From NCBI GenBank assembly GCA_943788725.1, contig CALSRJ010000006.1, forward strand, positions 1 through 64,000: a DNA stretch of 64,000 nt. The letters run 5' to 3'. This stretch comes from an uncultured Flavobacteriales bacterium. Lineage in GTDB: Bacteria > Bacteroidota > Bacteroidia > Flavobacteriales_G > Salibacteraceae. Shown here in pieces: positions 1-64,000 of the stretch (the first letter of the stretch is position 1; each line of letters starts with the position of its first letter). The notes beneath the pieces are model-generated. The model did not search any database. It was given only the letters and a program-made list of their open reading frames with translations, and was not told where the DNA came from. A program made the translations under genes and the position numbers.

Positions 1-1955
1 TCATCTACAACAATTAATCCTTCATCTGCTTGCTTCATCAAAATCGAATCTTGCTCAGTTTGTTTAAGTTCCGCCCCCCCGACCAAATGAAGAGAAGAGC
101 TGTCGTTAACAATTGTCACGTCCAAATTATTGGGGGAACGACTCGCTCTCGGATCCGATAATACATCATTATTTATATCAGTTACTTGCGCTTGCGCGTT
201 AAAATCGTTAGATTGATTAACCGATAGACCCAAGTCAAATATGGTTTCATTCGTCAATGGCCTCTCATTATGACTAATCATTAAATATTCTTGAAGTGAA
301 ATGATTTTTGGGTTATTGATTTCATTCCCGTTCATTGAAAATGAATACCGCGTTACTGAATCGAGAGAGCTCAAATCAAAAGTAGAATCCGAAACTAATT
401 GCACGCTGATTATAGTTTGACTATTTTTATCCATTGCTATTAGGCTATCTATGCCTCGGATAATTCTTTCGTTACTATCTAAAATAACTCCTTCAATAAT
501 TTTTGTCGCGAGAAAAAGTTCTATTTTTTGCCCGTCATCGATGTTGACAATGAACTCGCTTAGATTTCCAGACCAATATTTATCTAATGAGAACTCATCC
601 GATAGATCTAGCAGCTGAATAACCGCTGATTCTTTTTCAAGTTCTTGAAAAATAAAATCAGAAAATAACGAAATGGGAACAGCTTCCTCCTCATTTCCAT
701 CTGCATCAACCAACCCAACTTTGACTTGACTAGATGTGTTCTCAGGCGTTGTATAAAACACTTTTTGATTCAATGGTAAATTCTCAAAAGTGAAACTTCC
801 CGCAGAATCCGTTCGGGTTTCCGCGATTTTGTTACCCTTGGCATCTTTTGCTTCAACTAATATGTTGCTAACTGATGCATCCAGACTATCCCCTATTTTG
901 ATTTTCGCTTTGATATTATATATCGGGACTTCAGCCTGAATTGAACCTCTCGGAATAAGTGAATTAGTTTTTGGTAATTCGACTTTATATGTATTAAGTA
1001 ATGCTGGAAGTTCTATTCTCTTGTTATCCAAGGGCCTTAATCTGCTAATATGCATTTGATCATCGTATGAATCGCTATGCCGCAATGATCTTGGGGCTAG
1101 AGTAGTATATATTTGTTTACGCTCAGTTTCTCTCAATACAGATGTATAGAACGCAAAGCTGTCCTTGCAACACCAATAACCTCCCTCGTAACCTGGTGTG
1201 TTTATACCGATCAACGGCACCGGAGTTGACCAATTAATCAAAGACGTGTCCATTGATTGCGACATATATATGTCATAATTAATAGAATCATCATAATTAG
1301 TCGCTCCATAACTATTGGTTCGGGAGAAAAAGAGGTATTTACCATCATCGGTAATGAATGGTGTGATTTCCGATGCTGTAGTATTTATATTTTGACCAAG
1401 GGGCACAGGCTTCTCGTAATATCCTTCAAGTTTGTTTTTAAACGAGATATAAATATCATCTGATTGTCTCTTTTCTTTCTCGAATGAAATCAGGCACCAG
1501 TTACCCTTAGGGTGAACATATAGATCATAAAAAGGAGTTTTTGACGTCATCCCCTTCATCTTGATTTTTTTTGGAGCACTCCAAACTTCATCAACAAGCG
1601 AACTGAATGAGAGCCCCTTTAAGTTTGGATTATTATTGGAGTGGGGTCCCTTTAAATAAATCGTATCAGCATTTTCCGACAGCCCAACAATAGAATTATA
1701 TTGATTAGAATTTATCTCTGAATTTAATGCGGAAATTGAATCCCAATTATCATAAGCGCCAGAGCTAGTATGGACTAGCTTAGAAATATAATCTCCGTTT
1801 TCAAGCTGCGATTCAGAAGTAAAATAAGCTTCATTTTTACTGATTAGCAAACCAGTTGATTCAAATTCAACTCCAATTATTGGCGGCCAAATTGTCCTCT
1901 GAGCGTTAGCGTTTACTATGTGAAGAAATAAAATTAAACAAACTAATATTTTCAT
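1..1955 (-). CDS. PD40/carboxypeptidase-regulatory surface protein, OmpA-type, truncated at left edge
   Basis: The frame is open from an ATG at 1955 down to base 1, giving about 651 residues with no stop, so the C-terminus lies outside the window. Residues 1-18 form a signal peptide (MKILVCLILFLHIVNANA, then Q). The first ~330 residues contain beta-propeller-like PD40 stretches, with a clear copy reading ITPFITDDGKYLFFSR. Around residues 350-400 is a carboxypeptidase-regulatory-like beta-sandwich (NILVEAKDAKGN). In T9SS-bearing Bacteroidota such proteins usually end in an OmpA peptidoglycan-binding domain and sit next to PorP/SprF. That domain is not visible here and is inferred. The gene starts 10 bases after the PorP/SprF stop, so both are probably in one operon. 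It lacks the N-terminal TPR region typical of PorE. Confidence 0.8.
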   Translation of the reverse strand, partial: MKILVCLILFLHIVNANAQRTIWPPIIGVEFESTGLLISKNEAYFTSESQLENGDYISKLVHTSSGAYDNWDSISALNSEINSNQYNSIVGLSENADTIYLKGPHSNNNPNLKGLSFSSLVDEVWSAPKKIKMKGMTSKTPFYDLYVHPKGNWCLISFEKEKRQSDDIYISFKNKLEGYYEKPVPLGQNINTTASEITPFITDDGKYLFFSRTNSYGATNYDDSINYDIYMSQSMDTSLINWSTPVPLIGINTPGYEGGYWCCKDSFAFYTSVLRETERKQIYTTLAPRSLRHSDSYDDQMHISRLRPLDNKRIELPALLNTYKVELPKTNSLIPRGSIQAEVPIYNIKAKIKIGDSLDASVSNILVEAKDAKGNKIAETRTDSAGSFTFENLPLNQKVFYTTPENTSSQVKVGLVDADGNEEEAVPISLFSDFIFQELEKESAVIQLLDLSDEFSLDKYWSGNLSEFIVNIDDGQKIELFLATKIIEGVILDSNERIIRGIDSLIAMDKNSQTIISVQLVSDSTFDLSSLDSVTRYSFSMNGNEINNPKIISLQEYLMISHNERPLTNETIFDLGLSVNQSNDFNAQAQVTDINNDVLSDPRASRSPNNLDVTIVNDSSSLHLVGGAELKQTEQDSILMKQADEGLIVVD

Positions 1956-1965
1956 TATTAATAGT

Positions 1966-2952
1966 TTAAAATTTAGACCCTTTCCGGGTTGGTAAAATGT
2001 AAGCGAGATAAAATTCATGTGTAAGGCCAACGCCTGTCACCCCAAGAAAGCTTTTCTCTGCAGTGTATACAATGTTAAACTTTTGATTTATATGAGCCCC
2101 GAAACTTATATTCATTGCCTTACTAGATCTGTAGCCAAATCCTAACCAAACCAAATTATTATAAATCCCGCGAAATGAAATAGAATGATCGATTGGAGAC
2201 TTAAAAGTGAATCTCGTAACTCCCGCAGCCGAAACGCTAAAAATTTCATTTATATTATAGTGGTAAGAACCATTGATTATTAGGTTTCTATCCACTAGAA
2301 GACCGGAACTATCAGCTCTGTTCCAAGATTGATTGAGGGCATCTAAAAACTCTGCCCCGAAGTAAAAATTTTGGGAATGAACATTGCCGCAGAAGCTAAT
2401 ATTTGCACTAGAGCTAGTAAGACCGCTTTTCTGTATCTGCCCCCACGCCACGTCCGTCCCATCCTTAAAGCTAAGCCGCTCTGGATCTATTTGAAATCTA
2501 GAAAAAGAAACCACAGGACCCAATCCAGCATAAATGTCTTTTCGTATTCTGACTTGTGGTGACCAATGCAATCGTGTTTCCAACTTACTAAACGCCCCAG
2601 CTCTATCATTGATAATCGAAGCATTAAGTACATGAAATAAACCTCCCTTGCTTCTCCTTTGCCCCCGTCTTAAGGCCCCACTCTTGTATCCAGATTTGAG
2701 ATGAGCGGGTTTATTATAAGTAGTCGAGAATATAAGCTGCTGCGTATTAGGGGTAGATTCTGACCCCAACCACTGATGCCTATTGAAAAGCCCGAATTCT
2801 GGCCCATCTTGAATTGCAGCTAGGCTTGGGTTGATCATGGATGGATTCACAAATGACTGAGACATAAAAAAGTCTTGCTGCGCATTTAACTTCTCCCATG
2901 AAAATAAAAACAGACTAATGACCACAATTGGTTTTAATTTTTTTTTGATCAT
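1966..2952 (-). CDS. PorP/SprF family type IX secretion membrane protein
   Basis: 328 residues, the usual family length. A signal peptide covers about residues 1-24, ending LNAQ. It is followed by the family signature, a partner-adjacent segment reading SQSFVNPSMINPSLAA, and then beta-strand-rich sequence with Gly and aromatic residues typical of an outer-membrane barrel. PorP/SprF proteins help T9SS export and anchor large adhesins such as SprB. Here the gene sits 3 bases after the giant adhesin and 10 bases before an OmpA-like protein, the standard cassette order. It is presumably the dedicated outer-membrane partner for that adhesin. Paralogues are common in this phylum, so I do not assign porP or sprF specifically. 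Confidence 0.9.
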   Translation of the reverse strand: MIKKKLKPIVVISLFLFSWEKLNAQQDFFMSQSFVNPSMINPSLAAIQDGPEFGLFNRHQWLGSESTPNTQQLIFSTTYNKPAHLKSGYKSGALRRGQRRSKGGLFHVLNASIINDRAGAFSKLETRLHWSPQVRIRKDIYAGLGPVVSFSRFQIDPERLSFKDGTDVAWGQIQKSGLTSSSANISFCGNVHSQNFYFGAEFLDALNQSWNRADSSGLLVDRNLIINGSYHYNINEIFSVSAAGVTRFTFKSPIDHSISFRGIYNNLVWLGFGYRSSKAMNISFGAHINQKFNIVYTAEKSFLGVTGVGLTHEFYLAYILPTRKGSKF

Positions 2953-2955
2953 AAC

Positions 2956-5900
2956 TTACCGAATTAAAGAGATGCTACCTGTTAATGTTTCCGCCCCTGG
3001 GACGCCAGTATCAATGAAATAAAAGTATGCTCCAACAGGCATGTCCTTGTTTTTATATTTTCCGTCCCAGGGTTGTGAATAACCCTTAGACTCGAACACT
3101 TTAGCGCCTAATCGGTTTACTATGAGGACATTACAATCAAGATAATAACCTAATCCATTGATTTCTAGATAGTCGTTTTGACCATCACCATTCGGAGAAA
3201 ATGCATTATAAACAGTAACCTCATTCAAGACCGAAATACTCACACTATCCTCTTGTTGACATCCATCGATTGAATTAACCATCACCCTGTACGTTATGCT
3301 TTCTGTAGGACTTGCAGTAGGGTTACTTGAGCTAGGGTTGTCAAGGTAATCTTCGGGAGACCAATAATAACTAGATGCTACTGAATCAGTCTCAACAGCT
3401 AGGTCAATAACTGAACCACTAAATATGGTTGTGTCTTGACTAACTGTGATTTTCGGGGCACTGCTCCTTTTAACACTGAAGTCACACGTCACACTATTAC
3501 CACTAGTATCGGACATGGTATACTGAATCGCTGTTATTCCAATATCAAACTTGGCCCCACTCTCTATGCCATTGGTGAGAACTGAATTCACGTTTGAACA
3601 ATTGTCTTCAGCCATTGGAATCTCATAATTAATAATTGAATCACAAGAGACGATGTCCTCCGGACAATATGTAATTATTGGTGAGATTGTGTCTAATATT
3701 TCCACCTCAATTTCAATTGTTCCAATATTTCCATTTACATCAGATGCATATACAGATACATAATTAATCCCAAGATGTGCGCAAGAGAAGTCAGTTGAGC
3801 TCAAATAAATCGAATCAACATCGCAATTATCTGTTGCTGATGCATTAATAAGATTAACACCAAGAGTAAACTCACCAGCTAAATTTAAATACGCCTGATA
3901 ATTCTCTGCAAACACCAATGGCTTAATGGTATCAGCGACTGTAACGCTAACAATACTACTGTCGATATTTCCATTAACATCTGATACCATTAGGTAAATG
4001 TCATTGACCCCAACCAAACCACAATTGAACAGGCTATCACTAAGGAAAATTGAACCAATTGAACAATTGTCATAACTGCCGCTGTCTACTTGGGGTACAT
4101 TTAACATCGCCTGACCGTTCGCATCTAAATACACCGTTGGACTTTGTGAATAAATAACCGGTTTAATCGTATCCAAAACAGTTATAATAATTTGAACTGA
4201 ACTTGAATTCATTGAATAATCAGACACGGTAAAAGTGACGGTATTCTCTCCAACATCATTACATGTAAAAGTTGTGTCACTTAGCGAATATGTCTCAATT
4301 CCACAGTTATCATAAGAGCCAGTATCTGCAACTAATGGACTAATGCTTGCAGAACCATTAGAGTCAAGATAAATTGTGACATTTTGCGCTAAAGCTGCTG
4401 GAGCGCTGGTTTCTAAAACAGTAACTATAGCAATGTTTTGGGACATATTGCCGCTAACATCTGTTACATATAAAATAATCGTATCCAAACCAATTGAATT
4501 ACAATCAAAAGAATAATTACTCAGATACATCGTATCAATCTCACAATTATCACTCGACCCATTATCAATCTGATTAACAGTAATGTTAGCCTCTCCATTC
4601 GTGTCTAAATAGACCGTTAAATTTTGTGTTATTACAACTGGAGGAAGGCTGTCAATTATTACAACCTGAGCATCATTACTTGAACTATTCCCACTAATAT
4701 CAGTCATCGTCAGCGTAACTATATTTATTGATCCTGTATCCGAACAATCAAATATTGAGTCAGATAAAATACTGCTAGCAATTGTGCAATTATCGGTTGA
4801 TGCACTATCCAAGTCTAACCAAGAAATAATCACTTGACCTGAAGAATCCAGATATGCGATAATATTTTGAGTAATAACAGACGGGGAGGTTGTATCTACA
4901 ACTAACAATTGTGCGGTTGCGGTTGAACTATTCCCGCTCACGTCAAAAACAGTAAGCGTAATGGTATTAATTCCACTGTCAGCGCAATTAAAAATGGTAT
5001 CCGATAGGCTTAAACTAGCAACGTCACAATTATCATAAGAACCATTATCAACCTGCGAAGCTTGAGCGATTGCTTGACCATTAGCATCTAAAAAGAGAGT
5101 TAGATTCTGAGCAATTGCTGTAGGGGAAATGGTGTCCAAAACAGTAATTAATGCATTGGCAGATGCCGAATTCCCACTTATGTCAGTAATTGAGAGTGTA
5201 ATGCTATTTGCGCTTACTGTGTCAGAACAATCAAAAATTGAATCTGATAATATCATCGAAGCTATAGCGCAATTGTCTGTTGAGGAAAGGTCAACCTGAC
5301 TTGGCGTTACCGTTGCTCCACCATTTACGTCTAAGAAAATTGTGACATTTTGGGTCATCACAATGGGGGAGTTAGTGTCCATTACTGTAATTTGGGCACT
5401 TTGTGTTGCTGCGTTGCCACTAGCATCAGTAACAGTAACAGTAATTGTATTAACCCCAGTATCCGCACAAACAAAGTTGTAATTAGAAAGAGTTATTGTG
5501 TCAATATCACAATTATCAGTTGAACCGTTATCGACCTGAATAGCCGTAAGATTAGCAGACCCTGAAGCATCTAGATATAGTGTAACGTTCTGAGTTATCA
5601 CGACTGGTGCAATTGGGTCTATTATTGATACGATAAACTGTGCCGAATCTAAATTCCCATTATTATCTAATGCGTAGAGCAAAGTTGGATTAGATCCAAT
5701 ATTTGCACAGTCAAATGAAGTGTTGCTTAGATAGATAGAATCGATAAGACAATTATCCGAAGTTGCAGAATCGGCAATAAATGCAGATAAGGTGGCCTGG
5801 CCAGAACTGTTAAGATAAACATTAACGTTAGAATGAGGAAAAACAGTTGGACTTATAGTGTCAATATAAATTGCAATGGTATCAATACAGCTAGAAATTC

Positions 5901-8900
5901 CGTCAGAAATAGTTACTGTGTAGTTACTAGTCACAACGGGTGAAACCGAGATACTCGGGCTGGTGTTGCTATTTGACCACAAGAAAGAAATATTGGTTAA
6001 TGCATTGTAGCCAACTGTTGCAGAAGTATTGATACAAATCATTGTATCGCCTTGAGCCAACACAGGATTGATGACACTTACATTAACGGTATCTGAGCTA
6101 GTACATCCTCCGTTATCTGTTACAGTTAGAGAATATGGTCCTGTTGCAGTACATACTTTTGTTTGTGTTGTTTCTCCTGTTGACCAATTGTAGCCAACCC
6201 AAACAGCACCGGCATCTACCGTTACTGAATCGGCAAAACAAGTAGCTAAAACGGTATCGTTAGTAAATGTGAAGTTCGGGTCGTTAACCGTTATACTAAT
6301 GGTATCAATACAGCTAGAAATTCCGTCAGAAATAGTTACTGTAAAAGCTGTTGTGGTGTTTGGTGATACGTTGATTGTACTTGTAGTATCTCCAGTTGAC
6401 CAATTATAGTTAATAGCCGATTGGCCAGTAAAGCTGATGATCAATTTACCATTTCCACCATTTGAGCCAGAGCTTGAATATGCGCCATAACCAATGCCTG
6501 TGTTATAAAGAGCATTAGAAGTACTTGGTGGAATGGCCGATGTGTTTGAAGGGCCATTTTGTCCGGTTGTTGTTACACCTGAACTCACAAGAGTAGGATG
6601 CAAGTAACCTGAACCACCGCCACCTGGTCTAGCGTCAGAGAATCCTCCTTCACCACCAAAGTAGCCACCGCCACCGCCACCGCCATCTGGGCTTCCTGAA
6701 TTTTGAGATCCACTGGCATCTCCATTACCGCCTTTAAGTGGACTTCCATCATCTCCATTTGTGCCCGTTCCTGCAGCAGTTGAAGTAGCACCATTGCCAC
6801 CGGTTGTTTCACCTGCGTTTGTTCCACCACCGGCACCACCACCTCCAGAGTAAGCACAAGAACCGCCACCGCCTCCTGCAATTAGCAAGGCTCTTGATTG
6901 ACCAGAAGCGTCAAATGTCATAGATGCTGCGCCAAGGAATAATCCAGTTAATCCTCCTCCAGATGCTCCAGAAGCATCGCCATAAGTGCCGTAGCCACCG
7001 CCTCCATAAGTTGCAGAACCACCACTAGTAAAAAGTCCGACTCCTTGTCCAATTCCTCCTTGACCTACTACAACTTTTAATTGTTGACCAGGTGTTACTG
7101 CAATCGTTCCGGAAGAGAAACCACCGGAACCGCCTGCGTAAGAAGATGAATATCCTCCTTTGCCACCACCAGCGCCCCACGCGAGCACATTAATGGACGT
7201 AACACCAGACGGTACTGTAAATGTTTGGTCAGTGCCTGTGTAGTTAAATGCAATGGTGTCTGAACTAACAAAAATTTGAGAATTGATGGAAATTGAGTCT
7301 CCAATACAAATTGTCGTATCATTAGATCCAGAGTTGGTGTTAATCACACTTACGGTAACTGTATCCCAAGTTTCACACTGACCATTGATTGATACAGTGA
7401 GTGAATACACTCCTGAAGATGTGATAGAAGTTGTTTCTGTGGTGTCTCCGTTCGACCATAAATAATTGTCCCAAGTAGATCCTGCAGATACGTTAACTGT
7501 GTCTGAGCCGCAGCTCAAAATAGTGTCGTTAGTAAAGGTGAAGTTCGGGTCAACAATGGTTACTGTAATACTGTCATAGCATTCGGCAAAGCCATCTGTT
7601 ATGGTAACATAATAGGTGGTCGTGCTAATTGGTGAAACATCAATAGTGTTTGTCGTGTCACCATTAGACCATAAATACTCGTAAGAACCGCCACCACCAA
7701 CGTTTCCTGCGCTAGGCGCTCCATACGCAGTTGTTATACCAAATCGATTTGCTATCGAAGTTTGTACATTTTCTAACTCTACGGGAGCCAGTGTATCATC
7801 AAACATGATGACCTCCATTATATCCACATTAGAAAGTTCGCTCAAATTTCCCGATCCATTTAGCGTGAATCCTCGTGGATCGGTGCCGGCATTGCTGTTA
7901 TACTTTGACTGAACAGTGGCGTTGCTGTAAAAATTCCAATTCGTTTGGTTTGCTTTCCACATAGTATGTATATATGGTACTTGCCAACCAGAACTCGAGG
8001 TTATACCTGGATACACTTTCCAGCCTTCGTAATGGGCAACATTTATACGATTTTGCCAGAATCCATGCAACCAATTTTGGTGATATGAACCAAATACGCG
8101 GGCATTTGAAGATGTTGTAGTTTTCGCTGCGGTAACCAAGGTAAATGGTTGTTGAAATGTATAATTAACAGTATATCGGAGCTGCTGCGAATTGGTAAAA
8201 TGCATGATAGGAGCTCCATAGGCTGAAGTCAGGACCAAAGTTGGTTGTCTGCTATTCGTGGTTTGAACCACATCCCTCGAGCTACCACTTTGGTCATACA
8301 AGGTTCTTACGTAAATGGTACTTCCCCCAGCCCAAGATTCAATTGCAGCCACATTCAATTCACCATTTAAAAACCCGAAATCAGATAATGCATTATCGGA
8401 ACTTCTTCTCAATTGAACTGCATTTCCGTTATAATCAGCGTTAATCAAACGAAGACCAAGAGCAAGTTTAAAACCTGCTTGTGTCTGGAGGGTGTTTCCT
8501 CCGCCAGCTCCAAAACCTATTGTTGCTGAATCTCCAACACAAAAGGTAGTGTCGCCTTGAATAAGGGTAGTGTTAATTAAACCAACAGATACTGAGTCGC
8601 TTACAGTACATCCATATTGGTTGGTTACTGTTAAATGATAAACACCGCCTGTAGTTGTTGTAAATAATTGAGCGCTATCTCCAGTGCTCCAAGCATAGTT
8701 TGACCATCCTGCACCAGCATCTATACTTGCTGTGTCAACACCACAATAGGCAAGTGTATCACTAGAAAAAGAATATACAGGTGCGTTTACAAATACAGTC
8801 ATTGTATCGTAACACGTAGATATACCATCTGTAATGGTCACATAATAATCTGTTGTTTGTGTTGGAGAAACATTTATAGTAGCAGTAGTGTCTCCAGTAG

Positions 8901-9870
8901 ACCACAAAAATTGATAATTCAAAATAGGCGTGTATCTAATCACAACGATTCCTGATCCACCTTCGCCACCTTTATTGTTAGAGTTGAAGTGTGATCCGCC
9001 ACCGCCACCGCCACCGGTGTTTGCGCCTGCGTCTCCGCCTGGTTTATTGGTTTGTTGGCCTGTGTTGCCGCCACCACCGGGTGATCCATTGTTTAAGCCA
9101 GCGCCACCTGTAGTGGTGCCAACAGCGCCACCGCCACCGCCACCAATGCCTCCGTTACCACCAATAGTGCTATAGCCACTGCCACCGCCACCACCAGCAA
9201 AATAATATGTCGTTCCTAAAATATCAGATTGTAATCCAGCGCCACCATTCGCATTGTAAGAGCCCCCATTAGGACCACCACCGCCTTGACTACCAGCACC
9301 ACCGCCACCGCCTGAGCGGTGAGAACCAGCTCCATGACCACCTCTGTTTCCTTGTCCTGCGGTTTCTAACCCAGCTCCAGATCCATTTGGTGCATTGTAT
9401 CCAGCACAACCTCCACCAGAGCCACCATTGCTTCCAGCTGCTCCTGGTGTCGAATTCCAATAACTTGTTCCGCCTGCTCCACCGCCTATGGCAACAAGAA
9501 GTGATCCTATAGAAGAATTACCACCGTTCAAAGCAGGAATGCTGTATTGATGTCCACCTGGTTGGCCAAAAGTACCCGCGGCAGGAGCGCCTGTGCCTCC
9601 TTGTCCAACAGTAATATTATAAGAGCCTGCTGGTAAGATAAACGTAGTGTCAATGAAGCCTCCGGCTCCACCACCACCCCCCATATCCATACCACCGCCA
9701 CCACCACCGCCCACTATGAGCGCACGTACTTGTGCAGTACTCGGGAAAACCAAGGTTCCGTCCGTTAAAAATTTGTTGACCGCTTCTTGGCCAATGGTGT
9801 CGAGTATACCACCAGCAGCAAAACCACCAAGACTCAAGTAGCCAGCAGTAATGGTGTCGCCATTACACAT
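2956..9870 (-). CDS. Giant modular adhesin, C-terminal part, with gliding-type T9SS sorting domain
   Basis: 2304 residues with no signal peptide of its own. Modules in order: a glycine-rich domain (about 40-312); Ig-like/PKD-like units with SNGDTT-type motifs (320-430); an arabinofuranosidase-B-like lectin-fold module containing TLYDQSG (457-720); more Ig-like units (727-850); a second glycine-rich domain opening QTFTVPSGVTSINVLAWGAG (871-1150); Ig-like units; nine tandem ~78-residue repeats (1337-2057); one HYR-like unit (2060-2137); an Ig-like unit; and a gliding motility-associated C-terminal domain containing NAFSPNGDGQNDYLEI (about 2214-2304). The last domain is a type B T9SS signal. The listed ATG at 9870 is probably not a native start: the preceding bases encode the same protein in another frame (see 9871-10078). 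It would be exported by T9SS through the neighbouring PorP/SprF. Confidence 0.85.
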   Translation of the reverse strand: MCNGDTITAGYLSLGGFAAGGILDTIGQEAVNKFLTDGTLVFPSTAQVRALIVGGGGGGGMDMGGGGGAGGFIDTTFILPAGSYNITVGQGGTGAPAAGTFGQPGGHQYSIPALNGGNSSIGSLLVAIGGGAGGTSYWNSTPGAAGSNGGSGGGCAGYNAPNGSGAGLETAGQGNRGGHGAGSHRSGGGGGAGSQGGGGPNGGSYNANGGAGLQSDILGTTYYFAGGGGGSGYSTIGGNGGIGGGGGGAVGTTTGGAGLNNGSPGGGGNTGQQTNKPGGDAGANTGGGGGGGSHFNSNNKGGEGGSGIVVIRYTPILNYQFLWSTGDTTATINVSPTQTTDYYVTITDGISTCYDTMTVFVNAPVYSFSSDTLAYCGVDTASIDAGAGWSNYAWSTGDSAQLFTTTTGGVYHLTVTNQYGCTVSDSVSVGLINTTLIQGDTTFCVGDSATIGFGAGGGNTLQTQAGFKLALGLRLINADYNGNAVQLRRSSDNALSDFGFLNGELNVAAIESWAGGSTIYVRTLYDQSGSSRDVVQTTNSRQPTLVLTSAYGAPIMHFTNSQQLRYTVNYTFQQPFTLVTAAKTTTSSNARVFGSYHQNWLHGFWQNRINVAHYEGWKVYPGITSSSGWQVPYIHTMWKANQTNWNFYSNATVQSKYNSNAGTDPRGFTLNGSGNLSELSNVDIMEVIMFDDTLAPVELENVQTSIANRFGITTAYGAPSAGNVGGGGSYEYLWSNGDTTNTIDVSPISTTTYYVTITDGFAECYDSITVTIVDPNFTFTNDTILSCGSDTVNVSAGSTWDNYLWSNGDTTETTSITSSGVYSLTVSINGQCETWDTVTVSVINTNSGSNDTTICIGDSISINSQIFVSSDTIAFNYTGTDQTFTVPSGVTSINVLAWGAGGGKGGYSSSYAGGSGGFSSGTIAVTPGQQLKVVVGQGGIGQGVGLFTSGGSATYGGGGYGTYGDASGASGGGLTGLFLGAASMTFDASGQSRALLIAGGGGGSCAYSGGGGAGGGTNAGETTGGNGATSTAAGTGTNGDDGSPLKGGNGDASGSQNSGSPDGGGGGGGYFGGEGGFSDARPGGGGSGYLHPTLVSSGVTTTGQNGPSNTSAIPPSTSNALYNTGIGYGAYSSSGSNGGNGKLIISFTGQSAINYNWSTGDTTSTINVSPNTTTAFTVTISDGISSCIDTISITVNDPNFTFTNDTVLATCFADSVTVDAGAVWVGYNWSTGETTQTKVCTATGPYSLTVTDNGGCTSSDTVNVSVINPVLAQGDTMICINTSATVGYNALTNISFLWSNSNTSPSISVSPVVTSNYTVTISDGISSCIDTIAIYIDTISPTVFPHSNVNVYLNSSGQATLSAFIADSATSDNCLIDSIYLSNTSFDCANIGSNPTLLYALDNNGNLDSAQFIVSIIDPIAPVVITQNVTLYLDASGSANLTAIQVDNGSTDNCDIDTITLSNYNFVCADTGVNTITVTVTDASGNAATQSAQITVMDTNSPIVMTQNVTIFLDVNGGATVTPSQVDLSSTDNCAIASMILSDSIFDCSDTVSANSITLSITDISGNSASANALITVLDTISPTAIAQNLTLFLDANGQAIAQASQVDNGSYDNCDVASLSLSDTIFNCADSGINTITLTVFDVSGNSSTATAQLLVVDTTSPSVITQNIIAYLDSSGQVIISWLDLDSASTDNCTIASSILSDSIFDCSDTGSINIVTLTMTDISGNSSSNDAQVVIIDSLPPVVITQNLTVYLDTNGEANITVNQIDNGSSDNCEIDTMYLSNYSFDCNSIGLDTIILYVTDVSGNMSQNIAIVTVLETSAPAALAQNVTIYLDSNGSASISPLVADTGSYDNCGIETYSLSDTTFTCNDVGENTVTFTVSDYSMNSSSVQIIITVLDTIKPVIYSQSPTVYLDANGQAMLNVPQVDSGSYDNCSIGSIFLSDSLFNCGLVGVNDIYLMVSDVNGNIDSSIVSVTVADTIKPLVFAENYQAYLNLAGEFTLGVNLINASATDNCDVDSIYLSSTDFSCAHLGINYVSVYASDVNGNIGTIEIEVEILDTISPIITYCPEDIVSCDSIINYEIPMAEDNCSNVNSVLTNGIESGAKFDIGITAIQYTMSDTSGNSVTCDFSVKRSSAPKITVSQDTTIFSGSVIDLAVETDSVASSYYWSPEDYLDNPSSSNPTASPTESITYRVMVNSIDGCQQEDSVSISVLNEVTVYNAFSPNGDGQNDYLEINGLGYYLDCNVLIVNRLGAKVFESKGYSQPWDGKYKNKDMPVGAYFYFIDTGVPGAETLTGSISLIR
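3660..5860 (-). repeat. Nine tandem ~78-residue cadherin/HYR-like repeats within the adhesin
   Basis: About 235-240 bases per unit. Each unit opens with a strand such as VITQNVTLYLDASGSA, carries a central S(T/Y)DNC motif and a second Cys in F(N/D)CAD or FDC, and ends near VTDxSGN. Starts fall near 5850, 5610, 5370, 5125, 4880, 4640, 4400, 4150 and 3915. A diverged HYR-type unit follows. The two conserved Cys per unit suggest one intra-repeat disulfide, which is an inference. Confidence 0.85.
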
Positions 9871-10078
9871 AGTAAAATCATCTAGTCAGGTTTTGGTAGA
9901 CTAACAAACACCGAATCGGTAACGTCACACGAGCCATCATTTACCACACGATTATACTTTCCAGAATACCTGGCAGTACAAATTTGAGTAGTGTCTAGGT
10001 TGGACCATGAGTAGGTTTGCCAGCCTGCGCCAGCATCAATCAAAATACTGTCTGCTCAGCAGTTTGCGGTAATCGTAT
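9871..10078 (-). pseudogene. Disrupted bridge joining the two adhesin ORFs
   Basis: Read on the minus strand in the third frame, this stretch continues the upstream ORF (LDTITANC, then stop, then ADSILIDAGAGW), passes through a normal Ig-like unit (WSNLDTTQICTARYSGKY) and reaches SLPKPD. With one extra base it then runs as LDDFT directly into MCNGDTITAG of the downstream ORF. Three lesions account for the break: an apparent one-base deletion at 10079-10081 (creates TAG), an in-frame TGA at 10056-10058 where sister units have Gly after Cys, and an apparent one-base deletion at 9882-9884 (creates TAG). Either the gene is decaying or the assembly has errors here. Confidence 0.8.
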
Positions 10079-12616
10079 CTAATTAAATCCAAAACTTGGA
10101 GCTGTTACAATAGCTCTTACAGAGTCAATGTTTGGATTGCTTAGCAAGCATGGAGCGGCAGCGTCCGCCACTTGTCCACCAGCGGTTTGCCAATCGTATT
10201 GAGAAGCTATGCGTCCTTCAATGTATTCTCGTTCTGTGTCTGTAATTACATCATCGAAAATGAAAACCTCCATGATGTCTACATTGGATGTTTCGTTATT
10301 CGCAGCAAAGCCATTCAATTGAAAGCCATTTGGCGGCTGCGCGTTGTTACCATTAATCGTATTTGCAGGCCACTCATTCCCATTATCGAAAAATCGGTGA
10401 GATGTATTTGATGCACTCATTGATGAATGAATCCAAGTATCAGAGCTACTTGCTGCCACCATATTAGTGCCGCTATTCGAAATCCAAGTATTAAAGTGAT
10501 GCCGATTTACTTGATTGCTGTAAAAGGCGAAAAGGTAGTTATTCGCAGCTCCAAAAACTCTACCGCAGCTGTTAGTCGTTAATTTGGCAGCAGTTACAAT
10601 TGACATTGGATAAACAATGTCATTGGTGGTGTATCTAAGGAAAGTTCCCGTTACGAAACGCAAAACTGGCTTTCCATTCTCACCACTCAATATGAGCTGG
10701 GGCTGTTGCGCAGTGTTGGTGTTTAATAAATTACGGCCATTACCGCTTTGATCAAATATTGTGTGCACCCAAAGCGTACTTGCCGCCCCTGCCCATGCGT
10801 TAATGGCCGCTGAGTCTAGCTGGCCCAAAAAGTTGAATCCAAAAGATGCCGTATCATTTGCCGTTGCACTTTTTCTTAGTATTACTGCCTTGCCTTCATA
10901 GTCAGAAACGAGCAATCTTAAACCAAGAGCCAATTGCATGCTGTTATCAACGGCATCTGTCGGTGGGGTATAGGTTACATATTGAGAAGAATAATAATAG
11001 GTTGTGGTGTCGTTTAAGAAAGGCGTAGTAAATTCATTACCATAAAAGATAGGCGTACCTCCAGTATCGGTTTCATACCATACTGTTTGTATCAAGCTAT
11101 CTGTGGTCGCATTAAATGTGAATGTGCCTGCGCAATGCTCAATATCGGCTAATCCTACGGGCATGTTTGGTACACCAAAAACATAGATTTCTTGAGATAA
11201 TGTATCTGCCCAATTTCCATTGGAAATAGTAACCGTATAAGTTGTTGTTGTTGCTGGGCTTACTTGTATAAAAGACGTGGTGTCGCCATTGCTCCAAGCA
11301 TAACTTGAACCTGTTATAACCGCTAAACTTGCTGTAGCTGACACAGGGTTAGTAGTAGGGTATGAAGATATGGTTGAGGCTAGTGCTATTCTGCCTGCAG
11401 AACCTGCGCCTCCTACGCCACCGCAACCATTATTTGCGCCTCCATTTCCGCCAAGGCTAGTAATAGTGCCATTACCGCTGAAAAGACTAATTAATTTTAT
11501 GGACCCACCGGCGCCACCACCACCACCACCCATGCCGCATCCACCACCAGTTCCATTGCCACCGTTTTGGCCGTTACAAGTAATGGTGCCAGCATTTTGA
11601 GTAACCGAAGCACTAAAATATATAATACCACCACCATCTCCGCCATCTCCAGGTTTCTGGCCATCTTCATCACCGCCACCTTCGCCCCCAGCGCCACCCA
11701 TGATCAATAATTCTAAGTTTGCTGTCCCTACTGAAAGGCCTCCTGTGCCCCCATAATGACCACCCGAGTTATTTCCGTTAGTTCCGTTTGATGCATAACT
11801 GCCACCACCGCCTCCACCAGAATCTTGACGTCCGGTGCCGCCACCGCCACCATTACCATTGGCACCATTCCAAGTGACGCTGTTACTTCCGTTAGAGCTC
11901 CCTCCAGCGTAGCCAGTACCATATATTCCTTCACCTTGGGCGCCATTCTTGTTGCGCCAAACTGCATTATGACCAACGCCTCGGTAACCTTTTCCGCTTG
12001 AAGTAATTGTTCCAGCGTTGGTTAACGTGCCGTTTGCTCTAAAGCACAAAACGCCTCCTGTGGAGCCATTCCATGTATTACAAGTAAGTATAGCGCCTGC
12101 AGAAATAGAAACATTAGTATAGTTAGGTACCTTAATGGCCTGATGGATTTGCGTGCTCGAAGCATTAAAAGCATTGGTTCTTGAGGTAGCCAGCGTAAAT
12201 GTATCTCCACTGATAGCTGTGATGATGTTAAATTCATATTTCCCTGTCGTATTAACAGATGTGTTGGCATCTACCATTGTTATGATGATGATTTCATCAC
12301 CAATGCTAAATCCGCTAGACGATGAAACCGTCAAGGTGCTTCCGCCTGCTGCATTGGTCCCTGTTACGCCAGTTCTTAATGCATCGGTGTATGCTGTTCC
12401 TGAGCTGACAGTAAGCGCTCCATCTGATCCATCACCATAATCCGCGCCAACTGTACCCGCATTTAGAGTGGCAGTATCACCTAAGCAAATGGAAGTTGTG
12501 CTTGAGGTTAAAAAGGCCGTTGTGTCTTGACCTTGAGAAGTTTGATGCAAGAATCCAAGTGCAAACATCAAGATTGAAGCCTTTAATAATCTTTGTCTCG
12601 CCTTTAATTTGCCCAT
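10079..12616 (-). CDS. Giant modular adhesin, N-terminal part
   Basis: 845 residues. Residues 1-30 are a signal peptide ending TSQGQ, so this is the true N-terminus of the secreted protein. Residues about 35-60 resemble the start of the SICLGDTATL units seen again in the downstream ORF. A large glycine-rich domain with many GGGGG runs covers about 170-430. Ig-like units with AWSNGDTTS follow near 440, and an arabinofuranosidase-B-like module with HTIFDQSGNGRN lies at about 552-812. The last residues are cut by an early stop. There is no T9SS C-terminal signal on this ORF, so on its own it could not be sorted by T9SS. The missing half is in frame-shifted continuation at 9871-10078 and 2956-9870. 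Antisense proline-rich ORFs across the glycine-rich part are artefacts. Confidence 0.85.
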   Translation of the reverse strand: MGKLKARQRLLKASILMFALGFLHQTSQGQDTTAFLTSSTTSICLGDTATLNAGTVGADYGDGSDGALTVSSGTAYTDALRTGVTGTNAAGGSTLTVSSSSGFSIGDEIIIITMVDANTSVNTTGKYEFNIITAISGDTFTLATSRTNAFNASSTQIHQAIKVPNYTNVSISAGAILTCNTWNGSTGGVLCFRANGTLTNAGTITSSGKGYRGVGHNAVWRNKNGAQGEGIYGTGYAGGSSNGSNSVTWNGANGNGGGGGTGRQDSGGGGGGSYASNGTNGNNSGGHYGGTGGLSVGTANLELLIMGGAGGEGGGDEDGQKPGDGGDGGGIIYFSASVTQNAGTITCNGQNGGNGTGGGCGMGGGGGGAGGSIKLISLFSGNGTITSLGGNGGANNGCGGVGGAGSAGRIALASTISSYPTTNPVSATASLAVITGSSYAWSNGDTTSFIQVSPATTTTYTVTISNGNWADTLSQEIYVFGVPNMPVGLADIEHCAGTFTFNATTDSLIQTVWYETDTGGTPIFYGNEFTTPFLNDTTTYYYSSQYVTYTPPTDAVDNSMQLALGLRLLVSDYEGKAVILRKSATANDTASFGFNFLGQLDSAAINAWAGAASTLWVHTIFDQSGNGRNLLNTNTAQQPQLILSGENGKPVLRFVTGTFLRYTTNDIVYPMSIVTAAKLTTNSCGRVFGAANNYLFAFYSNQVNRHHFNTWISNSGTNMVAASSSDTWIHSSMSASNTSHRFFDNGNEWPANTINGNNAQPPNGFQLNGFAANNETSNVDIMEVFIFDDVITDTEREYIEGRIASQYDWQTAGGQVADAAAPCLLSNPNIDSVRAIVTAPSFGFN

Positions 12617-12717
12617 AACAATATTTTGAACCTACAAATAACGATATTTTCTACATCAATATGCTTTTTTAGTGCGTTATTCTTATTATCATTCGTAACG
12701 TTTAAAGGATTTTTCGT

Positions 12718-12958
12718 TCAAAAATCTAAAGAAACCCCTTTATGAGAAATTCTGCTTATTGATAATACTCTTAAATTCTGAATAGATTTAAGTTTATTGA
12801 AAAGTAAATCGGGTAGTAAAAAAGGCACAAGAAAATTGACTCCAAATTGTGATTCGAACCCCTCTTTTGTTTTTGATGCAGGCGGCATTATTAATCAGTA
12901 TGTCAAGTTTGGTAAAGGCCTCTCCCTTGTTTCCATAATCTGCGTGAGCAGTCAGGTT
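12718..12958 (-). pseudogene. Short-chain dehydrogenase remnant, frameshifted
   Basis: On the minus strand one frame reads AFTKLDILINNAACIKNK, containing the SDR motif LDILINNA. Near 12865 the match moves to a second frame that reads EGFESQFGVNFLVPFLLPDL, the QFGVNxLxxFLL segment that follows in retinol-dehydrogenase-type SDRs, then FNKLKS and RVLSIS (the usual VSS is degraded), ending at a stop at 12718. The N-terminal Rossmann TGxxxGIG segment and the catalytic YxxxK are absent. This is a non-functional fragment. All statements are from direct translation. Family assignment rests on the two recognisable SDR motifs in the right order. Confidence 0.75.
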
Positions 12959-12962
12959 CACA

Positions 12963-13031
12963 CTGATCACGAAAATGTTCTTTACAGCTTCTCTCTGTGG
13001 GAAATTGTTTGGTGAATTCTAAGATGTTCAT
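12963..13031 (-). mobile_element. N-terminal fragment of an IS1595-like transposase
   Basis: From an ATG at 13031 the minus strand reads MNILEFTKQFPTERSCKEHF then RDQ. This is the characteristic opening of IS1595-family transposases in Bacteroidota, where an E/F-P-[DTN]-E-x-[SA]-C-x-x-H-F pattern precedes the zinc-finger Cys pairs. After about 23 residues the match ends. No zinc finger or DDE/ISXO2-like catalytic core follows, and the downstream bases belong to the SDR remnant. No inverted repeats could be identified. It is interpreted as an IS relic that interrupted the SDR gene. Confidence 0.5.
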
Positions 13032-13046
13032 CGGGCTTTCGGTTAT

Positions 13047-13275
13047 TTAAAAGAACGAATCAACCATCTCAGAATCTAATCTATTTACATTGTGGTATAT
13101 TGCAGGGGAATCAGTAAATATTTCCATCGAAATCGGATACAGCTTTGTTACGGGCCCCAAGTCTACTGGACAGTTCGGGGAATTTATGAATGTAAAGTTC
13201 CTGTCCAAACACAGGAGTTAGGACCAATAATAGGAGGGCTACTGCCAAGGTTAACCTTATAGAATTAGGTCTCAT
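13047..13275 (-). pseudogene. Short signal-peptide ORF, probably a broken secreted-protein gene
   Basis: An ATG at 13275 opens a 54-codon ORF (stop at 13111). It begins with a strong signal peptide, MRPNSIRLTLAVALLLLVL, followed by TPVFGQ and then a short polar stretch ending SDFDGNIY. A one-base shift just before that stop continues smoothly as FTDSPAIYHNVNRLDSEMVD to a TAA at 13047, suggesting a frameshift in a longer gene. No family is recognised. Because it lies among other remnants, a relic is more likely than a functional small secreted peptide. Confidence 0.5.
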
Positions 13276-13374
13276 TTCCTAAGAGTGCATTTTCCATAGA
13301 CAACAGTAAAGCGCATTACATTAGTTTGATTTGAGTACTGTATTGCAGGTCTCCAAACGTTAGCAAATAGGGCG

Positions 13375-14209
13375 TTAAAACCCTGTATAGTTATTCGCCA
13401 TATAGTTTTGAATCCATGGATAGATTCTGTTGTCATTTACACAACGTATTGCGACTCCAGAGTGACAAGTATTTTGAACATACCAATTGCTTACTGAGGA
13501 ATGAGGCATAAGATAGGGGTAAGGAACTGAATAACATCCATTTCCCCAATTTTGAGAAGTACCATTGTTCGTCAAGAACCAACACTGTGCAAATAGGCAT
13601 TTTGCTTATCACAAGGAATAAGTACAGGCCCATAGATATCATATTCGCATTCATATCCACGCAATTTGGCGGTGAGACGGGCTGACATGAAGTGATTAAT
13701 TCCATAACCATCATAGCTCGTTCCAGCGCAATTGAAATCCGGAACGATCACTTGTTGCCCTGAACTATTAATTAACAGTGTTGAGCTCGGTTAATTCCAG
13801 ACACTTTTCGTACATTGTTCGCAAGTCATGCATAGGGTCGTAGATTAATGATTTAGTACCCTTAAGATACTGACCATCAATACTATGCATGACTTTTTAT
13901 TTCAATTGTTTTTAACATTTTCAACCGCACAACGCGTTTAATAATACCCTTGCAATTATCGATTATTGTCGTAAGATATGATTCCACTTCTTGACCAGTA
14001 AAACTCTCATTTGCAGTTACAGACACATTAAATGAGCTATCTTTTAGAAGTTCTACATCGTCATTATTAGCGACTAAATAATTGGTGGCAGCTTCCATTA
14101 GCCAAGTGGCCTCATTTCCTGAATACGAAGGAGCTGACCTGATGTTTTCAGTATCTAGGATGCTTTTTGAATTGCTTTCAACAGAGCATAAAAAACTCTT
14201 AGCCCTACC
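13375..14209 (-). pseudogene. Multiply frameshifted unknown gene
   Basis: Four minus-strand segments in alternating frames read as one protein when joined: (1) from 14209, including SYSGNEATWLMEAATNYLVA and ending EIKSHA near 13890; (2) SIDGQYLKGTKSLIYDP through ELTELNT near 13765; (3) LLINSSGQQVIVPDFNCAG through DKQNAYL near 13590; (4) QCWFLTNNGTSQNWGNG to the stop at 13375. At least three frameshifts are required, for a product of roughly 270 residues lacking a clear start. The tail segment HSGVAIRCVND vaguely resembles the end of Fibrobacter-type paralogous (FISUMP) domains, but that is not enough to name it. Confidence 0.5.
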
Positions 14210-14218
14210 TCACTCCTT

Positions 14219-15094
14219 TCACTCCTCCTTGCTGTGGCTTTCAAAAAACTCCCACATCAAGGCATTGGCATCCAGTGCCTGAGAAGGATCATCGGCTTTT
14301 TTTCTAGGCTTCGTTCCCATCGGCCAACTGTGTCCTCCGTCGTGCGACAGGTATAACATGATATCCGTCGCTGCATCACAGCCCAGCCACTCGATCATAT
14401 CGTAGTCATCCGTTTGTTCGGATGAAAGCTCAATACAGCTATTGAATCCCACCCAAGCATTCAGCATCGAATCGAGGGGCGGATTGTAATGATCACTGAT
14501 GCCATCCCCTACGCCTCCATTCCAAGGTACATTGCTGTCTTCATACGAATGAAAGTGAATGATGCTCACGGGTTCGGCAGGAACACAATCAAAGACCATC
14601 GTGCCAGCAACTGGAGCTATGGCCGCAATGCGGTCGCCCAATTCACACGCGAGGCGATAGGACATCATGGCACCATTGGACATACCCGTGACGTAGATGC
14701 GTCTTGGGTCAATTGCATAGTTTGCCTCAAGCTCTTCGATCAATGCGTTGATGAAGCCAACATCGTCTACCTTCTTCTCTTCTGCCTTCCCGCAGCAGTT
14801 TCCAGCATTCCAAGTATTGTTGAGTCCATTTGGCGAGCATAAAATGAAGCCTTTTTCATTACTCAGGCTTGGCAGTCCGCTCTGCTCTTCAATGTTCTTG
14901 GCGCTTCCTGTTCCTCCATGCAAGGCAATGACCAAGGCAACGGATTCATCTCCATTATAGCTCGATGGAACGTGCAAGAGATAGGTTCGACGCTCACCAT
15001 CGTAGCTTATGCGCTCAAAGTCAGATTCAAACTTACTTCGCTTACAAGCGGTGAAGCATAATAGGAACAGGATGGGAAGGACAAGTTTGTGCAT
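14219..15094 (-). CDS. Poly(3-hydroxybutyrate)-depolymerase/feruloyl-esterase-like lipoprotein
   Basis: 291 residues from the ATG at 15094. A longer frame extends to 15190, but the 15094 start places a lipoprotein signal (MHKLVLPILFLLCFTAC) at the N-terminus. The alpha/beta-hydrolase core shows HVPSSYNGDESVALVIALHG (oxyanion-side HGG), the nucleophile elbow GMSNG with Ser near residue 139, and the late HDGGHSWP motif supplying the catalytic His. This combination is typical of LpqC/PHB depolymerase family esterases, which hydrolyse ester bonds in polymers or plant phenolic esters; the actual substrate is not evident. It probably sits on the envelope or cell surface. It is divergently placed to recG, with the pseudogene zone beyond its 3' end. 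Confidence 0.85.
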   Translation of the reverse strand: MHKLVLPILFLLCFTACKRSKFESDFERISYDGERRTYLLHVPSSYNGDESVALVIALHGGTGSAKNIEEQSGLPSLSNEKGFILCSPNGLNNTWNAGNCCGKAEEKKVDDVGFINALIEELEANYAIDPRRIYVTGMSNGAMMSYRLACELGDRIAAIAPVAGTMVFDCVPAEPVSIIHFHSYEDSNVPWNGGVGDGISDHYNPPLDSMLNAWVGFNSCIELSSEQTDDYDMIEWLGCDAATDIMLYLSHDGGHSWPMGTKPRKKADDPSQALDANALMWEFFESHSKEE

Positions 15095-15241
15095 GGTTAA
15101 AGGTAATAAGGCGTTCGGTTTTGGTGCCCTACGATTTGAGGAGCACTTGAATCGAAGTAAGGAGCTCATCTTTCTCCTTGCAATTTCCACCTTATCAAGA
15201 ATGAAGCTTCTTCTATTTTCGCTGTACTAGCTTAGCATGGC

Positions 15242-17344
15242 TTGAACACTAGAGACACTCCCATAGAATTCCTCAAAGGCGTCGGTCCTCAGCGGGCTGA
15301 ATTGCTGCGCTCAGAGCTGGGAGTCCGCACCGTAGGTGACCTTGTCCGGCACTACCCCTTTCGCCACATCGATCGGAGTAAGTTTTATCCCATCTCAGAG
15401 GTAGATCCCAATGCAGCCTTGGTACAGATCAAAGGCAAGTTCATGCGTTTAGACAGCATCGGCGCGAAACGCGCCACGCGCATGGTAGGGGCATTTCAAG
15501 ACGGACAAGGAAACATCATGGAAGTGGTCTGGTTCCGCAGCATCACGTGGATCAAGCAGACGATCAAGCCCGATGTGGAGTATGTGCTGTTTGGGAAGCC
15601 CAGCATTTTTAACGGGAAGCTGCAAATGACCCACCCAGAGATCGAACCCGCATCGGAATTTGACAAACCATTGAAAGGTGGGCTCGAAGGAGTTTATCCC
15701 ACCACCGAAAAACTCAAAGCGCGCAAACTAGACAGTCGCGCCATTCGAAAGCTGATGCAAGCCGCCTTACCCATGGCGATGTCTGGCGTACAAGAAACGC
15801 TACCTGCGTACATGCTCAAGCGTCAAAGCCTACTCTCCAACACAGAAGCCTTGCAAGGCATCCACTTTCCAGAAAACACAGAACAATTAAAACGCGCCGA
15901 GCGCACGCTGAAATTTGAGGAGCTCTTCTATGTGCAGATGCGCCTGCTTCGGGTCCGTTCCTTGCGTGAGCAAAACATCAAGGGGTTGGTCTTTGAGGCC
16001 GTGGGCGAACACTTCAATACCTTCTACAAGGAACATCTTCCCTTTCCGCTGACTGGCGCTCAAAAAAGGGTCATCAAAGAAATTCGAAAAGACATCGGAA
16101 GCGGGCAGCAGATGAATCGTCTCCTGCAGGGAGATGTGGGCAGCGGAAAAACGATTGTGGCATTGTTATGTGCCTTGATAGCCATTGACAATGGGTACCA
16201 GGCGACCATCATGGCGCCTACTGAGATCCTGGCGCAGCAGCATTACGAATCGCTCTTCGAGCTGTTGATCAACATGAACCTCAACGTAGCCCTGCTCACT
16301 GGAAGTTCCAAAGCGGCCTACCGAAAGAAATTGCACGCCAGTCTGGAAAGCGGCGAGATCAACCTACTCATCGGCACCCACGCCTTGCTGGAAGATAAAG
16401 TCAAGTTTCATAACCTGGGATTGGTCGTCATTGATGAACAACATCGATTTGGAGTGGCGCAGCGTTCCAAGCTTTGGAAAAAAAATACCCGCCCGCCCCA
16501 TATCCTGGTCATGACCGCGACTCCTATCCCACGCACATTGGCAATGACGGTCTACGGCGACCTCGATGTAAGCGTAATCGATGAAATGCCGCCTGGGAGA
16601 AAGCCCATTAAAACGGTTCATCGTTTTGACAGTGCGCGCCTTCAGGTCTTTGGCTTCATGAAGGAAGAGATCAAGAAAGGTCGTCAGATCTATGTGGTCT
16701 ACCCGCTCATCGAAGAGTCCGAAAAAATGGATTACAAGGACTTGATGGATGGCTATGAAAGCATTTGCCGGGCCTTTCCCCAGCCCGAATACCAAGTGGC
16801 CATTGTCCATGGAAAGATGAAGTCGGAAGACAAGGATTTTGAAATGAAGCGTTTCGCCGACGGACAATGCCAGCTCATGGTAGCAACAACCGTGATCGAG
16901 GTCGGGGTGAACGTGCCAAACGCATCGGTCATGGTCATCGAAAGCGCAGAGCGTTTTGGGCTTTCCCAGTTACACCAATTGCGCGGCCGTGTGGGACGCG
17001 GTGCCGAACAGAGTTTCTGCATTTTGATGACAGGAAACAAGTTGAGCAACGAGGCTCGAACGCGCATGAATACAATGGTGGAAACAAACGATGGATTTCG
17101 CATCTCTGAGGTTGACCTCAAGCTACGTGGCCCGGGTGATATCATGGGCACCCAGCAAAGCGGAGCGCTCGATTTTCACATTGCAGATCTCATCAAGGAC
17201 AGCGAGCTTTTAGAAGCAGCCCGGCAAGAGGCGGAGTACATCTATGACAACGACCCCAAGCTCGAGCACCCTACCTTGGCCATCGTCTTACAACGTCTAA
17301 CATTGATCATGAAGCGCATGCCAAATTGGGCGCGAATTTCCTAG
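15242..17344 (+). CDS. recG: ATP-dependent DNA helicase RecG
   Basis: 700 residues, the family norm. RecG remodels stalled replication forks and branch-migrates Holliday junctions. It shows the N-terminal wedge/OB region (about 1-230), Walker A GDVGSGKT near residue 297, the DEQH box IDEQHRFGVAQR near 397, the motif GHALL-like GTHALLEDKV, TATPIPRTLA (motif III), and QLRGRVGRG (motif VI) near 580. The start is TTG at 15242: the nearby ATG at 15237 reads only two codons in another frame, and the next in-frame Met is about 68 residues in, which would remove part of the wedge domain. Confidence 0.95.
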   Translation: MNTRDTPIEFLKGVGPQRAELLRSELGVRTVGDLVRHYPFRHIDRSKFYPISEVDPNAALVQIKGKFMRLDSIGAKRATRMVGAFQDGQGNIMEVVWFRSITWIKQTIKPDVEYVLFGKPSIFNGKLQMTHPEIEPASEFDKPLKGGLEGVYPTTEKLKARKLDSRAIRKLMQAALPMAMSGVQETLPAYMLKRQSLLSNTEALQGIHFPENTEQLKRAERTLKFEELFYVQMRLLRVRSLREQNIKGLVFEAVGEHFNTFYKEHLPFPLTGAQKRVIKEIRKDIGSGQQMNRLLQGDVGSGKTIVALLCALIAIDNGYQATIMAPTEILAQQHYESLFELLINMNLNVALLTGSSKAAYRKKLHASLESGEINLLIGTHALLEDKVKFHNLGLVVIDEQHRFGVAQRSKLWKKNTRPPHILVMTATPIPRTLAMTVYGDLDVSVIDEMPPGRKPIKTVHRFDSARLQVFGFMKEEIKKGRQIYVVYPLIEESEKMDYKDLMDGYESICRAFPQPEYQVAIVHGKMKSEDKDFEMKRFADGQCQLMVATTVIEVGVNVPNASVMVIESAERFGLSQLHQLRGRVGRGAEQSFCILMTGNKLSNEARTRMNTMVETNDGFRISEVDLKLRGPGDIMGTQQSGALDFHIADLIKDSELLEAARQEAEYIYDNDPKLEHPTLAIVLQRLTLIMKRMPNWARIS

Positions 17345-17350
17345 GATGCG

Positions 17351-17358
17351 TACCTTTC
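17351..17358 (+). promoter_or_regulatory. -7-like box upstream of the TspO/MBR-like gene
   Basis: TACCTTTC resembles the Bacteroidota -7 consensus TAnnTTTG in 7 of 8 positions. It ends 4 bases before the ATG at 17363. Confidence 0.4.
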
Positions 17359-17362
17359 TCGT

Positions 17363-18154
17363 ATGAAGAAATTTTACGCACTTCTCAACACGGTCATGAT
17401 CCTACTGGTAGTGATTGTAAACTACGTCGTTGGGGTAAAAGGCCTGAATGGAAATACCGTCGGATCACTTAGCGACAAGTACGACACCCTCTTCACTCCC
17501 GCAGGTTATGCCTTCTCGATTTGGGGCCTGATCTTTCTATTCCTCTTGGGGCATGCATACTATCAGGTTAAAGTGGTCTTCTTCCAGAAGCAACACGATG
17601 AATTTGTACTCACACTGGGGCCTTGGCTAGCCTTGGCGAATGCAGCAAACATAGCTTGGCTCTTCGCTTGGTTAATGGAATATACGGGCTTGAGCTTACT
17701 CTTCATGCTCTTCCTATTGCTCTCACTTATTGTGGCAGTTGTTCGACTGAATCTGCAGCGATGGGACGCACCCTTTACGCTCATCAAAAATGTTTGGTGG
17801 CCCATCACGATCTATTTTGGCTGGATTACCGTAGCTACGATTGCGAATGTTTCCGCCTATCTCGTGAAAATTGGATGGAACGAAGACGTAGATGAAGTAC
17901 ACTGGACCGTCATCATGTTGATCGTGGCTACTGGGATCAATTTGGCCATCTTATACCTGCGGAGTATGCGAGAATATGCTGCCGTAGGCCTCTGGGCGAT
18001 CTTGGCGATTGGTTTTCGACATTGGGGTGAAGTTCCTCTGATCCAATGGACGGCTGTGGTCGCGGTCATTGTTCTCGGCGCAGCCATTGGCGCGCACTTG
18101 ATCATCCACTGGCATACACACCCCATTTACAGGTGGCTAAACCGATCCAAATAG
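17363..18154 (+). CDS. TspO/MBR-related membrane protein
   Basis: 263 residues, strongly hydrophobic, with seven or so membrane segments by eye. The N-terminal FTPAGYAFSIWGLIF segment and other Trp-rich helices match TspO/MBR-related proteins, which bind tetrapyrroles or related ligands in some bacteria. The family is looser at this length (about 260 versus 160 for classical TspO), so the exact function is open. A TACCTTTC box at 17351-17358 lies 4 bases before the ATG, suggesting a leaderless or near-leaderless mRNA. It is co-oriented with recG but has its own promoter-like box. Confidence 0.7.
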   Translation: MKKFYALLNTVMILLVVIVNYVVGVKGLNGNTVGSLSDKYDTLFTPAGYAFSIWGLIFLFLLGHAYYQVKVVFFQKQHDEFVLTLGPWLALANAANIAWLFAWLMEYTGLSLLFMLFLLLSLIVAVVRLNLQRWDAPFTLIKNVWWPITIYFGWITVATIANVSAYLVKIGWNEDVDEVHWTVIMLIVATGINLAILYLRSMREYAAVGLWAILAIGFRHWGEVPLIQWTAVVAVIVLGAAIGAHLIIHWHTHPIYRWLNRSK

Positions 18155-18243
18155 TCCTTCTCTTATTCATCTCTCCTTCCCTTTTTCGGCTCAACCATTC
18201 ATAACACTCTGATAACCAATTATCACAAAGCTCAGTACTTTGC

Positions 18244-18285
18244 ATTGCATGGTAATGTCTTTTACCTATATATTTGTAATGCAAT
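18244..18285 (+). promoter_or_regulatory. Dyad ATTGCAT ... ATGCAAT upstream of copy 1
   Basis: ATTGCAT (18244-18250) and its reverse complement ATGCAAT (18279-18285) flank an A/T-rich spacer containing CCTATATAT. The same arrangement is retained in copy 2. A GTACTTTG motif lies just upstream. It could be an operator pair or a hairpin; no binding protein can be assigned from sequence. Confidence 0.45.
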
Positions 18286-18302
18286 AAAAACGAAACGCTC
18301 GT

Positions 18303-18330
18303 GTAACTTTTTAGAAACATGGGCGTCATA
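18303..18330 (+). promoter_or_regulatory. ECF-sigma-type promoter, copy 1
   Basis: GTAAC at 18303-18307 and CGTCATA from 18324 are separated by exactly 16 bases, a layout typical of ECF (extracytoplasmic function) sigma promoters. The same pair and spacing occur in copy 2. The ATG is 23 bases after the -10-like element. Confidence 0.55.
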
Positions 18331-18352
18331 AGACAAAGAAAACCTAGAAAAC

Positions 18353-18661
18353 ATGAAAAACTTAGCCATTATACTGACACTCGTCTCCGGACTCTACCTC
18401 AATGGCAAGGCCAAAGCAGAGGGAGTCGCAACAGACAGCACCAAACCAGACTCTAGCGGCATGATCACATGTCCATTGACATTTCTTGAAAACGTTTCAC
18501 TTGAAGCTGGAGCAGCTGCAGATGCGCTCCTTTCAAATCCAAGCTATTCGGCTCCGGAGAAACGACAAGAAGAAAACACCAGTAAAGAATTCTTGATGAA
18601 GCTCACCTCTATGAATGCTGCAAAGGCTGCAGAAGAGATCCGCGCTGATCTGGAAGATTAA
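18353..18661 (+). CDS. Small secreted protein of unknown function, copy 1
   Basis: 102 residues. A signal peptide (about 1-22, ending KAKA) precedes a mature part of about 80 residues that is mainly polar and helix-prone, with a conserved core TSKEFLMKLTSMNAAKAAEE near the C-terminus and an acidic tail. It is about 80% identical by eye to the protein at 19212-19520. The central segment differs most: this copy has MITCPLTF with a lone Cys, where the other has MTVGQLNI. I do not recognise the family. Each copy has its own ECF-type promoter, dyad and strong terminator, so the two are separate monocistronic units. The shared upstream sequence points to regulated expression, possibly envelope stress, which is inference. 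Confidence 0.75.
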   Translation: MKNLAIILTLVSGLYLNGKAKAEGVATDSTKPDSSGMITCPLTFLENVSLEAGAAADALLSNPSYSAPEKRQEENTSKEFLMKLTSMNAAKAAEEIRADLED

Positions 18662-18728
18662 ACCTCCTTCCTTTTGGTGAGGAAGCAGACATCGCAATTC
18701 ACCTTCGCATAGGTTCTATATATAATGA

Positions 18729-18756
18729 GTCCCACATCTTGTGGGACTTTTTTTTG
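18729..18756 (+). terminator. Rho-independent terminator after copy 1
   Basis: GTCCCACA/TGTGGGAC-type stem (18729-18747) followed by a run of nine or so T. Confidence 0.85.
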
Positions 18757-18757
18757 T

Positions 18758-19067
18758 CCCTGCAACGAATCTCGAGGAGAATCAATTTTTTCATTGCTCG
18801 TCTCCTGATCACTCGTGCATGCACCCTTGTAAAAGAAAGGCGATCAGACAAAATGAAATTCGCGGAACGTCAATCACGTCGTTTGGAGTAAGGTGGGATC
18901 CTGAAACCGAGGTTACGGATCAAGATGAGACCCCTAGCCCCTGCCCTCCCACACCATTCGCTTTACACTCCAATATTCACATCCTCTTCGAGCCAATATG
19001 CTGAATATATCACCGCATTCAAATACATACCCCCACCCGCATTCTGAAATACACCGCCATAACTACC
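18758..19067. other. Spacer between the two cassette copies
   Basis: About 310 bases between the copy 1 terminator and the homologous upstream region of copy 2. No convincing coding frame, RNA or repeat was found. The overlapping frames that read through it lack signals. Confidence 0.4.
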
Positions 19068-19100
19068 TGACAACCAGTTATCACAAAGATTAGTACTTTG

Positions 19101-19144
19101 TATTGCATAGTATTGTCTTAAACATATATACTTGTAATGCAATA
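19101..19144 (+). promoter_or_regulatory. Dyad TATTGCAT ... ATGCAATA upstream of copy 2
   Basis: Perfect 8-base inverted repeat (19101-19108 and 19137-19144) with a 28-base spacer, matching the position of the dyad in copy 1. Confidence 0.45.
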
Positions 19145-19160
19145 AAACTAAAACACCCTT

Positions 19161-19188
19161 GTAACTTTTTAAAACCAAGGGCGTCATA
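19161..19188 (+). promoter_or_regulatory. ECF-sigma-type promoter, copy 2
   Basis: GTAAC at 19161-19165, 16-base spacer, CGTCATAA from 19182. Identical elements and spacing to copy 1. Confidence 0.55.
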
Positions 19189-19211
19189 AGACCAAAGAAA
19201 ACGTAGAAATT

Positions 19212-19520
19212 ATGAAATACTTAGCCATTATTCTCACACTCGTTTCCGGACTCTACTTCAATGGCCAAGCCAATGCAGAAGGAGTCAAAACGGACACCAC
19301 CAATCCAGACTCAAGCGGCATGACCGTGGGTCAACTCAACATTCTCGAGAACGTTTCAATAGAAGCAGGAGAAGCAGCAGATGCCCTCCTATCGAATCCA
19401 AACTATTCAGCTCCGGAGAAACTACAAGAGGAAAAGACCAGCAAAGAATTCTTGATGAAGCTCACTTCCATGAACGCTGCCAAAGCAGCCGAGGAAATTC
19501 GAGTGGACCTAGAAGAATAA
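19212..19520 (+). CDS. Small secreted protein of unknown function, copy 2
   Basis: 102 residues, paralogue of the protein at 18353-18661 and the same length. The signal peptide ends NANA before EGVKTD. The C-terminal helix-prone core (SKEFLMKLTSMNAAKAAEEI) is identical, while the middle (residues about 38-44) has diverged and lacks the Cys of copy 1. The strongest conservation is in the signal peptide and C-terminal third, implying both copies are maintained as proteins. No known domain was recognised. It has its own promoter and terminator. A role as a small periplasmic or surface protein is all the sequence supports. Confidence 0.75.
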   Translation: MKYLAIILTLVSGLYFNGQANAEGVKTDTTNPDSSGMTVGQLNILENVSIEAGEAADALLSNPNYSAPEKLQEEKTSKEFLMKLTSMNAAKAAEEIRVDLEE

Positions 19521-19591
19521 ACTTCTTGCGCCATTGGAAGGCAAAGGATCTAGATACAATTCACCTTAGCTAAGGTTCTATATATGTATAA

Positions 19592-19619
19592 GTCCCACTC
19601 TTGTGGGACTTTTTTTTTG
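19592..19619 (+). terminator. Rho-independent terminator after copy 2
   Basis: Stem GTCCCAC (19592-19598), loop TCTT, GTGGGAC (19603-19609), then T8. Upstream ACCTTAGCTAAGGT forms a second small palindrome. Confidence 0.85.
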
Positions 19620-19641
19620 GACAGCTCGTACATTCGCGCCG

Positions 19642-20130
19642 ATGAAAAATGCTTTACTCACAGTGTTATTGTTACTGCCCCTCCTCGCTTTCGCTCAGGC
19701 AGAAGAGCACAATCACGAGGGGCACGATGAGCACGAGCACCATCATCACTATCACGTGGGGATTGCCACAGGAGCAGTGTATGTTATAGGAGAAGGAGAA
19801 TTCGCCCCGGGGTTACACCTGCATATGGCGCGCTTGATTGATCTAAGCACAGGTCAATTAGGATTAGGAGTAGGCCTCGAAGGCATATTTGATGAGCATC
19901 GTCATTATGCCGCTTCTTTTAACATGTCTTACCTACCCATCCACAACTTGACCTTTACAGTTGCCCCTGGCGTTCAATACGGCGAAAACAATTATGTGTT
20001 CACTACTCATTTCGAATGCTCGTACGAATTCATTTTCGATCGCATCCACATCGGTCCTGTAGTAGAGTACGCTTGGGCAACTACCGATGCTCACTTCATG
20101 GCGGGCGTTCACTTTGGATTCGGCTTCTAA
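19642..20130 (+). CDS. His-rich N-terminus outer-membrane barrel-like protein
   Basis: 162 residues from the ATG at 19642. A longer frame begins at a GTG inside the upstream terminator and is rejected. Signal peptide MKNALLTVLLLLPLLAFAQA is followed by a segment in which about half the residues are His, Asp or Glu (EEHNHEGHDEHEHHHHYH). The rest alternates hydrophobic and polar residues as in small beta-barrels and ends in Phe (FGFGF), as outer-membrane proteins often do. The His cluster suggests binding of Zn, Cu or Ni at the periplasmic or surface side, which is inference. No neighbouring metal transporter supports a specific metal. It is similar in layout to Bacteroidota proteins annotated only as hypothetical. 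Confidence 0.7.
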   Translation: MKNALLTVLLLLPLLAFAQAEEHNHEGHDEHEHHHHYHVGIATGAVYVIGEGEFAPGLHLHMARLIDLSTGQLGLGVGLEGIFDEHRHYAASFNMSYLPIHNLTFTVAPGVQYGENNYVFTTHFECSYEFIFDRIHIGPVVEYAWATTDAHFMAGVHFGFGF

Positions 20131-20143
20131 TCCATGCATAAAA

Positions 20144-20177
20144 AAGTCCCGTTGACCGAATGAACGGAACGGGACTT
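20144..20177. terminator. Hairpin between convergent genes
   Basis: AAGTCCCGTT (20144-20153) pairs with AACGGGACTT (20168-20177). It lies between the ends of the plus-strand His-rich gene and the minus-strand gene at 20205. A-runs on the left give U-rich tails for the minus strand, so it probably serves mainly that strand. A second hairpin, AACAAGGCTGAGCCTTGTT, follows at 20182-20200. Confidence 0.65.
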
Positions 20178-20204
20178 CAGGAACAAGGCTGAGCCTTGTT
20201 CGCC

Positions 20205-21470
20205 TCAGCTTCCGCTTGGCGGGCCAGAAGCCGCGGGCTGACTTAAGAGGTAAAGCAATACTTGGGTCTCTGCATTGCGAATGTCTGATTGCATCTTCGA
20301 GAGCTGAGAAATCACAGAACTCAACGGAATGTGGTAAAAATGGTATGTAACCCAATCCATTTCATTCCCTCTGAACTCATACATCATGTTGAAATCAAAA
20401 GGTAAAATAGCCTCCATCTCAGCCCTGATCTCTGGGTCATACGCTTGAAGCATTTCCCCTTGAAATTCCTCTAGCTCGCCTAACAATGTATTCGCACTCC
20501 ATTCTTCTTGGTCTCCAAATAGGATGTGCGTGGGGATGTCGAAGTTATCTTGCTTCGTCAAGGAATAGGCTTTGACTGCCCTGGCTTCGTCCAGAGAGAT
20601 ACCTTCTGTTTCTGCAATAAGGTGAAGTCTTAGACCCTCAACCTTATTGATAGCTGCGCTAACGGCACTTTTTACTGCTTCACTTTTTGGTGATTCTTCA
20701 AGTTTTGCATATAGCGCTGCATTGTTCGCAGCCCGAGTGGCGGAAGCATCCAATTCAGAGCCAACCAAGGAAAGTCCTCTGTTAAAATTTTCACTTCTAT
20801 TGAAACTCATCATTCCAAATACCAGGATCAGACACGTCATTGCGACCAGTCCGCTTGAGAGGGTAATTGATTTGTTTGCTGAAGTTTTGTACTTCTTAAT
20901 GAAGTAAATCGGTACATAAGCCAAAGCCAGCGCAGCAATGCCGCCGAGTAGCATTACCGATGCTCCAGGCCAGTGCATGATCTTGAACAGTACTCCAACG
21001 GTGGTCAGGGTCATTCCCACGAAGCCGGAGATGTGCAACAAGTACTCGTCACTTGGCGATTCTTTTAGCTTATGCCAAAGCAACATGGGTAAATAGATGA
21101 GCGCAAGCACACCCGCACCGAGCACTAGCATTACAGCCGCGCCGGGAAAATGAAGAAGTTTAAAGATCGTCCCCGCCAAGAGAAGAAAAGTGGAAGTCAG
21201 CCCGAAAGAAAATGCTACTTTTTTCATGGTTACATTCATTTCGGTTAATAATTCAAAGGTTTGTTGTTGGACCTGCTTTAAGCCCCCAGGTCCGAAGAGC
21301 TTGATTGTTTTGGCGAAGGCCTCTTCAAAAGAGCTGCCACCGTCCATTAAATTTTCTATAGAGGTACACACGTGATCCAAGAGGTCGTCGTGCAAATCGT
21401 CAGATGCGACACCGTGTTGCCGTATATAGGCGCTGACGAGCTCGATCTGTGGTTCGTTCAATTCAGCCAT
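20205..21470 (-). CDS. PadR-associated membrane protein with HAAS-like N-terminus and GldL-like membrane hairpins
   Basis: 421 residues. Residues about 1-70 resemble the HAAS helical domain that often accompanies PadR regulators (DLHDDLLDHVCTSIE...FEEAFAKTI). Two paired membrane segments follow, each with a GldL-like motif: FKLLHFPGAAVML (about 103-115) and FKIMHWPGASVML (about 162-174). A further membrane segment (SLSSGLVAMTCLILVFGMM-like) precedes a large soluble C-terminal domain of about 200 residues, probably periplasmic. It overlaps the PadR gene by 8 bases, so the two are translationally coupled. A sensor or effector controlled by PadR is likely. Direct involvement in gliding is not shown. 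Confidence 0.65.
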   Translation of the reverse strand: MAELNEPQIELVSAYIRQHGVASDDLHDDLLDHVCTSIENLMDGGSSFEEAFAKTIKLFGPGGLKQVQQQTFELLTEMNVTMKKVAFSFGLTSTFLLLAGTIFKLLHFPGAAVMLVLGAGVLALIYLPMLLWHKLKESPSDEYLLHISGFVGMTLTTVGVLFKIMHWPGASVMLLGGIAALALAYVPIYFIKKYKTSANKSITLSSGLVAMTCLILVFGMMSFNRSENFNRGLSLVGSELDASATRAANNAALYAKLEESPKSEAVKSAVSAAINKVEGLRLHLIAETEGISLDEARAVKAYSLTKQDNFDIPTHILFGDQEEWSANTLLGELEEFQGEMLQAYDPEIRAEMEAILPFDFNMMYEFRGNEMDWVTYHFYHIPLSSVISQLSKMQSDIRNAETQVLLYLLSQPAASGPPSGS

Positions 21471-21813
21471 GGTAACTTGGTTTTAGTGTGAATGTGTCTA
21501 GCAGTCGGTTCATGGTACTCGAAAACTCTCGAAACTCTTGCACTAAATTGCCCGACGTCTCTGCGCCGTTTTTGGTCAGGCTGTAGTACTTGCGCACGCG
21601 CTTTCCAATGTTCACCTTCTCAGTGGTGAGTAATCCATCCGCCTCTAAACGATGTAAGAGTGGGTACAATGCTCCTTCGGTCAATTGGATCTTTCCGTCC
21701 GTTGCCTCCTTCACGTGTTGCGTGATTTCGTAACCGTACATCCTCTTCTCCTTTGAGAGAAGGTTTAGCACGATCGTTTTGAGCGTTCCTTTAATGAGTT
21801 CATTCGAATACAT
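21463..21813 (-). CDS. PadR family transcriptional regulator
   Basis: 116 residues from the ATG at 21813 (MYSNELIKGTLKTIVLNLLS). An upstream in-frame ATG at 21828 would add five residues but lies across a TATATTTG promoter box, so the shorter form is preferred. The winged-helix signature is clear: MYGYEITQHV, the beta-wing LTEGALYPLLHRLEADGLL, then RVRKYYSLTKNG. PadR proteins are small repressors, often autoregulated. This one forms a two-gene operon with the membrane protein at 20205 through an ATGGCTGA overlap. A 19-base palindrome upstream (21855-21873) is a candidate operator. Confidence 0.92.
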   Translation of the reverse strand: MYSNELIKGTLKTIVLNLLSKEKRMYGYEITQHVKEATDGKIQLTEGALYPLLHRLEADGLLTTEKVNIGKRVRKYYSLTKNGAETSGNLVQEFREFSSTMNRLLDTFTLKPSYHG

Positions 21814-21817
21814 AAGG

Positions 21818-21825
21818 CAAATATA
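21818..21825 (-). promoter_or_regulatory. -7 box of the PadR operon
   Basis: TATATTTG on the minus strand, ending 4 bases before the ATG at 21813. Its position argues against the ATG at 21828 and for a leaderless or very short leader. Confidence 0.6.
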
Positions 21826-21854
21826 CATTGGAATCTTATGTATTAAAGAATTAT

Positions 21855-21873
21855 TACCTAAGAATATTAGGTA
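21855..21873. promoter_or_regulatory. Palindrome TACCTAA-GAATA-TTAGGTA, candidate PadR operator
   Basis: Perfect 7-base inverted repeat with a 5-base centre, about 30 bases upstream of the -7 box of the PadR operon and in the divergent intergenic region. Autoregulation by PadR is inferred from position only. Confidence 0.5.
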
Positions 21874-21953
21874 TATAATTTAAACATCTGATTATCAGTT
21901 ACAAAAAATTACATCCCATTCATCGCGGCCCCATCACTGATACGCTGAACGTG

Positions 21954-21961
21954 TATATTTG
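21954..21961 (+). promoter_or_regulatory. -7 box upstream of the small lipoprotein gene
   Basis: TATATTTG 21 bases before the ATG at 21983. It overlaps the TTG of the longer frame at 21959, supporting the ATG start. Confidence 0.6.
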
Positions 21962-21982
21962 AGCCTCTTATTTAAACGCCTG

Positions 21983-22543
21983 ATGAAAAGATCTTTACAA
22001 CGCATGTTCATCCTTAGCCTGGTCACGGCTATGGCATTCACGACCGCTTGTACCAAGTACAACATCAACAATCGCTGCTGCGAAAACGATGTGGATACCA
22101 TCAACACAAAGTTCGTACTGCCCGACTCTTTCTCCTTCTGGGTACCTCAGGCGTTCACACCTAACGGTGATGGATTGAATGACATCTTCCTTCCGCTTGG
22201 ACGGAAGTATACTGTTGAGTATTTCGAGATTACGAAGGGCAATAAGGTCCTGTATCGGTCTGATAAGCACCTAGAAGCTTTTTGGGATGGAGTCGATACA
22301 AGAAATGGTATCGAAGCAAAAGACGGTCGATACAACTACTACATGAAGCTGCGACTTTCTAACCGTGATCTACTCGAGGTGAAGGGGGATGTATGCATCT
22401 TCAGATTTGGAGTCGCCGGCGACAACCTATATGAAGATGAACGCGCAAAAGTCTGTGATTGTGTGATGGGCGATATGCTAGACGCTCGAAACGGCATCGT
22501 CTCTGAAACGCCAGAGTGCGCAGAAAATGGTTACACGGATTGA
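21983..22543 (+). CDS. Small lipoprotein containing a gliding-type (CHU) domain
   Basis: 186 residues from the ATG at 21983. Signal sequence MKRSLQRMFILSLVTAMAFT is followed by TAC, a lipobox-like site. Residues about 50-125 resemble the gliding motility-associated C-terminal domain (PQAFTPNGDGLNDIFLPLG ... VLYRSDKHLEAFWDG ... RYNYYMKL). Here the domain is not at the C-terminus: about 50 more residues with several Cys (VCDCVMGD, ETPEC) follow. The lipoprotein signal together with a T9SS-like domain and no large passenger is unusual. The gene overlaps the next one by a few bases. Confidence 0.75.
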   Translation: MKRSLQRMFILSLVTAMAFTTACTKYNINNRCCENDVDTINTKFVLPDSFSFWVPQAFTPNGDGLNDIFLPLGRKYTVEYFEITKGNKVLYRSDKHLEAFWDGVDTRNGIEAKDGRYNYYMKLRLSNRDLLEVKGDVCIFRFGVAGDNLYEDERAKVCDCVMGDMLDARNGIVSETPECAENGYTD

Positions 22544-22983
22544 TCGAAGAATTACATTCAATATTCTTACGCGACCTCGGCCGACTCAAGGATGAGTTGC
22601 TCTCCTTTGAGAGCGAGGAAGCTATTTGGCTAGCCAGACCGGCCACGAAGAATTCTGCCGGTCACCTCACCCTTCACATTTGTGGTAACCTACGCCACTT
22701 CGTCGGAGCAGTCATCGGCCATACAGGATACCAGCGGCAACGGGAAAACGAATTCAGCGGAAACAAGCTTTCTCGCGAAGAGCTTCTCTTAGAAATAGCA
22801 CAAGCTGAAGTCGATGTTACGCGCGGTTTAGAAAAAATGGCTACAAGCCTTTTGCAACAGCCTTACCCATTGGAAGTATTTGGTCGGCCCATGACGTACA
22901 GCTTCTTTCTTCTGCATCTATCTGGCCACCTCAATTACCATCTCGGACAGATCAACTACTTCCGTCGAATAGAACGCGGATAG
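22540..22983 (+). CDS. DinB-like four-helix protein
   Basis: About 147 residues from a TTG at 22540, whose TTGA overlaps the upstream stop. A GTG at 22516 would add eight residues and is also possible. The DinB/YfiT layout is visible: an early helix with HLTLHICGNLRHF and a late helix with FLLHLSGHLNYHLGQ, giving the His residues that form the metal site in this superfamily. DinB-fold proteins include thiol transferases and DNA-damage-induced proteins; the actual reaction is not predictable. Translational coupling with the lipoprotein gene suggests co-expression. Confidence 0.8.
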   Translation: MIEELHSIFLRDLGRLKDELLSFESEEAIWLARPATKNSAGHLTLHICGNLRHFVGAVIGHTGYQRQRENEFSGNKLSREELLLEIAQAEVDVTRGLEKMATSLLQQPYPLEVFGRPMTYSFFLLHLSGHLNYHLGQINYFRRIERG

Positions 22984-23012
22984 ATTTGAACCTTTTCCCT
23001 CGCTGAGCATTC

Positions 23013-23020
23013 TATATTTG
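23013..23020 (+). promoter_or_regulatory. -7 box upstream of hemL
   Basis: TATATTTG, 23 bases before the hemL ATG at 23044, matching the Bacteroidota TAnnTTTG consensus. Confidence 0.6.
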
Positions 23021-23043
23021 GCCCTTTAAAAGCACAGGTATAG

Positions 23044-24339
23044 ATGATCGAACGAAAGCAATCCAACGCACTCTACGAAAAAGCAAAAGAGTATCTCCCT
23101 GGAGGAGTAAATTCTCCTGTCCGTGCCTTCCGCTCGGTAAACGGATCTCCCATCTTCATGGAAAAAGGAGTCGGAAGCCACATTTGGGATGCAGATGGCA
23201 ATGAATACATCGACTTCTGTTGCTCTTGGGGGCCACTGATCTTGGGGCACGCCGAACCTAGCGTACTGAACAAAGTAAGTGGCGTGATGGCCAACGGAAC
23301 TTCTTTCGGTGCTCCGAGTAAATATGAGAGTCAGCTTGCGCAGATGATCGTTGACAACCACCGTTACCTGGAAAAAATACGTTTCGTGAATTCTGGAACG
23401 GAAGCTACCATGAGCGCCATTCGCCTTGCTAGAGGCTATACAGGAAAGAACAAAGTGATCAAATTCGAAGGATGCTATCACGGCCACGTAGATAGCTTGA
23501 TGGTAAAAGCCGGATCAGGCTTAGCTACACTTGGAACAAGCACTTCTGCGGGCATACCCGAGTCCTACATCAAGGAAACCATTGTGCTTCCTCTCAATGA
23601 CAAGGGGGCGATTGATCAGGCCATTGAAAAATACGGTGATGACATCTCCTGCATTATCATAGAGCCGGTTCCAGCAAATAACGGCCTGCTTTTGCAAGAC
23701 AAAGAATTCCTCCAATTCCTACGTAAACGCTGCACAGATGCTGGCATTCTTCTCTTCTTCGACGAGGTCATCTCAGGCTTCCGTGTCTCCTTTGAAGGAG
23801 CTAGTGGTTACTACGGCATCCAACCCGACCTGCTCGCCTTTGGAAAAATCATTGGCGGCGGCTTTCCCGTTGGAGCTTACGGAGCGTCAGCTGAAATCAT
23901 GGACCACGTCGCACCAGACGGCCCAGTATATCAAGCCGGCACCCTCAGTGGAAACCCAGTGGCCATGGCTGCCGGAATTGCGCAACTCGAACAATGTTTG
24001 AAACCTGGGTTCTACGAAGCCTTGGAAGCAAAGACCAGCGCACTAGTCCAACAAGTACAAGCGCACACGGATGCAAAAGGCTATCCTTTCCACATGTTCC
24101 ATATCGGCTCCATCTTTTGGATGTCGTTCAGCAATAAGAACAGGGTGCAAACCGCAGATGCAATTGATCCAAACAGTGGCGAACGCTTCAAGGTCTTTTT
24201 TGACCACTTGCTGGAGAACGGCGTTTACGTTGGTCCTTCGAGCTATGAAGTCGGTTTCGTCTCTGCTGCGCATAGCGAAGACGACCTCAATCAAGCTGCC
24301 AAGGTTATGATGGCAGCACTCGATCGTGCCTATGCCTGA
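23044..24339 (+). CDS. hemL: Glutamate-1-semialdehyde 2,1-aminomutase
   Basis: 431 residues, normal length. It converts glutamate-1-semialdehyde to 5-aminolevulinate in the C5 route to tetrapyrroles. The start LYEKAKEYLPGGVNSPVRAF is diagnostic. The PLP-binding lysine lies in FGKIIGGGFPVGAYG near residue 266, and FFDEVISGFR supplies the conserved Asp. The catalytic-loop region VNSGTEATMSAIRLARG is intact. The stop overlaps the start of the methyltransferase gene (GTG at 24326 or ATG at 24332), so the two are co-transcribed. Confidence 0.96.
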   Translation: MIERKQSNALYEKAKEYLPGGVNSPVRAFRSVNGSPIFMEKGVGSHIWDADGNEYIDFCCSWGPLILGHAEPSVLNKVSGVMANGTSFGAPSKYESQLAQMIVDNHRYLEKIRFVNSGTEATMSAIRLARGYTGKNKVIKFEGCYHGHVDSLMVKAGSGLATLGTSTSAGIPESYIKETIVLPLNDKGAIDQAIEKYGDDISCIIIEPVPANNGLLLQDKEFLQFLRKRCTDAGILLFFDEVISGFRVSFEGASGYYGIQPDLLAFGKIIGGGFPVGAYGASAEIMDHVAPDGPVYQAGTLSGNPVAMAAGIAQLEQCLKPGFYEALEAKTSALVQQVQAHTDAKGYPFHMFHIGSIFWMSFSNKNRVQTADAIDPNSGERFKVFFDHLLENGVYVGPSSYEVGFVSAAHSEDDLNQAAKVMMAALDRAYA

Positions 24340-25003
24340 GGCAGAAGGAGCATCGAAAACAGGTAGAGGATTCAACCGAATCGCACCCATCTACGATGCC
24401 TCTGTTCGACTGGTCTTTGGCTCCAGCATCGATCGACTACAAACTGACGCAATCGATTCCTTGACCACTTCTCACCACGCCCTGATCGTAGGCGGTGGGA
24501 CCGGGAAAATCCTTCGCGCTTGCATGGATCGCGCGCTGGCCAGGCACTACACTTACGCAGAGCTATCTCCTGCAATGATCGCGCGAACGAAAAGAAGGCT
24601 GAGTTCTGCGGAGCATGACCTAGTTACGTTCACGGACAATGGATTCAAAGAGGATGCAGTAGCCTATGACCTCATCATTCTTCCCTTTGTACTCGACTGT
24701 CTTGGCTATGATCAGCTCCAACAATTCTTGAAAGAATTGAAAGCGCATTTATCCCCTGGTGGAAAAATCCTCCTGATCGATTTCAACCAAGAAGCAGGAA
24801 CACCCTACGTAAAATCTTTCTGGAAGGAATGGTTCATCCGACTGCTCTATCAATTCTTCCGTCGTTTCACCTACATCAAAGCGCATCAGCTCGCGCCGTT
24901 TCAGGCTTTAATGACCAAGGCGGGGTTTGTAAGAGAACAAGAAATGTATCGCTATAAGGGATGGATCCAAGCAGTTACTTGGTCGATCGCGCCGAGAGCG
25001 TAG
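24326..25003 (+). CDS. Class I SAM-dependent methyltransferase
   Basis: 225 residues from a GTG at 24326; an ATG two codons later (24332) is equally plausible. Both overlap the hemL stop. The Rossmann methyltransferase motifs are readable: ALIVGGGTGKILR (motif I, SAM binding), YAELSPAMIARTKRRL (motif II acidic residue region), YDLIILPFVLDCL and LSPGGKILLIDF. The N-terminal GRGFNRIAPIYDASVRLVFG resembles UbiE/quinone-type enzymes, but the substrate cannot be fixed. Its last 52 bases overlap the 3' end of the convergent gene at 24952. Coupling to hemL could suggest a tetrapyrrole or quinone link, which is speculative. Confidence 0.85.
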   Translation: MPMPEAEGASKTGRGFNRIAPIYDASVRLVFGSSIDRLQTDAIDSLTTSHHALIVGGGTGKILRACMDRALARHYTYAELSPAMIARTKRRLSSAEHDLVTFTDNGFKEDAVAYDLIILPFVLDCLGYDQLQQFLKELKAHLSPGGKILLIDFNQEAGTPYVKSFWKEWFIRLLYQFFRRFTYIKAHQLAPFQALMTKAGFVREQEMYRYKGWIQAVTWSIAPRA

Positions 25004-25845
25004 AGCACCGAATACAGGAAGATACATCCTTCAAAAACCAAGATGAACTGGATTTCATCCCACACAGGCTTCATGCTCGCATAGGCAATCGTCACGCATC
25101 CCAGCGCCAATCCAAACGCTATCAACGAGCCAAGGCCCGATCCTGTGAAGAAATACAGCATGAGCATCGAGACCGACCAGGCGGCGATGATAATGTAGCC
25201 AACCAATCGAGCACGAGAAAAACCAAACTCAGTACCCAGCGTTTGGATACCCGCATCTTTGTCGTTCAATATATCCCGCATATCAAAGGGAATTGTAACC
25301 GCTACCAAGAAGAGGAAGCGCTCCGTAAACCGCTGAATAAATGAAGGTTCAAACAAAGCCTGCATGCCCATTTGCTCGAAAACTGGAAATGCCAAGGTAA
25401 TGTAAGATACGACCAAGGCAATGATCAACGGCTTGGTAAGGGGAATGTCGCGGAATCTCCTCCAGCCATTTTGAGAAGGAAGAATGGGTATGGTATAACC
25501 GACGGAGATCAGTCCAGCAGGAACCAGCCACACCACTGTATCTGCATTAAAATTGGGCAAAAGCAACATCAGTCCAAACACGGCAAAACTCATGGCGTAT
25601 TTCATGGATTGAGCATGCTTCAGCACCCATTGATGGCGTTCTGCCAATTGCTGCACAGGGATGAAGTCAATCTTGTACAATCGGTGAAATGTGTACAGCA
25701 CAAAGCTTCCCAGAAAAACGCTGGCCGGAACATACCAACGGAAGGCCAAGTAATCGACCAAAAAAAAGGAGGAACAGGTCAGCGAAGAGAGGACCGTCGC
25801 TACCAAAAGGTTAGCATAAACGAAGCTTTTCAGCATCGTCCACAC
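24952..25845 (-). CDS. UbiA-like prenyltransferase family membrane protein
   Basis: 297 residues, with about eight membrane segments. The second Asp-rich motif of UbiA enzymes is present (FDMRDILNDKDAG). The first motif, NDxxDxxxD, is not found; the equivalent loop reads YTFHRLYKID. The start is GTG at 25845, whose G overlaps the stop of the upstream gene, or ATG at 25836. UbiA proteins attach polyprenyl chains to aromatic rings in quinone, haem or lipid pathways. With one motif altered, catalysis by the classical mechanism is uncertain. It converges on and overlaps the methyltransferase gene by 52 bases. Confidence 0.75.
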   Translation of the reverse strand: MWTMLKSFVYANLLVATVLSSLTCSSFFLVDYLAFRWYVPASVFLGSFVLYTFHRLYKIDFIPVQQLAERHQWVLKHAQSMKYAMSFAVFGLMLLLPNFNADTVVWLVPAGLISVGYTIPILPSQNGWRRFRDIPLTKPLIIALVVSYITLAFPVFEQMGMQALFEPSFIQRFTERFLFLVAVTIPFDMRDILNDKDAGIQTLGTEFGFSRARLVGYIIIAAWSVSMLMLYFFTGSGLGSLIAFGLALGCVTIAYASMKPVWDEIQFILVFEGCIFLYSVLYALGAIDQVTAWIHPL

Positions 25846-26477
25846 TATTTATCAGATTCCAAGTAAACCTTGAGCGCGAAGCCAGCCGCGGTACCTATCA
25901 TTCCAGCCGCGAGTGACTTAAACAAGCGCTTATTCCTGGCGACGCGTTCAAATCCTAATACATAGGCCGGTTCGGTGATCAGGTCAGATGATTCAATGCG
26001 ATCTTTTGGGATCTTGTATTTAGGAATGCCCGTCGCTACCAAGTAGGCAAAAGGGACGGCAAATGGCAAGGGCGTCGGCACCAAAACATAACTAAGTCCA
26101 GCGGTCAACGGTACGCCAACGAGTAAGCTCCAATTGCCTCTGTAGTGTCGCATTGCATCCTGTTCTCCTTTGATATAGAAGCGCATTTCATCCACGCTGA
26201 AGTAATTTCCCACGGCTGTGTCCATGTAATAAATCACCTTCTCCTCGCCGCTTGGACCATTGATTGAAAAGACGCGCTCCAGGTCCAATTTCTTCGACTT
26301 GGATTTACCGCTTCGCTTGAAGTGGTCGTAATAAAGATAAACACTGTCTTGCCCTGTAACCTTCCCTTGGATGACGCTTCCAGACATCATCATAATCTCC
26401 TGATCTGCTTGGGCTTTCGCAGCCAAGGAGATGAAGATGAAGATGAAGAGGATTAGGGTTATTCCAAACCGGATCAT
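25845..26477 (-). CDS. Secreted or membrane-associated protein of unknown function
   Basis: 210 residues. The N-terminal hydrophobic stretch (GITLILFIFIFISLAAKAQA) is a signal peptide. The next part (SGSVIQGKVTGQDSVYLYY) resembles the short beta-rich repeats seen in Bacteroidota envelope proteins that read out NG/GxVxGK motifs. A central hydrophobic segment (LLVGVPLTAGLSYVLVPTPL) and a C-terminal one (SLAAGMIGTAAGFALKVYL) may span the membrane. It overlaps the UbiA-like gene start by one base, so these two are an operon. The divergent gene is gcvP. No family name can be given. Confidence 0.6.
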   Translation of the reverse strand: MIRFGITLILFIFIFISLAAKAQADQEIMMMSGSVIQGKVTGQDSVYLYYDHFKRSGKSKSKKLDLERVFSINGPSGEEKVIYYMDTAVGNYFSVDEMRFYIKGEQDAMRHYRGNWSLLVGVPLTAGLSYVLVPTPLPFAVPFAYLVATGIPKYKIPKDRIESSDLITEPAYVLGFERVARNKRLFKSLAAGMIGTAAGFALKVYLESDK

Positions 26478-26567
26478 AATGCAAACATGACAAAATTAAA
26501 CCTATGCCCGTCGAAACTTCGCGATCGATATCGTGTTTATGCATGCTATAAACAGCAGTCCAGAAAG

Positions 26568-26575
26568 TATATTTG
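26568..26575 (+). promoter_or_regulatory. -7 box of gcvP
   Basis: TATATTTG followed by CACC. It overlaps the TTG of a longer possible frame at 26573 and lies 21 bases before the ATG at 26597, supporting that ATG. Confidence 0.65.
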
Positions 26576-26596
26576 CACCCCTTTTACAGCATTGAT

Positions 26597-29491
<2,895 letters not shown>

Positions 29492-29515
29492 ATAATTTTA
29501 ACTGCTCATCTTCGT

Positions 29516-29523
29516 TACATTTG
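29516..29523 (+). promoter_or_regulatory. -7 box before the 1028-residue secreted protein
   Basis: TACATTTG ends 14 bases before the ATG at 29538, matching TAnnTTTG. Confidence 0.5.
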
Positions 29524-29537
29524 GTCACTGACCGCGT

Positions 29538-32500
29538 ATGAAGCACGTACTACTTTTCATCTTTAGCGTTTTCGCTTTGGCGTCTTTTGCCCAGCGCCTT
29601 GAGCTCAGCAACGATGCTCGGACACCTGCAGCGCGATACGATGAAAACCTGCCTAGTGGAGTACTCTTCTACGAAGGCTTTGAGAATTCGACGATACCCG
29701 CACTTCCTTCTGGATGGAGTGCATTCGGAGTGAGCGATGAACCTTTCATTACTGGCACAGCAGGCAATGCTCCCGGCCAGGCAAATGCCAATGGGTTTTG
29801 GGATGTTCCCTTGCATGGAATATTTGCCCTGACCAACGACGATATCTGCAACTGCGACAAATCACAGGAAAGGCTCCGTTCGCGAGCATTTGATCTTGTC
29901 GGACTTCAAAACATCGAATTGCAGTTCAGCGCCTACCAAGATGGCAGCGCCGGTCAATCTGCAACGGTCGAGATCAGCACGTCCGATCTTCCTTGGACAA
30001 GTTTGTATGCTATCCCACCTTCATCGAATTGGAAAACACACCGCATTGAAATTCCAAATGCATTTCTCCAGGAAGGCTTCAAGTTTCGATTTCGCTATGA
30101 CGACAACGGCAACTATGCCTCTGGGCTTGCGGTGGATGACATCTACCTGTATCGCGATGATGCTGCGCGTTTTGCCCTAGAGTCCTTTTACTCAATTGAT
30201 GGAGATGCCTTGGGTTCAGGGCAATTTTACGAACAGATTCCTGTGAGCCAAGCGCGCGAAGCCCGACTCATTTTCGGCGCAACCGTTGCAAACGATGCAG
30301 ACCAACGTAAGAATGCACAACTCGCCGTTGACGTGCAAGGTCCAGTTGTCTTTGGAGACACGACTGCCAGTTGGCATCTGGTTGCGAACAATACGCGTTT
30401 GATTCGCTTCGATGAAAACCGGCGTTTTACCCCCCATCTTTCTGGAACATATAACCTCGCTGCTGCCATCTTAACCGATTCAGGAGACAGCGACTTGAGT
30501 GATAACTACCACATGGCTTCGTTCACTGTGGGTGATACATTGTACCAAAGAACGGCCAACTCAGGCAGCAACACTGCTGGCGTATGGCTGGAGCAGCAGG
30601 GTGATCGATATGGGAGTGTTTACCATATGTTTAAGGGAGATACTGTCGACGCTGTCTATGTTCGGATTCATCCTTCTACACATGCCGGAGCACGCTTCAG
30701 GGTGAAAATTTTCAGCTTTGACACCTTGACTTCGTCCAGTTTTAGCTCTTCTCCTATCGCGGTGGCATCCGGCGACATCGGCACATCAATGCGGATTCCG
30801 CTAACTACTCATGTGAGCCGGGGAAAGCAATTATTGGTGATCGAAAAAGAATCGGGTAGCGAACGCTTGGTGATTGGAGCAGACCCAAGCCAGGAGGCCC
30901 TAGAAGGAAACGCACTCACCCGCAAAGCAGGCCAAGATTGGAAATCATTTTCACTCTTCCCTCAGACGGCACTGGTGCTTTCAGCGATTGACACAGCCTG
31001 TCCAGGCTATATCACATCCACGATCACGGACGAAACTTGTCTGGACGAAGATGACGGAATGATCAGCACAGAGGTATTCGGCGCCAACATTCCATTTACC
31101 TACAATTGGTCAAACGGAGCAGGAAACGTAAGTTCAATCGAGGACCTTGCACCTGGCTTTTACGACCTCTTCGTAATCGACGCACAAAACTGCATCTACG
31201 AAAAGAATTTTGAAATCCACGCAGCAGAAGCAGTCGTGTTCAATCCAATCCTCACACTTGACTCATGTGCGCGTTCCACTGGGGTCATCGACTTGAATAT
31301 TTCGGGTGGTGATGAACCTTTCTCTCTGACCTGGAATGGAAAAGCAGGCTCCACGATGGAGTCTGAGCTGTCGATGGGCAACTACGCCATTCAGCTTTCC
31401 GACGAGAACGGTTGCCAGGCATCAACGAATGTTTCACTCGGAGGTACAGAAGATATCGGAATCGTTTTTCTGGTGGATAACTCGGATTGCTTGGATTCGA
31501 ATGGCTCGATTGAAGTCACCCCATTTGGCACCGCTCCTTTCAGTTATGCATGGTCAAACGGCGATTCTGCCGCACTCGTCTCAAGTCTCTTTGCCGGCAT
31601 CTATCATGTCACCCTCACCGACTCCGTCGGCTGCACCACCAGCTCAACCACTTGGGTAAACGATGTCAACGGCCCTTCCACTTCGGTTTCAAGCATCAGT
31701 GATGTGGGGTGTTTTGGTCAGGCAGATGGATCTGTATCCCTAACAACAGGCGGGGGACTTCCGCCCTATATCTATAGTTGGAGCAATGGCGCGACCATCG
31801 AAGACCTCACGGGCCTTGAACCCGGCACATACACACTCACGGTATCGGACACCGCCGGCTGTCGCTCCTTTCGTTCGGTTGAGATTCAAAACGACGCCCT
31901 ACCCTTGATTGTTGATTTCAATGCAAGGGGTAATTATTGCTTTTCTGATAGTTCTGGCATTTTAGAAACGATGATCACTGGTGGCGTTGCGCCCTATTCT
32001 ATGAACTGGTCAACGGGTGCTTCCGCAACCGAGATTACAGATTTATCCGCGGGCACCTATAACTACACCATCACAGATGGCAACGGCTGCACATCCTCTG
32101 ACAGCGTTGAGGTAAGTAACGGTACGTTCTTCGCGGCGCAGATTGATTCGATTTTTTGGGATACGGTGGCTAATTTCTTGGATGAAAATAAAATTTATGT
32201 GCACTCCGTAGGAGGAGTAGCACCCATCTCTTATTTGTGGAACGACAGCATCCCAGGAAAGGACCTCATCAATGTTCCCACAGGGTCATACACGTTGAAG
32301 GCAACGGACCAATTGGGCTGTAGCATCACATTGAATTACCTTTTACAAAATGGACCTAGCGGCCTGAAATCCTCTCCACAAACTCTGTCCTTAAAGCTCT
32401 TCCCCAACCCAATCCAAGCAGGACAAAGCTTACAGTTTGAGTCCTCAAGTCAAGTACAGCTCATCGTGATTCGAGACATCACGGGGCAAGTCGTTGGCGA

Positions 32501-32624
32501 ACTACGTGAGGTAAACGCCTCTTCGGGTAGCTTTAACCTTACCTCCCTTCCATCCGGCATTTACTTGGTCGAATTTTCGACCCAGAATGCACTATTGACG
32601 GAAAGAATCTGCCTTTTCCAGTAA
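29538..32624 (+). CDS. Secreted multidomain protein with choice-of-anchor J, SprB-like repeats and type A T9SS tail
   Basis: 1028 residues. Signal peptide about 1-18 (ending ASFAQ). Residues about 40-215 form a choice-of-anchor J/jelly-roll-like domain (VLFYEGFENSTIPALPSGW ... GLAVDDIYLY). A middle region of about 280 residues is unassigned. From about 495 to 925 run SprB-type repeats with WSNGA/WSTGAS, LxPGTYxLTVxD and xGC motifs. The C-terminal ~80 residues are a type A T9SS sorting domain (LKLFPNPIQAGQSLQF ... LPSGIYLVEFS). It is therefore exported across the outer membrane by T9SS and probably retained on the surface. The function is likely adhesion or matrix. It is followed by another type A substrate. 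Confidence 0.85.
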   Translation: MKHVLLFIFSVFALASFAQRLELSNDARTPAARYDENLPSGVLFYEGFENSTIPALPSGWSAFGVSDEPFITGTAGNAPGQANANGFWDVPLHGIFALTNDDICNCDKSQERLRSRAFDLVGLQNIELQFSAYQDGSAGQSATVEISTSDLPWTSLYAIPPSSNWKTHRIEIPNAFLQEGFKFRFRYDDNGNYASGLAVDDIYLYRDDAARFALESFYSIDGDALGSGQFYEQIPVSQAREARLIFGATVANDADQRKNAQLAVDVQGPVVFGDTTASWHLVANNTRLIRFDENRRFTPHLSGTYNLAAAILTDSGDSDLSDNYHMASFTVGDTLYQRTANSGSNTAGVWLEQQGDRYGSVYHMFKGDTVDAVYVRIHPSTHAGARFRVKIFSFDTLTSSSFSSSPIAVASGDIGTSMRIPLTTHVSRGKQLLVIEKESGSERLVIGADPSQEALEGNALTRKAGQDWKSFSLFPQTALVLSAIDTACPGYITSTITDETCLDEDDGMISTEVFGANIPFTYNWSNGAGNVSSIEDLAPGFYDLFVIDAQNCIYEKNFEIHAAEAVVFNPILTLDSCARSTGVIDLNISGGDEPFSLTWNGKAGSTMESELSMGNYAIQLSDENGCQASTNVSLGGTEDIGIVFLVDNSDCLDSNGSIEVTPFGTAPFSYAWSNGDSAALVSSLFAGIYHVTLTDSVGCTTSSTTWVNDVNGPSTSVSSISDVGCFGQADGSVSLTTGGGLPPYIYSWSNGATIEDLTGLEPGTYTLTVSDTAGCRSFRSVEIQNDALPLIVDFNARGNYCFSDSSGILETMITGGVAPYSMNWSTGASATEITDLSAGTYNYTITDGNGCTSSDSVEVSNGTFFAAQIDSIFWDTVANFLDENKIYVHSVGGVAPISYLWNDSIPGKDLINVPTGSYTLKATDQLGCSITLNYLLQNGPSGLKSSPQTLSLKLFPNPIQAGQSLQFESSSQVQLIVIRDITGQVVGELREVNASSGSFNLTSLPSGIYLVEFSTQNALLTERICLFQ

Positions 32625-32643
32625 AAGTCACAAACTCTTGTAC

Positions 32644-32651
32644 TAATTTTG
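32644..32651 (+). promoter_or_regulatory. Possible -7 box before the 728-residue T9SS substrate
   Basis: TAATTTTG fits TAnnTTTG. It lies 71 bases before the ATG at 32723, which would leave a fairly long leader. Confidence 0.35.
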
Positions 32652-32722
32652 GAGTCTTATGGGTGTCTCAAATCCTAGGTATTGGGTTTGATAAATCAAT
32701 TTCGAACATTAAATCATTTACA

Positions 32723-34909
32723 ATGAAGTACAGAATTTTACTTTTTAGCTCTCTGTTGGCTTCAGCGACCGTCTTCGCGCAGGTACCTGCAAAGCAATTG
32801 ACGATCAAGGCTGAGACCGATATGCAACTCAAGCAGGCGACAACGCCAGTGCTTGCAAACGAAGGAATGGATCTTCGTCTAACAGAAGACGAGGGACCGA
32901 TTCTATTCTCTGAAGATTTTTCTAATGGTGCAGGTCAATGGACCAACGCATCTCAGAACTCAAGTGCTGCCGTCTGGGAATACCGCGGTACGAGCACGAC
33001 TCCTTCCAATTCAACTGGTTCTCAAGGAGCTTATGCTGGCACGTCTACTCCAATCGCGTCCCCGACAACAGCTAATGGTTTCATGATTTTTGATTCGGAT
33101 TACTACGACAATGGAGGAACCGCTGGAAACTTTGGTGGTGGCCCAATGCCAGCTCCGCACGACGCTGCGCTTACTTCTCCTGATATCGATTGTTCAGGTG
33201 AGTCAGGTGTATTGGTTACTTTCTACTCTTATTTCCGTCACTACGATGCGAATGGATTGGTTATCGTAACCAACGACAACTTTACCACAGCGGACACCGT
33301 TTGGAATGGATCTGACTTTTACGATGTAAACAGTGCAAGTGCATCTGACGATTTTGTAAAGTTGAACATCTCTGATGTTGCTGCAGGTTCTTCTACCGTT
33401 AAAATTCGATTCGTATTCAACGGACAAGGAAACACGACTCCAACAGGCTACTACTTCTGGCAAATTGACGACATCGCCGTTGTGGGTGCTGCCGATTTTG
33501 ACCTGAGTCTAGATGAAACATTCTTCCGTGGCGCAGGTAGCTCAAACAAGAGCTTCATGTATACCAACTATTACAATCAGCTTCCAGCGAAGCAAGCGGC
33601 CGCTACTTCTTTCAAGTACGGTGCTGCAATCACGAATTCATCTGACGCAACTATGTCAAATGTTGTAGTGGAGGCTAACGTTTCTGGAAGTGGTACTTTT
33701 TCAGGCGCTACGACTCCTGCTACTTATTCCACATTTGGTGAAGTAGATACAGTAACCGTAACTACATCTTACTCTCCAACTGCAGAAGGAAACTATGTGG
33801 TTGACTTCAGTGTTGCAGGAGATTCAGCAGATGATTACCCAGCCGATAACAACCTTGAAAAAGACTTCAATGTAACCGAGCGTACTTTTGCTTGGGACAA
33901 CGGCGAAGTTGATAATGCTTGGTCCTGGTCTAACGGTACACAGTCTATTTTCCAAATTTTCGATTTTGAAACGGCTGACACGATCTCTGCGATCGAATTC
34001 GGTATCTGGTCTTCAGCGACTTTTGATTCTGAAGATGGATCGGTTGTAGAGGTAGGTATTTGGGAAGTTGCTTGGGAAGATGATTCTTCTAATGTTCAAC
34101 TTGGAACACCTTTAGTATCTCCTATCTTCCGAATTATGACTGCTGATGAGTACATCACAGCGAGTACTACATCTCCAAACTTGATCCGTGCTGCGTTTGA
34201 CGCACCTGTAGCTGTCCCAGCTGGACAGTACATCGTAGGGTACAAGTACGCAAGTGGTAAGATCAGAACAGCAGCAAGTGACATCCCTTCGGTTATTTCG
34301 ACTTGGGTTGATGCTGACAGCGATGGTTCTATTGATGGATGGACCGACATTTGTCCACTTATCGAGATTGAAACTTGGTCTCAAGACATTTGTGCTAGCT
34401 CAAACCTTATCGTTGACGCAGACATCATTTGCAACAACGCAGAGTGGACCGCTGACATCGATGCTTCTGTATTCAACGGAACCGAGCCTTACGCTTACGA
34501 GTGGAGCACAGGTTCAACGGATGAAGACATCACTGTTGACGAGGAAGGTACATTCACACTTACTGTAAAAGATGCTAACTTCTGTGAAGCTAGCGCTACG
34601 TTCCCAGTTGCCAATGGCGACATCAACTGCAACCTTTCTACAGGTGTTTTGAACGGAGCTTCTTTCAGCTTCACCGTACTTCCTAACCCAAACAACGGTG
34701 TGTTCAACATCGCGTTTGAAGCGGCGAAGTCTGAGTCAGTAAATGTTGAGATCCAATCACTCAAGGGTGATGTGGTTTACACAGCAGCTATGAACATTGC
34801 AAACGGAACTACTAAGAGCATCAACCTCAATGGTCTTGCTTCAGGTGTATACGTAATGCAAGTTTCTAACGCAACTGGCACTACATTCGAAAAGATCATC
34901 ATCGAGTAA
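32723..34909 (+). CDS. Secreted T9SS type A substrate with choice-of-anchor J-like domain
   Basis: 728 residues from the ATG at 32723, giving a clean signal peptide (MKYRILLFSSLLASATVFAQ). A GTG at 32663 would add 20 residues with no signal character. Residues about 60-250 are jelly-roll-like (ILFSEDFSNGAGQW ... YFWQIDDIAVVG). The middle part is beta-rich and Ser/Thr-rich. Near the end is one SprB-like unit (AYEWSTGSTDEDITVDEEG), then a type A T9SS sorting domain (VLPNPNNGVFNIAFE ... LASGVYVMQVSN). Codon choice is more biased toward CGT, GGT and AAC than in neighbouring genes, by eye, which could reflect high expression. A strong terminator follows. Confidence 0.85.
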   Translation: MKYRILLFSSLLASATVFAQVPAKQLTIKAETDMQLKQATTPVLANEGMDLRLTEDEGPILFSEDFSNGAGQWTNASQNSSAAVWEYRGTSTTPSNSTGSQGAYAGTSTPIASPTTANGFMIFDSDYYDNGGTAGNFGGGPMPAPHDAALTSPDIDCSGESGVLVTFYSYFRHYDANGLVIVTNDNFTTADTVWNGSDFYDVNSASASDDFVKLNISDVAAGSSTVKIRFVFNGQGNTTPTGYYFWQIDDIAVVGAADFDLSLDETFFRGAGSSNKSFMYTNYYNQLPAKQAAATSFKYGAAITNSSDATMSNVVVEANVSGSGTFSGATTPATYSTFGEVDTVTVTTSYSPTAEGNYVVDFSVAGDSADDYPADNNLEKDFNVTERTFAWDNGEVDNAWSWSNGTQSIFQIFDFETADTISAIEFGIWSSATFDSEDGSVVEVGIWEVAWEDDSSNVQLGTPLVSPIFRIMTADEYITASTTSPNLIRAAFDAPVAVPAGQYIVGYKYASGKIRTAASDIPSVISTWVDADSDGSIDGWTDICPLIEIETWSQDICASSNLIVDADIICNNAEWTADIDASVFNGTEPYAYEWSTGSTDEDITVDEEGTFTLTVKDANFCEASATFPVANGDINCNLSTGVLNGASFSFTVLPNPNNGVFNIAFEAAKSESVNVEIQSLKGDVVYTAAMNIANGTTKSINLNGLASGVYVMQVSNATGTTFEKIIIE

Positions 34910-34929
34910 GCTCGACGATCAATCATAGA

Positions 34930-34957
34930 AAAGCCCCGCATGTGCGGGGCTTTTTTT
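34930..34957 (+). terminator. Rho-independent terminator
   Basis: AAGCCCCGCA-TG-TGCGGGGCTT stem followed by T7, between convergent genes. The A-run on its left side could let it serve both strands. Confidence 0.85.
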
Positions 34958-34978
34958 ATGCCTTATGCTTTTCCAGCA

Positions 34979-36484
34979 TCAGAACAACGCTGAACCCGTC
35001 ATCTCGGATGGCTGTTCCACCTCTATGAGCTTGAGCACGCTTGGAGCAACGTCTGCGAGGATCCCTGACTTCACCTCCTTCACTTGATCCGAGATCACCA
35101 CACAAGGGACTGGGTTTGTCGTGTGTGCTGTGTGCGGAGTGCCATTAGCTAAAAACGCGATGTCCGCATTGCCATGGTCCGCAATGATGATGAAGTCGTA
35201 GCCTTTCGCCCTTCCAGCTTCTACCACTTGGCGTAGACAATCATCTGTGGTTTCCACCGCTTTGATGATGGCGTCATACACTCCCGTATGCCCAACCATA
35301 TCCGCATTGGCAAAGTTCAGGCATATAAAATCAGGCGCAGCATTCTCTATCGATTGGATGACCCGCTTGGTCACCTCTGGCGCGCTCATCTCCGGTTGCA
35401 AGTCATAGGTCGCGACCTTAGGAGAGCTCACCATCGCCCTTGATTCGCCTTCAAATGCTTCTTCCCGCCCCCCAGAAAAAAAGAAGGTAACATGCGGATA
35501 CTTTTCCGTTTCGGCAATCCTCAATTGGGTCTTTCCATGATCTGAGAGCACCTCACCGATCGTATTTTTCAAATTGTCTTTTTCAAAAATGACATGGACG
35601 TTCTGAAATTTTTCGTCGTAACGGGTCATCGTTACGTAATGCAAGGGCAAGGTGCGCATGTTCCATTCAGCAAAATTCTCTTGCGTTAGCGCGGTGGTAA
35701 GCTGCCTGCATCGGTCCGTTCTGAAATTGAAGCAAATGACCACGTCTCCCGTCTTCACGCGACCTCTGCGATCCGCAATGATTTGTGAAGTGAAGAATTC
35801 ATCGGTGATGTTCTCCTCGTAAAAGTTCATGCAGCTTTGATAAAAATCATCCGTCGCATCGCCCACACCATGGACTAAGAGATCGTAGGCCAGCTTGATG
35901 CGTTCCCATCGCTTATCTCTATCCATCGCATAGTAGCGTCCGATCATTGAAACGAGTCGAGCGGACTTCCCTTCGAGGTGCGTCTCTAATCGTTTGATGC
36001 AGTCGCCTGCGTTCTTGGGGGCAGTATCCCGGCCATCTGTAAATGCATGAATGAAGACGTTCTCAAGCCCAGCATGATCCATAATGTCCACAAGGGCGTG
36101 CAAGTGTTCTTGATGGCTGTGCACACCGCCCTCGCTTACCAAGCCCATCAAATGAACAGAGACACCTTGGCTCTTGGCGTGTTGAATCGCTTCTTGGAGC
36201 GTCTGATTCGATGCCATTTCTCCCGTTTTAACCGCTAGATTGACCTTCACTAAGTCTTGGTACACAATGCGGCCGGCGCCGATGTTCAGGTGGCCTACCT
36301 CACTGTTTCCCATTTGTCCCTCTGGCAAGCCTACGTTTTCGCCGTACGTTTTCAAGGTGCTGTGCGGAGCACTTTGCATCAACCCATCAAAGAAGGGCGT
36401 ATTCGCAGTTGCCACAGCGTCCGCTTTCGTTCCATCTCCCAATCCCCAGCCATCCAATATGACCAATGCTGCTTTCTTGCTCAT
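34979..36484 (-). CDS. gpmI: 2,3-bisphosphoglycerate-independent phosphoglycerate mutase
   Basis: 501 residues, the family norm. It interconverts 3- and 2-phosphoglycerate with two Mn ions. Visible: LVILDGWG with the first metal Asp, the phosphoserine site GNSEVGH with Ser near residue 61, DGRDT, the metal-binding ADHGNAD and HTTNPVP near the C-terminus. Complete. The ATG overlaps the histidine kinase stop (ATGA), so it is the second gene of an operon with the kinase, an unusual partner for a glycolytic enzyme. Confidence 0.96.
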   Translation of the reverse strand: MSKKAALVILDGWGLGDGTKADAVATANTPFFDGLMQSAPHSTLKTYGENVGLPEGQMGNSEVGHLNIGAGRIVYQDLVKVNLAVKTGEMASNQTLQEAIQHAKSQGVSVHLMGLVSEGGVHSHQEHLHALVDIMDHAGLENVFIHAFTDGRDTAPKNAGDCIKRLETHLEGKSARLVSMIGRYYAMDRDKRWERIKLAYDLLVHGVGDATDDFYQSCMNFYEENITDEFFTSQIIADRRGRVKTGDVVICFNFRTDRCRQLTTALTQENFAEWNMRTLPLHYVTMTRYDEKFQNVHVIFEKDNLKNTIGEVLSDHGKTQLRIAETEKYPHVTFFFSGGREEAFEGESRAMVSSPKVATYDLQPEMSAPEVTKRVIQSIENAAPDFICLNFANADMVGHTGVYDAIIKAVETTDDCLRQVVEAGRAKGYDFIIIADHGNADIAFLANGTPHTAHTTNPVPCVVISDQVKEVKSGILADVAPSVLKLIEVEQPSEMTGSALF

Positions 36485-37437
36485 GTGTTCTTCCCCTTGA
36501 ATTCAATCGTAAATATGGATCCTTGCGGCGTATTGTTTGTGACGGTGATCCGCCCATGATGCAGTCGCACCAATTCTTTGACCAGGTAAAGACCCAGTCC
36601 ACTTCCTTTTTGGCTGCGCGTCTCTTCATTTTCGCTCCGATAGAACTTCTTGAAGATGTTGCCCCGCTCGCTCCTAGCAATCCCTTTACCTTCATCAGCC
36701 ACAAATAACTGCACGCCGTCCATCTGCGTTTCATAGCCCACCTTAATCTTGCTGCCGGGAGCATACTTTATGGCATTTTCGATCAAGTTCCCCAATGCCG
36801 ATTCTACAGCGTGCCGGTCAACATTTATTATCAAACCTTCTTGAGTCGCCCATTCCAAGGAACAACTCGCCGTCTGTGCAAGCACAGTATATCGCTTCTT
36901 CATGGTCTCCATCATGTCATGCATGTCTACCGACTCCTTTAGCAGCTCTAACTTTCCGGCATCGAGCCTCGAGGCAATCAATAAATTAGAGACGAGTCCT
37001 TCTAGGCGTTGCGTCGATGACAATGCTCCATCCAAGATGTTTTGCTTTTGTTCACCGCTTACCTCTCTCTTGGCCAAGGTCTGTAGATTGAGTTTTACTG
37101 CAGCGATAGGGGAATTGAACTCGTGGGTAGTGGCCAATAGAAAATTACGCTCCTGCTGCGCAAGCCGTTGTTCTCTCAAGATAAACTTCCGGATGTAAAA
37201 GGCGCCAATAAGCAAAAGCGTCAAGAAAACGCTTCCCTCTCCCATGATCATCCAGATCTTTCCACGCAAGGCATTTGCCGAAGCTGACGCACCCCCTTCT
37301 AGCGCAGAGAGCGCATCGTTGGCTACTATGAGCTCTGCATTCAAATCGTAAATCGAATACCCCCACCAAACAAATTGAGCAACAACGTAACCCAAAAGCA
37401 GGTAAAACAAGACGATCACTTTCGGCCTTCCATCCAT
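36481..37437 (-). CDS. Membrane sensor histidine kinase
   Basis: 318 residues. Two membrane segments flank a short extracytoplasmic loop: about 6-28 (VIVLFYLLLGYVVAQFVWW) and about 70-88. The dimerisation domain carries the phospho-acceptor His in TTHEFNSPIAAVKLN. The ATPase part shows the N box (LIENAIKYAPGSKI), G1 (VADEGKGIA), F box (FKKFYRSENEE) and G2 (GSGLGLYLVKEL). All core motifs are intact. No response regulator is adjacent. It overlaps gpmI by 4 bases. A CAAAGGTA (TACCTTTG on this strand) box lies 4 bases before the ATG. Confidence 0.9.
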   Translation of the reverse strand: MDGRPKVIVLFYLLLGYVVAQFVWWGYSIYDLNAELIVANDALSALEGGASASANALRGKIWMIMGEGSVFLTLLLIGAFYIRKFILREQRLAQQERNFLLATTHEFNSPIAAVKLNLQTLAKREVSGEQKQNILDGALSSTQRLEGLVSNLLIASRLDAGKLELLKESVDMHDMMETMKKRYTVLAQTASCSLEWATQEGLIINVDRHAVESALGNLIENAIKYAPGSKIKVGYETQMDGVQLFVADEGKGIARSERGNIFKKFYRSENEETRSQKGSGLGLYLVKELVRLHHGRITVTNNTPQGSIFTIEFKGKNT

Positions 37438-37441
37438 GCCT

Positions 37442-37449
37442 CAAAGGTA
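37442..37449 (-). promoter_or_regulatory. -7 box of the histidine kinase/gpmI operon
   Basis: TACCTTTG on the minus strand, 4 bases before the ATG at 37437, implying a leaderless or near-leaderless message. Confidence 0.55.
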
Positions 37450-37517
37450 TCCTTACCTATGGAAATTAGAGGCATTACACCTTCCAAGTTGGATCAAAAG
37501 CAACACATGAAAGACCA

Positions 37518-37539
37518 CTTTTAATGTGGGGTGCGGGAG
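37518..37539. repeat. Direct repeat of the tRNA-Phe 3' end and flank
   Basis: 22 bases matching 37652-37673 at 21 positions (one G/T difference). It includes 10 or so bases of the acceptor stem plus the flanking TTTTAATGTG. Offset 134 bases. Confidence 0.7.
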
Positions 37540-37544
37540 ACGGC

Positions 37545-37563
37545 AACGCTCCGGTGGAGCGTT
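37545..37563. other. GC-rich hairpin in the gpmI-operon/tRNA intergenic region
   Basis: AACGCTCC-GGT-GGAGCGTT, a perfect 8-base stem. There is no T-run on either side, so a terminator is not certain. The rest of 37450-37627 has no recognisable gene. Confidence 0.4.
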
Positions 37564-37627
37564 GAGCGCGATTGTGCAGAGGGATTTGGTGCGCTGGCGG
37601 TTCGGCTCCCTCTAGCGTGACGCACGA

Positions 37628-37657
37628 AAAAAGGCGACCCGAAGGGGCCGCCTTTTA
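37628..37657 (-). terminator. Terminator of the tRNA-Phe transcript
   Basis: Read on the minus strand, AAAAGGCGGCCCC-TTCG-GGGTCGCC-type stem followed by T6, immediately downstream of the tRNA 3' end. Confidence 0.75.
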
Positions 37658-37662
37658 ATGTG

Positions 37663-37735
37663 TGGTGCGGGAGGGAGTCGAACCCCCGACACATGGATTT
37701 TCAGTCCATTGCTCTACCAACTGAGCTACCGCACC
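37663..37735 (-). tRNA. tRNA-Phe (GAA)
   Basis: 73 bases on the minus strand. The acceptor stem GGTGCGG pairs with CCGCACC. D arm GCTCAGTTGGTAGAGC, anticodon loop CTGAAAA giving GAA (Phe), TpsiC arm GGGGGTTCGACTCCC. Discriminator A is present. The next bases are CA, so CCA is not encoded. Confidence 0.95.
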
Positions 37736-37826
37736 GTCGCTACTCTATTTCTCGTAGCTTCGTTCCTAAGAACAGGGCGGCAAAAGTAGGAATTTATCAA
37801 AATCAGCAACTTTTTTATCTGACAAT

Positions 37827-38558
37827 TTGAACCTAGTCATCGACATTGGAAACACACGTGCCAAATTGGGTCTGTTTGTTCAAGGCAAATTGCTTGAAAA
37901 TCGGGTTACAGAAATTGCGCACTTGGTCGATGAAATCAAATCGATTTTGCGTAAAAATACTGTCGCGAATATTGGTATTGCGAGCGTTGGTAATTCCCCA
38001 GACGATTGGGAGGCGCAGCTAGGAAACGACGTACACATTCTACGCATAGACCAGCTCACTCCGGCCCCCATAAAGTCCATGTACAAAACTCCTGAAACGC
38101 TCGGAATAGATCGGCTTTGCGCTGCTGTTGGGGCCTATCATCTGTTTCCCGAACGGAATATCCTGGTGATTGACATGGGCACGTGCATTACGTATGACCT
38201 CGTTGAACTGGGAGGCACGCACATCGGCGGTGGCATCTCGCCGGGTTATAAGATGCGCCTGGATGCAATGCATCAATTTACTGCGCGTTTACCCCAGGTG
38301 AACCCACCCCTTCTACCCCCTGCTTTGGGTGTCGACACCGATACCTCCATGGCCTTCGGGAGCTTCTTCGGAATTGTCGGTGAGATCAACGGTTGGATCC
38401 AGAAATTCAATGCTGAATATGCAAATCTTAAGGTAATATTAACAGGAGGTGACGCTTCCTCCTTTGAGCAACGCGTTGAAAATCCCATTTTTGCAGCCCC
38501 AAATTTAGTTTTGGAGGGAATCCATTCGATTCTCACATACAACACTCAACCTGAATGA
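37827..38558 (+). CDS. coaX: Type III pantothenate kinase
   Basis: 243 residues from a TTG start at 37827; the next in-frame Met is about 85 residues in and would remove the active site. It phosphorylates pantothenate in the first step of CoA synthesis. Motifs: LVIDIGNTRAKLGLF (phosphate loop), IDRLCAAVGAYH, VIDMGTCITYD with the catalytic Asp, and GGGISPGYKMR. Its ATGA overlap with the outer-membrane protein gene at 38555 begins a long co-oriented run through ppiD-like 45552. Confidence 0.95.
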   Translation: MNLVIDIGNTRAKLGLFVQGKLLENRVTEIAHLVDEIKSILRKNTVANIGIASVGNSPDDWEAQLGNDVHILRIDQLTPAPIKSMYKTPETLGIDRLCAAVGAYHLFPERNILVIDMGTCITYDLVELGGTHIGGGISPGYKMRLDAMHQFTARLPQVNPPLLPPALGVDTDTSMAFGSFFGIVGEINGWIQKFNAEYANLKVILTGGDASSFEQRVENPIFAAPNLVLEGIHSILTYNTQPE

Positions 38559-39892
38559 TTCGAGCGGTCCTTGTGATTTGTAGTTTATTCCTTGCGTCGA
38601 TTACCATCGGGCAAACGAATACCCTTTCCCCCTACTCGATCTATGGCATTGGAGATACTCCCTACAGTCCGCTTACGGCCCAGGCTGGGATGGCGCACAC
38701 TAATTTGGCCATCTTAAGCACGTACAACATCAACTTCACGAACCCAGCGAACGCGGCTTTCGTCTCCCGCCCTACCTTCAACTTCGACTTCAGGAATGAA
38801 CTCCTTTCGCTCAGTTCAAATGGCACAACCCAGACGAACAACTTGCTTTCTATTGAGAATTTCTCGTTCGCTTTTCCGCTGATCAACAATTCTCAGCGGA
38901 AACGCCGGGCTGCATTCGGATTTGGCCTTAAGCCATATTCACGTCAGGGCTACGACGTTGTCGCCTACGAGCAGCACCCGGAATTTGGCGTGGTTGAATA
39001 TCGTTTCATTGGCGAAGGAGGAATCAACAGTGCCTTTTTCGGAGCGGGATTTGACCTTCTTGCGGATTCCGGCCGGGTCAACACCTTGACCATCGGAGCC
39101 GTCGGTTCATATGTATTTGGATCCATTTTTCGCAATCGTATGACGATGGTAGATTCTACTTCCGCACTTGCAGGGTCAAATCTTTACCGAGAGGAGCAAA
39201 ATGAAATCAGCGCCGGAGACATGCGAGCTGGCATCCTCTATACACGAAGATTAGACTTTCAAAAAAGTGATGGAACCAAAGCCATTGGAAGCTTTTCGGT
39301 TGGTGGGTATTTTCAACCCTCTTTTGCGCTCAATACAAATTCTCAATCCTTTGCATTTACTTTCGACGGCAATGCTGACGCGCCTCGCCTGATCGACACC
39401 TTGGACTACGGTCGTTCTACGAACCCAACTGTTGCGCCGGCGAGTTTTGGTGTTGGCATCGGAATGACGTACGACAATAGAATCAATGCCGGTGTTGATG
39501 TCACTACGACACAGTGGTCAGCATTAGAAATCGATGGTGTAAATGCAGGCTTGAACGATGATTTAAGGATTTCTGGTGGTATTGAATACACCCCTGACCC
39601 AACCTCCTATAAACAAATGAGCAAGATCATCCGTTACCGAGCAGGGCTCAGTTATGAGCAGACGCGGCTGAACGTAAATGGGATTCAACCCTCCCGGATA
39701 GGTATAGCTGGCGGATTAGGCATTCCGGTCATCGCATCCCGGTCTAGCAGCATGTTGAACATTGGCATCGAATATGCAAGAAGAGGTAGCAGTGGTCTAC
39801 CCGTGGCAGAGAATTATTTGAATTTTCACATAGGACTAACGATAACACCGAACCAATTTGACCGTTGGTTCGCGAAACGCAAATACGACTGA
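38555..39892 (+). CDS. Outer membrane beta-barrel protein
   Basis: 445 residues. The signal peptide ends ASITIGQ and the mature part begins TNTLSPYSIYGIGD, a start seen in Bacteroidota outer-membrane proteins encoded next to coaX and lptC. The remainder alternates hydrophobic and polar residues with many Gly/Asn turns, as in FadL-like or PorV-like barrels. I do not see a specific signature for transport. It overlaps coaX by 4 bases and is followed 16 bases later by a TPR protein. Confidence 0.75.
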   Translation: MIRAVLVICSLFLASITIGQTNTLSPYSIYGIGDTPYSPLTAQAGMAHTNLAILSTYNINFTNPANAAFVSRPTFNFDFRNELLSLSSNGTTQTNNLLSIENFSFAFPLINNSQRKRRAAFGFGLKPYSRQGYDVVAYEQHPEFGVVEYRFIGEGGINSAFFGAGFDLLADSGRVNTLTIGAVGSYVFGSIFRNRMTMVDSTSALAGSNLYREEQNEISAGDMRAGILYTRRLDFQKSDGTKAIGSFSVGGYFQPSFALNTNSQSFAFTFDGNADAPRLIDTLDYGRSTNPTVAPASFGVGIGMTYDNRINAGVDVTTTQWSALEIDGVNAGLNDDLRISGGIEYTPDPTSYKQMSKIIRYRAGLSYEQTRLNVNGIQPSRIGIAGGLGIPVIASRSSSMLNIGIEYARRGSSGLPVAENYLNFHIGLTITPNQFDRWFAKRKYD

Positions 39893-39908
39893 TACTAAAT
39901 AGCGAGAT

Positions 39909-41240
39909 ATGAAACGAATTGTGATGAGTTTGGTAGTGATGGTTTTTATGGGTCAACTGGCAAACGCCCAGATCAGAACCTATACTACCAATGAAGAGGA
40001 CAGCATGAGCTGTGTACAGAACCTATCGCTGTACATCGAATATTTTAAGCAAGACAATTATGCTGATGCCCTCCCAGGGTGGAGAAAGGCCACATCGCTA
40101 TGTCCAAAATCTACTGAATCGCTTTGGATCAACGGAACCAAACTTTTTCAAGAATTAGCAGAAGAAGAAACGAATCCCGAAGCGAAGGAAAAATTGCTGG
40201 ACACCCTTTTTTGGATCTATGACCAGCGCATTGAACACTTCGGGCGAGCTGCTGGAAAAGAGGGCTACATCCTTGGTCGAAAAGGTTCCGATATGATTAA
40301 GTATCGCTCAAAGGATCCAAAAGGTGCTTTTGAGGTACTTCAGAAGAGCCTTGAATTGCAAGCGAATGAAATGGAAGCTGGCGCAAGTATCTATTTGTAC
40401 AAAGCCGCCTACGACATGTACAGAGCAGATTTGGCTGAAAAGGAAATGTTGTTTGATCTGTATGATCAGCTTGGTAGCGCGGTGGATTACAACATTGCCA
40501 ATCAGACCGATGCACGCATGATTTCTGCCTTTGAAACGGCGCTTGCCAACATCGATAAAATGGTAGGTTCGATTGCCAATTGCGAAGAACTCATCGCCAT
40601 CTTCGGTGCACAATATGAAGCCAACCCGAATGACATTGACCTGCTTCACAAAATCGTTAAGCTTTTGAGCAAGCAAGGTTGTGACGAGTCTGACCTTTAC
40701 CAAAAAGCTGCAGTAGGCATTCACAAAGCCAACCCAACTCCAGCTTCAGCGTACGACATCGCCATGAGCTTTTACAAAAAGAAGAATTACAGCGAAGCGC
40801 TTTCTTTCTATAAAGAGGCAGCCTCTGGCAGTCAAGACAGCGACTTGCAATTCAAATCCTACAAGTATGGTGCGAATTGTCTTTTACAACTTGGACAAGC
40901 CCAATCGGCCAAAGGGTATGCAATGAAAATGCTGAGCATCGATCCTAATTCAGGGGATGCTTACATGATCATCGGCAATGCTTATGTGCAGGGAAGAAAA
41001 GATTGTGGAGGCAATGAGTGCGAAGGACGGGCAGCTTATTGGGCGGCAGTAGACAAGTACGCCAAAGCAAAAAGTGTTGACCCGTCTGTGGCAGACGAAG
41101 CCCAGAAATTGATCAATTCATATTCGGCGCAATTCCCAAAGAAAGAAGATTGCTTCTTCCATGGTATCAATGAAGGCACGACGTATACTTTTGATTGCTG
41201 GATTGGCGAGACCACAACGGTCCGCACGCGAGACAATTGA
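39909..41240 (+). CDS. Secreted TPR-repeat protein
   Basis: 443 residues. Signal peptide MKRIVMSLVVMVFMGQLANA. The rest is helical repeat: units such as YAEALPGWRKAT-like, NYSEALSFYKEAASGS and AYMIIGNAYVQGRKDC show the TPR spacing, especially at about 270-400. The tail (CFFHGINEGTTYTF DCWIGE, with Cys residues) is not TPR. It probably acts as a periplasmic scaffold for envelope assembly. The next gene in the operon, lptC, starts just after its stop. Confidence 0.8.
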   Translation: MKRIVMSLVVMVFMGQLANAQIRTYTTNEEDSMSCVQNLSLYIEYFKQDNYADALPGWRKATSLCPKSTESLWINGTKLFQELAEEETNPEAKEKLLDTLFWIYDQRIEHFGRAAGKEGYILGRKGSDMIKYRSKDPKGAFEVLQKSLELQANEMEAGASIYLYKAAYDMYRADLAEKEMLFDLYDQLGSAVDYNIANQTDARMISAFETALANIDKMVGSIANCEELIAIFGAQYEANPNDIDLLHKIVKLLSKQGCDESDLYQKAAVGIHKANPTPASAYDIAMSFYKKKNYSEALSFYKEAASGSQDSDLQFKSYKYGANCLLQLGQAQSAKGYAMKMLSIDPNSGDAYMIIGNAYVQGRKDCGGNECEGRAAYWAAVDKYAKAKSVDPSVADEAQKLINSYSAQFPKKEDCFFHGINEGTTYTFDCWIGETTTVRTRDN

Positions 41241-41241
41241 T

Positions 41242-41835
41242 TTGAACGCCTTAACGTCATATAGAATTTTCATCCCGGTCATGGTTTTGGCCGGGATGTT
41301 TGTTTCTGGATGTGTCACCGATTTGGAGGAAGTAGAACGCGTCACAAGTTATGGAACCCTGCCCCTGCAGACCATCCGTGATTCGCGCATTACCTATACC
41401 GACTCTGGTAGAACGAGCTTTGTCATTGAAGCGGGCAAGATTGAGCGCTTCCCAAGCGAGGAAAGGCCTTGGGATGACTTTTCAGAGGGTGTCAAAGTCA
41501 CCTCTTACGACTATTTTGGCAATATTGAATCGGAGTTGACTTCGGAGCGAGCGACCAACTACACCGAGGAGAATATCATGATTGCAAAAGACAGCGTCAT
41601 CCTTAAGAACAAAGAGGGTAAAATGCTGAATACGGAGGAGCTTACTTGGGACGGAAATGATGGTAAAATCTACACTGACAAATTCGTGAAGATTACCACA
41701 TTGACGGAAATCCTCTACGGAGACGGACTCGAAGCTGAGGAAGACTTTTCTTCTTACGAGATCAAAAATATCAAAGGTCGAATCTCGATCGATACAGAAG
41801 AAGATTCGACCCAAACGGAATCACTTTTAGAATAA
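41242..41835 (+). CDS. lptC: LPS export protein LptC
   Basis: About 197 residues. The TTG at 41242 follows the upstream stop by one base and is preferred; an ATG at 41281 is possible. The N-terminus is a short hydrophobic segment with a lipobox-like FVSGC, so it is probably membrane-anchored. The body matches LptC beta-jellyroll repeats that carry lipopolysaccharide from the inner-membrane LptBFG complex to LptA (YDYFGNIESELTSERATNY, LNTEELTWDGNDGKIYTDKF). An apparent longer frame back to 41161 merely overlaps the TPR gene. Confidence 0.85.
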   Translation: MNALTSYRIFIPVMVLAGMFVSGCVTDLEEVERVTSYGTLPLQTIRDSRITYTDSGRTSFVIEAGKIERFPSEERPWDDFSEGVKVTSYDYFGNIESELTSERATNYTEENIMIAKDSVILKNKEGKMLNTEELTWDGNDGKIYTDKFVKITTLTEILYGDGLEAEEDFSSYEIKNIKGRISIDTEEDSTQTESLLE

Positions 41836-41840
41836 CCTGC

Positions 41841-42044
41841 ATGCAGAAGTACAATATCATCATGGAAAGGTTTTGGCTGGTCGTAGCGATCGGCACCTTC
41901 ATCTTTGCCGTATACCAACTTGGTAAATTCGGTCTCGCCGCATCCGGCATTTCATTCATCATGGCCATAGTGGCAGGTTCTCTTTTCTATCTTCGTTATT
42001 ATATGAGAAAGAGACATGAGCGCGAACAAGACAAGGAATCTTAA
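41841..42044 (+). CDS. Small two-helix membrane protein
   Basis: 67 residues starting 5 bases after lptC. There are two hydrophobic helices (FWLVVAIGTFIFAVYQL and FIMAIVAGSLFYLRYY) and a highly charged C-terminus (RKRHEREQDKE). No enzyme motif is visible. The tight spacing inside the lptC-CNNM operon and the conventional start support a real gene. Its role is unknown. Confidence 0.75.
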   Translation: MQKYNIIMERFWLVVAIGTFIFAVYQLGKFGLAASGISFIMAIVAGSLFYLRYYMRKRHEREQDKES

Positions 42045-42067
42045 GCGCTGACCGTTAGAGCACACCT

Positions 42068-43366
42068 ATGGACGACTCGTCTTTTTTATTGATCCTCACC
42101 TCCCTCCTGGCTTCTGTGGTGCTATCTGCCTTTTTCAGCGGAATGGAAATTGCGTTTGTTTCATCGAATAAGCTGAAAATCGAACTCGATAAAAAACTCG
42201 GAGTATTCCCCGCAAAGGTTTACAGCTACTTCCTCCACCATCAATCGAAGTTCATCTCAACGCTTCTCTTGGGCAACAACATTGCCCTGGTTGTCTACGG
42301 TATCTTCATGGCCAAGGTCTTAGAAAGCCCGATCCGATTATCGCTTTCCTTTGTTCCCCAGGGAACTACGCTCGAAGGCCTTGTTCTCTTGGTCCAGACC
42401 ATTGTGTCCACCTTGATCATTCTCATTTTCGCGGAGTTCTTGCCCAAGGTGCTCTTCCGCATCAACCCCAACCGCAAGCTAGAGGTATTCTTAGTCCCTG
42501 TGATCTTGATCTGCGCCCCTCTCTTCGGCGTTGTGTGGCTGGTCTTCATTCTGGCCTCGTACGTCATGAAGCTCTTCTCTGTCCATTTCGAAGAGAGCGA
42601 GTATTCCTTTGGCCGCGTAGACCTAGACCATTACGTGAAGGAAGCGACGAGCTTTGGCAACGAAGAGTCTGAAATGGAAAACGAGTTGCAGATCTTCCAG
42701 AATGCACTCGATTTTTCAAACATCAAAGCGCGGGAATGCATGGTTCCACGCAACGAAATCCAGGCCTTGTCGTTCGATGATTCCGTAGAAGCCCTGCGCA
42801 AGAAATTTGTAGAAACCGGTCTTTCCAAAATTCTGATTTATAAGGAAAACATTGACAACGTGATTGGCTACGTTCATTCGTTCGAGCTGTTCAATAAACC
42901 GGAAGCCATCAAGAATGTATTGCGACCCTTGGCCATCATACCGGAGACTACTACGGCAGACAAGGTTCTCAAGATCTTGATTGAACAAAAAAAGCACGTG
43001 GCCCTGGTCGTCGATGAATACGGAGGCACTTCCGGCATGCTCACCTTGGAGGACATTGTAGAAGAAATTTTTGGAGAGATTGAAGATGAGCACGACTCTG
43101 AAGCCTTGAAGGAAGAAAAGCTAGACGATGGATCCTTTCTTTTCAGCGCTCGGTTAGAAATCGACTATCTGAATGAAGAATACGAACTAAACTTCCCGGA
43201 AGACGATGATTATGAGACGCTTGCGGGATTGGTGATCCATGAACACGAGGACCTTCCCGAGGTCGGAGAGACCATTGAAATCACCGATTACATCATCGAG
43301 ATTACCCAAGTCAGCGAGAATAAGATTGAGGAAGTGCATGTACGTCCCTCAGAAAGTGGAAATTAG
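42068..43366 (+). CDS. CNNM/CorC family transporter-like protein with CBS domains
   Basis: 432 residues. DUF21/CNNM membrane domain about 1-190 (SAFFSGMEIAFVSSNKLKIE is the family opening), two CBS domains about 205-335 (RECMVPRNEIQAL; VDEYGGTSGMLTLEDIVEEI, the classic signature), and a C-terminal CorC/HlyC transporter-associated domain to 432. Members are implicated in Mg/Co homeostasis, and in Bacteroidota GldE belongs here. This gene lies between lptC and a PpiD/SurA-like protein and does not sit with other gld genes, so gldE is not assigned. Confidence 0.9.
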   Translation: MDDSSFLLILTSLLASVVLSAFFSGMEIAFVSSNKLKIELDKKLGVFPAKVYSYFLHHQSKFISTLLLGNNIALVVYGIFMAKVLESPIRLSLSFVPQGTTLEGLVLLVQTIVSTLIILIFAEFLPKVLFRINPNRKLEVFLVPVILICAPLFGVVWLVFILASYVMKLFSVHFEESEYSFGRVDLDHYVKEATSFGNEESEMENELQIFQNALDFSNIKARECMVPRNEIQALSFDDSVEALRKKFVETGLSKILIYKENIDNVIGYVHSFELFNKPEAIKNVLRPLAIIPETTTADKVLKILIEQKKHVALVVDEYGGTSGMLTLEDIVEEIFGEIEDEHDSEALKEEKLDDGSFLFSARLEIDYLNEEYELNFPEDDDYETLAGLVIHEHEDLPEVGETIEITDYIIEITQVSENKIEEVHVRPSESGN

Positions 43367-43425
43367 AGACTATAATTTCATTTCAAGCTGTATTTTCGCG
43401 ACCCATTTGTAAAAGCTAGAATTTC

Positions 43426-45552
43426 ATGGCAGCTATTGGAACTATTAGAAAGCAATCAGGATTATTGATCGTCCTCATCGGTATGGCGATGTTGCTATTC
43501 CTCCTAGGAGATCTCTTCAGCGGAGGACCAAACATCTTTACCCAACAAGAACAGGTGGTCGGTACGATCGCTGGGGATGAGATATCCATGCAGGATTATG
43601 AATTGCAAGTGCAAGAAGCTATTGAAGCTCAGTTTGGAGTGGAAGGTGCTACAGAGCAGGCCAAGCAGTCCATCCGCGAGCGAATCTGGGAAGGTATGAT
43701 CCGCGAGCGAGTATTAGAGACGCAGCTTAATCAGCTTGGTTTATCTGTTTCAGCAGACGAGATTTTGGATCAGGTGCGCAACACCACGCCTGGGAGTGTG
43801 CTCTATCAATACTTCACCGATCAGCAAACAGGTCAGATCATCGAGCAATTCCGTGATCCGAGAACTGGAGGTTTGAATTCAGACCGGGTACTTCAGGCAA
43901 TCAACAACCTCATCAACAGTGAGAACTCAAGAGATTGGCTTCCGATAGAGCGTGCAATTCAGCAAGACATCGCGACTACTAAGTACACTGCGTTGCTCAG
44001 CAAAGGCATGCTTGCTACAAGCATCGAAGCACGACAAATTTCAAAAGAGAAAACTGGTCAAGCGACGTTTTCATATGTCCTGAAGGAATTTGCCCCTATG
44101 AACGGCGAGGAGTACGAGCCTAGCGATGATGATCTCAAAGCCTATTTCGCAAAGCACAAGCACGAAGATCGTTTCAAGGTAGAGGATGAAGTCCGCTCCC
44201 TAAAAATAGCCGTGTTGGATGTGATTCCAACGCCGGAAGACATCATGGCCATTCAGGATGAGCTCAAGGATTTACGTCCAGAGTTCGAAGCAGATTCTAA
44301 CGATACTGCCTTTGTAGCGGAAAATGCAGAAGGCCTAACACGTCAGTTGATTGCGTACAAATCATTGAATGACGTTAATCAAGCGCTAGTAGATACACTG
44401 CCGAAGGCTGCTATCGGAACCGTTTTCGGTCCAATCAATGAAGGAGGCAGACTCAAGCTACACAAGTTGATCGGCATTAAGAACTCACCCGATTCTGTTC
44501 GTGCTAGCCACATTTTGATCGCTGTTCAGAACGGAGACACAACGCAGATCAACAATGCGAAAACCCTGTTGGATTCAATTCGCACGGTGGCTGAAGCAAA
44601 TGGAAACTTTGACGCGCTCGCCACTGAATTTTCTGAAGACCCAGGATCCGCTGTTAAAGGAGGTGATCTGGATTGGTTCACCCGAGGAAGAATGGTAGCT
44701 CCCTTTGAAAAGGCTTGTTTCTCGGGAAAGACGGGTGACATGGTCATCATTGAGTCTCAATTTGGCGTGCACTTGATCCACATCACGGACCAAACAAAGT
44801 ACAAGCCACAATACCTTCTTGCAACCGTTGATCGCATCATCGAACCTTCCAAGGAGACATCGGATGAAATGTACAACCAAGCAAGTCGCTTCAGTCTTGA
44901 GCACAAAACAATTGAATCCTTTGAGTCGCCTACTGGAGACATCCGCATCGAGCCCATCGAAGGTCTTCGCATGGTGGATGAGAACGTAGGACCGATCAAC
45001 AACGCACGAGACATTGTACGATGGGCTTTTGAAGCTGAGGTAGGTGATGTTTCGGCTCCTTTTGAGAATGACCGGTTCTTTGTTGTCGCTCTTTTGACAC
45101 ATGTTTCGGAAGCTGGCGTCATGAGCTTTGAAGATGCCAAGCGCCTCATATACGCTGAAGTGGCGAATGAGCGAAAAGCTAGAATGATCATAGAAGAGAT
45201 GGGGGATTTCTCCACCTTGGAGCAAGCAGCTAATGCACTTGAAACAGAAGTAAAAACTGCAAACAACGTCAACTTCGCCCAAGGATCCCTTCCGGGTGGT
45301 CTTGGCCGTGAGATGAAAGTTATGGGGTACGCATTCAGCTTACCTGAAGGACAGGTTTCACAGCCAATCCATGGTACGCGCGGGGTGTTTGTGATTCAGG
45401 TGAAGTCACGCACAAGTCCAGAGGCAGAGGCCGACTTGAGCAACATCAAACGGACAGAGTCTAGCAACATGGCCTCTCGCGTCAATTCTCAGGTTTACAA
45501 CGCCTTGAAGAAAGATGCAGGCGTCAAAGACCAGCGCGCTAAGTACTATTAA
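43426..45552 (+). CDS. PpiD/SurA-like peptidyl-prolyl isomerase
   Basis: 708 residues. An N-terminal membrane anchor (LLIVLIGMAMLLFLLGDLF) precedes a SurA_N-like chaperone region (VGTIAGDEISMQDYELQVQE). A parvulin rotamase core lies at about 350-470 (VRASHILIAVQNGDT ... GGDLDWFTRGRMVAPFEKA ... FGVHLIHI). A second PPIase-like region follows. PpiD-type proteins help fold proteins emerging from Sec at the inner-membrane periplasmic face. The gene ends the coaX-lptC run and is followed by a convergent gene. Confidence 0.9.
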   Translation: MAAIGTIRKQSGLLIVLIGMAMLLFLLGDLFSGGPNIFTQQEQVVGTIAGDEISMQDYELQVQEAIEAQFGVEGATEQAKQSIRERIWEGMIRERVLETQLNQLGLSVSADEILDQVRNTTPGSVLYQYFTDQQTGQIIEQFRDPRTGGLNSDRVLQAINNLINSENSRDWLPIERAIQQDIATTKYTALLSKGMLATSIEARQISKEKTGQATFSYVLKEFAPMNGEEYEPSDDDLKAYFAKHKHEDRFKVEDEVRSLKIAVLDVIPTPEDIMAIQDELKDLRPEFEADSNDTAFVAENAEGLTRQLIAYKSLNDVNQALVDTLPKAAIGTVFGPINEGGRLKLHKLIGIKNSPDSVRASHILIAVQNGDTTQINNAKTLLDSIRTVAEANGNFDALATEFSEDPGSAVKGGDLDWFTRGRMVAPFEKACFSGKTGDMVIIESQFGVHLIHITDQTKYKPQYLLATVDRIIEPSKETSDEMYNQASRFSLEHKTIESFESPTGDIRIEPIEGLRMVDENVGPINNARDIVRWAFEAEVGDVSAPFENDRFFVVALLTHVSEAGVMSFEDAKRLIYAEVANERKARMIIEEMGDFSTLEQAANALETEVKTANNVNFAQGSLPGGLGREMKVMGYAFSLPEGQVSQPIHGTRGVFVIQVKSRTSPEAEADLSNIKRTESSNMASRVNSQVYNALKKDAGVKDQRAKYY

Positions 45553-45613
45553 TCGGACCATCTTACGTAAGGACGCATCCTTGATTCAGGTCCATTTGAC
45601 GTCCTAGGAGCGC

Positions 45614-46378
45614 TTAGGTATTTCCCAAGAAATCCTTCACGGCAGCGACGAATTCATTGGGCTTTTCTGCGTGCAGCCAATGTCCAACGCCATCAATGGT
45701 CATAAGATAGGAATGCGGGAATAGGACCTTTATATCCGCCCAATCCTCATCCAGGATGTAGTCGGATCGGCCTCCTCGTAGAAACAACGTTTCTCCTTCA
45801 AAATCCATTTCATCGATGGCTTGTCCAACGCGTTCAATATTGGCTTCCAACCCATCCAGGTTAAAGCGCCATGCAAATGACTTCCGATCCGGGTGGTAGA
45901 GGCTCTTCATCAGGAATTGTCGCACGCCGGGTTCGGCAATGTGAGGTAGCATATAAGCCTCCGCATCGGAGCGTTTTTCGAGCTGGCTCAGCTGCACCGC
46001 GCGCAGGCCGTCAAAGATTTTTTGATGATGCACCGGATAGTATTTCGGAGCAATATCTGCTACGATCAATTTGCGCAGGCGCTCCGGGAAATGCTGCGCC
46101 AGGGCCATGGCCACCTTTCCTCCCATGGAGTGCCCCAATACGTGCGCAGTTGGGATACCAAGGTCGTCCATCAGCGCCAACACATCCTCAACCATACTAT
46201 CGTAGTCGTGCAGGTCGCTGTGTGGTGAGTGGCCATGATTTCTCAGATCCACGATGATTACGTCGTAGGCATCTGAAAGCAGCTTTCCAGGTCCTTGCCA
46301 GTTGTCGAGCATTCCTAAAAGACCGTGCAGAACAATCAAGGGTTCGCCTTCTCCAAATCGCTTAAAATTCAGTTTCAT
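45614..46378 (-). CDS. Alpha/beta hydrolase (YbfF-like esterase)
   Basis: 254 residues, a complete alpha/beta hydrolase. The oxyanion strand reads LIVLHGLLGMLDNWQ, the nucleophile elbow GHSMGGKVA has Ser at about 84, and the late His sits in GVGHWLHAEKP. The pattern of VDLRNHGHSPHSD before it is typical of YbfF/PNPase-adjacent esterases with acyl-CoA or ester substrates; the substrate is unknown. The ATG overlaps the pdxJ stop (ATGA), forming a two-gene operon. Confidence 0.9.
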   Translation of the reverse strand: MKLNFKRFGEGEPLIVLHGLLGMLDNWQGPGKLLSDAYDVIIVDLRNHGHSPHSDLHDYDSMVEDVLALMDDLGIPTAHVLGHSMGGKVAMALAQHFPERLRKLIVADIAPKYYPVHHQKIFDGLRAVQLSQLEKRSDAEAYMLPHIAEPGVRQFLMKSLYHPDRKSFAWRFNLDGLEANIERVGQAIDEMDFEGETLFLRGGRSDYILDEDWADIKVLFPHSYLMTIDGVGHWLHAEKPNEFVAAVKDFLGNT

Positions 46379-47088
46379 ACCAGTTTAGACAAATACATCT
46401 GCACCGTGTTCTCCAAGCCGAAATACAGCGCATCTGAGATCAGCGCATGGCCGATGGAGACTTCGTCGAGTGGCAGAACCTGTTGTTTGAAGTAGTGCAG
46501 GTTTTCAAGGCTGAGGTCATGGCCCGCATTGACGCCGAGACCAATGGCGGCGGCATGCTTAGCCGCAGTAGCAAAGGGTTGTACTGCCACTGCAGGATCA
46601 TTAGGGAAGCCGAGGGCGTAGGGTTTTGTGTACAGCTCAATGCGATCGCTCCCCACCGACTTCGCTCCATCGATCATCCGTAGATCGGTCTCTACAAAAA
46701 TGGAGGTGCGGATACCGTATGAGCCCAATTCTTCCAACACTTCTGAAAGGAAAGCTCCGTGCTGCAGGGTATTCCAACCCGCATTACTGGTAATGGCGTC
46801 CGGTGGATCAGGGACCAACGTAGCTTGCGTTGGTCTCGCTTCGATGACGAGGTCGAGCCAATCTCTGCTGGGGTAGCCCTCGATGTTAAACTCAGTCTTT
46901 ACGACAGCCTTGAGGTTCTTGACATCGTCGTAGGTGATGTGCCGTTCATCGGGCCGCGGGTGAACGGTGATGCCCTGCGCTCCGTAGGATTCGATGCGTT
47001 GTGCGGCCAGTAATACATCTGGTACACTTCCACCTCTGGCGTTGCGCAGGGTGGCGATCTTATTGATGTTGACGCTGAGTTTGGTCAT
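46375..47088 (-). CDS. pdxJ: Pyridoxine 5'-phosphate synthase
   Basis: 237 residues. It condenses 3-amino-2-oxopropyl phosphate with 1-deoxyxylulose 5-phosphate to form pyridoxine 5'-phosphate (vitamin B6). The TIM-barrel motifs are intact: LSVNINKIATLRNARGG, ITVHPRPDERHI with catalytic residues, the phosphate site GLGVNAGHDLSLEN and EVSIGHALISDAL. Complete. It is coupled to the alpha/beta hydrolase gene. A TACATTTG box lies 4 bases before its ATG. Confidence 0.95.
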   Translation of the reverse strand: MTKLSVNINKIATLRNARGGSVPDVLLAAQRIESYGAQGITVHPRPDERHITYDDVKNLKAVVKTEFNIEGYPSRDWLDLVIEARPTQATLVPDPPDAITSNAGWNTLQHGAFLSEVLEELGSYGIRTSIFVETDLRMIDGAKSVGSDRIELYTKPYALGFPNDPAVAVQPFATAAKHAAAIGLGVNAGHDLSLENLHYFKQQVLPLDEVSIGHALISDALYFGLENTVQMYLSKLV

Positions 47089-47092
47089 GGGA

Positions 47093-47100
47093 CAAATGTA
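47093..47100 (-). promoter_or_regulatory. -7 box of pdxJ
   Basis: TACATTTG on the minus strand ending 4 bases before the ATG at 47088, again predicting a leaderless or near-leaderless message. Confidence 0.55.
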
Positions 47101-47198
47101 GGTTTCGAGGCGTCGGGACAGACGTCTTGTTCTATAGAAAATCAGTCTTTGTCTATATCCATTGCCTCTTTAGCACAGTACACATCTGGTGGATGCGC

Positions 47199-47284
47199 GT
47201 GAGGGATAGGAGCGGCAGCTCTCGCGCACAGCGAGACTATAGCGGATAGCCCGACCGCGCGCTGCAGGCGCGGGGTCACGCCCT
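47199..47284. other. GC-rich structured intergenic element
   Basis: Contains GAGGGATAGGAGCGGCAG, a CTCGCG...GCGAG-type stem, ATAGCGGATAGCCCGACCGCGC and a CCGCGC/GCGCGG stem. I recall similar GAGGGATAG...AGCGGATAGCCCG elements between genes in other Bacteroidota, but this is memory, not a search. It lies in the divergent pdxJ/CBS gap, whose remaining bases show no gene. Confidence 0.45.
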
Positions 47285-47328
47285 GAACAAGAATTGCCTC
47301 CCCTCGCTCGTGCTGACCCGCCTTCTTC

Positions 47329-47336
47329 TACCTTTG
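47329..47336 (+). promoter_or_regulatory. -7 box upstream of the CBS-domain gene
   Basis: TACCTTTG, 52 bases before the ATG at 47389. Confidence 0.5.
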
Positions 47337-47388
47337 CCCCACGTTTGGAGGCATTTTTGCGTCTAAGCCTTTACATTGCACTCTAATT

Positions 47389-48051
47389 ATGCTTGCAGAA
47401 GAACTCATTACCGACAACATCCCACCGCTTTCACGTGCAGACACTGGTGAAACGGCATTGCGGTGGATGGATGAATTCAAGGTGATGCACCTGAGTGTGG
47501 TAGACAATGGCAGTTTCCTCGGAACAATATCGGAGAGCGACGTACTGGGCATGATCGACTTGGACGACCCCATCGGAAATTACCTTGAACTGCTCAATCC
47601 TGCGTTCGTGAGCCAGCGTCAGCACATCTTTGAGGTAGTGAAGGTGGTCAACGACCAAAAGCTGTCTATCATTCCGGTACTGGATGTTCAAGAACACTAT
47701 GTGGGATCCATCACGATAGCGCAATTGATGGAGATCATCGCAGATATGCCCGTAGCGAACAATCCGGGTGCTGTGATTGTGTTGGAAATGAACCTGAACG
47801 ATTTTACCTTGGAGCAAATCGCACGGATCATTGAGGAGAATGGAACCAAAATTCTTGGAACGTTTGTGACCTCGCATCCGGATTCTACGAAGATGCAGTT
47901 GACGATCAAAGTGAATAAGGTGGAGACCAGCTCCATCATTGCTGGCCTGCAGCGCCACGGCTACAACATCACGTTCTTTGAAGATCAGGGCGAAGCGGGA
48001 GATGACCTGCGCGATCGCTTTGATTCGCTCATGAACTACCTGAATACCTAA
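47389..48051 (+). CDS. CBS-domain protein with C-terminal ACT-like domain
   Basis: 220 residues. Two CBS motifs (LSVVDNGSFLGTISESDVLG and IIPVLDVQEHYVGSITIAQL) cover about 1-125 and typically bind adenine nucleotides. The C-terminal ~90 residues (PGAVIVLEMNLNDFTLEQIA) resemble an ACT-like regulatory domain. It is the first gene of the nadK-porG-uppS-bamA cluster and starts 9 bases before the Omp85-like gene, so it may act as a regulator of that operon. No catalytic domain is present. Confidence 0.85.
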   Translation: MLAEELITDNIPPLSRADTGETALRWMDEFKVMHLSVVDNGSFLGTISESDVLGMIDLDDPIGNYLELLNPAFVSQRQHIFEVVKVVNDQKLSIIPVLDVQEHYVGSITIAQLMEIIADMPVANNPGAVIVLEMNLNDFTLEQIARIIEENGTKILGTFVTSHPDSTKMQLTIKVNKVETSSIIAGLQRHGYNITFFEDQGEAGDDLRDRFDSLMNYLNT

Positions 48052-48060
48052 CCAAGCTTC

Positions 48061-49461
48061 ATGACGGGCATTCGTCTCGCAACCATCACTGCTTATTTAC
48101 TGCTGCTTTCCTGCGACCTCATTGGTCAAGACGGCAATGTGGTGATTCAGAACGTGGTAGTGATTGGAAACCGCCGCACCAAAGACTTTGTGGTTCAGCG
48201 CGAAATTGGCTATCGGGCGGGAGATTCTGTTGCCATGAGCGCACTAGACCAATTGGAGGCCAATGCAAAACAAACGCTGACCAACACCTCCCTGTTCAAC
48301 TTTGTAGAGATCAGCCACATCTTCCTTGATTCGCAGCGCGTTCTATTAAATATCCAGGTTCAAGAGCGCTGGTACGTTTGGCCTGGCATTGTGTTTTCAT
48401 TGGCAGAGACCAATTTCAACAGTTGGTGGCAAAACAAGGACTTCGACCGGATCAACTATGGATTGTATGTGCAAGACTTGAATTTCAGGGGACGACGTGA
48501 GGTGTTGACTTTCAATTTTCAGTACGGTTGGCAGCGGCAGGTTGGACTGAATTATCTCATTCCGGGGCTGAATAAAAAACGTACGCTGGGGGCTGGCTTC
48601 GATGTGAATTACTCCAACAATCGAGAGGTGAACTACGCTTCTGCGGACAATGAGCGCCTCTTTTTTAAGGACGATCAATTCATCCAGGAGGAGATCCGGA
48701 TAGGTGGATCGCTTGAATACAGAAAACAGCTCTTCAACCGTCATCGTTTCAACTTGGGCATGAATACGGTGATCATTGATGATACGGTAAAGCAATACAG
48801 CACCACCTACCTACCCGGAGAGCATTTGCGCTCACAATACCTTTTCCTCAGCTATGGATTTAGGCGAGAAAAGCGCGACAACGTTGGATATCCACTTAAG
48901 GGATACGTAGTGGACTTATCTATAGATCAGGAGGGTATGGGGCTGTTGAATGCCGGTGACATATTGGTTTCTGAAGCCTACCTCACCGTAAACATGCACA
49001 GCAAACTCGGAGGCCGCTGGTACTATGCATTTGGTGTGAAGGGGAAGTCCACGTTTTTGAATGCGGATGACTTGCCTTACTATTACCAGCGTGGCCTCGG
49101 CTATAGCAACGCCTTCATTCGGGGATATGAGCTCTACGTAATCGATGGCCAGCATTACGGTCTTTACAAGAGCAATCTGAAGTTCAACCTACTGAAAAAA
49201 CGCACGGTCGATGCTGGAATGGGTGGAATCGACCGCTTCGACAAGTTTCACTATTCCTTATTTTTGAATGCATTCGCAGACGCAGGATACGTAGTGGACA
49301 ACATCAATTCATCCTTGAACCCATTGGCCAATTCGTGGCAGTACTCGGCCGGCTTAGGTCTTGACTTCGTTACGTACTATGACATCGTAATCCGCTTTGA
49401 GGGGTCGATCAACAAGCAGGGCGTTCCTGGATTTTACATACACTTCAAAAACCCGATCTGA
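48061..49461 (+). CDS. Short Omp85/BamA-superfamily outer membrane protein
   Basis: 466 residues. Signal peptide about 1-22 (ending LIGQ), one POTRA-like domain (NVVVIGNRRTKDFVVQREIGY ... LNIQVQER; about 27-110) and a C-terminal surface-antigen barrel, with RGYELYVIDGQ near the usual VRGF/Y-type lid motif (FIRGYE). It is distinct from and shorter than the full BamA at 53042. It overlaps the next gene, nadK, by one base. Possible role: a dedicated secretion or assembly pore. Which substrate it serves is unknown. Confidence 0.8.
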   Translation: MTGIRLATITAYLLLLSCDLIGQDGNVVIQNVVVIGNRRTKDFVVQREIGYRAGDSVAMSALDQLEANAKQTLTNTSLFNFVEISHIFLDSQRVLLNIQVQERWYVWPGIVFSLAETNFNSWWQNKDFDRINYGLYVQDLNFRGRREVLTFNFQYGWQRQVGLNYLIPGLNKKRTLGAGFDVNYSNNREVNYASADNERLFFKDDQFIQEEIRIGGSLEYRKQLFNRHRFNLGMNTVIIDDTVKQYSTTYLPGEHLRSQYLFLSYGFRREKRDNVGYPLKGYVVDLSIDQEGMGLLNAGDILVSEAYLTVNMHSKLGGRWYYAFGVKGKSTFLNADDLPYYYQRGLGYSNAFIRGYELYVIDGQHYGLYKSNLKFNLLKKRTVDAGMGGIDRFDKFHYSLFLNAFADAGYVVDNINSSLNPLANSWQYSAGLGLDFVTYYDIVIRFEGSINKQGVPGFYIHFKNPI

Positions 49462-50342
49462 TGCAACGTTTCGCAATATATGGCCGTGAGTTCAGCGACA
49501 AGTACAACGATCAGATTCGACGGTTCTTCAGTCTGCTGGATGAAAATGATTCGCAATACGCGATATATGGGCCTTTCTGCGCATTGATGCAGAAGCAGAT
49601 CGGGCTACGTGCGGACATTGATACGTTTGAAAAGGAAGATTTTGATCCTACGGCATACGATGTGATGTTGTCGATTGGGGGAGATGGAACGATGTTGGAC
49701 ACGACCACTTTCGTGCGCGATTCAAAGCTTCCTATTTTAGGTTTGAATACAGGCCGGTTAGGATTCCTTTCCTCCATCAACCTGGAGCAAATGGACGAGG
49801 CCATGCAGCAAGTCTTCAAAGGCGCGTATATGATTGACACGCGCTCGGTGCTGAAAGTGGTTACCGAAGAAGGCTTTTTCGGAGATGAAAATTTCGCATT
49901 GAACGAGCTCACCATTCACAAGAAGGATACGCAAAGCATGATCGTCGTGCACGTATATGTAGACGGGAAGTTTCTGAATACCTATTGGGCGGATGGCTTG
50001 ATCATCGCCACGCCGACTGGTTCTACCGCCTATTCTCTGAGTTGCGGTGGGCCGGTCATCCTTCCTAGTTCTGCTAATTTCATCATCACCCCTGTTGCCA
50101 CGCACAACCTGACGGTCCGTCCGGTTTTGATTTCGGATGCTAGCGTGATTACCTTAAAGATGGAAGGTCGGAGTGAAAACCTACTCATGTCGCTTGATTC
50201 AAGGTCAACGACGATCCAAGACGGAACAGTAGTTACGGTTATGCGCAACGATTTTGAGATCAATCTCGTAAGACTCAAGACACACAGCTTCTTGAAAACA
50301 TTAAGACACAAATTACATTGGGGCTACGACAGGCGCAACTAA
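49461..50342 (+). CDS. nadK: NAD kinase
   Basis: 293 residues. It phosphorylates NAD to NADP. The GGDGT motif is at residues 73-77 (SIGGDGTMLDTTTF), followed by NTGRLGFLS, LNELTIHK and the substrate-binding segment DGLIIATPTGSTAYSLSCGG. Complete. It overlaps the preceding gene by one base and is followed by a promoter-like box (50374) before the PorG-like genes. Bacteroidota commonly place nadK next to porG and uppS. Confidence 0.95.
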   Translation: MQRFAIYGREFSDKYNDQIRRFFSLLDENDSQYAIYGPFCALMQKQIGLRADIDTFEKEDFDPTAYDVMLSIGGDGTMLDTTTFVRDSKLPILGLNTGRLGFLSSINLEQMDEAMQQVFKGAYMIDTRSVLKVVTEEGFFGDENFALNELTIHKKDTQSMIVVHVYVDGKFLNTYWADGLIIATPTGSTAYSLSCGGPVILPSSANFIITPVATHNLTVRPVLISDASVITLKMEGRSENLLMSLDSRSTTIQDGTVVTVMRNDFEINLVRLKTHSFLKTLRHKLHWGYDRRN

Positions 50343-50373
50343 CAGATTTTTTAGAGGGCGTATTGCAAAGGAC

Positions 50374-50381
50374 TATATTTG
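50374..50381 (+). promoter_or_regulatory. -7 box before the first PorG-like gene
   Basis: TATATTTG, 23 bases before the ATG at 50405. It also argues against the longer TTG frame at 50318. Confidence 0.6.
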
Positions 50382-50404
50382 TGGACTTAAGAACCGGCTT
50401 CTTA

Positions 50405-51379
50405 ATGAGATACCTATTAACCCTCTTTTTCCTCATTGCAGTGCTTTCCTTCGACGCTGATGCTCAGCGTTGGAAGCGCTATCGTCATGAAGTATTCGGA
50501 GGCTTAGGAGCTACCAACTTCCTTGGGGAGCTAGGAGGCGGTCAAACCGAAGCACGCGATCTCTTCCTTGACTTTGACGGAAAGTCGAGCAGGTATGTGG
50601 TCATGGGCGGTTACCGTTACAAGCTCAACGAAATTTCTAGTGTGCGCGGCAGTTTGGCCTATGCACAGGTCTATGGGTCGGATCGACTTTCTGGAGATCC
50701 ACACCGTTTGAGTCGCAACCTCACCTTTCGATCTCCCATCGTTGAAATGACCGCTACGGGAGAGCTTTACTTCATCCGTGAAAAAACCAGCAATCGCTAC
50801 CGAGTACGCGGTATTCGCGGTGCGCTTGGCAGTGGTATAAGTGCCTATATCAATGCTGGTCTAGGTGTGTTTTGGTTCAATCCACGCGGACAGTTCATTG
50901 GTAACGACGCATATCCGGGCGACAACAAATGGTACAGCCTTCGCCCGATGGGTACAGAAGGCCAAGGTTTGCCAGGGGAAAAGAAAAAGTACAGCCCCAT
51001 CAGTGTTTGCATTCCGATGGGTATCTCTGCGAAGTACAGCATCAACCGAAATGTGTCTTTGACCTTAGAGTACAGCTTCCGTCTTACGTTTACAGACTAC
51101 ATGGATGATGTGAGCACGGACTACTACGATCCACTCGCAATAGCGGAAGCCAACGGAGGCTTGGGAACACCGAAGGGCGATGCTGCGGCTTACCTTTCTA
51201 ACCCAGCCTATGAGATCATCAAGGGCGATGGTGAGCGATTCATTGCTGGTGGCAACACGCCATGGCAAGAACCCGTTCAGCAGCGCGGTGACCGCACGAC
51301 GAACGATACGTACATGTTTGCCATTGTCGCCCTGAATTATAAGTTCACTTCCAAGAAAGCGAACCGTCCTAAGTTCTAA
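50405..51379 (+). CDS. PorG-like (DUF6089) outer membrane protein, copy 1
   Basis: 324 residues from the ATG at 50405, giving the signal peptide MRYLLTLFFLIAVLSFDADA. The mature start YRHEVFGGLGATNFLGELGG is typical of the DUF6089/PorG family, an outer-membrane barrel associated with T9SS. Later conserved pieces are GLGVFWFNPRG, NRNVSLTLEYSFRLTFTDYM and the C-terminal ALNYKF. PorG links outer-membrane T9SS ring components in Porphyromonas. A specific role here is inferred from family and position (nadK upstream, uppS-bamA downstream). Confidence 0.85.
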   Translation: MRYLLTLFFLIAVLSFDADAQRWKRYRHEVFGGLGATNFLGELGGGQTEARDLFLDFDGKSSRYVVMGGYRYKLNEISSVRGSLAYAQVYGSDRLSGDPHRLSRNLTFRSPIVEMTATGELYFIREKTSNRYRVRGIRGALGSGISAYINAGLGVFWFNPRGQFIGNDAYPGDNKWYSLRPMGTEGQGLPGEKKKYSPISVCIPMGISAKYSINRNVSLTLEYSFRLTFTDYMDDVSTDYYDPLAIAEANGGLGTPKGDAAAYLSNPAYEIIKGDGERFIAGGNTPWQEPVQQRGDRTTNDTYMFAIVALNYKFTSKKANRPKF

Positions 51380-51422
51380 GCACAAACTAAAGCGGACGCC
51401 TCATCGTTTGTACACCGAACCA

Positions 51423-52235
51423 ATGAAAAGAATCATACTCACTTTGATCGCTGTTCTTTCCTTGTTCTTCGCACAAGCGCAGAAGTCGGGTCAGACGGAT
51501 TTTGAGTTGGGCGCAACCGGGGGTATATCTTGGTACAACGGCGACCTCAACCCAGATCGATTTTTCCACCAAGATTACTTCCATCAGGCCTATGGAATAA
51601 GCCTACGGCGCAACATCAACCAGCGTTTTGCCCTTAGGAGTCAGTTCATGATGGGCACCCTCTCAGGCGATGACGCGTTTGGTGACGGTGTCTTTCAACG
51701 CAATCGTAACTTGAATTTTTCTACTCCGATCTACGAATTGTCGGCTACACTTGAGTTCAACTTCTTTGTGTTTGACGCATTGCTGCGCGAGCATTGGATC
51801 AGTCCGTACTCTTTCATTGGAGTGGGTGGTTTTTATTTCAATCCCATTACTGAAATTGAGGGCAATATTTATGAGCTGCAGCCCTTGGCCACTGAAGGCA
51901 AACTATACAGCCGGGTCAATGTTTCTGTGCCCTTTGGTATGGGAGTAAAGATGGCGTTGAGCGATCGATTGATACTGAGTGCTGATTGGGGTTTGCGAAA
52001 GACTTTCTCAGACTACATCGATGACGTTTCTACTTTGTATCCAATGGCGGCGGACATTGATGATCTTTCTGAAGACATCTCTGACCGGAGTTTGGTGCAA
52101 GCTGGACCGGACGGAACGAACTGGGGAACGCAACGCGGAAATAGCGTCAATAAAGACTGGTTCTCCTTCGTCGGTATAACCCTTGCGGTGCGGCTTGGGC
52201 CTAAGAAAGGTTCCTGCAAGCATCTCAGGATTTGA
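51423..52235 (+). CDS. PorG-like (DUF6089) outer membrane protein, copy 2
   Basis: 270 residues from the ATG at 51423 (signal peptide MKRIILTLIAVLSLFFAQAQ); a TTG at 51408 is less likely. It shares with copy 1 the layout GATGGISWYNGDLN, FIGVGGFYFNP, GMGVKMALSDRLILSADWG and FSDYIDDVSTLYP, so it is a shortened paralogue, although sequence identity is modest by eye. Tandem PorG-like genes suggest either functional split or specialisation. It is followed by uppS, with a TATCTTTG box at 52238. Confidence 0.85.
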   Translation: MKRIILTLIAVLSLFFAQAQKSGQTDFELGATGGISWYNGDLNPDRFFHQDYFHQAYGISLRRNINQRFALRSQFMMGTLSGDDAFGDGVFQRNRNLNFSTPIYELSATLEFNFFVFDALLREHWISPYSFIGVGGFYFNPITEIEGNIYELQPLATEGKLYSRVNVSVPFGMGVKMALSDRLILSADWGLRKTFSDYIDDVSTLYPMAADIDDLSEDISDRSLVQAGPDGTNWGTQRGNSVNKDWFSFVGITLAVRLGPKKGSCKHLRI

Positions 52236-52237
52236 GT

Positions 52238-52245
52238 ATCTTTGC
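52238..52245 (+). promoter_or_regulatory. -7 box upstream of uppS-bamA
   Basis: TATCTTTG followed by CATC, 45 bases before the uppS ATG at 52291. Confidence 0.5.
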
Positions 52246-52290
52246 ATCGCTTTTGTCTCATGTTGATATGGGACATTTTTTTTAGACCGA

Positions 52291-53034
52291 ATGGAACTCG
52301 AAGATCAGCTGAATAAAGACTCCCTCCCCAAGCACGTTGCGATCATCATGGATGGCAATGGCCGTTGGGCGAGGCAGCGTGGAAAGGCTAGAATTTTCGG
52401 GCATCGAAACGCGCTTAAGGCGGTGCGAGACACCACCGAAACGGCAGCGCGCATTGGGATAAAATACCTCACCTTATATGCCTTTTCAACCGAAAATTGG
52501 AAGAGGCCAAAGAGAGAAGTCAGTGCTTTGATGGAGTTGCTTGTGGCAACGATTAACAAGGAGATCAAGACTTTAAACAAGAACAACATTCGTTTGCGCG
52601 CCATTGGAGACTTGGAATCCCTACCTCCTGCAACCTTGGCGGAATTGAGAAAAGGCATCGAAAAAACAAAGAACAACACCGCCATGGATGTGGTATTGGC
52701 ATTGAGCTACAGCTCGCGCTGGGAAATCACTCACGCCATGCAACAAATTGCCGAGGATGTTAAAAGAGGTGAACTCGAACCCGAAGCAATAAAAGAGGAG
52801 ACGATCAGTTCCTACCTTGCAACCCGCGACATTCCAGAGCCCGAACTCATGATAAGGACAAGTGGAGAAATGAGGATCAGTAATTTCTTGTTGTGGCAGT
52901 TGGCCTATGCTGAACTTGCTTTCCTTCCTAAGCTCTGGCCTGATTTCAGGGGCGAGGACTTGGTAAAGACAATCATTGACTTTCAGTCGCGTGAGCGGCG
53001 ATTTGGTATGACCAGCGAACAGGTAAAGGCTTAG
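52291..53034 (+). CDS. uppS: Isoprenyl transferase (undecaprenyl diphosphate synthase)
   Basis: 247 residues. A cis-prenyltransferase that makes the undecaprenyl carrier for peptidoglycan and LPS. The catalytic Asp is at residue 21 (HVAIIMDGNGRWARQRG), with YLTLYAFSTENWKRP and the C-terminal LMIRTSGEMRISNFLLWQLA then AYAELAF. Complete. It is placed directly before bamA (7 bases), coupling lipid-carrier synthesis to outer-membrane assembly. Confidence 0.95.
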   Translation: MELEDQLNKDSLPKHVAIIMDGNGRWARQRGKARIFGHRNALKAVRDTTETAARIGIKYLTLYAFSTENWKRPKREVSALMELLVATINKEIKTLNKNNIRLRAIGDLESLPPATLAELRKGIEKTKNNTAMDVVLALSYSSRWEITHAMQQIAEDVKRGELEPEAIKEETISSYLATRDIPEPELMIRTSGEMRISNFLLWQLAYAELAFLPKLWPDFRGEDLVKTIIDFQSRERRFGMTSEQVKA

Positions 53035-53041
53035 TATAACC

Positions 53042-55732
53042 ATGAACATGTTACGCTCCCTATTCCCCATCTTCACTCTGCTCATCTTCAGCATGCCTTC
53101 GTTTGCCCAGGTGAGGATTGGATCGTCTAGTTCATTTTCTTACAGCACTCCCAAGACCTACGAAATAGGTGGCATCAGAGTGGAGGGTACAGAAAACCTA
53201 GACGAAGGTGCCATACGCTTGCTGTCTGGATTGGCCATTGGAGATGAGATTCAAGTTCCAGGAGACGAAACTTCAGACGCGCTTAAAAAACTTTGGAAAC
53301 AAGATCTTTTCAGCGACGTTCAATTGCTTTCAGAGCGTGTTGAAGGAAACAAGATCTTCCTGATCATCAAAATCGCCGAGCGACCGCGTTTATCGCGTTT
53401 TCGCTTCGAAGGGGTGTCTCGATCAGAGGCAGACGATCTCCGCGAAAAAATCAACCTGTACAAGGAGAAAATCGTGACGGAGAACTTGGTCATTTCGACC
53501 GAGAAGAAGGTTTACAACTACTACAACGACAAGGGTTTTCGTTCTGCAGCGGTTACCGTACGTCAAGAATCCGACAGCCTTTTCCGCAACCACGTTTTCG
53601 TGGTAATCAACGTTGACAAACAAAAGAAGGTGAAGATTGAGCACATCAACGTAGAAGGTGGCAAGTTCTACAGTGCCTACAAACTACGCGGCTCTATGAA
53701 GGAGACCAAGGAAAAGACCTTCTTCCGTCCCTTCCTCGACTTGGACACGCTTGGAAAGCGCTTGGTGCAGCAATCCTTTCGAAACAGGAAACAGCTTCCC
53801 ATTACCTTGCTTCGCTACGGACAAGACCACATGAAGGTCAGGGTGCTCAAATCTTCGAAATACCTCCAAGAAAACTTCGAGGGGGACAAAGAGCTATTGG
53901 TCACCAAGTACAACCAAAAAGGTTTTCGGGACGCGCGCATCGTGCGGGATTCTATTTATGACGTAGGTCTACACCGAATCAACATTGACATCACGGTAGA
54001 TGAAGGGCATCGTTACTACTTCCGCAACATCAAGTGGATCGGAAACACGAAGTATTCTTCAGAGCACCTTACCAAGACCCTTGGCATCAAGAGGGGCGAC
54101 GTTTATGACCCTGTGAAGCTCGAGGCTCGCTTGTACATGGATCAAAGTGGAGGTGATGTCACCTCTCTGTACATGGACAACGGATACCTCTTCTTTCAAT
54201 TAGATCCGGTTGAAATACTTGCGGGGAATGATTCCATTGACTTAGAGATCCGCATGTACGAAGGCGAACAGGCGCGTATTAATCGGGTGACGGTAAGCGG
54301 AAACACCAAGACCAACGACTACGTGATTCTTCGTGAATTGCGCACACGTCCAGGTCAATTGTTCAGTCGAGCCGACATTATTCGTTCACAGCGTGAGTTG
54401 TCCGTTTTGGGATACTTCGACCCTGAAAAAATGAACGTCATCCCTACTCCGGATCCCGCGACTGGCACGGTAGATATTGAGTACATCGTAGAAGAAAAGC
54501 CGAACGACCAACTCACCCTTCAAGGAGGTTATGGCGGAGGAATCTTGGTGGCGACTGTTGGTGTTCAATTCAACAATTTCTCGACCAAAAATATTTTAAA
54601 GCCAGAGCAGTGGAACGGACCGCTTCCTACTGGAGACGGCCAGCAACTTAGCCTCCAATTCAACACCAACGGAAGGCAGTACCAGGCGTTCAACCTATCG
54701 TTCACCGAGCCATGGTTAGGAGGTAAGAAGCCGACCAGTTTTACCGTAGGTAGTTTCTATTCTCAATTTTCCAATGGCGCCCTGCGTTTTGTGCCTACTC
54801 AAAACCCTGAATTGAGTCGAGAGGTTTGGGGACGTCAAAAGCCTTTGTACGTCTTCAATGTAAATCGATCGTATTTCGAACGCCGTGGAGTTTCTATGCA
54901 AATCGGAAGTCGGTTGAAATGGCCTGACGATTATTTCACAGCCCTGTTCGAGGTGAGTGCACAACAGTACACCCTTCAGAATCAATCGCAATTCTTCTTT
55001 CAAACAGGACAGGCTTACAACCTGTACGGCAAATTCACGATTACGCGGAGTTCCATCGATCAGCAGATCTTCCCTACGCTCGGTTCGCAGCTCAAGCTTT
55101 CGGGTCAGTTTACGCCTCCCTTCAGCCTGCTGAACAATAAAGACTACTCAGGACTTGAACCAGCTCAGCGATTCAAGTGGTTGGAATACCACAAATGGAA
55201 GCTCACCGCAGAGCACTACAGCAAGGTGTTTGACAAATTTGTATTGAAGACCAAGGTTGGTTTTGGCGTGATGGGATTTTATAATCGCAACGTTGGCATG
55301 GTGCCCTTCGAGCGTTTTTATTTGGGAGGCGACATGTTCTCGAGCTTCAACAATCAGCTCGACTCACGAGAGATTGTAGGACTAAGGGGATATGGCGCGT
55401 CGAACTTATCTCCTTCGCAGGGAGCGACCTTGATCAACAAATACTCCATGGAACTGCGTTATCCTTTTGTGATGAGTCAAAGCACAAATGTGTTTGGCCT
55501 CGCATTTGCTGAAGCAGGTAACAGTTGGATAGACTTCAACGGCTACAACCCACTCGATGTATATCGTTCCGTGGGTCTCGGTGTCCGCATCTTCTTGCCG
55601 ATGTTCGGTCTGTTAGGTGTAGACTGGGGATATCGCCTCGACGACCGAGGAGCCAGAGATGGATTTCCCGCTTTTGATTCGCAGCGTTCAAGGTTCCACT
55701 TTACCATGGGCATGCAATTCGGTGACCTTTAA
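53042..55732 (+). CDS. bamA: Outer membrane protein assembly factor BamA
   Basis: 896 residues. Signal peptide ends PSFAQ. POTRA domains run through about 30-440 (EIGGIRVEGTENLDEGAIRL, the first; INRVTVSGNTKTNDYVILRE, the last). The barrel starts near 480 (QLTLQGGYGGGILVATVGVQ) and contains the lid-type segment GLRGYGASNLSP and a C-terminal strand ending FHFTMGMQFGDL. Full length. BamA inserts barrel proteins into the outer membrane. The two OmpH/Skp chaperones follow, as in other Bacteroidota. Confidence 0.95.
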   Translation: MNMLRSLFPIFTLLIFSMPSFAQVRIGSSSSFSYSTPKTYEIGGIRVEGTENLDEGAIRLLSGLAIGDEIQVPGDETSDALKKLWKQDLFSDVQLLSERVEGNKIFLIIKIAERPRLSRFRFEGVSRSEADDLREKINLYKEKIVTENLVISTEKKVYNYYNDKGFRSAAVTVRQESDSLFRNHVFVVINVDKQKKVKIEHINVEGGKFYSAYKLRGSMKETKEKTFFRPFLDLDTLGKRLVQQSFRNRKQLPITLLRYGQDHMKVRVLKSSKYLQENFEGDKELLVTKYNQKGFRDARIVRDSIYDVGLHRINIDITVDEGHRYYFRNIKWIGNTKYSSEHLTKTLGIKRGDVYDPVKLEARLYMDQSGGDVTSLYMDNGYLFFQLDPVEILAGNDSIDLEIRMYEGEQARINRVTVSGNTKTNDYVILRELRTRPGQLFSRADIIRSQRELSVLGYFDPEKMNVIPTPDPATGTVDIEYIVEEKPNDQLTLQGGYGGGILVATVGVQFNNFSTKNILKPEQWNGPLPTGDGQQLSLQFNTNGRQYQAFNLSFTEPWLGGKKPTSFTVGSFYSQFSNGALRFVPTQNPELSREVWGRQKPLYVFNVNRSYFERRGVSMQIGSRLKWPDDYFTALFEVSAQQYTLQNQSQFFFQTGQAYNLYGKFTITRSSIDQQIFPTLGSQLKLSGQFTPPFSLLNNKDYSGLEPAQRFKWLEYHKWKLTAEHYSKVFDKFVLKTKVGFGVMGFYNRNVGMVPFERFYLGGDMFSSFNNQLDSREIVGLRGYGASNLSPSQGATLINKYSMELRYPFVMSQSTNVFGLAFAEAGNSWIDFNGYNPLDVYRSVGLGVRIFLPMFGLLGVDWGYRLDDRGARDGFPAFDSQRSRFHFTMGMQFGDL

Positions 55733-55743
55733 AAAATAGCATT

Positions 55744-56274
55744 ATGAGTAAAAGAAACATCCTCATCGCACTGGCATTGATCGTCTTCTCTTTAGGAGCA
55801 AATGCCCAGCGATACGCATTCATTGACACGGATTACATCCTTGAGCAGATCCCCGCCTACAAGGAGGCACAAGCCGAAATCGACGCTCAGGCCGACAAAT
55901 GGCAAAAGCAGATCGAAGCGCGCTATGGAGAGATCGAAAAGATGTACACCGCTTACAAGGCTGAACAGGTGCTACTGACTCCTGATATGCGCAAGCAAAA
56001 GGAGCAGGAAATCATCGACAAGGAGAAGGAAGCCAAAGATTTCCAAAAAGAGAAGTTTGGGGTCAGTGGAGATTTATTCAAGCTTCGTCAAGAATTGATC
56101 AAACCAATCCAAGAAGAAGTATTCGAAGCGGTTCAGAAGATGGCAGAACAAAGAAGTTACGCCGTCATTTTTGACAAGGCCGCTAGCAGCTCCGCCATCA
56201 TTTACGCCAGTCCTAAGTATGACCAAAGCGACGAAATTCTTCAGCGTTTAGGTTTCACTGACACTTCAGAATGA
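55744..56274 (+). CDS. OmpH/Skp family periplasmic chaperone, copy 1
   Basis: 176 residues. Signal peptide ends ANAQ. The mature protein starts RYAFIDTDYILEQIPAYKEA and continues as a long charged coiled coil (about 50-130) ending in a short strand (YAVIFDKAASSSAI), the Skp trimer architecture. It keeps outer-membrane proteins soluble in the periplasm. It lies 11 bases after bamA. A second, diverged copy follows. Confidence 0.9.
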   Translation: MSKRNILIALALIVFSLGANAQRYAFIDTDYILEQIPAYKEAQAEIDAQADKWQKQIEARYGEIEKMYTAYKAEQVLLTPDMRKQKEQEIIDKEKEAKDFQKEKFGVSGDLFKLRQELIKPIQEEVFEAVQKMAEQRSYAVIFDKAASSSAIIYASPKYDQSDEILQRLGFTDTSE

Positions 56275-56311
56275 TTAATCTCTTTTCTTTGCAACCCTAA
56301 TTGATTTTCAC

Positions 56312-56830
56312 ATGAAATATGTTGTTATAGCCGTACTGAGTCTTTTGACCTTAACCACTACAGTACAAGCACAGACCAAACAAAAATTCGGTCACATTGA
56401 TTCTCAAGCTTTGTTGGATGCGATGCCGGAACGAAAGGTTGCCGATGGCAAACTGGAAGAGTTCGCTGCTCAACTTGAAAAACAACTTGGCGCTATGTCA
56501 AAGGAGCTTGAAGCGAAGGTTCAAGACTATCAGGCCAATGAGGCGACGATGTCTGACATCATCGCTCAAACCAAAGCAGAAGAGATTCAAAATCTTCAGC
56601 AGCGCATTCAAGCATTTCAGCAAAATGCACAGCAATCCTTAGCAAAGAAAGAGCAGGAAGTTTACCAGCCTATCCTTGATAAGGCAAAGGGTGCGATTGA
56701 AAAGGTTTCCGCGTCTATTGGATACTCCTACGTTTTCGACACAAGTTCTGGAGCGTTGCTGTTCCAGCCCGACGGTGATGACATCATCGAGCTCGTCAAA
56801 AAGGAGATGGGCATTACCGCAGCACAGTAA
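56312..56830 (+). CDS. OmpH/Skp family periplasmic chaperone, copy 2
   Basis: 172 residues. Signal peptide ends TVQAQ; the mature start KFGHIDSQALLDAMPERKVA matches the OmpH family. The coiled-coil arm is rich in Gln and Glu (QQRIQAFQQNAQQSLAKKEQ), and the C-terminus YSYVFDTSSGALLF closes the body domain. Tandem OmpH genes after bamA are typical in this phylum. It is followed by a strong terminator before murI. Confidence 0.9.
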   Translation: MKYVVIAVLSLLTLTTTVQAQTKQKFGHIDSQALLDAMPERKVADGKLEEFAAQLEKQLGAMSKELEAKVQDYQANEATMSDIIAQTKAEEIQNLQQRIQAFQQNAQQSLAKKEQEVYQPILDKAKGAIEKVSASIGYSYVFDTSSGALLFQPDGDDIIELVKKEMGITAAQ

Positions 56831-56836
56831 AACATT

Positions 56837-56864
56837 AAATCCCGAATTCGTTCGGGATTTTTTA
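56837..56864 (+). terminator. Rho-independent terminator of the bamA-ompH operon
   Basis: AAATCCCGAA-TTCG-TTCGGGATTT followed by T-rich bases, only 8 bases before the murI TTG. Confidence 0.8.
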
Positions 56865-56872
56865 TACCCCCC

Positions 56873-57664
56873 TTGGCGAACAATCAACCCATAGGCGTAT
56901 TCGACTCAGGAGTTGGAGGACTCTCCATCTGGAATGAGATTCATCGTCTTTTGCCGAATGAAACTTCCATTTATCTTGCCGATAGCCTGAACGCTCCCTA
57001 CGGAGAGCGCAACAAACAAGAGATCACACGGCTCAGCGTCAAGAACACTGAATTGCTATTGAGCAAGGGTGCAAAGATCATCGTGGTTGCGTGCAATACA
57101 GCTACCACGAACGCCATCGATCACTTGAGGGCACAATACGATGTCTCTTTTATCGGGATCGAACCTGCCACCAAGCCGGCTGCGATTAGCACAAAGACGG
57201 GGAAAATTGGAATCCTCGCGACCAAGGGAACTCTTGCCAGTGAACTGTACCTCAACACTTCATCCAAGTATAGAGGCGACGTAGAGATCATCCAAACCGT
57301 GGGTACCGGCTTGGTTCAAATCATTGAATCAGGTGTCCCTAAAGATGCGAAGCCGCTCCTTAAAAAGTATTTAGCTCCTATGGTAGAAGCAGGGGTAGAT
57401 AATATCGTGTTGGGATGTTCACATTACCCTTTCTTGATCGATACGATACGAACCATCATTCCGGAAGGCATTAACATCATTGATTCTGGCGAACCCGTTG
57501 CACGGCAGACTGAACGCGTTCTTCGTTCGGAAAAATTACTGAATGAGGATACATCGCTGGGATTTCATCACTTCTACACCAACGCTTCGATTGAGATACT
57601 TCAGCGCTTTGTAGACAAGCTGGATATTGCCGGGCCCTACGAAACCGACTGGAAGGATTTCTGA
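56873..57664 (+). CDS. murI: Glutamate racemase
   Basis: 263 residues from a TTG start at 56873. It makes D-glutamate for peptidoglycan. Motifs: PIGVFDSGVGGLSIW, YLADSLNAPYG, the catalytic Cys in VACNTATTNAID (about 74) and the second catalytic Cys in LGCSHYPFL (about 183). Complete. It starts right after a terminator, so some readthrough or an internal promoter is required. Its last base abuts the convergent carbonic-anhydrase-like gene. Confidence 0.95.
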   Translation: MANNQPIGVFDSGVGGLSIWNEIHRLLPNETSIYLADSLNAPYGERNKQEITRLSVKNTELLLSKGAKIIVVACNTATTNAIDHLRAQYDVSFIGIEPATKPAAISTKTGKIGILATKGTLASELYLNTSSKYRGDVEIIQTVGTGLVQIIESGVPKDAKPLLKKYLAPMVEAGVDNIVLGCSHYPFLIDTIRTIIPEGINIIDSGEPVARQTERVLRSEKLLNEDTSLGFHHFYTNASIEILQRFVDKLDIAGPYETDWKDF

Positions 57665-58177
57665 TTACTTGAACCAAGAAGCGTACTTCACATAATTTCC
57701 TGCAATCCTTTCGATCTCGCCTTCGCGCAGTGCTTGAGAAATCTCCTTTTTGAATTTGGCAGGATTCCCTGCAAACAGAGAGCCCGCAGGCACAATCGTC
57801 CCCTCTAAGACGATGGAGCCGGCTGCGATGATGGATCCGGTACCGATGACGGCATTGTCCATTACAATCGCTCCCATACCTATCAGGACGTTGTCTTCTA
57901 TCGTACAACCGTGCACCAATGCATTGTGGCCGATGGAAACGTTGTTGCCAATCACCGCTTTGGTTTTTTCGTAGGTGCAATGGATCACCGCACCGTCTTG
58001 CACATTAACACGATTACCCATGCGGATAGCATTCACATCACCACGCACTACGGCGTTGAACCAAAAGGAACATTCTGAGCCACACACCACGTCTCCAACG
58101 ATGGTTGCATTGGGTGCGATGAAGCAATCATCACCAAAATCAGGAGCGATTCCGTGTACAGGTAAAAGAGTTGCCAT
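57665..58177 (-). CDS. Gamma-class carbonic anhydrase family protein
   Basis: 170 residues from the ATG at 58177. The longer frame to 58231 overlaps the divergent Nfu gene and its promoter and is rejected. Left-handed beta-helix hexapeptide repeats run throughout (FIAPNATIVGDVVCGSECSF, VQDGAVIHC, IGNNVSIGHNALVHGCTIED). Zn-ligand His residues sit in IHC and GHNALVHG. The family includes true gamma carbonic anhydrases and transferase-like homologues (YrdA/PaaY); which activity applies is undecided. Length fits YrdA/PaaY. Confidence 0.9.
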   Translation of the reverse strand: MATLLPVHGIAPDFGDDCFIAPNATIVGDVVCGSECSFWFNAVVRGDVNAIRMGNRVNVQDGAVIHCTYEKTKAVIGNNVSIGHNALVHGCTIEDNVLIGMGAIVMDNAVIGTGSIIAAGSIVLEGTIVPAGSLFAGNPAKFKKEISQALREGEIERIAGNYVKYASWFK

Positions 58178-58219
58178 AACTTCTGTTTGAACTTTGCGAA
58201 TGTACGGCTGTTTGAGTTC

Positions 58220-58227
58220 TACCTTTG
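58220..58227 (+). promoter_or_regulatory. -7 box upstream of the Nfu gene
   Basis: TACCTTTG, 18 bases before the ATG at 58246. The TTG of the longer frame (58225) falls inside it. Confidence 0.55.
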
Positions 58228-58245
58228 CCACCGAAATTGAGCAAC

Positions 58246-58854
58246 ATGAGCGAAAAACAATTGCCTTTTATGATCTACGCCGAAGTCACTCCAAATCCGG
58301 CGACCATGAAGTTTGTATCCAATCACATGCTGGTTCAGAATGACGCGGTCTATGAATTCAGCAATGAGTCTGACGCCCAACACGCTCCTTTGGCGGCTCG
58401 GTTGTTTAGCTTTCCTTTCATTCAAAAGGTTTTCATCACTCAAAATTTCATCACATTGACCAAGATGGAAGGTGTAGAGTGGGATGAGGTGATGCTTGAA
58501 TTGCGTGAGTACATCAGCAATTTCCTGAATGCAGGACATGCGATCATAGATGAGGCTGCTACATCCGTTGCGGGTGAGGAACGAAAAGAGAGTGGCATTA
58601 CCGATCACTCCGCTGCCGAAACGCCTATCGAAGAAAAAATCATTGAGATCCTAGATGAATACATCCGCCCTGCAGTAGAAGGAGATGGTGGAGCCATTCA
58701 CTTTAAGTCTTTTGAAGAAGGAAAACTCAACGTAGTCCTCAAGGGAGCCTGTTCCGGCTGTCCTTCGAGCAGCATCACCTTAAAGGCCGGAATCAAGGCT
58801 TTGTTTGAACGTATGTTGCCCGAAGTCAAAGAAGTAGTGGCCGAAGAACTCTGA
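58246..58854 (+). CDS. Nfu-type iron-sulfur cluster scaffold protein
   Basis: 202 residues from the ATG at 58246. An N-terminal Nfu domain (about 7-100, FMIYAEVTPNPATMKFVSN) is joined to a C-terminal NifU-like domain (about 125-202) carrying the cluster-binding CxxC in GACSGCPSSSITLK near 168-171. Such two-domain proteins deliver [4Fe-4S] clusters to target enzymes. Both the N-domain and the CxxC are intact. No isc or suf genes are in the window. Confidence 0.92.
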   Translation: MSEKQLPFMIYAEVTPNPATMKFVSNHMLVQNDAVYEFSNESDAQHAPLAARLFSFPFIQKVFITQNFITLTKMEGVEWDEVMLELREYISNFLNAGHAIIDEAATSVAGEERKESGITDHSAAETPIEEKIIEILDEYIRPAVEGDGGAIHFKSFEEGKLNVVLKGACSGCPSSSITLKAGIKALFERMLPEVKEVVAEEL

Positions 58855-58935
58855 TAGGACTCCGCGCTCTTGCAGAATTTGATACTTGCTTCCCTGAATG
58901 ATTCGTACTTTTTGTGCCCCTAATTAAGCACTTAC

Positions 58936-61095
58936 TTGTACAAAAGGTTCCTCCTTTCTTTCCTGGTCCTTGTGATTGGGCTGTCGGCACACGCAGGCCA
59001 CCTCGTTGGAGGAGAGATTTTCTATGAGTGTTTGGGGAACAACCAGTACGTCATTACCCTCAAAATGTACCGCGATTGCAATGGCAACGGTGCCCCCTTT
59101 GACAACAGCGCATCCATTGCAATTTACAGGGCATCGAATAACGATATGTTCTCCCTGTTATCGGTTCCATTCTCCAACCAGATCGATACCCTTCCCTTTT
59201 CTCAAAATATTCCTTGCTTAGTGGATACACCTGACGTGTGCATCTCAACGACCCTGTATCGTGATACGGTTGAATTGGTCGTTCCGCTAGGAGGGCTAAA
59301 TGTGGTGTATCAACGCTGCTGTCGTCCACCGAATGTGGTCAACATCAACAATGTGGCAAATGTGGGCTCTACTTATCTGGCATTCATTCCAGATAGTACC
59401 GTTGCCCCTTGCAATAGCTCACCCTATTACAATGAAGTTCCGCCCCTCGCCTTGTGCTCCGAACTCTACTTAGACATCGACTACTCAGCGACCGACAAGG
59501 ATGGAGACAGTTTGGTCTATTCGTTTTGCCGCCCCAATGCAGGAGGGTCTAACAATAATCCTCAGCCGGTGCCTCCATCGCCCCCGCCTTACCAGGGTGT
59601 GCCTTGGTCTTTTGGATTTGGAGACCAGAATCAGATTACTGCGCTGCCGCAACTCAAGATCGATTCTCTGACTGGAAAGATTACTGGCCGACCAACGGCG
59701 TTTGGAACCTTTGCTTTTGGCGTCTGCGTGCAAGAATGGCGTGACGGAGTATTTGTGAGCGAAAACAAGCGTGATTTTCAATTAACGACAACGTACTGTG
59801 AGGTAGATGCAGCCGCTGCCATCGATAGTGCCTTAGAAGAGTGCATCGGATTCGATATCCAATTCTTCAACCTGAGTACGTTGGGTGATTCCTTTCTCTG
59901 GAATTTTGGTGATACAAACATCCTAGATGACACCTCCACTTACGAGAATCCAATCTACACCTATCCAGATACTGGCATTTATTGGGTGCAGCTCATCGCT
60001 TACGGAGAAGTATGCACAGACACTTCCTGGATGCCTTATCGGGTGCAGCACAAGATTGAACCGTTTTTCGAAGTTCCTGACCCGGATTGCCTCGACGGAC
60101 ATCGATATCGCTTTGACCCAGGTGGCTTTTTTAGGGAAACCACGGTTATGCGGTGGGAATTCTGGGGAGATACCGCTACCATTTCCGACGGGGACGTGCC
60201 TACTGCCACCAAAGTGTACGATACCATTGGGTTTCATCACATCACATTGCACTACACAGATCCAAAGCTCGGTTGCTACAAGACCTATTCAGACAGTGTG
60301 GAAGTCTGGCCCAATCCTGAACTCACTCTGATCGAACCGCCGGACGAAATGTGCGCACCGTACTTTGGTAATTTCTCTACCTCCATCGAGCACGCCTATC
60401 GGCCTTCTTATCGCTGGTATTTGGACTCAATTCCGATTTCAGATTCATCTACGGCATACATTGAAAGCTTCGACATTGGAGAGCACGATGTCAGGATTGT
60501 GTTGATGACGGATTCGATGTGTATTGACACTATAGACACCACCTACATAGGACACGTCAATGTCTTAGATACCCCTTCGGCTGGCTTTTCCATGTCGAGT
60601 TTAGAAATGAACATGTTCACGCCTGATTTCACTGTTTATGACGAGAGTATGAACCGATTGACATGGGAGTTTTTCATCGACGGTGAATACATCACGCGTA
60701 ATAATTCACACGATTTCACACTGCCAGACACGGGCAATTACATGGTTCGGCAAATTGCCTATCATCAAAACGGTTGTGCGGATACGACTGAACTGGCGAT
60801 CCGTGTCAAGCCGGAGTACCTCACGTACATTCCGAACGCCTTCTCGCCCGATGGTGATCAAACCAACGATACCTGGAAACCAAGTGTGTTTGTGCACAAC
60901 GATTACCGCCTGAAGATCTTTGATCGTTGGGGTAGAATTCTCTTTGAGTCCTCAAACCCCGACAAAGGATGGAATGGAAGCGAGGGCAATGCCGGTCCCG
61001 CATGTCCAATTGGTGTGTACACCTATGACATTTATGTTACAGACGAAGACGACAGGCCCTATGTCTATCAGGGAGTGTTGAATTTAATCCGATAA
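58936..61095 (+). CDS. Large secreted protein with PKD domains and gliding-type T9SS sorting domain
   Basis: 719 residues from a TTG at 58936. Signal peptide ends LSAHA, followed by GHLVGGEIFYECLGNNQYVI, a start shared by many Bacteroidota gliding-type secreted proteins. A Cys-rich beta domain covers about 20-290 (KMYRDCNGNGAPF ... FAFGVCVQEW). A PKD-like unit (FLWNFGDTN) and further Ig-like units follow to about 630. The last ~85 residues are the gliding motility-associated C-terminal domain (YIPNAFSPDGDQTNDTWKP ... CPIGVYTYDIYV), a type B T9SS signal. Function is probably adhesive. It converges on sucB with a 12-base gap. Confidence 0.85.
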   Translation: MYKRFLLSFLVLVIGLSAHAGHLVGGEIFYECLGNNQYVITLKMYRDCNGNGAPFDNSASIAIYRASNNDMFSLLSVPFSNQIDTLPFSQNIPCLVDTPDVCISTTLYRDTVELVVPLGGLNVVYQRCCRPPNVVNINNVANVGSTYLAFIPDSTVAPCNSSPYYNEVPPLALCSELYLDIDYSATDKDGDSLVYSFCRPNAGGSNNNPQPVPPSPPPYQGVPWSFGFGDQNQITALPQLKIDSLTGKITGRPTAFGTFAFGVCVQEWRDGVFVSENKRDFQLTTTYCEVDAAAAIDSALEECIGFDIQFFNLSTLGDSFLWNFGDTNILDDTSTYENPIYTYPDTGIYWVQLIAYGEVCTDTSWMPYRVQHKIEPFFEVPDPDCLDGHRYRFDPGGFFRETTVMRWEFWGDTATISDGDVPTATKVYDTIGFHHITLHYTDPKLGCYKTYSDSVEVWPNPELTLIEPPDEMCAPYFGNFSTSIEHAYRPSYRWYLDSIPISDSSTAYIESFDIGEHDVRIVLMTDSMCIDTIDTTYIGHVNVLDTPSAGFSMSSLEMNMFTPDFTVYDESMNRLTWEFFIDGEYITRNNSHDFTLPDTGNYMVRQIAYHQNGCADTTELAIRVKPEYLTYIPNAFSPDGDQTNDTWKPSVFVHNDYRLKIFDRWGRILFESSNPDKGWNGSEGNAGPACPIGVYTYDIYVTDEDDRPYVYQGVLNLIR

Positions 61096-61107
61096 TGCAG
61101 GTGTTCT

Positions 61108-62361
61108 TTATAAGCCCAGGAGCACTTTTTCAGGCTCCTTGCCTCCAAATAGCATCCAAGCTGGATTCTCGATCATCTCCTTCACTTTGTACAAGAAGCT
61201 GACAGATTCCTTACCGTCTATGATGCGGTGATCGTAGGAAAGTGCTACGTACATGATTGGACGAATCTCCACCTTGCCATTCACAGCAATCGGGCGTTCT
61301 ACGATGTTGTGCATTCCCAAAATCGCACTTTGCGGTGGGTTGATGATTGGGGTGCTCAGCATTGAACCAAAGACACCGCCATTGGTGATGGTAAAGGTTC
61401 CTCCCGTCATTTCATCAATGCTCAATTTCCCATCACGCGCTTTAATCGCCAGTGTTTTTATACCTGCTTCGATTTCGTGCAATGCCATTTGCTCTGCATT
61501 TCGAAGTACCGGAACCATGAGTCCTTTCGGAGAGCTAACCGCGATGCCAATGTCTGCATAGTCGTGAAAGACCATTTCCTGGCCATCGATGTAGGCATTG
61601 ACGGCGGGGTATTGATGCAAGGCCTCGGTAACAGCTTTGGTGAAGAAGGACATGAATCCTAGGTTCACGCCATGTTTCTCTTTGAAGGCCTCTTTGTATT
61701 TCTTTCTGAGGTCCATTACGTAGCTCATGTCCACTTCATTGAACGTAGTGAGCATCGCTGTTTCGTTCTTTACAGACACCAATCGTTCGGCGATCTTACG
61801 TCGCAGCGAACTCATCTTCTCTTTGCGTTCTTCACGGGACCCTCCCCATCCTGCGAGTTCTGATGCCGTATTGAATCCGCCAGCGAGGTAAACCTCTACG
61901 TCCTTCTTCAATATTTTCCCACCTTCTCCGCTTCCTGACACCTTCTTCGGGTCTACCCCAGTCTCTCCCATCATTGCCTTGGCTACCGGAGTAGCTTTGG
62001 CGGCTGATGCATCTACTTTGGCAGCGGGTGCTTCCTTGCTTGCGGGTGCTTGTTTCTGCTCGGCTGCTTGAGTCGCTTCTTTTGCCGGCTTGGCCGGTTC
62101 CGCTTTCTTCTCAGGCTTTACGGAAGTGTCGATCTTGCAAACGATCTGTCCAATCTCAACTGTATCTCCTTCGGCGACAAGAAACTGGATTTTCCCTGCG
62201 GCTTCAGCGTTCAATTCAAGCGTGGCTTTGTCGCTGTCGATCTCTGCGATCGGCTGGTCTAATTCCACCACATCACCATCTTCCACCAACAACTGGGCTA
62301 CTTCAACCTCTGTGATGGACTCGCCCGGACTGGGCATTTTCATTTCTATGATATCAGCCAT
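61108..62361 (-). CDS. sucB: Dihydrolipoyllysine-residue succinyltransferase (E2 of 2-oxoglutarate dehydrogenase)
   Basis: 417 residues. The E2 core of the 2-oxoglutarate dehydrogenase complex. Lipoyl domain 1-75 with the lipoylated Lys at 45 (IDSDKATLE); an Ala/Pro/Lys-rich linker about 80-130; a peripheral-subunit-binding domain about 125-160 ([20 protein letters not shown]); the catalytic domain about 185-417 with SYDHRIIDG (His about 378, Asp about 382). Complete. It is 17 bases downstream of sucA, in one operon. Confidence 0.95.
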
Positions 62362-62378
62362 GGTTTATTGCGTTATCG

Positions 62379-64000
62379 CTAATTGAATACAGTATCAATG
62401 ATTAATTGTTGTCTTTGCTGGAAGCGCTTCATCGAACCGCTTGCAGGACTGCCACTTTCGTGACGTGCGATCACCTTGATCTCTCCTGCAGTCCACTTCC
62501 TTGTGATGAAATTCCAAGCGCCCATGTTCTCAGGTTCCTCTTGGGCCCACCGCACTTCAACACTGTTTCCATATGTCTTTAGCACCTTGTCAATTTGCTT
62601 ATCAGGGAAGGGATATAGTTGTTCGACGCGCACCAAGGCAACATCGTCATTTTCCCTTTCTTCCCTCGCCGCTAGGAGGTCGTAATAAAGCTTTCCAGAA
62701 GTAAATACTACTCGTCTGGCCTTCTTCTTGTTGATCGTTGAGTCTTCAATCACCTCTTGAAAGCCTCCTGTTGCCAAATCTTCGATGGTTGAAACACACT
62801 TCGGATGACGTAGCAGGCTTTTCGGTGTAAATACGACGAGTGGCTTTCTAAACTTCCACTTTACTTGGCGACGCAAGACGTGGAAGAAGTTAGCGGGTGA
62901 AGTACAGTTCACCACTTGGATATTGTCTTCGGCACACTGTGAAAGAAAGCGTTCCAATCGAGCGCTTGAGTGCTCAGCGCCTTGACCTTCGTAGCCATGT
63001 GGAAGCAGCATCACCAATCCATTCATGCATGCCCACTTATCTTCTGCAGCTGTCAGGAACTGGTCTACGATGATTTGGGCACCGTTGAAGAAGTCTCCAA
63101 ACTGCGCCTCCCAGATCACCAAGGAATACGGGTTCGACATGGCATAACCGTACTCGAATCCAAGTACACCGTATTCCGAAAGCAAAGAATTGTAGATATG
63201 GAAATCGCCTTGCATCTCCATGAGGTTGTTCAGAGGAATGTACTCGTCTCGGGTATCCTCCAAAGTCATCACAGCATGGCGATGAGAAAAGGTTCCTCGT
63301 TCAACGTCTTGACCACTGATTCGCACTGGGTAGGCTTCGGATAACACCGAGGCATAGGCTAGCAATTCGCCCAACGCCCAATCCAGTCTATTTTCCTTCA
63401 CCATCCTCTTCCTGTCTTCCATCAGCTTTACCAACTTCTTAAAGAAGGGCATGTCATCTGGAAGTGTGTTCATCTTGTCTGCAAGCTCCAGAAGTTTCTT
63501 TTTAGGAACAGCCGTCGATGGAGAAACATCAAAATCCCCCTCTTTCGACCGTATAATTCCTTTCCATGAAGCTTCCAAAAAATTCGAGATCTGCGCAGTA
63601 CTCTTCTCCTTCGCGTGACTAAGTCGCTCTTGAAGGTGATCATTGAATTTCTTTTCAATCGCCTTCGCCTCTTCAGCTGTCAACTCACCTTCGCTGATCA
63701 ATCGCTCCACGTAAATCTCCTTTGGATTCTTATGCTTGGCAATGGCCTTGTACAGGGTTGGCTGGGTAAAGCGAGGTTCATCTCCCTCATTGTGACCGTA
63801 CTTTCGGTAACACAACAGGTCGATGAAGACATCTTGATGGTACTTCTGGCGGTACTCAATGGCAAGTTTCATGGCGTGCACCACGGCTTCGGGATCATCA
63901 CCGTTTACGTGGAAGACAGGCGACAACGTTACTTTTCCTACATCCGTACAGTACGTACTGGACCTAGCGTCCAAATAATTGGTGGTGAAGCCAATTTGGT
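62379..64000 (-). CDS. sucA: 2-oxoglutarate dehydrogenase E1 component, truncated at right edge
   Basis: About 540 residues visible, open to the right edge (the 5' part, including the start, is missing). The first visible residues read QIGFTTNYLDARSSTYCTDV, a central E1o segment. Later: CYRKYGHNEGDEPRFTQPTLY, the hallmark of E1o near the thiamine diphosphate and substrate pocket, then the C-terminal transketolase-like domain (GTFSHRHAVM, QFGDFFNGAQIIVDQFL, LPHGYEGQGAEHSSARLERF) and QEEPENMGAWNFI at the end. It catalyses thiamine-dependent decarboxylation of 2-oxoglutarate and transfers the succinyl group to the lipoyl arm of sucB. Confidence 0.95.
   Translation of the reverse strand, partial: QIGFTTNYLDARSSTYCTDVGKVTLSPVFHVNGDDPEAVVHAMKLAIEYRQKYHQDVFIDLLCYRKYGHNEGDEPRFTQPTLYKAIAKHKNPKEIYVERLISEGELTAEEAKAIEKKFNDHLQERLSHAKEKSTAQISNFLEASWKGIIRSKEGDFDVSPSTAVPKKKLLELADKMNTLPDDMPFFKKLVKLMEDRKRMVKENRLDWALGELLAYASVLSEAYPVRISGQDVERGTFSHRHAVMTLEDTRDEYIPLNNLMEMQGDFHIYNSLLSEYGVLGFEYGYAMSNPYSLVIWEAQFGDFFNGAQIIVDQFLTAAEDKWACMNGLVMLLPHGYEGQGAEHSSARLERFLSQCAEDNIQVVNCTSPANFFHVLRRQVKWKFRKPLVVFTPKSLLRHPKCVSTIEDLATGGFQEVIEDSTINKKKARRVVFTSGKLYYDLLAAREERENDDVALVRVEQLYPFPDKQIDKVLKTYGNSVEVRWAQEEPENMGAWNFITRKWTAGEIKVIARHESGSPASGSMKRFQQRQQLIIDTVFN

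What the first reader, a model, noticed from the sequence alone, without database searches (positions are those of the whole stretch)
18210..19619. Duplicated expression cassette for an unknown small secreted protein
Two copies keep not only the coding sequence but about 140 upstream bases, the promoter and the terminator. The proteins differ mainly in a short central stretch, where one carries a Cys. Conservation of control sequence plus local divergence suggests selected dosage or specialisation.
Basis: seen in the sequence. Interest (0 to 1): 0.6.

Follow-up and report, generated by a model that had tools for sequence, protein, structure and literature searches.

The report
Twin stress-promoter genes, unknown secreted protein
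Two neighbouring copies of a gene for a tiny unknown exported protein, found in only three related bacteria, appear to be wired to two separate cell-envelope stress switches at once, which makes the protein a good candidate for a new kind of stress-response part.

Summary
Two cassettes (18200-18756 and 19058-19617) share about 150 upstream bases (82%), the coding sequence (81%) and a 3' element plus terminator (87%); sequence beyond both edges is unrelated. The 102-aa acidic, apparently exported proteins (80% identical) have no significant family or PDB match. Homologues occur in 3 of 42 genomes of the order, all in one genus (3 of 13) and within about 1 kb of recG. A sister species has both copies, each closest to its own counterpart, so the duplication predates that split; both copies are under purifying selection (orthologue dN/dS 0.14 and 0.08).

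The main new result is upstream. Two promoters are stacked: (P1) a sigma-A-type promoter overlapped by a palindrome that, with its -7 element, marks the PadR-PspC membrane-stress operon in 18 of 23 family matches (control 0); and (P2) TGTAAC-N16-CGTC, an ECF-sigma-type promoter whose longer form marks one ECF gene and its linked outer-membrane barrel gene in 17 of 24 genus matches (control 5). All 5 cassettes carry both, including one whose protein is only 32% identical. Most likely this is an envelope-stress effector fed by two circuits, duplicated for dose and partial specialisation. Its biochemical role is inferred, not shown.

The parts
18200..18756 (+). Cassette a: control region, gene and terminator
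   Evidence: Direct repeat families D1, D2, D4, D5; edges from identity drop
18234..18254 (+). PadR-type operator, copy a (AGTACTTTGCATTGCATGGTA, imperfect palindrome)
   Evidence: Near-identical motif precedes the PadR-PspC operon in this genome and in 18 of 23 matches across the family
18269..18276 (+). -7 element TATATTTG of sigma-A-type promoter P1, copy a
   Evidence: Matches TAnnTTTG of Flavobacterium (PMC9723704, passages); 14 nt from operator as in this genome's PadR-PspC promoter
18302..18327 (+). ECF-sigma-type promoter P2, copy a (TGTAAC-N16-CGTC)
18353..18661 (+). Gene a: 102-aa acidic, apparently exported protein with one Cys (C40)
   Evidence: no significant family
18695..18756 (+). 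Conserved 3' element (CAATTCACCTTCGCATAGGTTCTATATAT) and intrinsic terminator, copy a
19058..19617 (+). Cassette b: control region, gene and terminator
19092..19112 (+). PadR-type operator, copy b (AGTACTTTGTATTGCATAGTA)
19127..19134 (+). -7 element of P1, copy b, variant form TATACTTG
   Evidence: Sequence; the sister species' copy b has TATATTTG
19160..19185 (+). ECF-sigma-type promoter P2, copy b
19212..19520 (+). Gene b: 102-aa acidic, apparently exported protein without Cys
19557..19617 (+). Conserved 3' element and intrinsic terminator, copy b
15242..17344 (+). recG (named by eye): syntenic anchor within about 1 kb of the gene in the three genomes that have it (one gene between in G000 and G014, none in G013)
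21463..21828 (-). A second PadR-family regulator, upstream of a GldL/GldM-like protein (20205-21470); not the favoured binder, its own promoter lacks the operator
   Evidence: Pfam PadR 1.5e-21; upstream DNA read

Best explanation
Each cassette is a complete transcription unit for a small (80-aa mature, pI about 4.3) protein exported by a Sec signal peptide and probably periplasmic or surface-bound. Two promoters lie in series in front of it. P1 is a sigma-A promoter; a PadR-family repressor, the one encoded with the PspC membrane-stress protein, sits on a palindrome overlapping its -33 side and is released on membrane stress. P2, about 25 bp downstream, is read by an ECF sigma factor that, by this motif, mostly drives only its own gene and a linked outer-membrane barrel gene. 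The protein is thus made when either the inner-membrane (PadR-PspC) or the envelope (ECF) circuit fires. The unit duplicated before two sister species split, and both copies were kept for dose, with early divergence of the segment after the signal peptide. Shown: the anatomy, the conservation, the small sets of genes sharing each motif, and the purifying selection. Inferred: binding by this PadR and this ECF, export, the stress signal, and the action of the protein (most likely an acidic helical effector that protects or tunes the envelope).
For: (1) Operator plus -7 element searched in 35 family genomes: 23 matches in 20 genomes, 0 in the reversed control. 18 precede PadR-PspC operons in 10 genera, 4 precede cassettes, 1 is elsewhere. 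The fifth cassette (b here) is missed only because its -7 reads TATACTTG. (2) Same geometry: 14 nt from operator to -7 in the cassettes and in this genome's PadR-PspC promoter; 46 and 47 of 57 bases identical. (3) TGTAACTT-N14-CGTC in 13 genus genomes: 24 matches in 9 genomes against 5 in the control. 9 precede the ECF gene, 8 its linked barrel gene, 5 cassettes, 2 other genes. (4) The G013 homologue, 32% identical in protein, keeps both elements in order and the place beside recG. (5) dN/dS 0.14 (orthologues a) and 0.08 (orthologues b). (6) In 7 of the 18 PadR-PspC operons the same promoter first drives another small protein, exported by eye; 2 of these 7 were tested and both match DUF4252.
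Against: No binding or expression data. The five cassettes are only about two independent lineages (G000/G014 and G013). The short form TGTAAC-N16-CGTC is not over-represented in this genome (7 matches vs 11 in the control), and the combined P1-P2 pattern across 35 genomes gave 6 matches (4 of them cassettes) against 17 in the reversed control: the case rests on the longer motifs and on what lies behind them. 4 of 13 genus genomes have no match to the longer ECF motif. At lower stringency the operator alone also stands before other genes (20 places, 4 control matches; 7 of the 20 neither PadR-PspC nor cassette). This genome's copy of the linked ECF gene has an in-frame TAG between regions 2 and 4 (the sister species' gene is whole), so P2 may be served by another ECF here, or the TAG is an assembly error. 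Copy b's -7 element is a variant here. The structure models are poor (pLDDT 57 full-length, 70 mature) and no fold matched.
Confidence: 0.6

Rival explanations
1. Only one of the two promoters is functional: the ECF-like site is a by-product of conserved leader sequence and the gene is simply a PadR-PspC regulon member.
For: The short ECF pattern alone is not enriched in this genome, the combined pattern is no rarer in the control, and the linked ECF gene here has an in-frame stop.
Against: The longer pattern in 13 genomes gives 24 vs 5 control matches, 17 of them before the ECF gene or its barrel gene, and it is kept before a 32%-identical homologue.
Confidence: 0.16
2. The second PadR regulator, encoded about 2 kb away in the window (21463-21828), is the cognate repressor.
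For: It is nearby and lies beside the same locus in relatives.
Against: Its own promoter does not carry the operator, whereas 18 of the 23 family matches are PadR-PspC promoters; the nearby PadR gene is also present in genomes without cassettes, e.g. G011, G012 and G018.
Confidence: 0.12
3. The duplication is a passing tandem amplification with no selected role; similarity of control DNA is just recency.
For: Tandem duplicates are common; one copy's -7 element departs from the consensus here.
Against: Both copies are present and orthologous in a sister species and both are under purifying selection; synonymous divergence between the copies (dS 0.79) exceeds that between the species (0.35 and 0.36), so it is not recent.
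Confidence: 0.1
4. The protein is a secreted inhibitor or antagonist (for competition or defence) that merely uses stress promoters.
For: Small, apparently secreted, lineage-restricted and locally fast-diverging.
Against: No significant match to Pfam, NCBIfam, PADLOC or PHROG models; apart from recG no shared neighbour was seen between G000 and G013 (by eye); acidic, not cationic.
Confidence: 0.06

Closest known systems
PadR-HAAS / PspC membrane-stress dyad (Pfam PF03551 + PF04024; PMC11237479, start of abstract and passages seen)
   Same: The cassettes' P1 has the same operator and geometry as the promoter of this kind of operon in the same genome and family.
   Different: The cassettes are unlinked to the operon and encode a protein of another family; apart from them only 1 of 23 family matches was not a PadR-PspC operon. 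The PspC protein here matches HAAS only below the Pfam cut-off (15.4 vs 27 bits).
ECF-sigma promoters of Flavobacteriia (motif SM6 with a CGT box, PMC9723704, passages seen)
   Same: CGTC box with an ECF-type TGTAAC upstream; the same motif stands before an ECF gene in the genus.
   Different: Here it is stacked behind a sigma-A-type promoter with a PadR-type operator, before a lineage-specific gene.
DUF4252 small exported proteins (PF14060)
   Same: In 7 other family genomes a small protein, exported by eye (DUF4252 in the 2 tested), is the first gene behind the same operator-promoter.
   Different: No profile match of the cassette proteins to DUF4252; predicted all-helical.
CpxP/Spy-type periplasmic stress proteins (recalled)
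   Same: Small, exported, helical, stress-regulated: works-like analogy only.
   Different: No Pfam match at all; the resemblance is recalled, and no fold match was found.

Membership tests
PadR-PspC regulon (as target gene) | Operator palindrome plus -7 element in fixed spacing | tested here: met
   4 of 5 cassettes match the full pattern exactly; the fifth differs in the -7 only
PadR-PspC regulon (as target gene) | Binding and repression by the PadR protein | not testable with these tools
   Needs gel shift or reporter work
ECF-sigma regulon | TGTAAC-N16-CGTC shortly before the start codon, shared with the ECF gene's own promoter | tested here: met
   5 of 5 cassettes, 21-26 nt between CGTC and ATG; also 9 ECF genes and 8 linked barrel genes in the genus
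ECF-sigma regulon | An intact cognate ECF factor in the same genome | tested here: inconclusive
   In-frame TAG in this genome's copy; whole in G014; another ECF gene with a TGTAAC-N16-CGTC promoter is intact here
DUF4252 (PF14060) | Profile match | tested here: not met
   0 Pfam families at E <= 1 for copies a and b and the G013 protein; the G014 copies were not scanned against Pfam
Spy/CpxP (LTXXQ) family | Profile match to its Pfam model | tested here: not met
   0 Pfam families at E <= 1
Secreted (Sec) protein | N-terminal signal peptide: Lys, hydrophobic helix, A-x-A site | tested here: inconclusive
   Read by eye: MK, LAIILTLVSGLY, AKA|EG or ANA|EG; A20, A22, E23, G24 invariant in 5 of 5. 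No signal-peptide program available
Anti-phage defence component | Profile match to a known component | tested here: not met
   PADLOC: 0 families for 5 of 5 members

The most novel reading that the evidence does not exclude
The cassettes encode a new family of secreted stress effectors that has taken over, in this lineage, the place that DUF4252 holds in other genera as the exported output of the PadR-PspC circuit. It gathered a stacked PadR plus ECF promoter, so that one small protein integrates inner-membrane and envelope stress, and its two copies are tuned to different partners through the segment after the signal peptide.
Probability: 0.22. Interest if true: 0.65.

Novelty: new variant of a known kind. 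Interest (0 to 1): 0.46.

Why it matters
It gives a sequence-level candidate operator for the PadR-PspC membrane-stress operon across 10 genera of one family, and names a target outside that operon. The circuit was proposed from gene neighbourhoods (PMC11237479, passages), and paper searches showed no operator for the flavobacterial form (open-licence papers only, listings seen). It also turns an orphan protein into a testable stress effector: its two predicted promoters can be switched separately.

Tried and rejected
Family look-ups gave nothing significant: Pfam 0 families at E <= 1 for copies a, b and the G013 protein; NCBIfam best E 0.061 (PtrA N-terminal, 1 of 5 members); PADLOC none; PHROGs best E 0.041 (phrog_27479, 2 of 5 members); PDB sequences best E 0.59. 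Phage collection: no match to copy b. Rfam at a permissive threshold gave three sub-threshold matches in the terminator regions (21.5-24.5 bits against gathering scores 47-50), rejected. Structure: full-length model pLDDT 57, pTM 0.23; mature-part model pLDDT 70, pTM 0.33, two helices; Foldseek against PDB gave 0 matches at E <= 10. Seven weak protein matches (E 0.04 to 0.4) in other genomes were dropped as chance; the alignment search returned none of them at E <= 0.01.

A relaxed operator search in the genus (26 rows, 4 control matches) gave 20 distinct places: 8 before PadR-PspC, 5 before cassettes, 5 before an exported lipoprotein gene that looks like a polysaccharide-export protein (by eye, not tested; sites of the form TACTTTGnATTnCAAAGTA), and 2 others. 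So at low stringency the operator family is wider than PadR-PspC; with the -7 element at fixed spacing it is nearly exclusive.

The combined P1-P2 pattern was tried as a single test and fails as one: 6 matches against 17 in the reversed control.

A mobile-element or phage origin was considered and dropped: no phage match for the protein and no transposase seen by eye among the ORFs listed around it. A regulatory RNA was considered for the conserved 3' element (29 bases, both copies in two species); it is absent after the G013 gene (by eye), and a structured 3' end plus terminator explains it well enough.

Paper searches: listings. No paper in the held library held all of PadR and DUF4252 (83), or PspC domain, PadR family and Flavobacter (84), or ECF sigma, TGTAAC and CGTC (61), or ECF sigma, Bacteroidetes and TGTAAC (45). 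This covers open-licence PMC papers only. Of two papers (PMC11237479, PMC9723704) I saw the start of the abstract and passages; of all others only the listing.

Full report
What is there. The window is bases 1-64000 of contig C6 of a 2.93-Mb, 7-contig genome. The two named records found with this gene are Flavobacteriales MAGs (JABMOM010000009.1 and JABJJW010000017.1). Between recG plus a membrane-protein gene and a His-rich exported-protein gene (names by eye) lie two tandem copies of one expression unit, 18200-18756 and 19058-19617. Identity is 82% over the 154 columns before the start codon, 81% in the CDS, 51% between stop and the 3' element, and 87% over the 3' element and terminator; it drops to 46% and 48%, i.e. 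unrelated, beyond both edges.

The protein. Each copy encodes 102 aa: an apparent signal peptide ending A-x-A before Glu23 (by eye), then an 80-aa acidic part (pI 4.3, 15-16 acidic vs 7 basic residues). The copies differ at 20 positions; 6 of these are in residues 38-44 and 9 in 24-45 (Fisher p 0.012 for 24-45 against the rest). Copy a has a single Cys at 40, also in the sister species' copy a; copy b has none. The G013 protein has one Cys too, in the same segment but not aligned with it. The predicted structure is two helices (mature residues 20-39 and 46-79) at low to middling confidence, with no fold match.

Spread and age. Homologues: 3 of 35 family genomes with one protein (leaving out seven hits of E 0.04-0.4), 3 of 42 genomes of the order with the alignment, and 2 loci in the genome-contig scan (records near the window's own genome may be left out there). 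All three genomes are of one genus (3 of 13 there). In all three the gene lies within about 1 kb of recG: directly beside it in G013, one gene away in G000 and G014. G014 has both copies: its copy a is 90% identical to ours and its copy b 94%, so the duplication precedes the species split. G013 has one copy, 32% identical to ours.

Selection. Nei-Gojobori counts: paralogues dS 0.79, dN 0.108; orthologues a dS 0.35, dN 0.048; orthologues b dS 0.36, dN 0.030. Both copies are therefore maintained as proteins. In residues 24-45 the paralogue ratio is 0.69 and the orthologue ratios 0.16 and 0.14: change was concentrated there after duplication and then slowed. The formal contrast is only p 0.08, so specialisation is suggested, not shown.

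Promoter P1 and its operator. Upstream of each gene stands AGTACTTTG(C/T)ATTGCAT(G/A)GTA. A pattern made from these two copies finds no third place in the window at up to 3 mismatches (0.07 expected by chance). In the whole genome (control 1 match) the only other match within one mismatch stands 39 bases before the start codon of a PadR regulator followed by a PspC protein (PadR 4.8e-18, PspC 3.2e-23; sequence). The spacing from operator to the -7 element TATATTTG is 14 nt in this PadR-PspC promoter and in the cassettes, and a similar box follows (TGTATAGCAATAA there, TGTAATGCAATAA in four cassettes; not kept in G013). Over 57 bases the PadR-PspC promoter matches cassettes a and b at 46 and 47 positions. 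TAnnTTTG is the sigma-A -7 consensus in Flavobacterium (PMC9723704, passages); the operator overlaps the -33 side, so repression by occlusion is the natural reading (inference). Of 13 genus genomes 11 have this PadR at E <= 1e-25; all 11 upstream regions carry TACTATG and 10 of 11 carry TATATTTG. Across 35 family genomes the pattern operator plus -7 gives 23 matches in 20 genomes and 0 in the reversed control: 18 before PadR-PspC operons, in 10 genera, 4 before cassettes, 1 elsewhere. Cassette b of this genome escapes that pattern only because its -7 reads TATACTTG. In 7 of the 18 operons another small protein, exported by eye, comes first; the 2 tested are DUF4252. PadR paired with HAAS/PspC proteins has been proposed as a membrane-stress switch (PMC11237479, start of abstract and passages); the PspC protein here scores for HAAS only below the Pfam cut-off.

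Promoter P2. Between P1 and the start codon stands TGTAACTTTTTARAAMCAWGGGCGTC in the four closest cassettes and TGTAACTTTTTTCAAACTTGACCGTC in G013, 21-26 nt before ATG. TGTAAC-N16-CGTC has the form of ECF-sigma promoters (general form recalled; a CGT -10 box in Flavobacterium: PMC9723704, passages). In this genome it has 7 matches against 11 for the reversed control, so number alone says nothing; place does. Two are divergent before an ECF gene and a DUF6249 gene, one before a second ECF gene, one before an outer-membrane barrel gene linked to it (OMP_b-brl_2, 2.7e-12), two before the cassettes, and one in an intergenic stretch without a clear gene. The longer TGTAACTT-N14-CGTC in 13 genus genomes gives 24 matches in 9 genomes against 5 in the control: 9 before that second ECF gene, 8 before its barrel gene, 5 before cassettes and 2 others in G015, one of them another small exported protein and one an ABC-transporter-like gene by eye. 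The combined P1-P2 pattern occurs at 6 places in 5 of 35 family genomes, 4 of them cassettes, but the reversed control of that loose pattern gave 17 matches; the combined form therefore adds nothing beyond the two separate tests.

Reading. The simplest account is a lineage-specific exported protein recruited to two small envelope-stress regulons whose other members, by these motifs, are mainly the regulators' own genes and one barrel gene. Duplication raised dose, and the post-signal segment diverged. How the protein works is open; an acidic, helical, exported protein induced by both circuits fits a role in protecting the envelope or in feedback on one of the sensors. I put about 0.6 on the dual-control model and much less on any exact biochemical role.

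Weak points. No expression data; three species only, about two independent lineages; MAG-based relatives; an in-frame TAG in this genome's copy of the linked ECF gene while the sister species' gene is whole; 4 of 13 genus genomes without the longer ECF motif; a wider, lower-stringency family of operator-like sites before a lipoprotein gene, which means PadR-like binding may extend beyond the PadR-PspC operon.

Noticed in passing
L007 (G000:C4), 1216-1218 on the minus strand: The gene of the ECF sigma factor linked to the barrel gene has an in-frame TAG between regions 2 and 4 in this genome; the sister species' copy is whole. Broken gene or assembly error.
   Followed up: partly
window 20205-21828 (-): A second PadR regulator is followed by a protein that joins a GldL_N-like part to a GldM_1st-like part (Pfam GldM_1st 2e-18, GldL_N 4.8e-9): gliding/T9SS-type domains next to a PadR, seen beside the same locus in several relatives.
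   Followed up: no
L013, L065, L067, L068, L069, L071: A sister palindrome TACTTTGnATTnCAAAGTA (one copy varies at an end) begins about 30 bases before an exported lipoprotein gene that looks by eye like a polysaccharide-export protein, in 6 of 13 genus genomes.
   Followed up: partly
L105, L107, L118, L119, L121, L122, L123: In 7 family genomes the operator-promoter first drives a small protein, exported by eye (DUF4252 in the 2 tested), and then PadR-PspC.
   Followed up: partly
window 18695-18723 and 19557-19585: A 29-base 3' element with a small hairpin, kept in both copies and in the sister species, precedes the terminator; role unknown.
   Followed up: partly
window 1966-12616 (-): A very large repetitive surface-type protein (2304 aa), an 845-aa neighbour and a PorP/SprF-like gene (by eye) in DNA of lower G+C (36-46%) than most of the window.
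   Followed up: no
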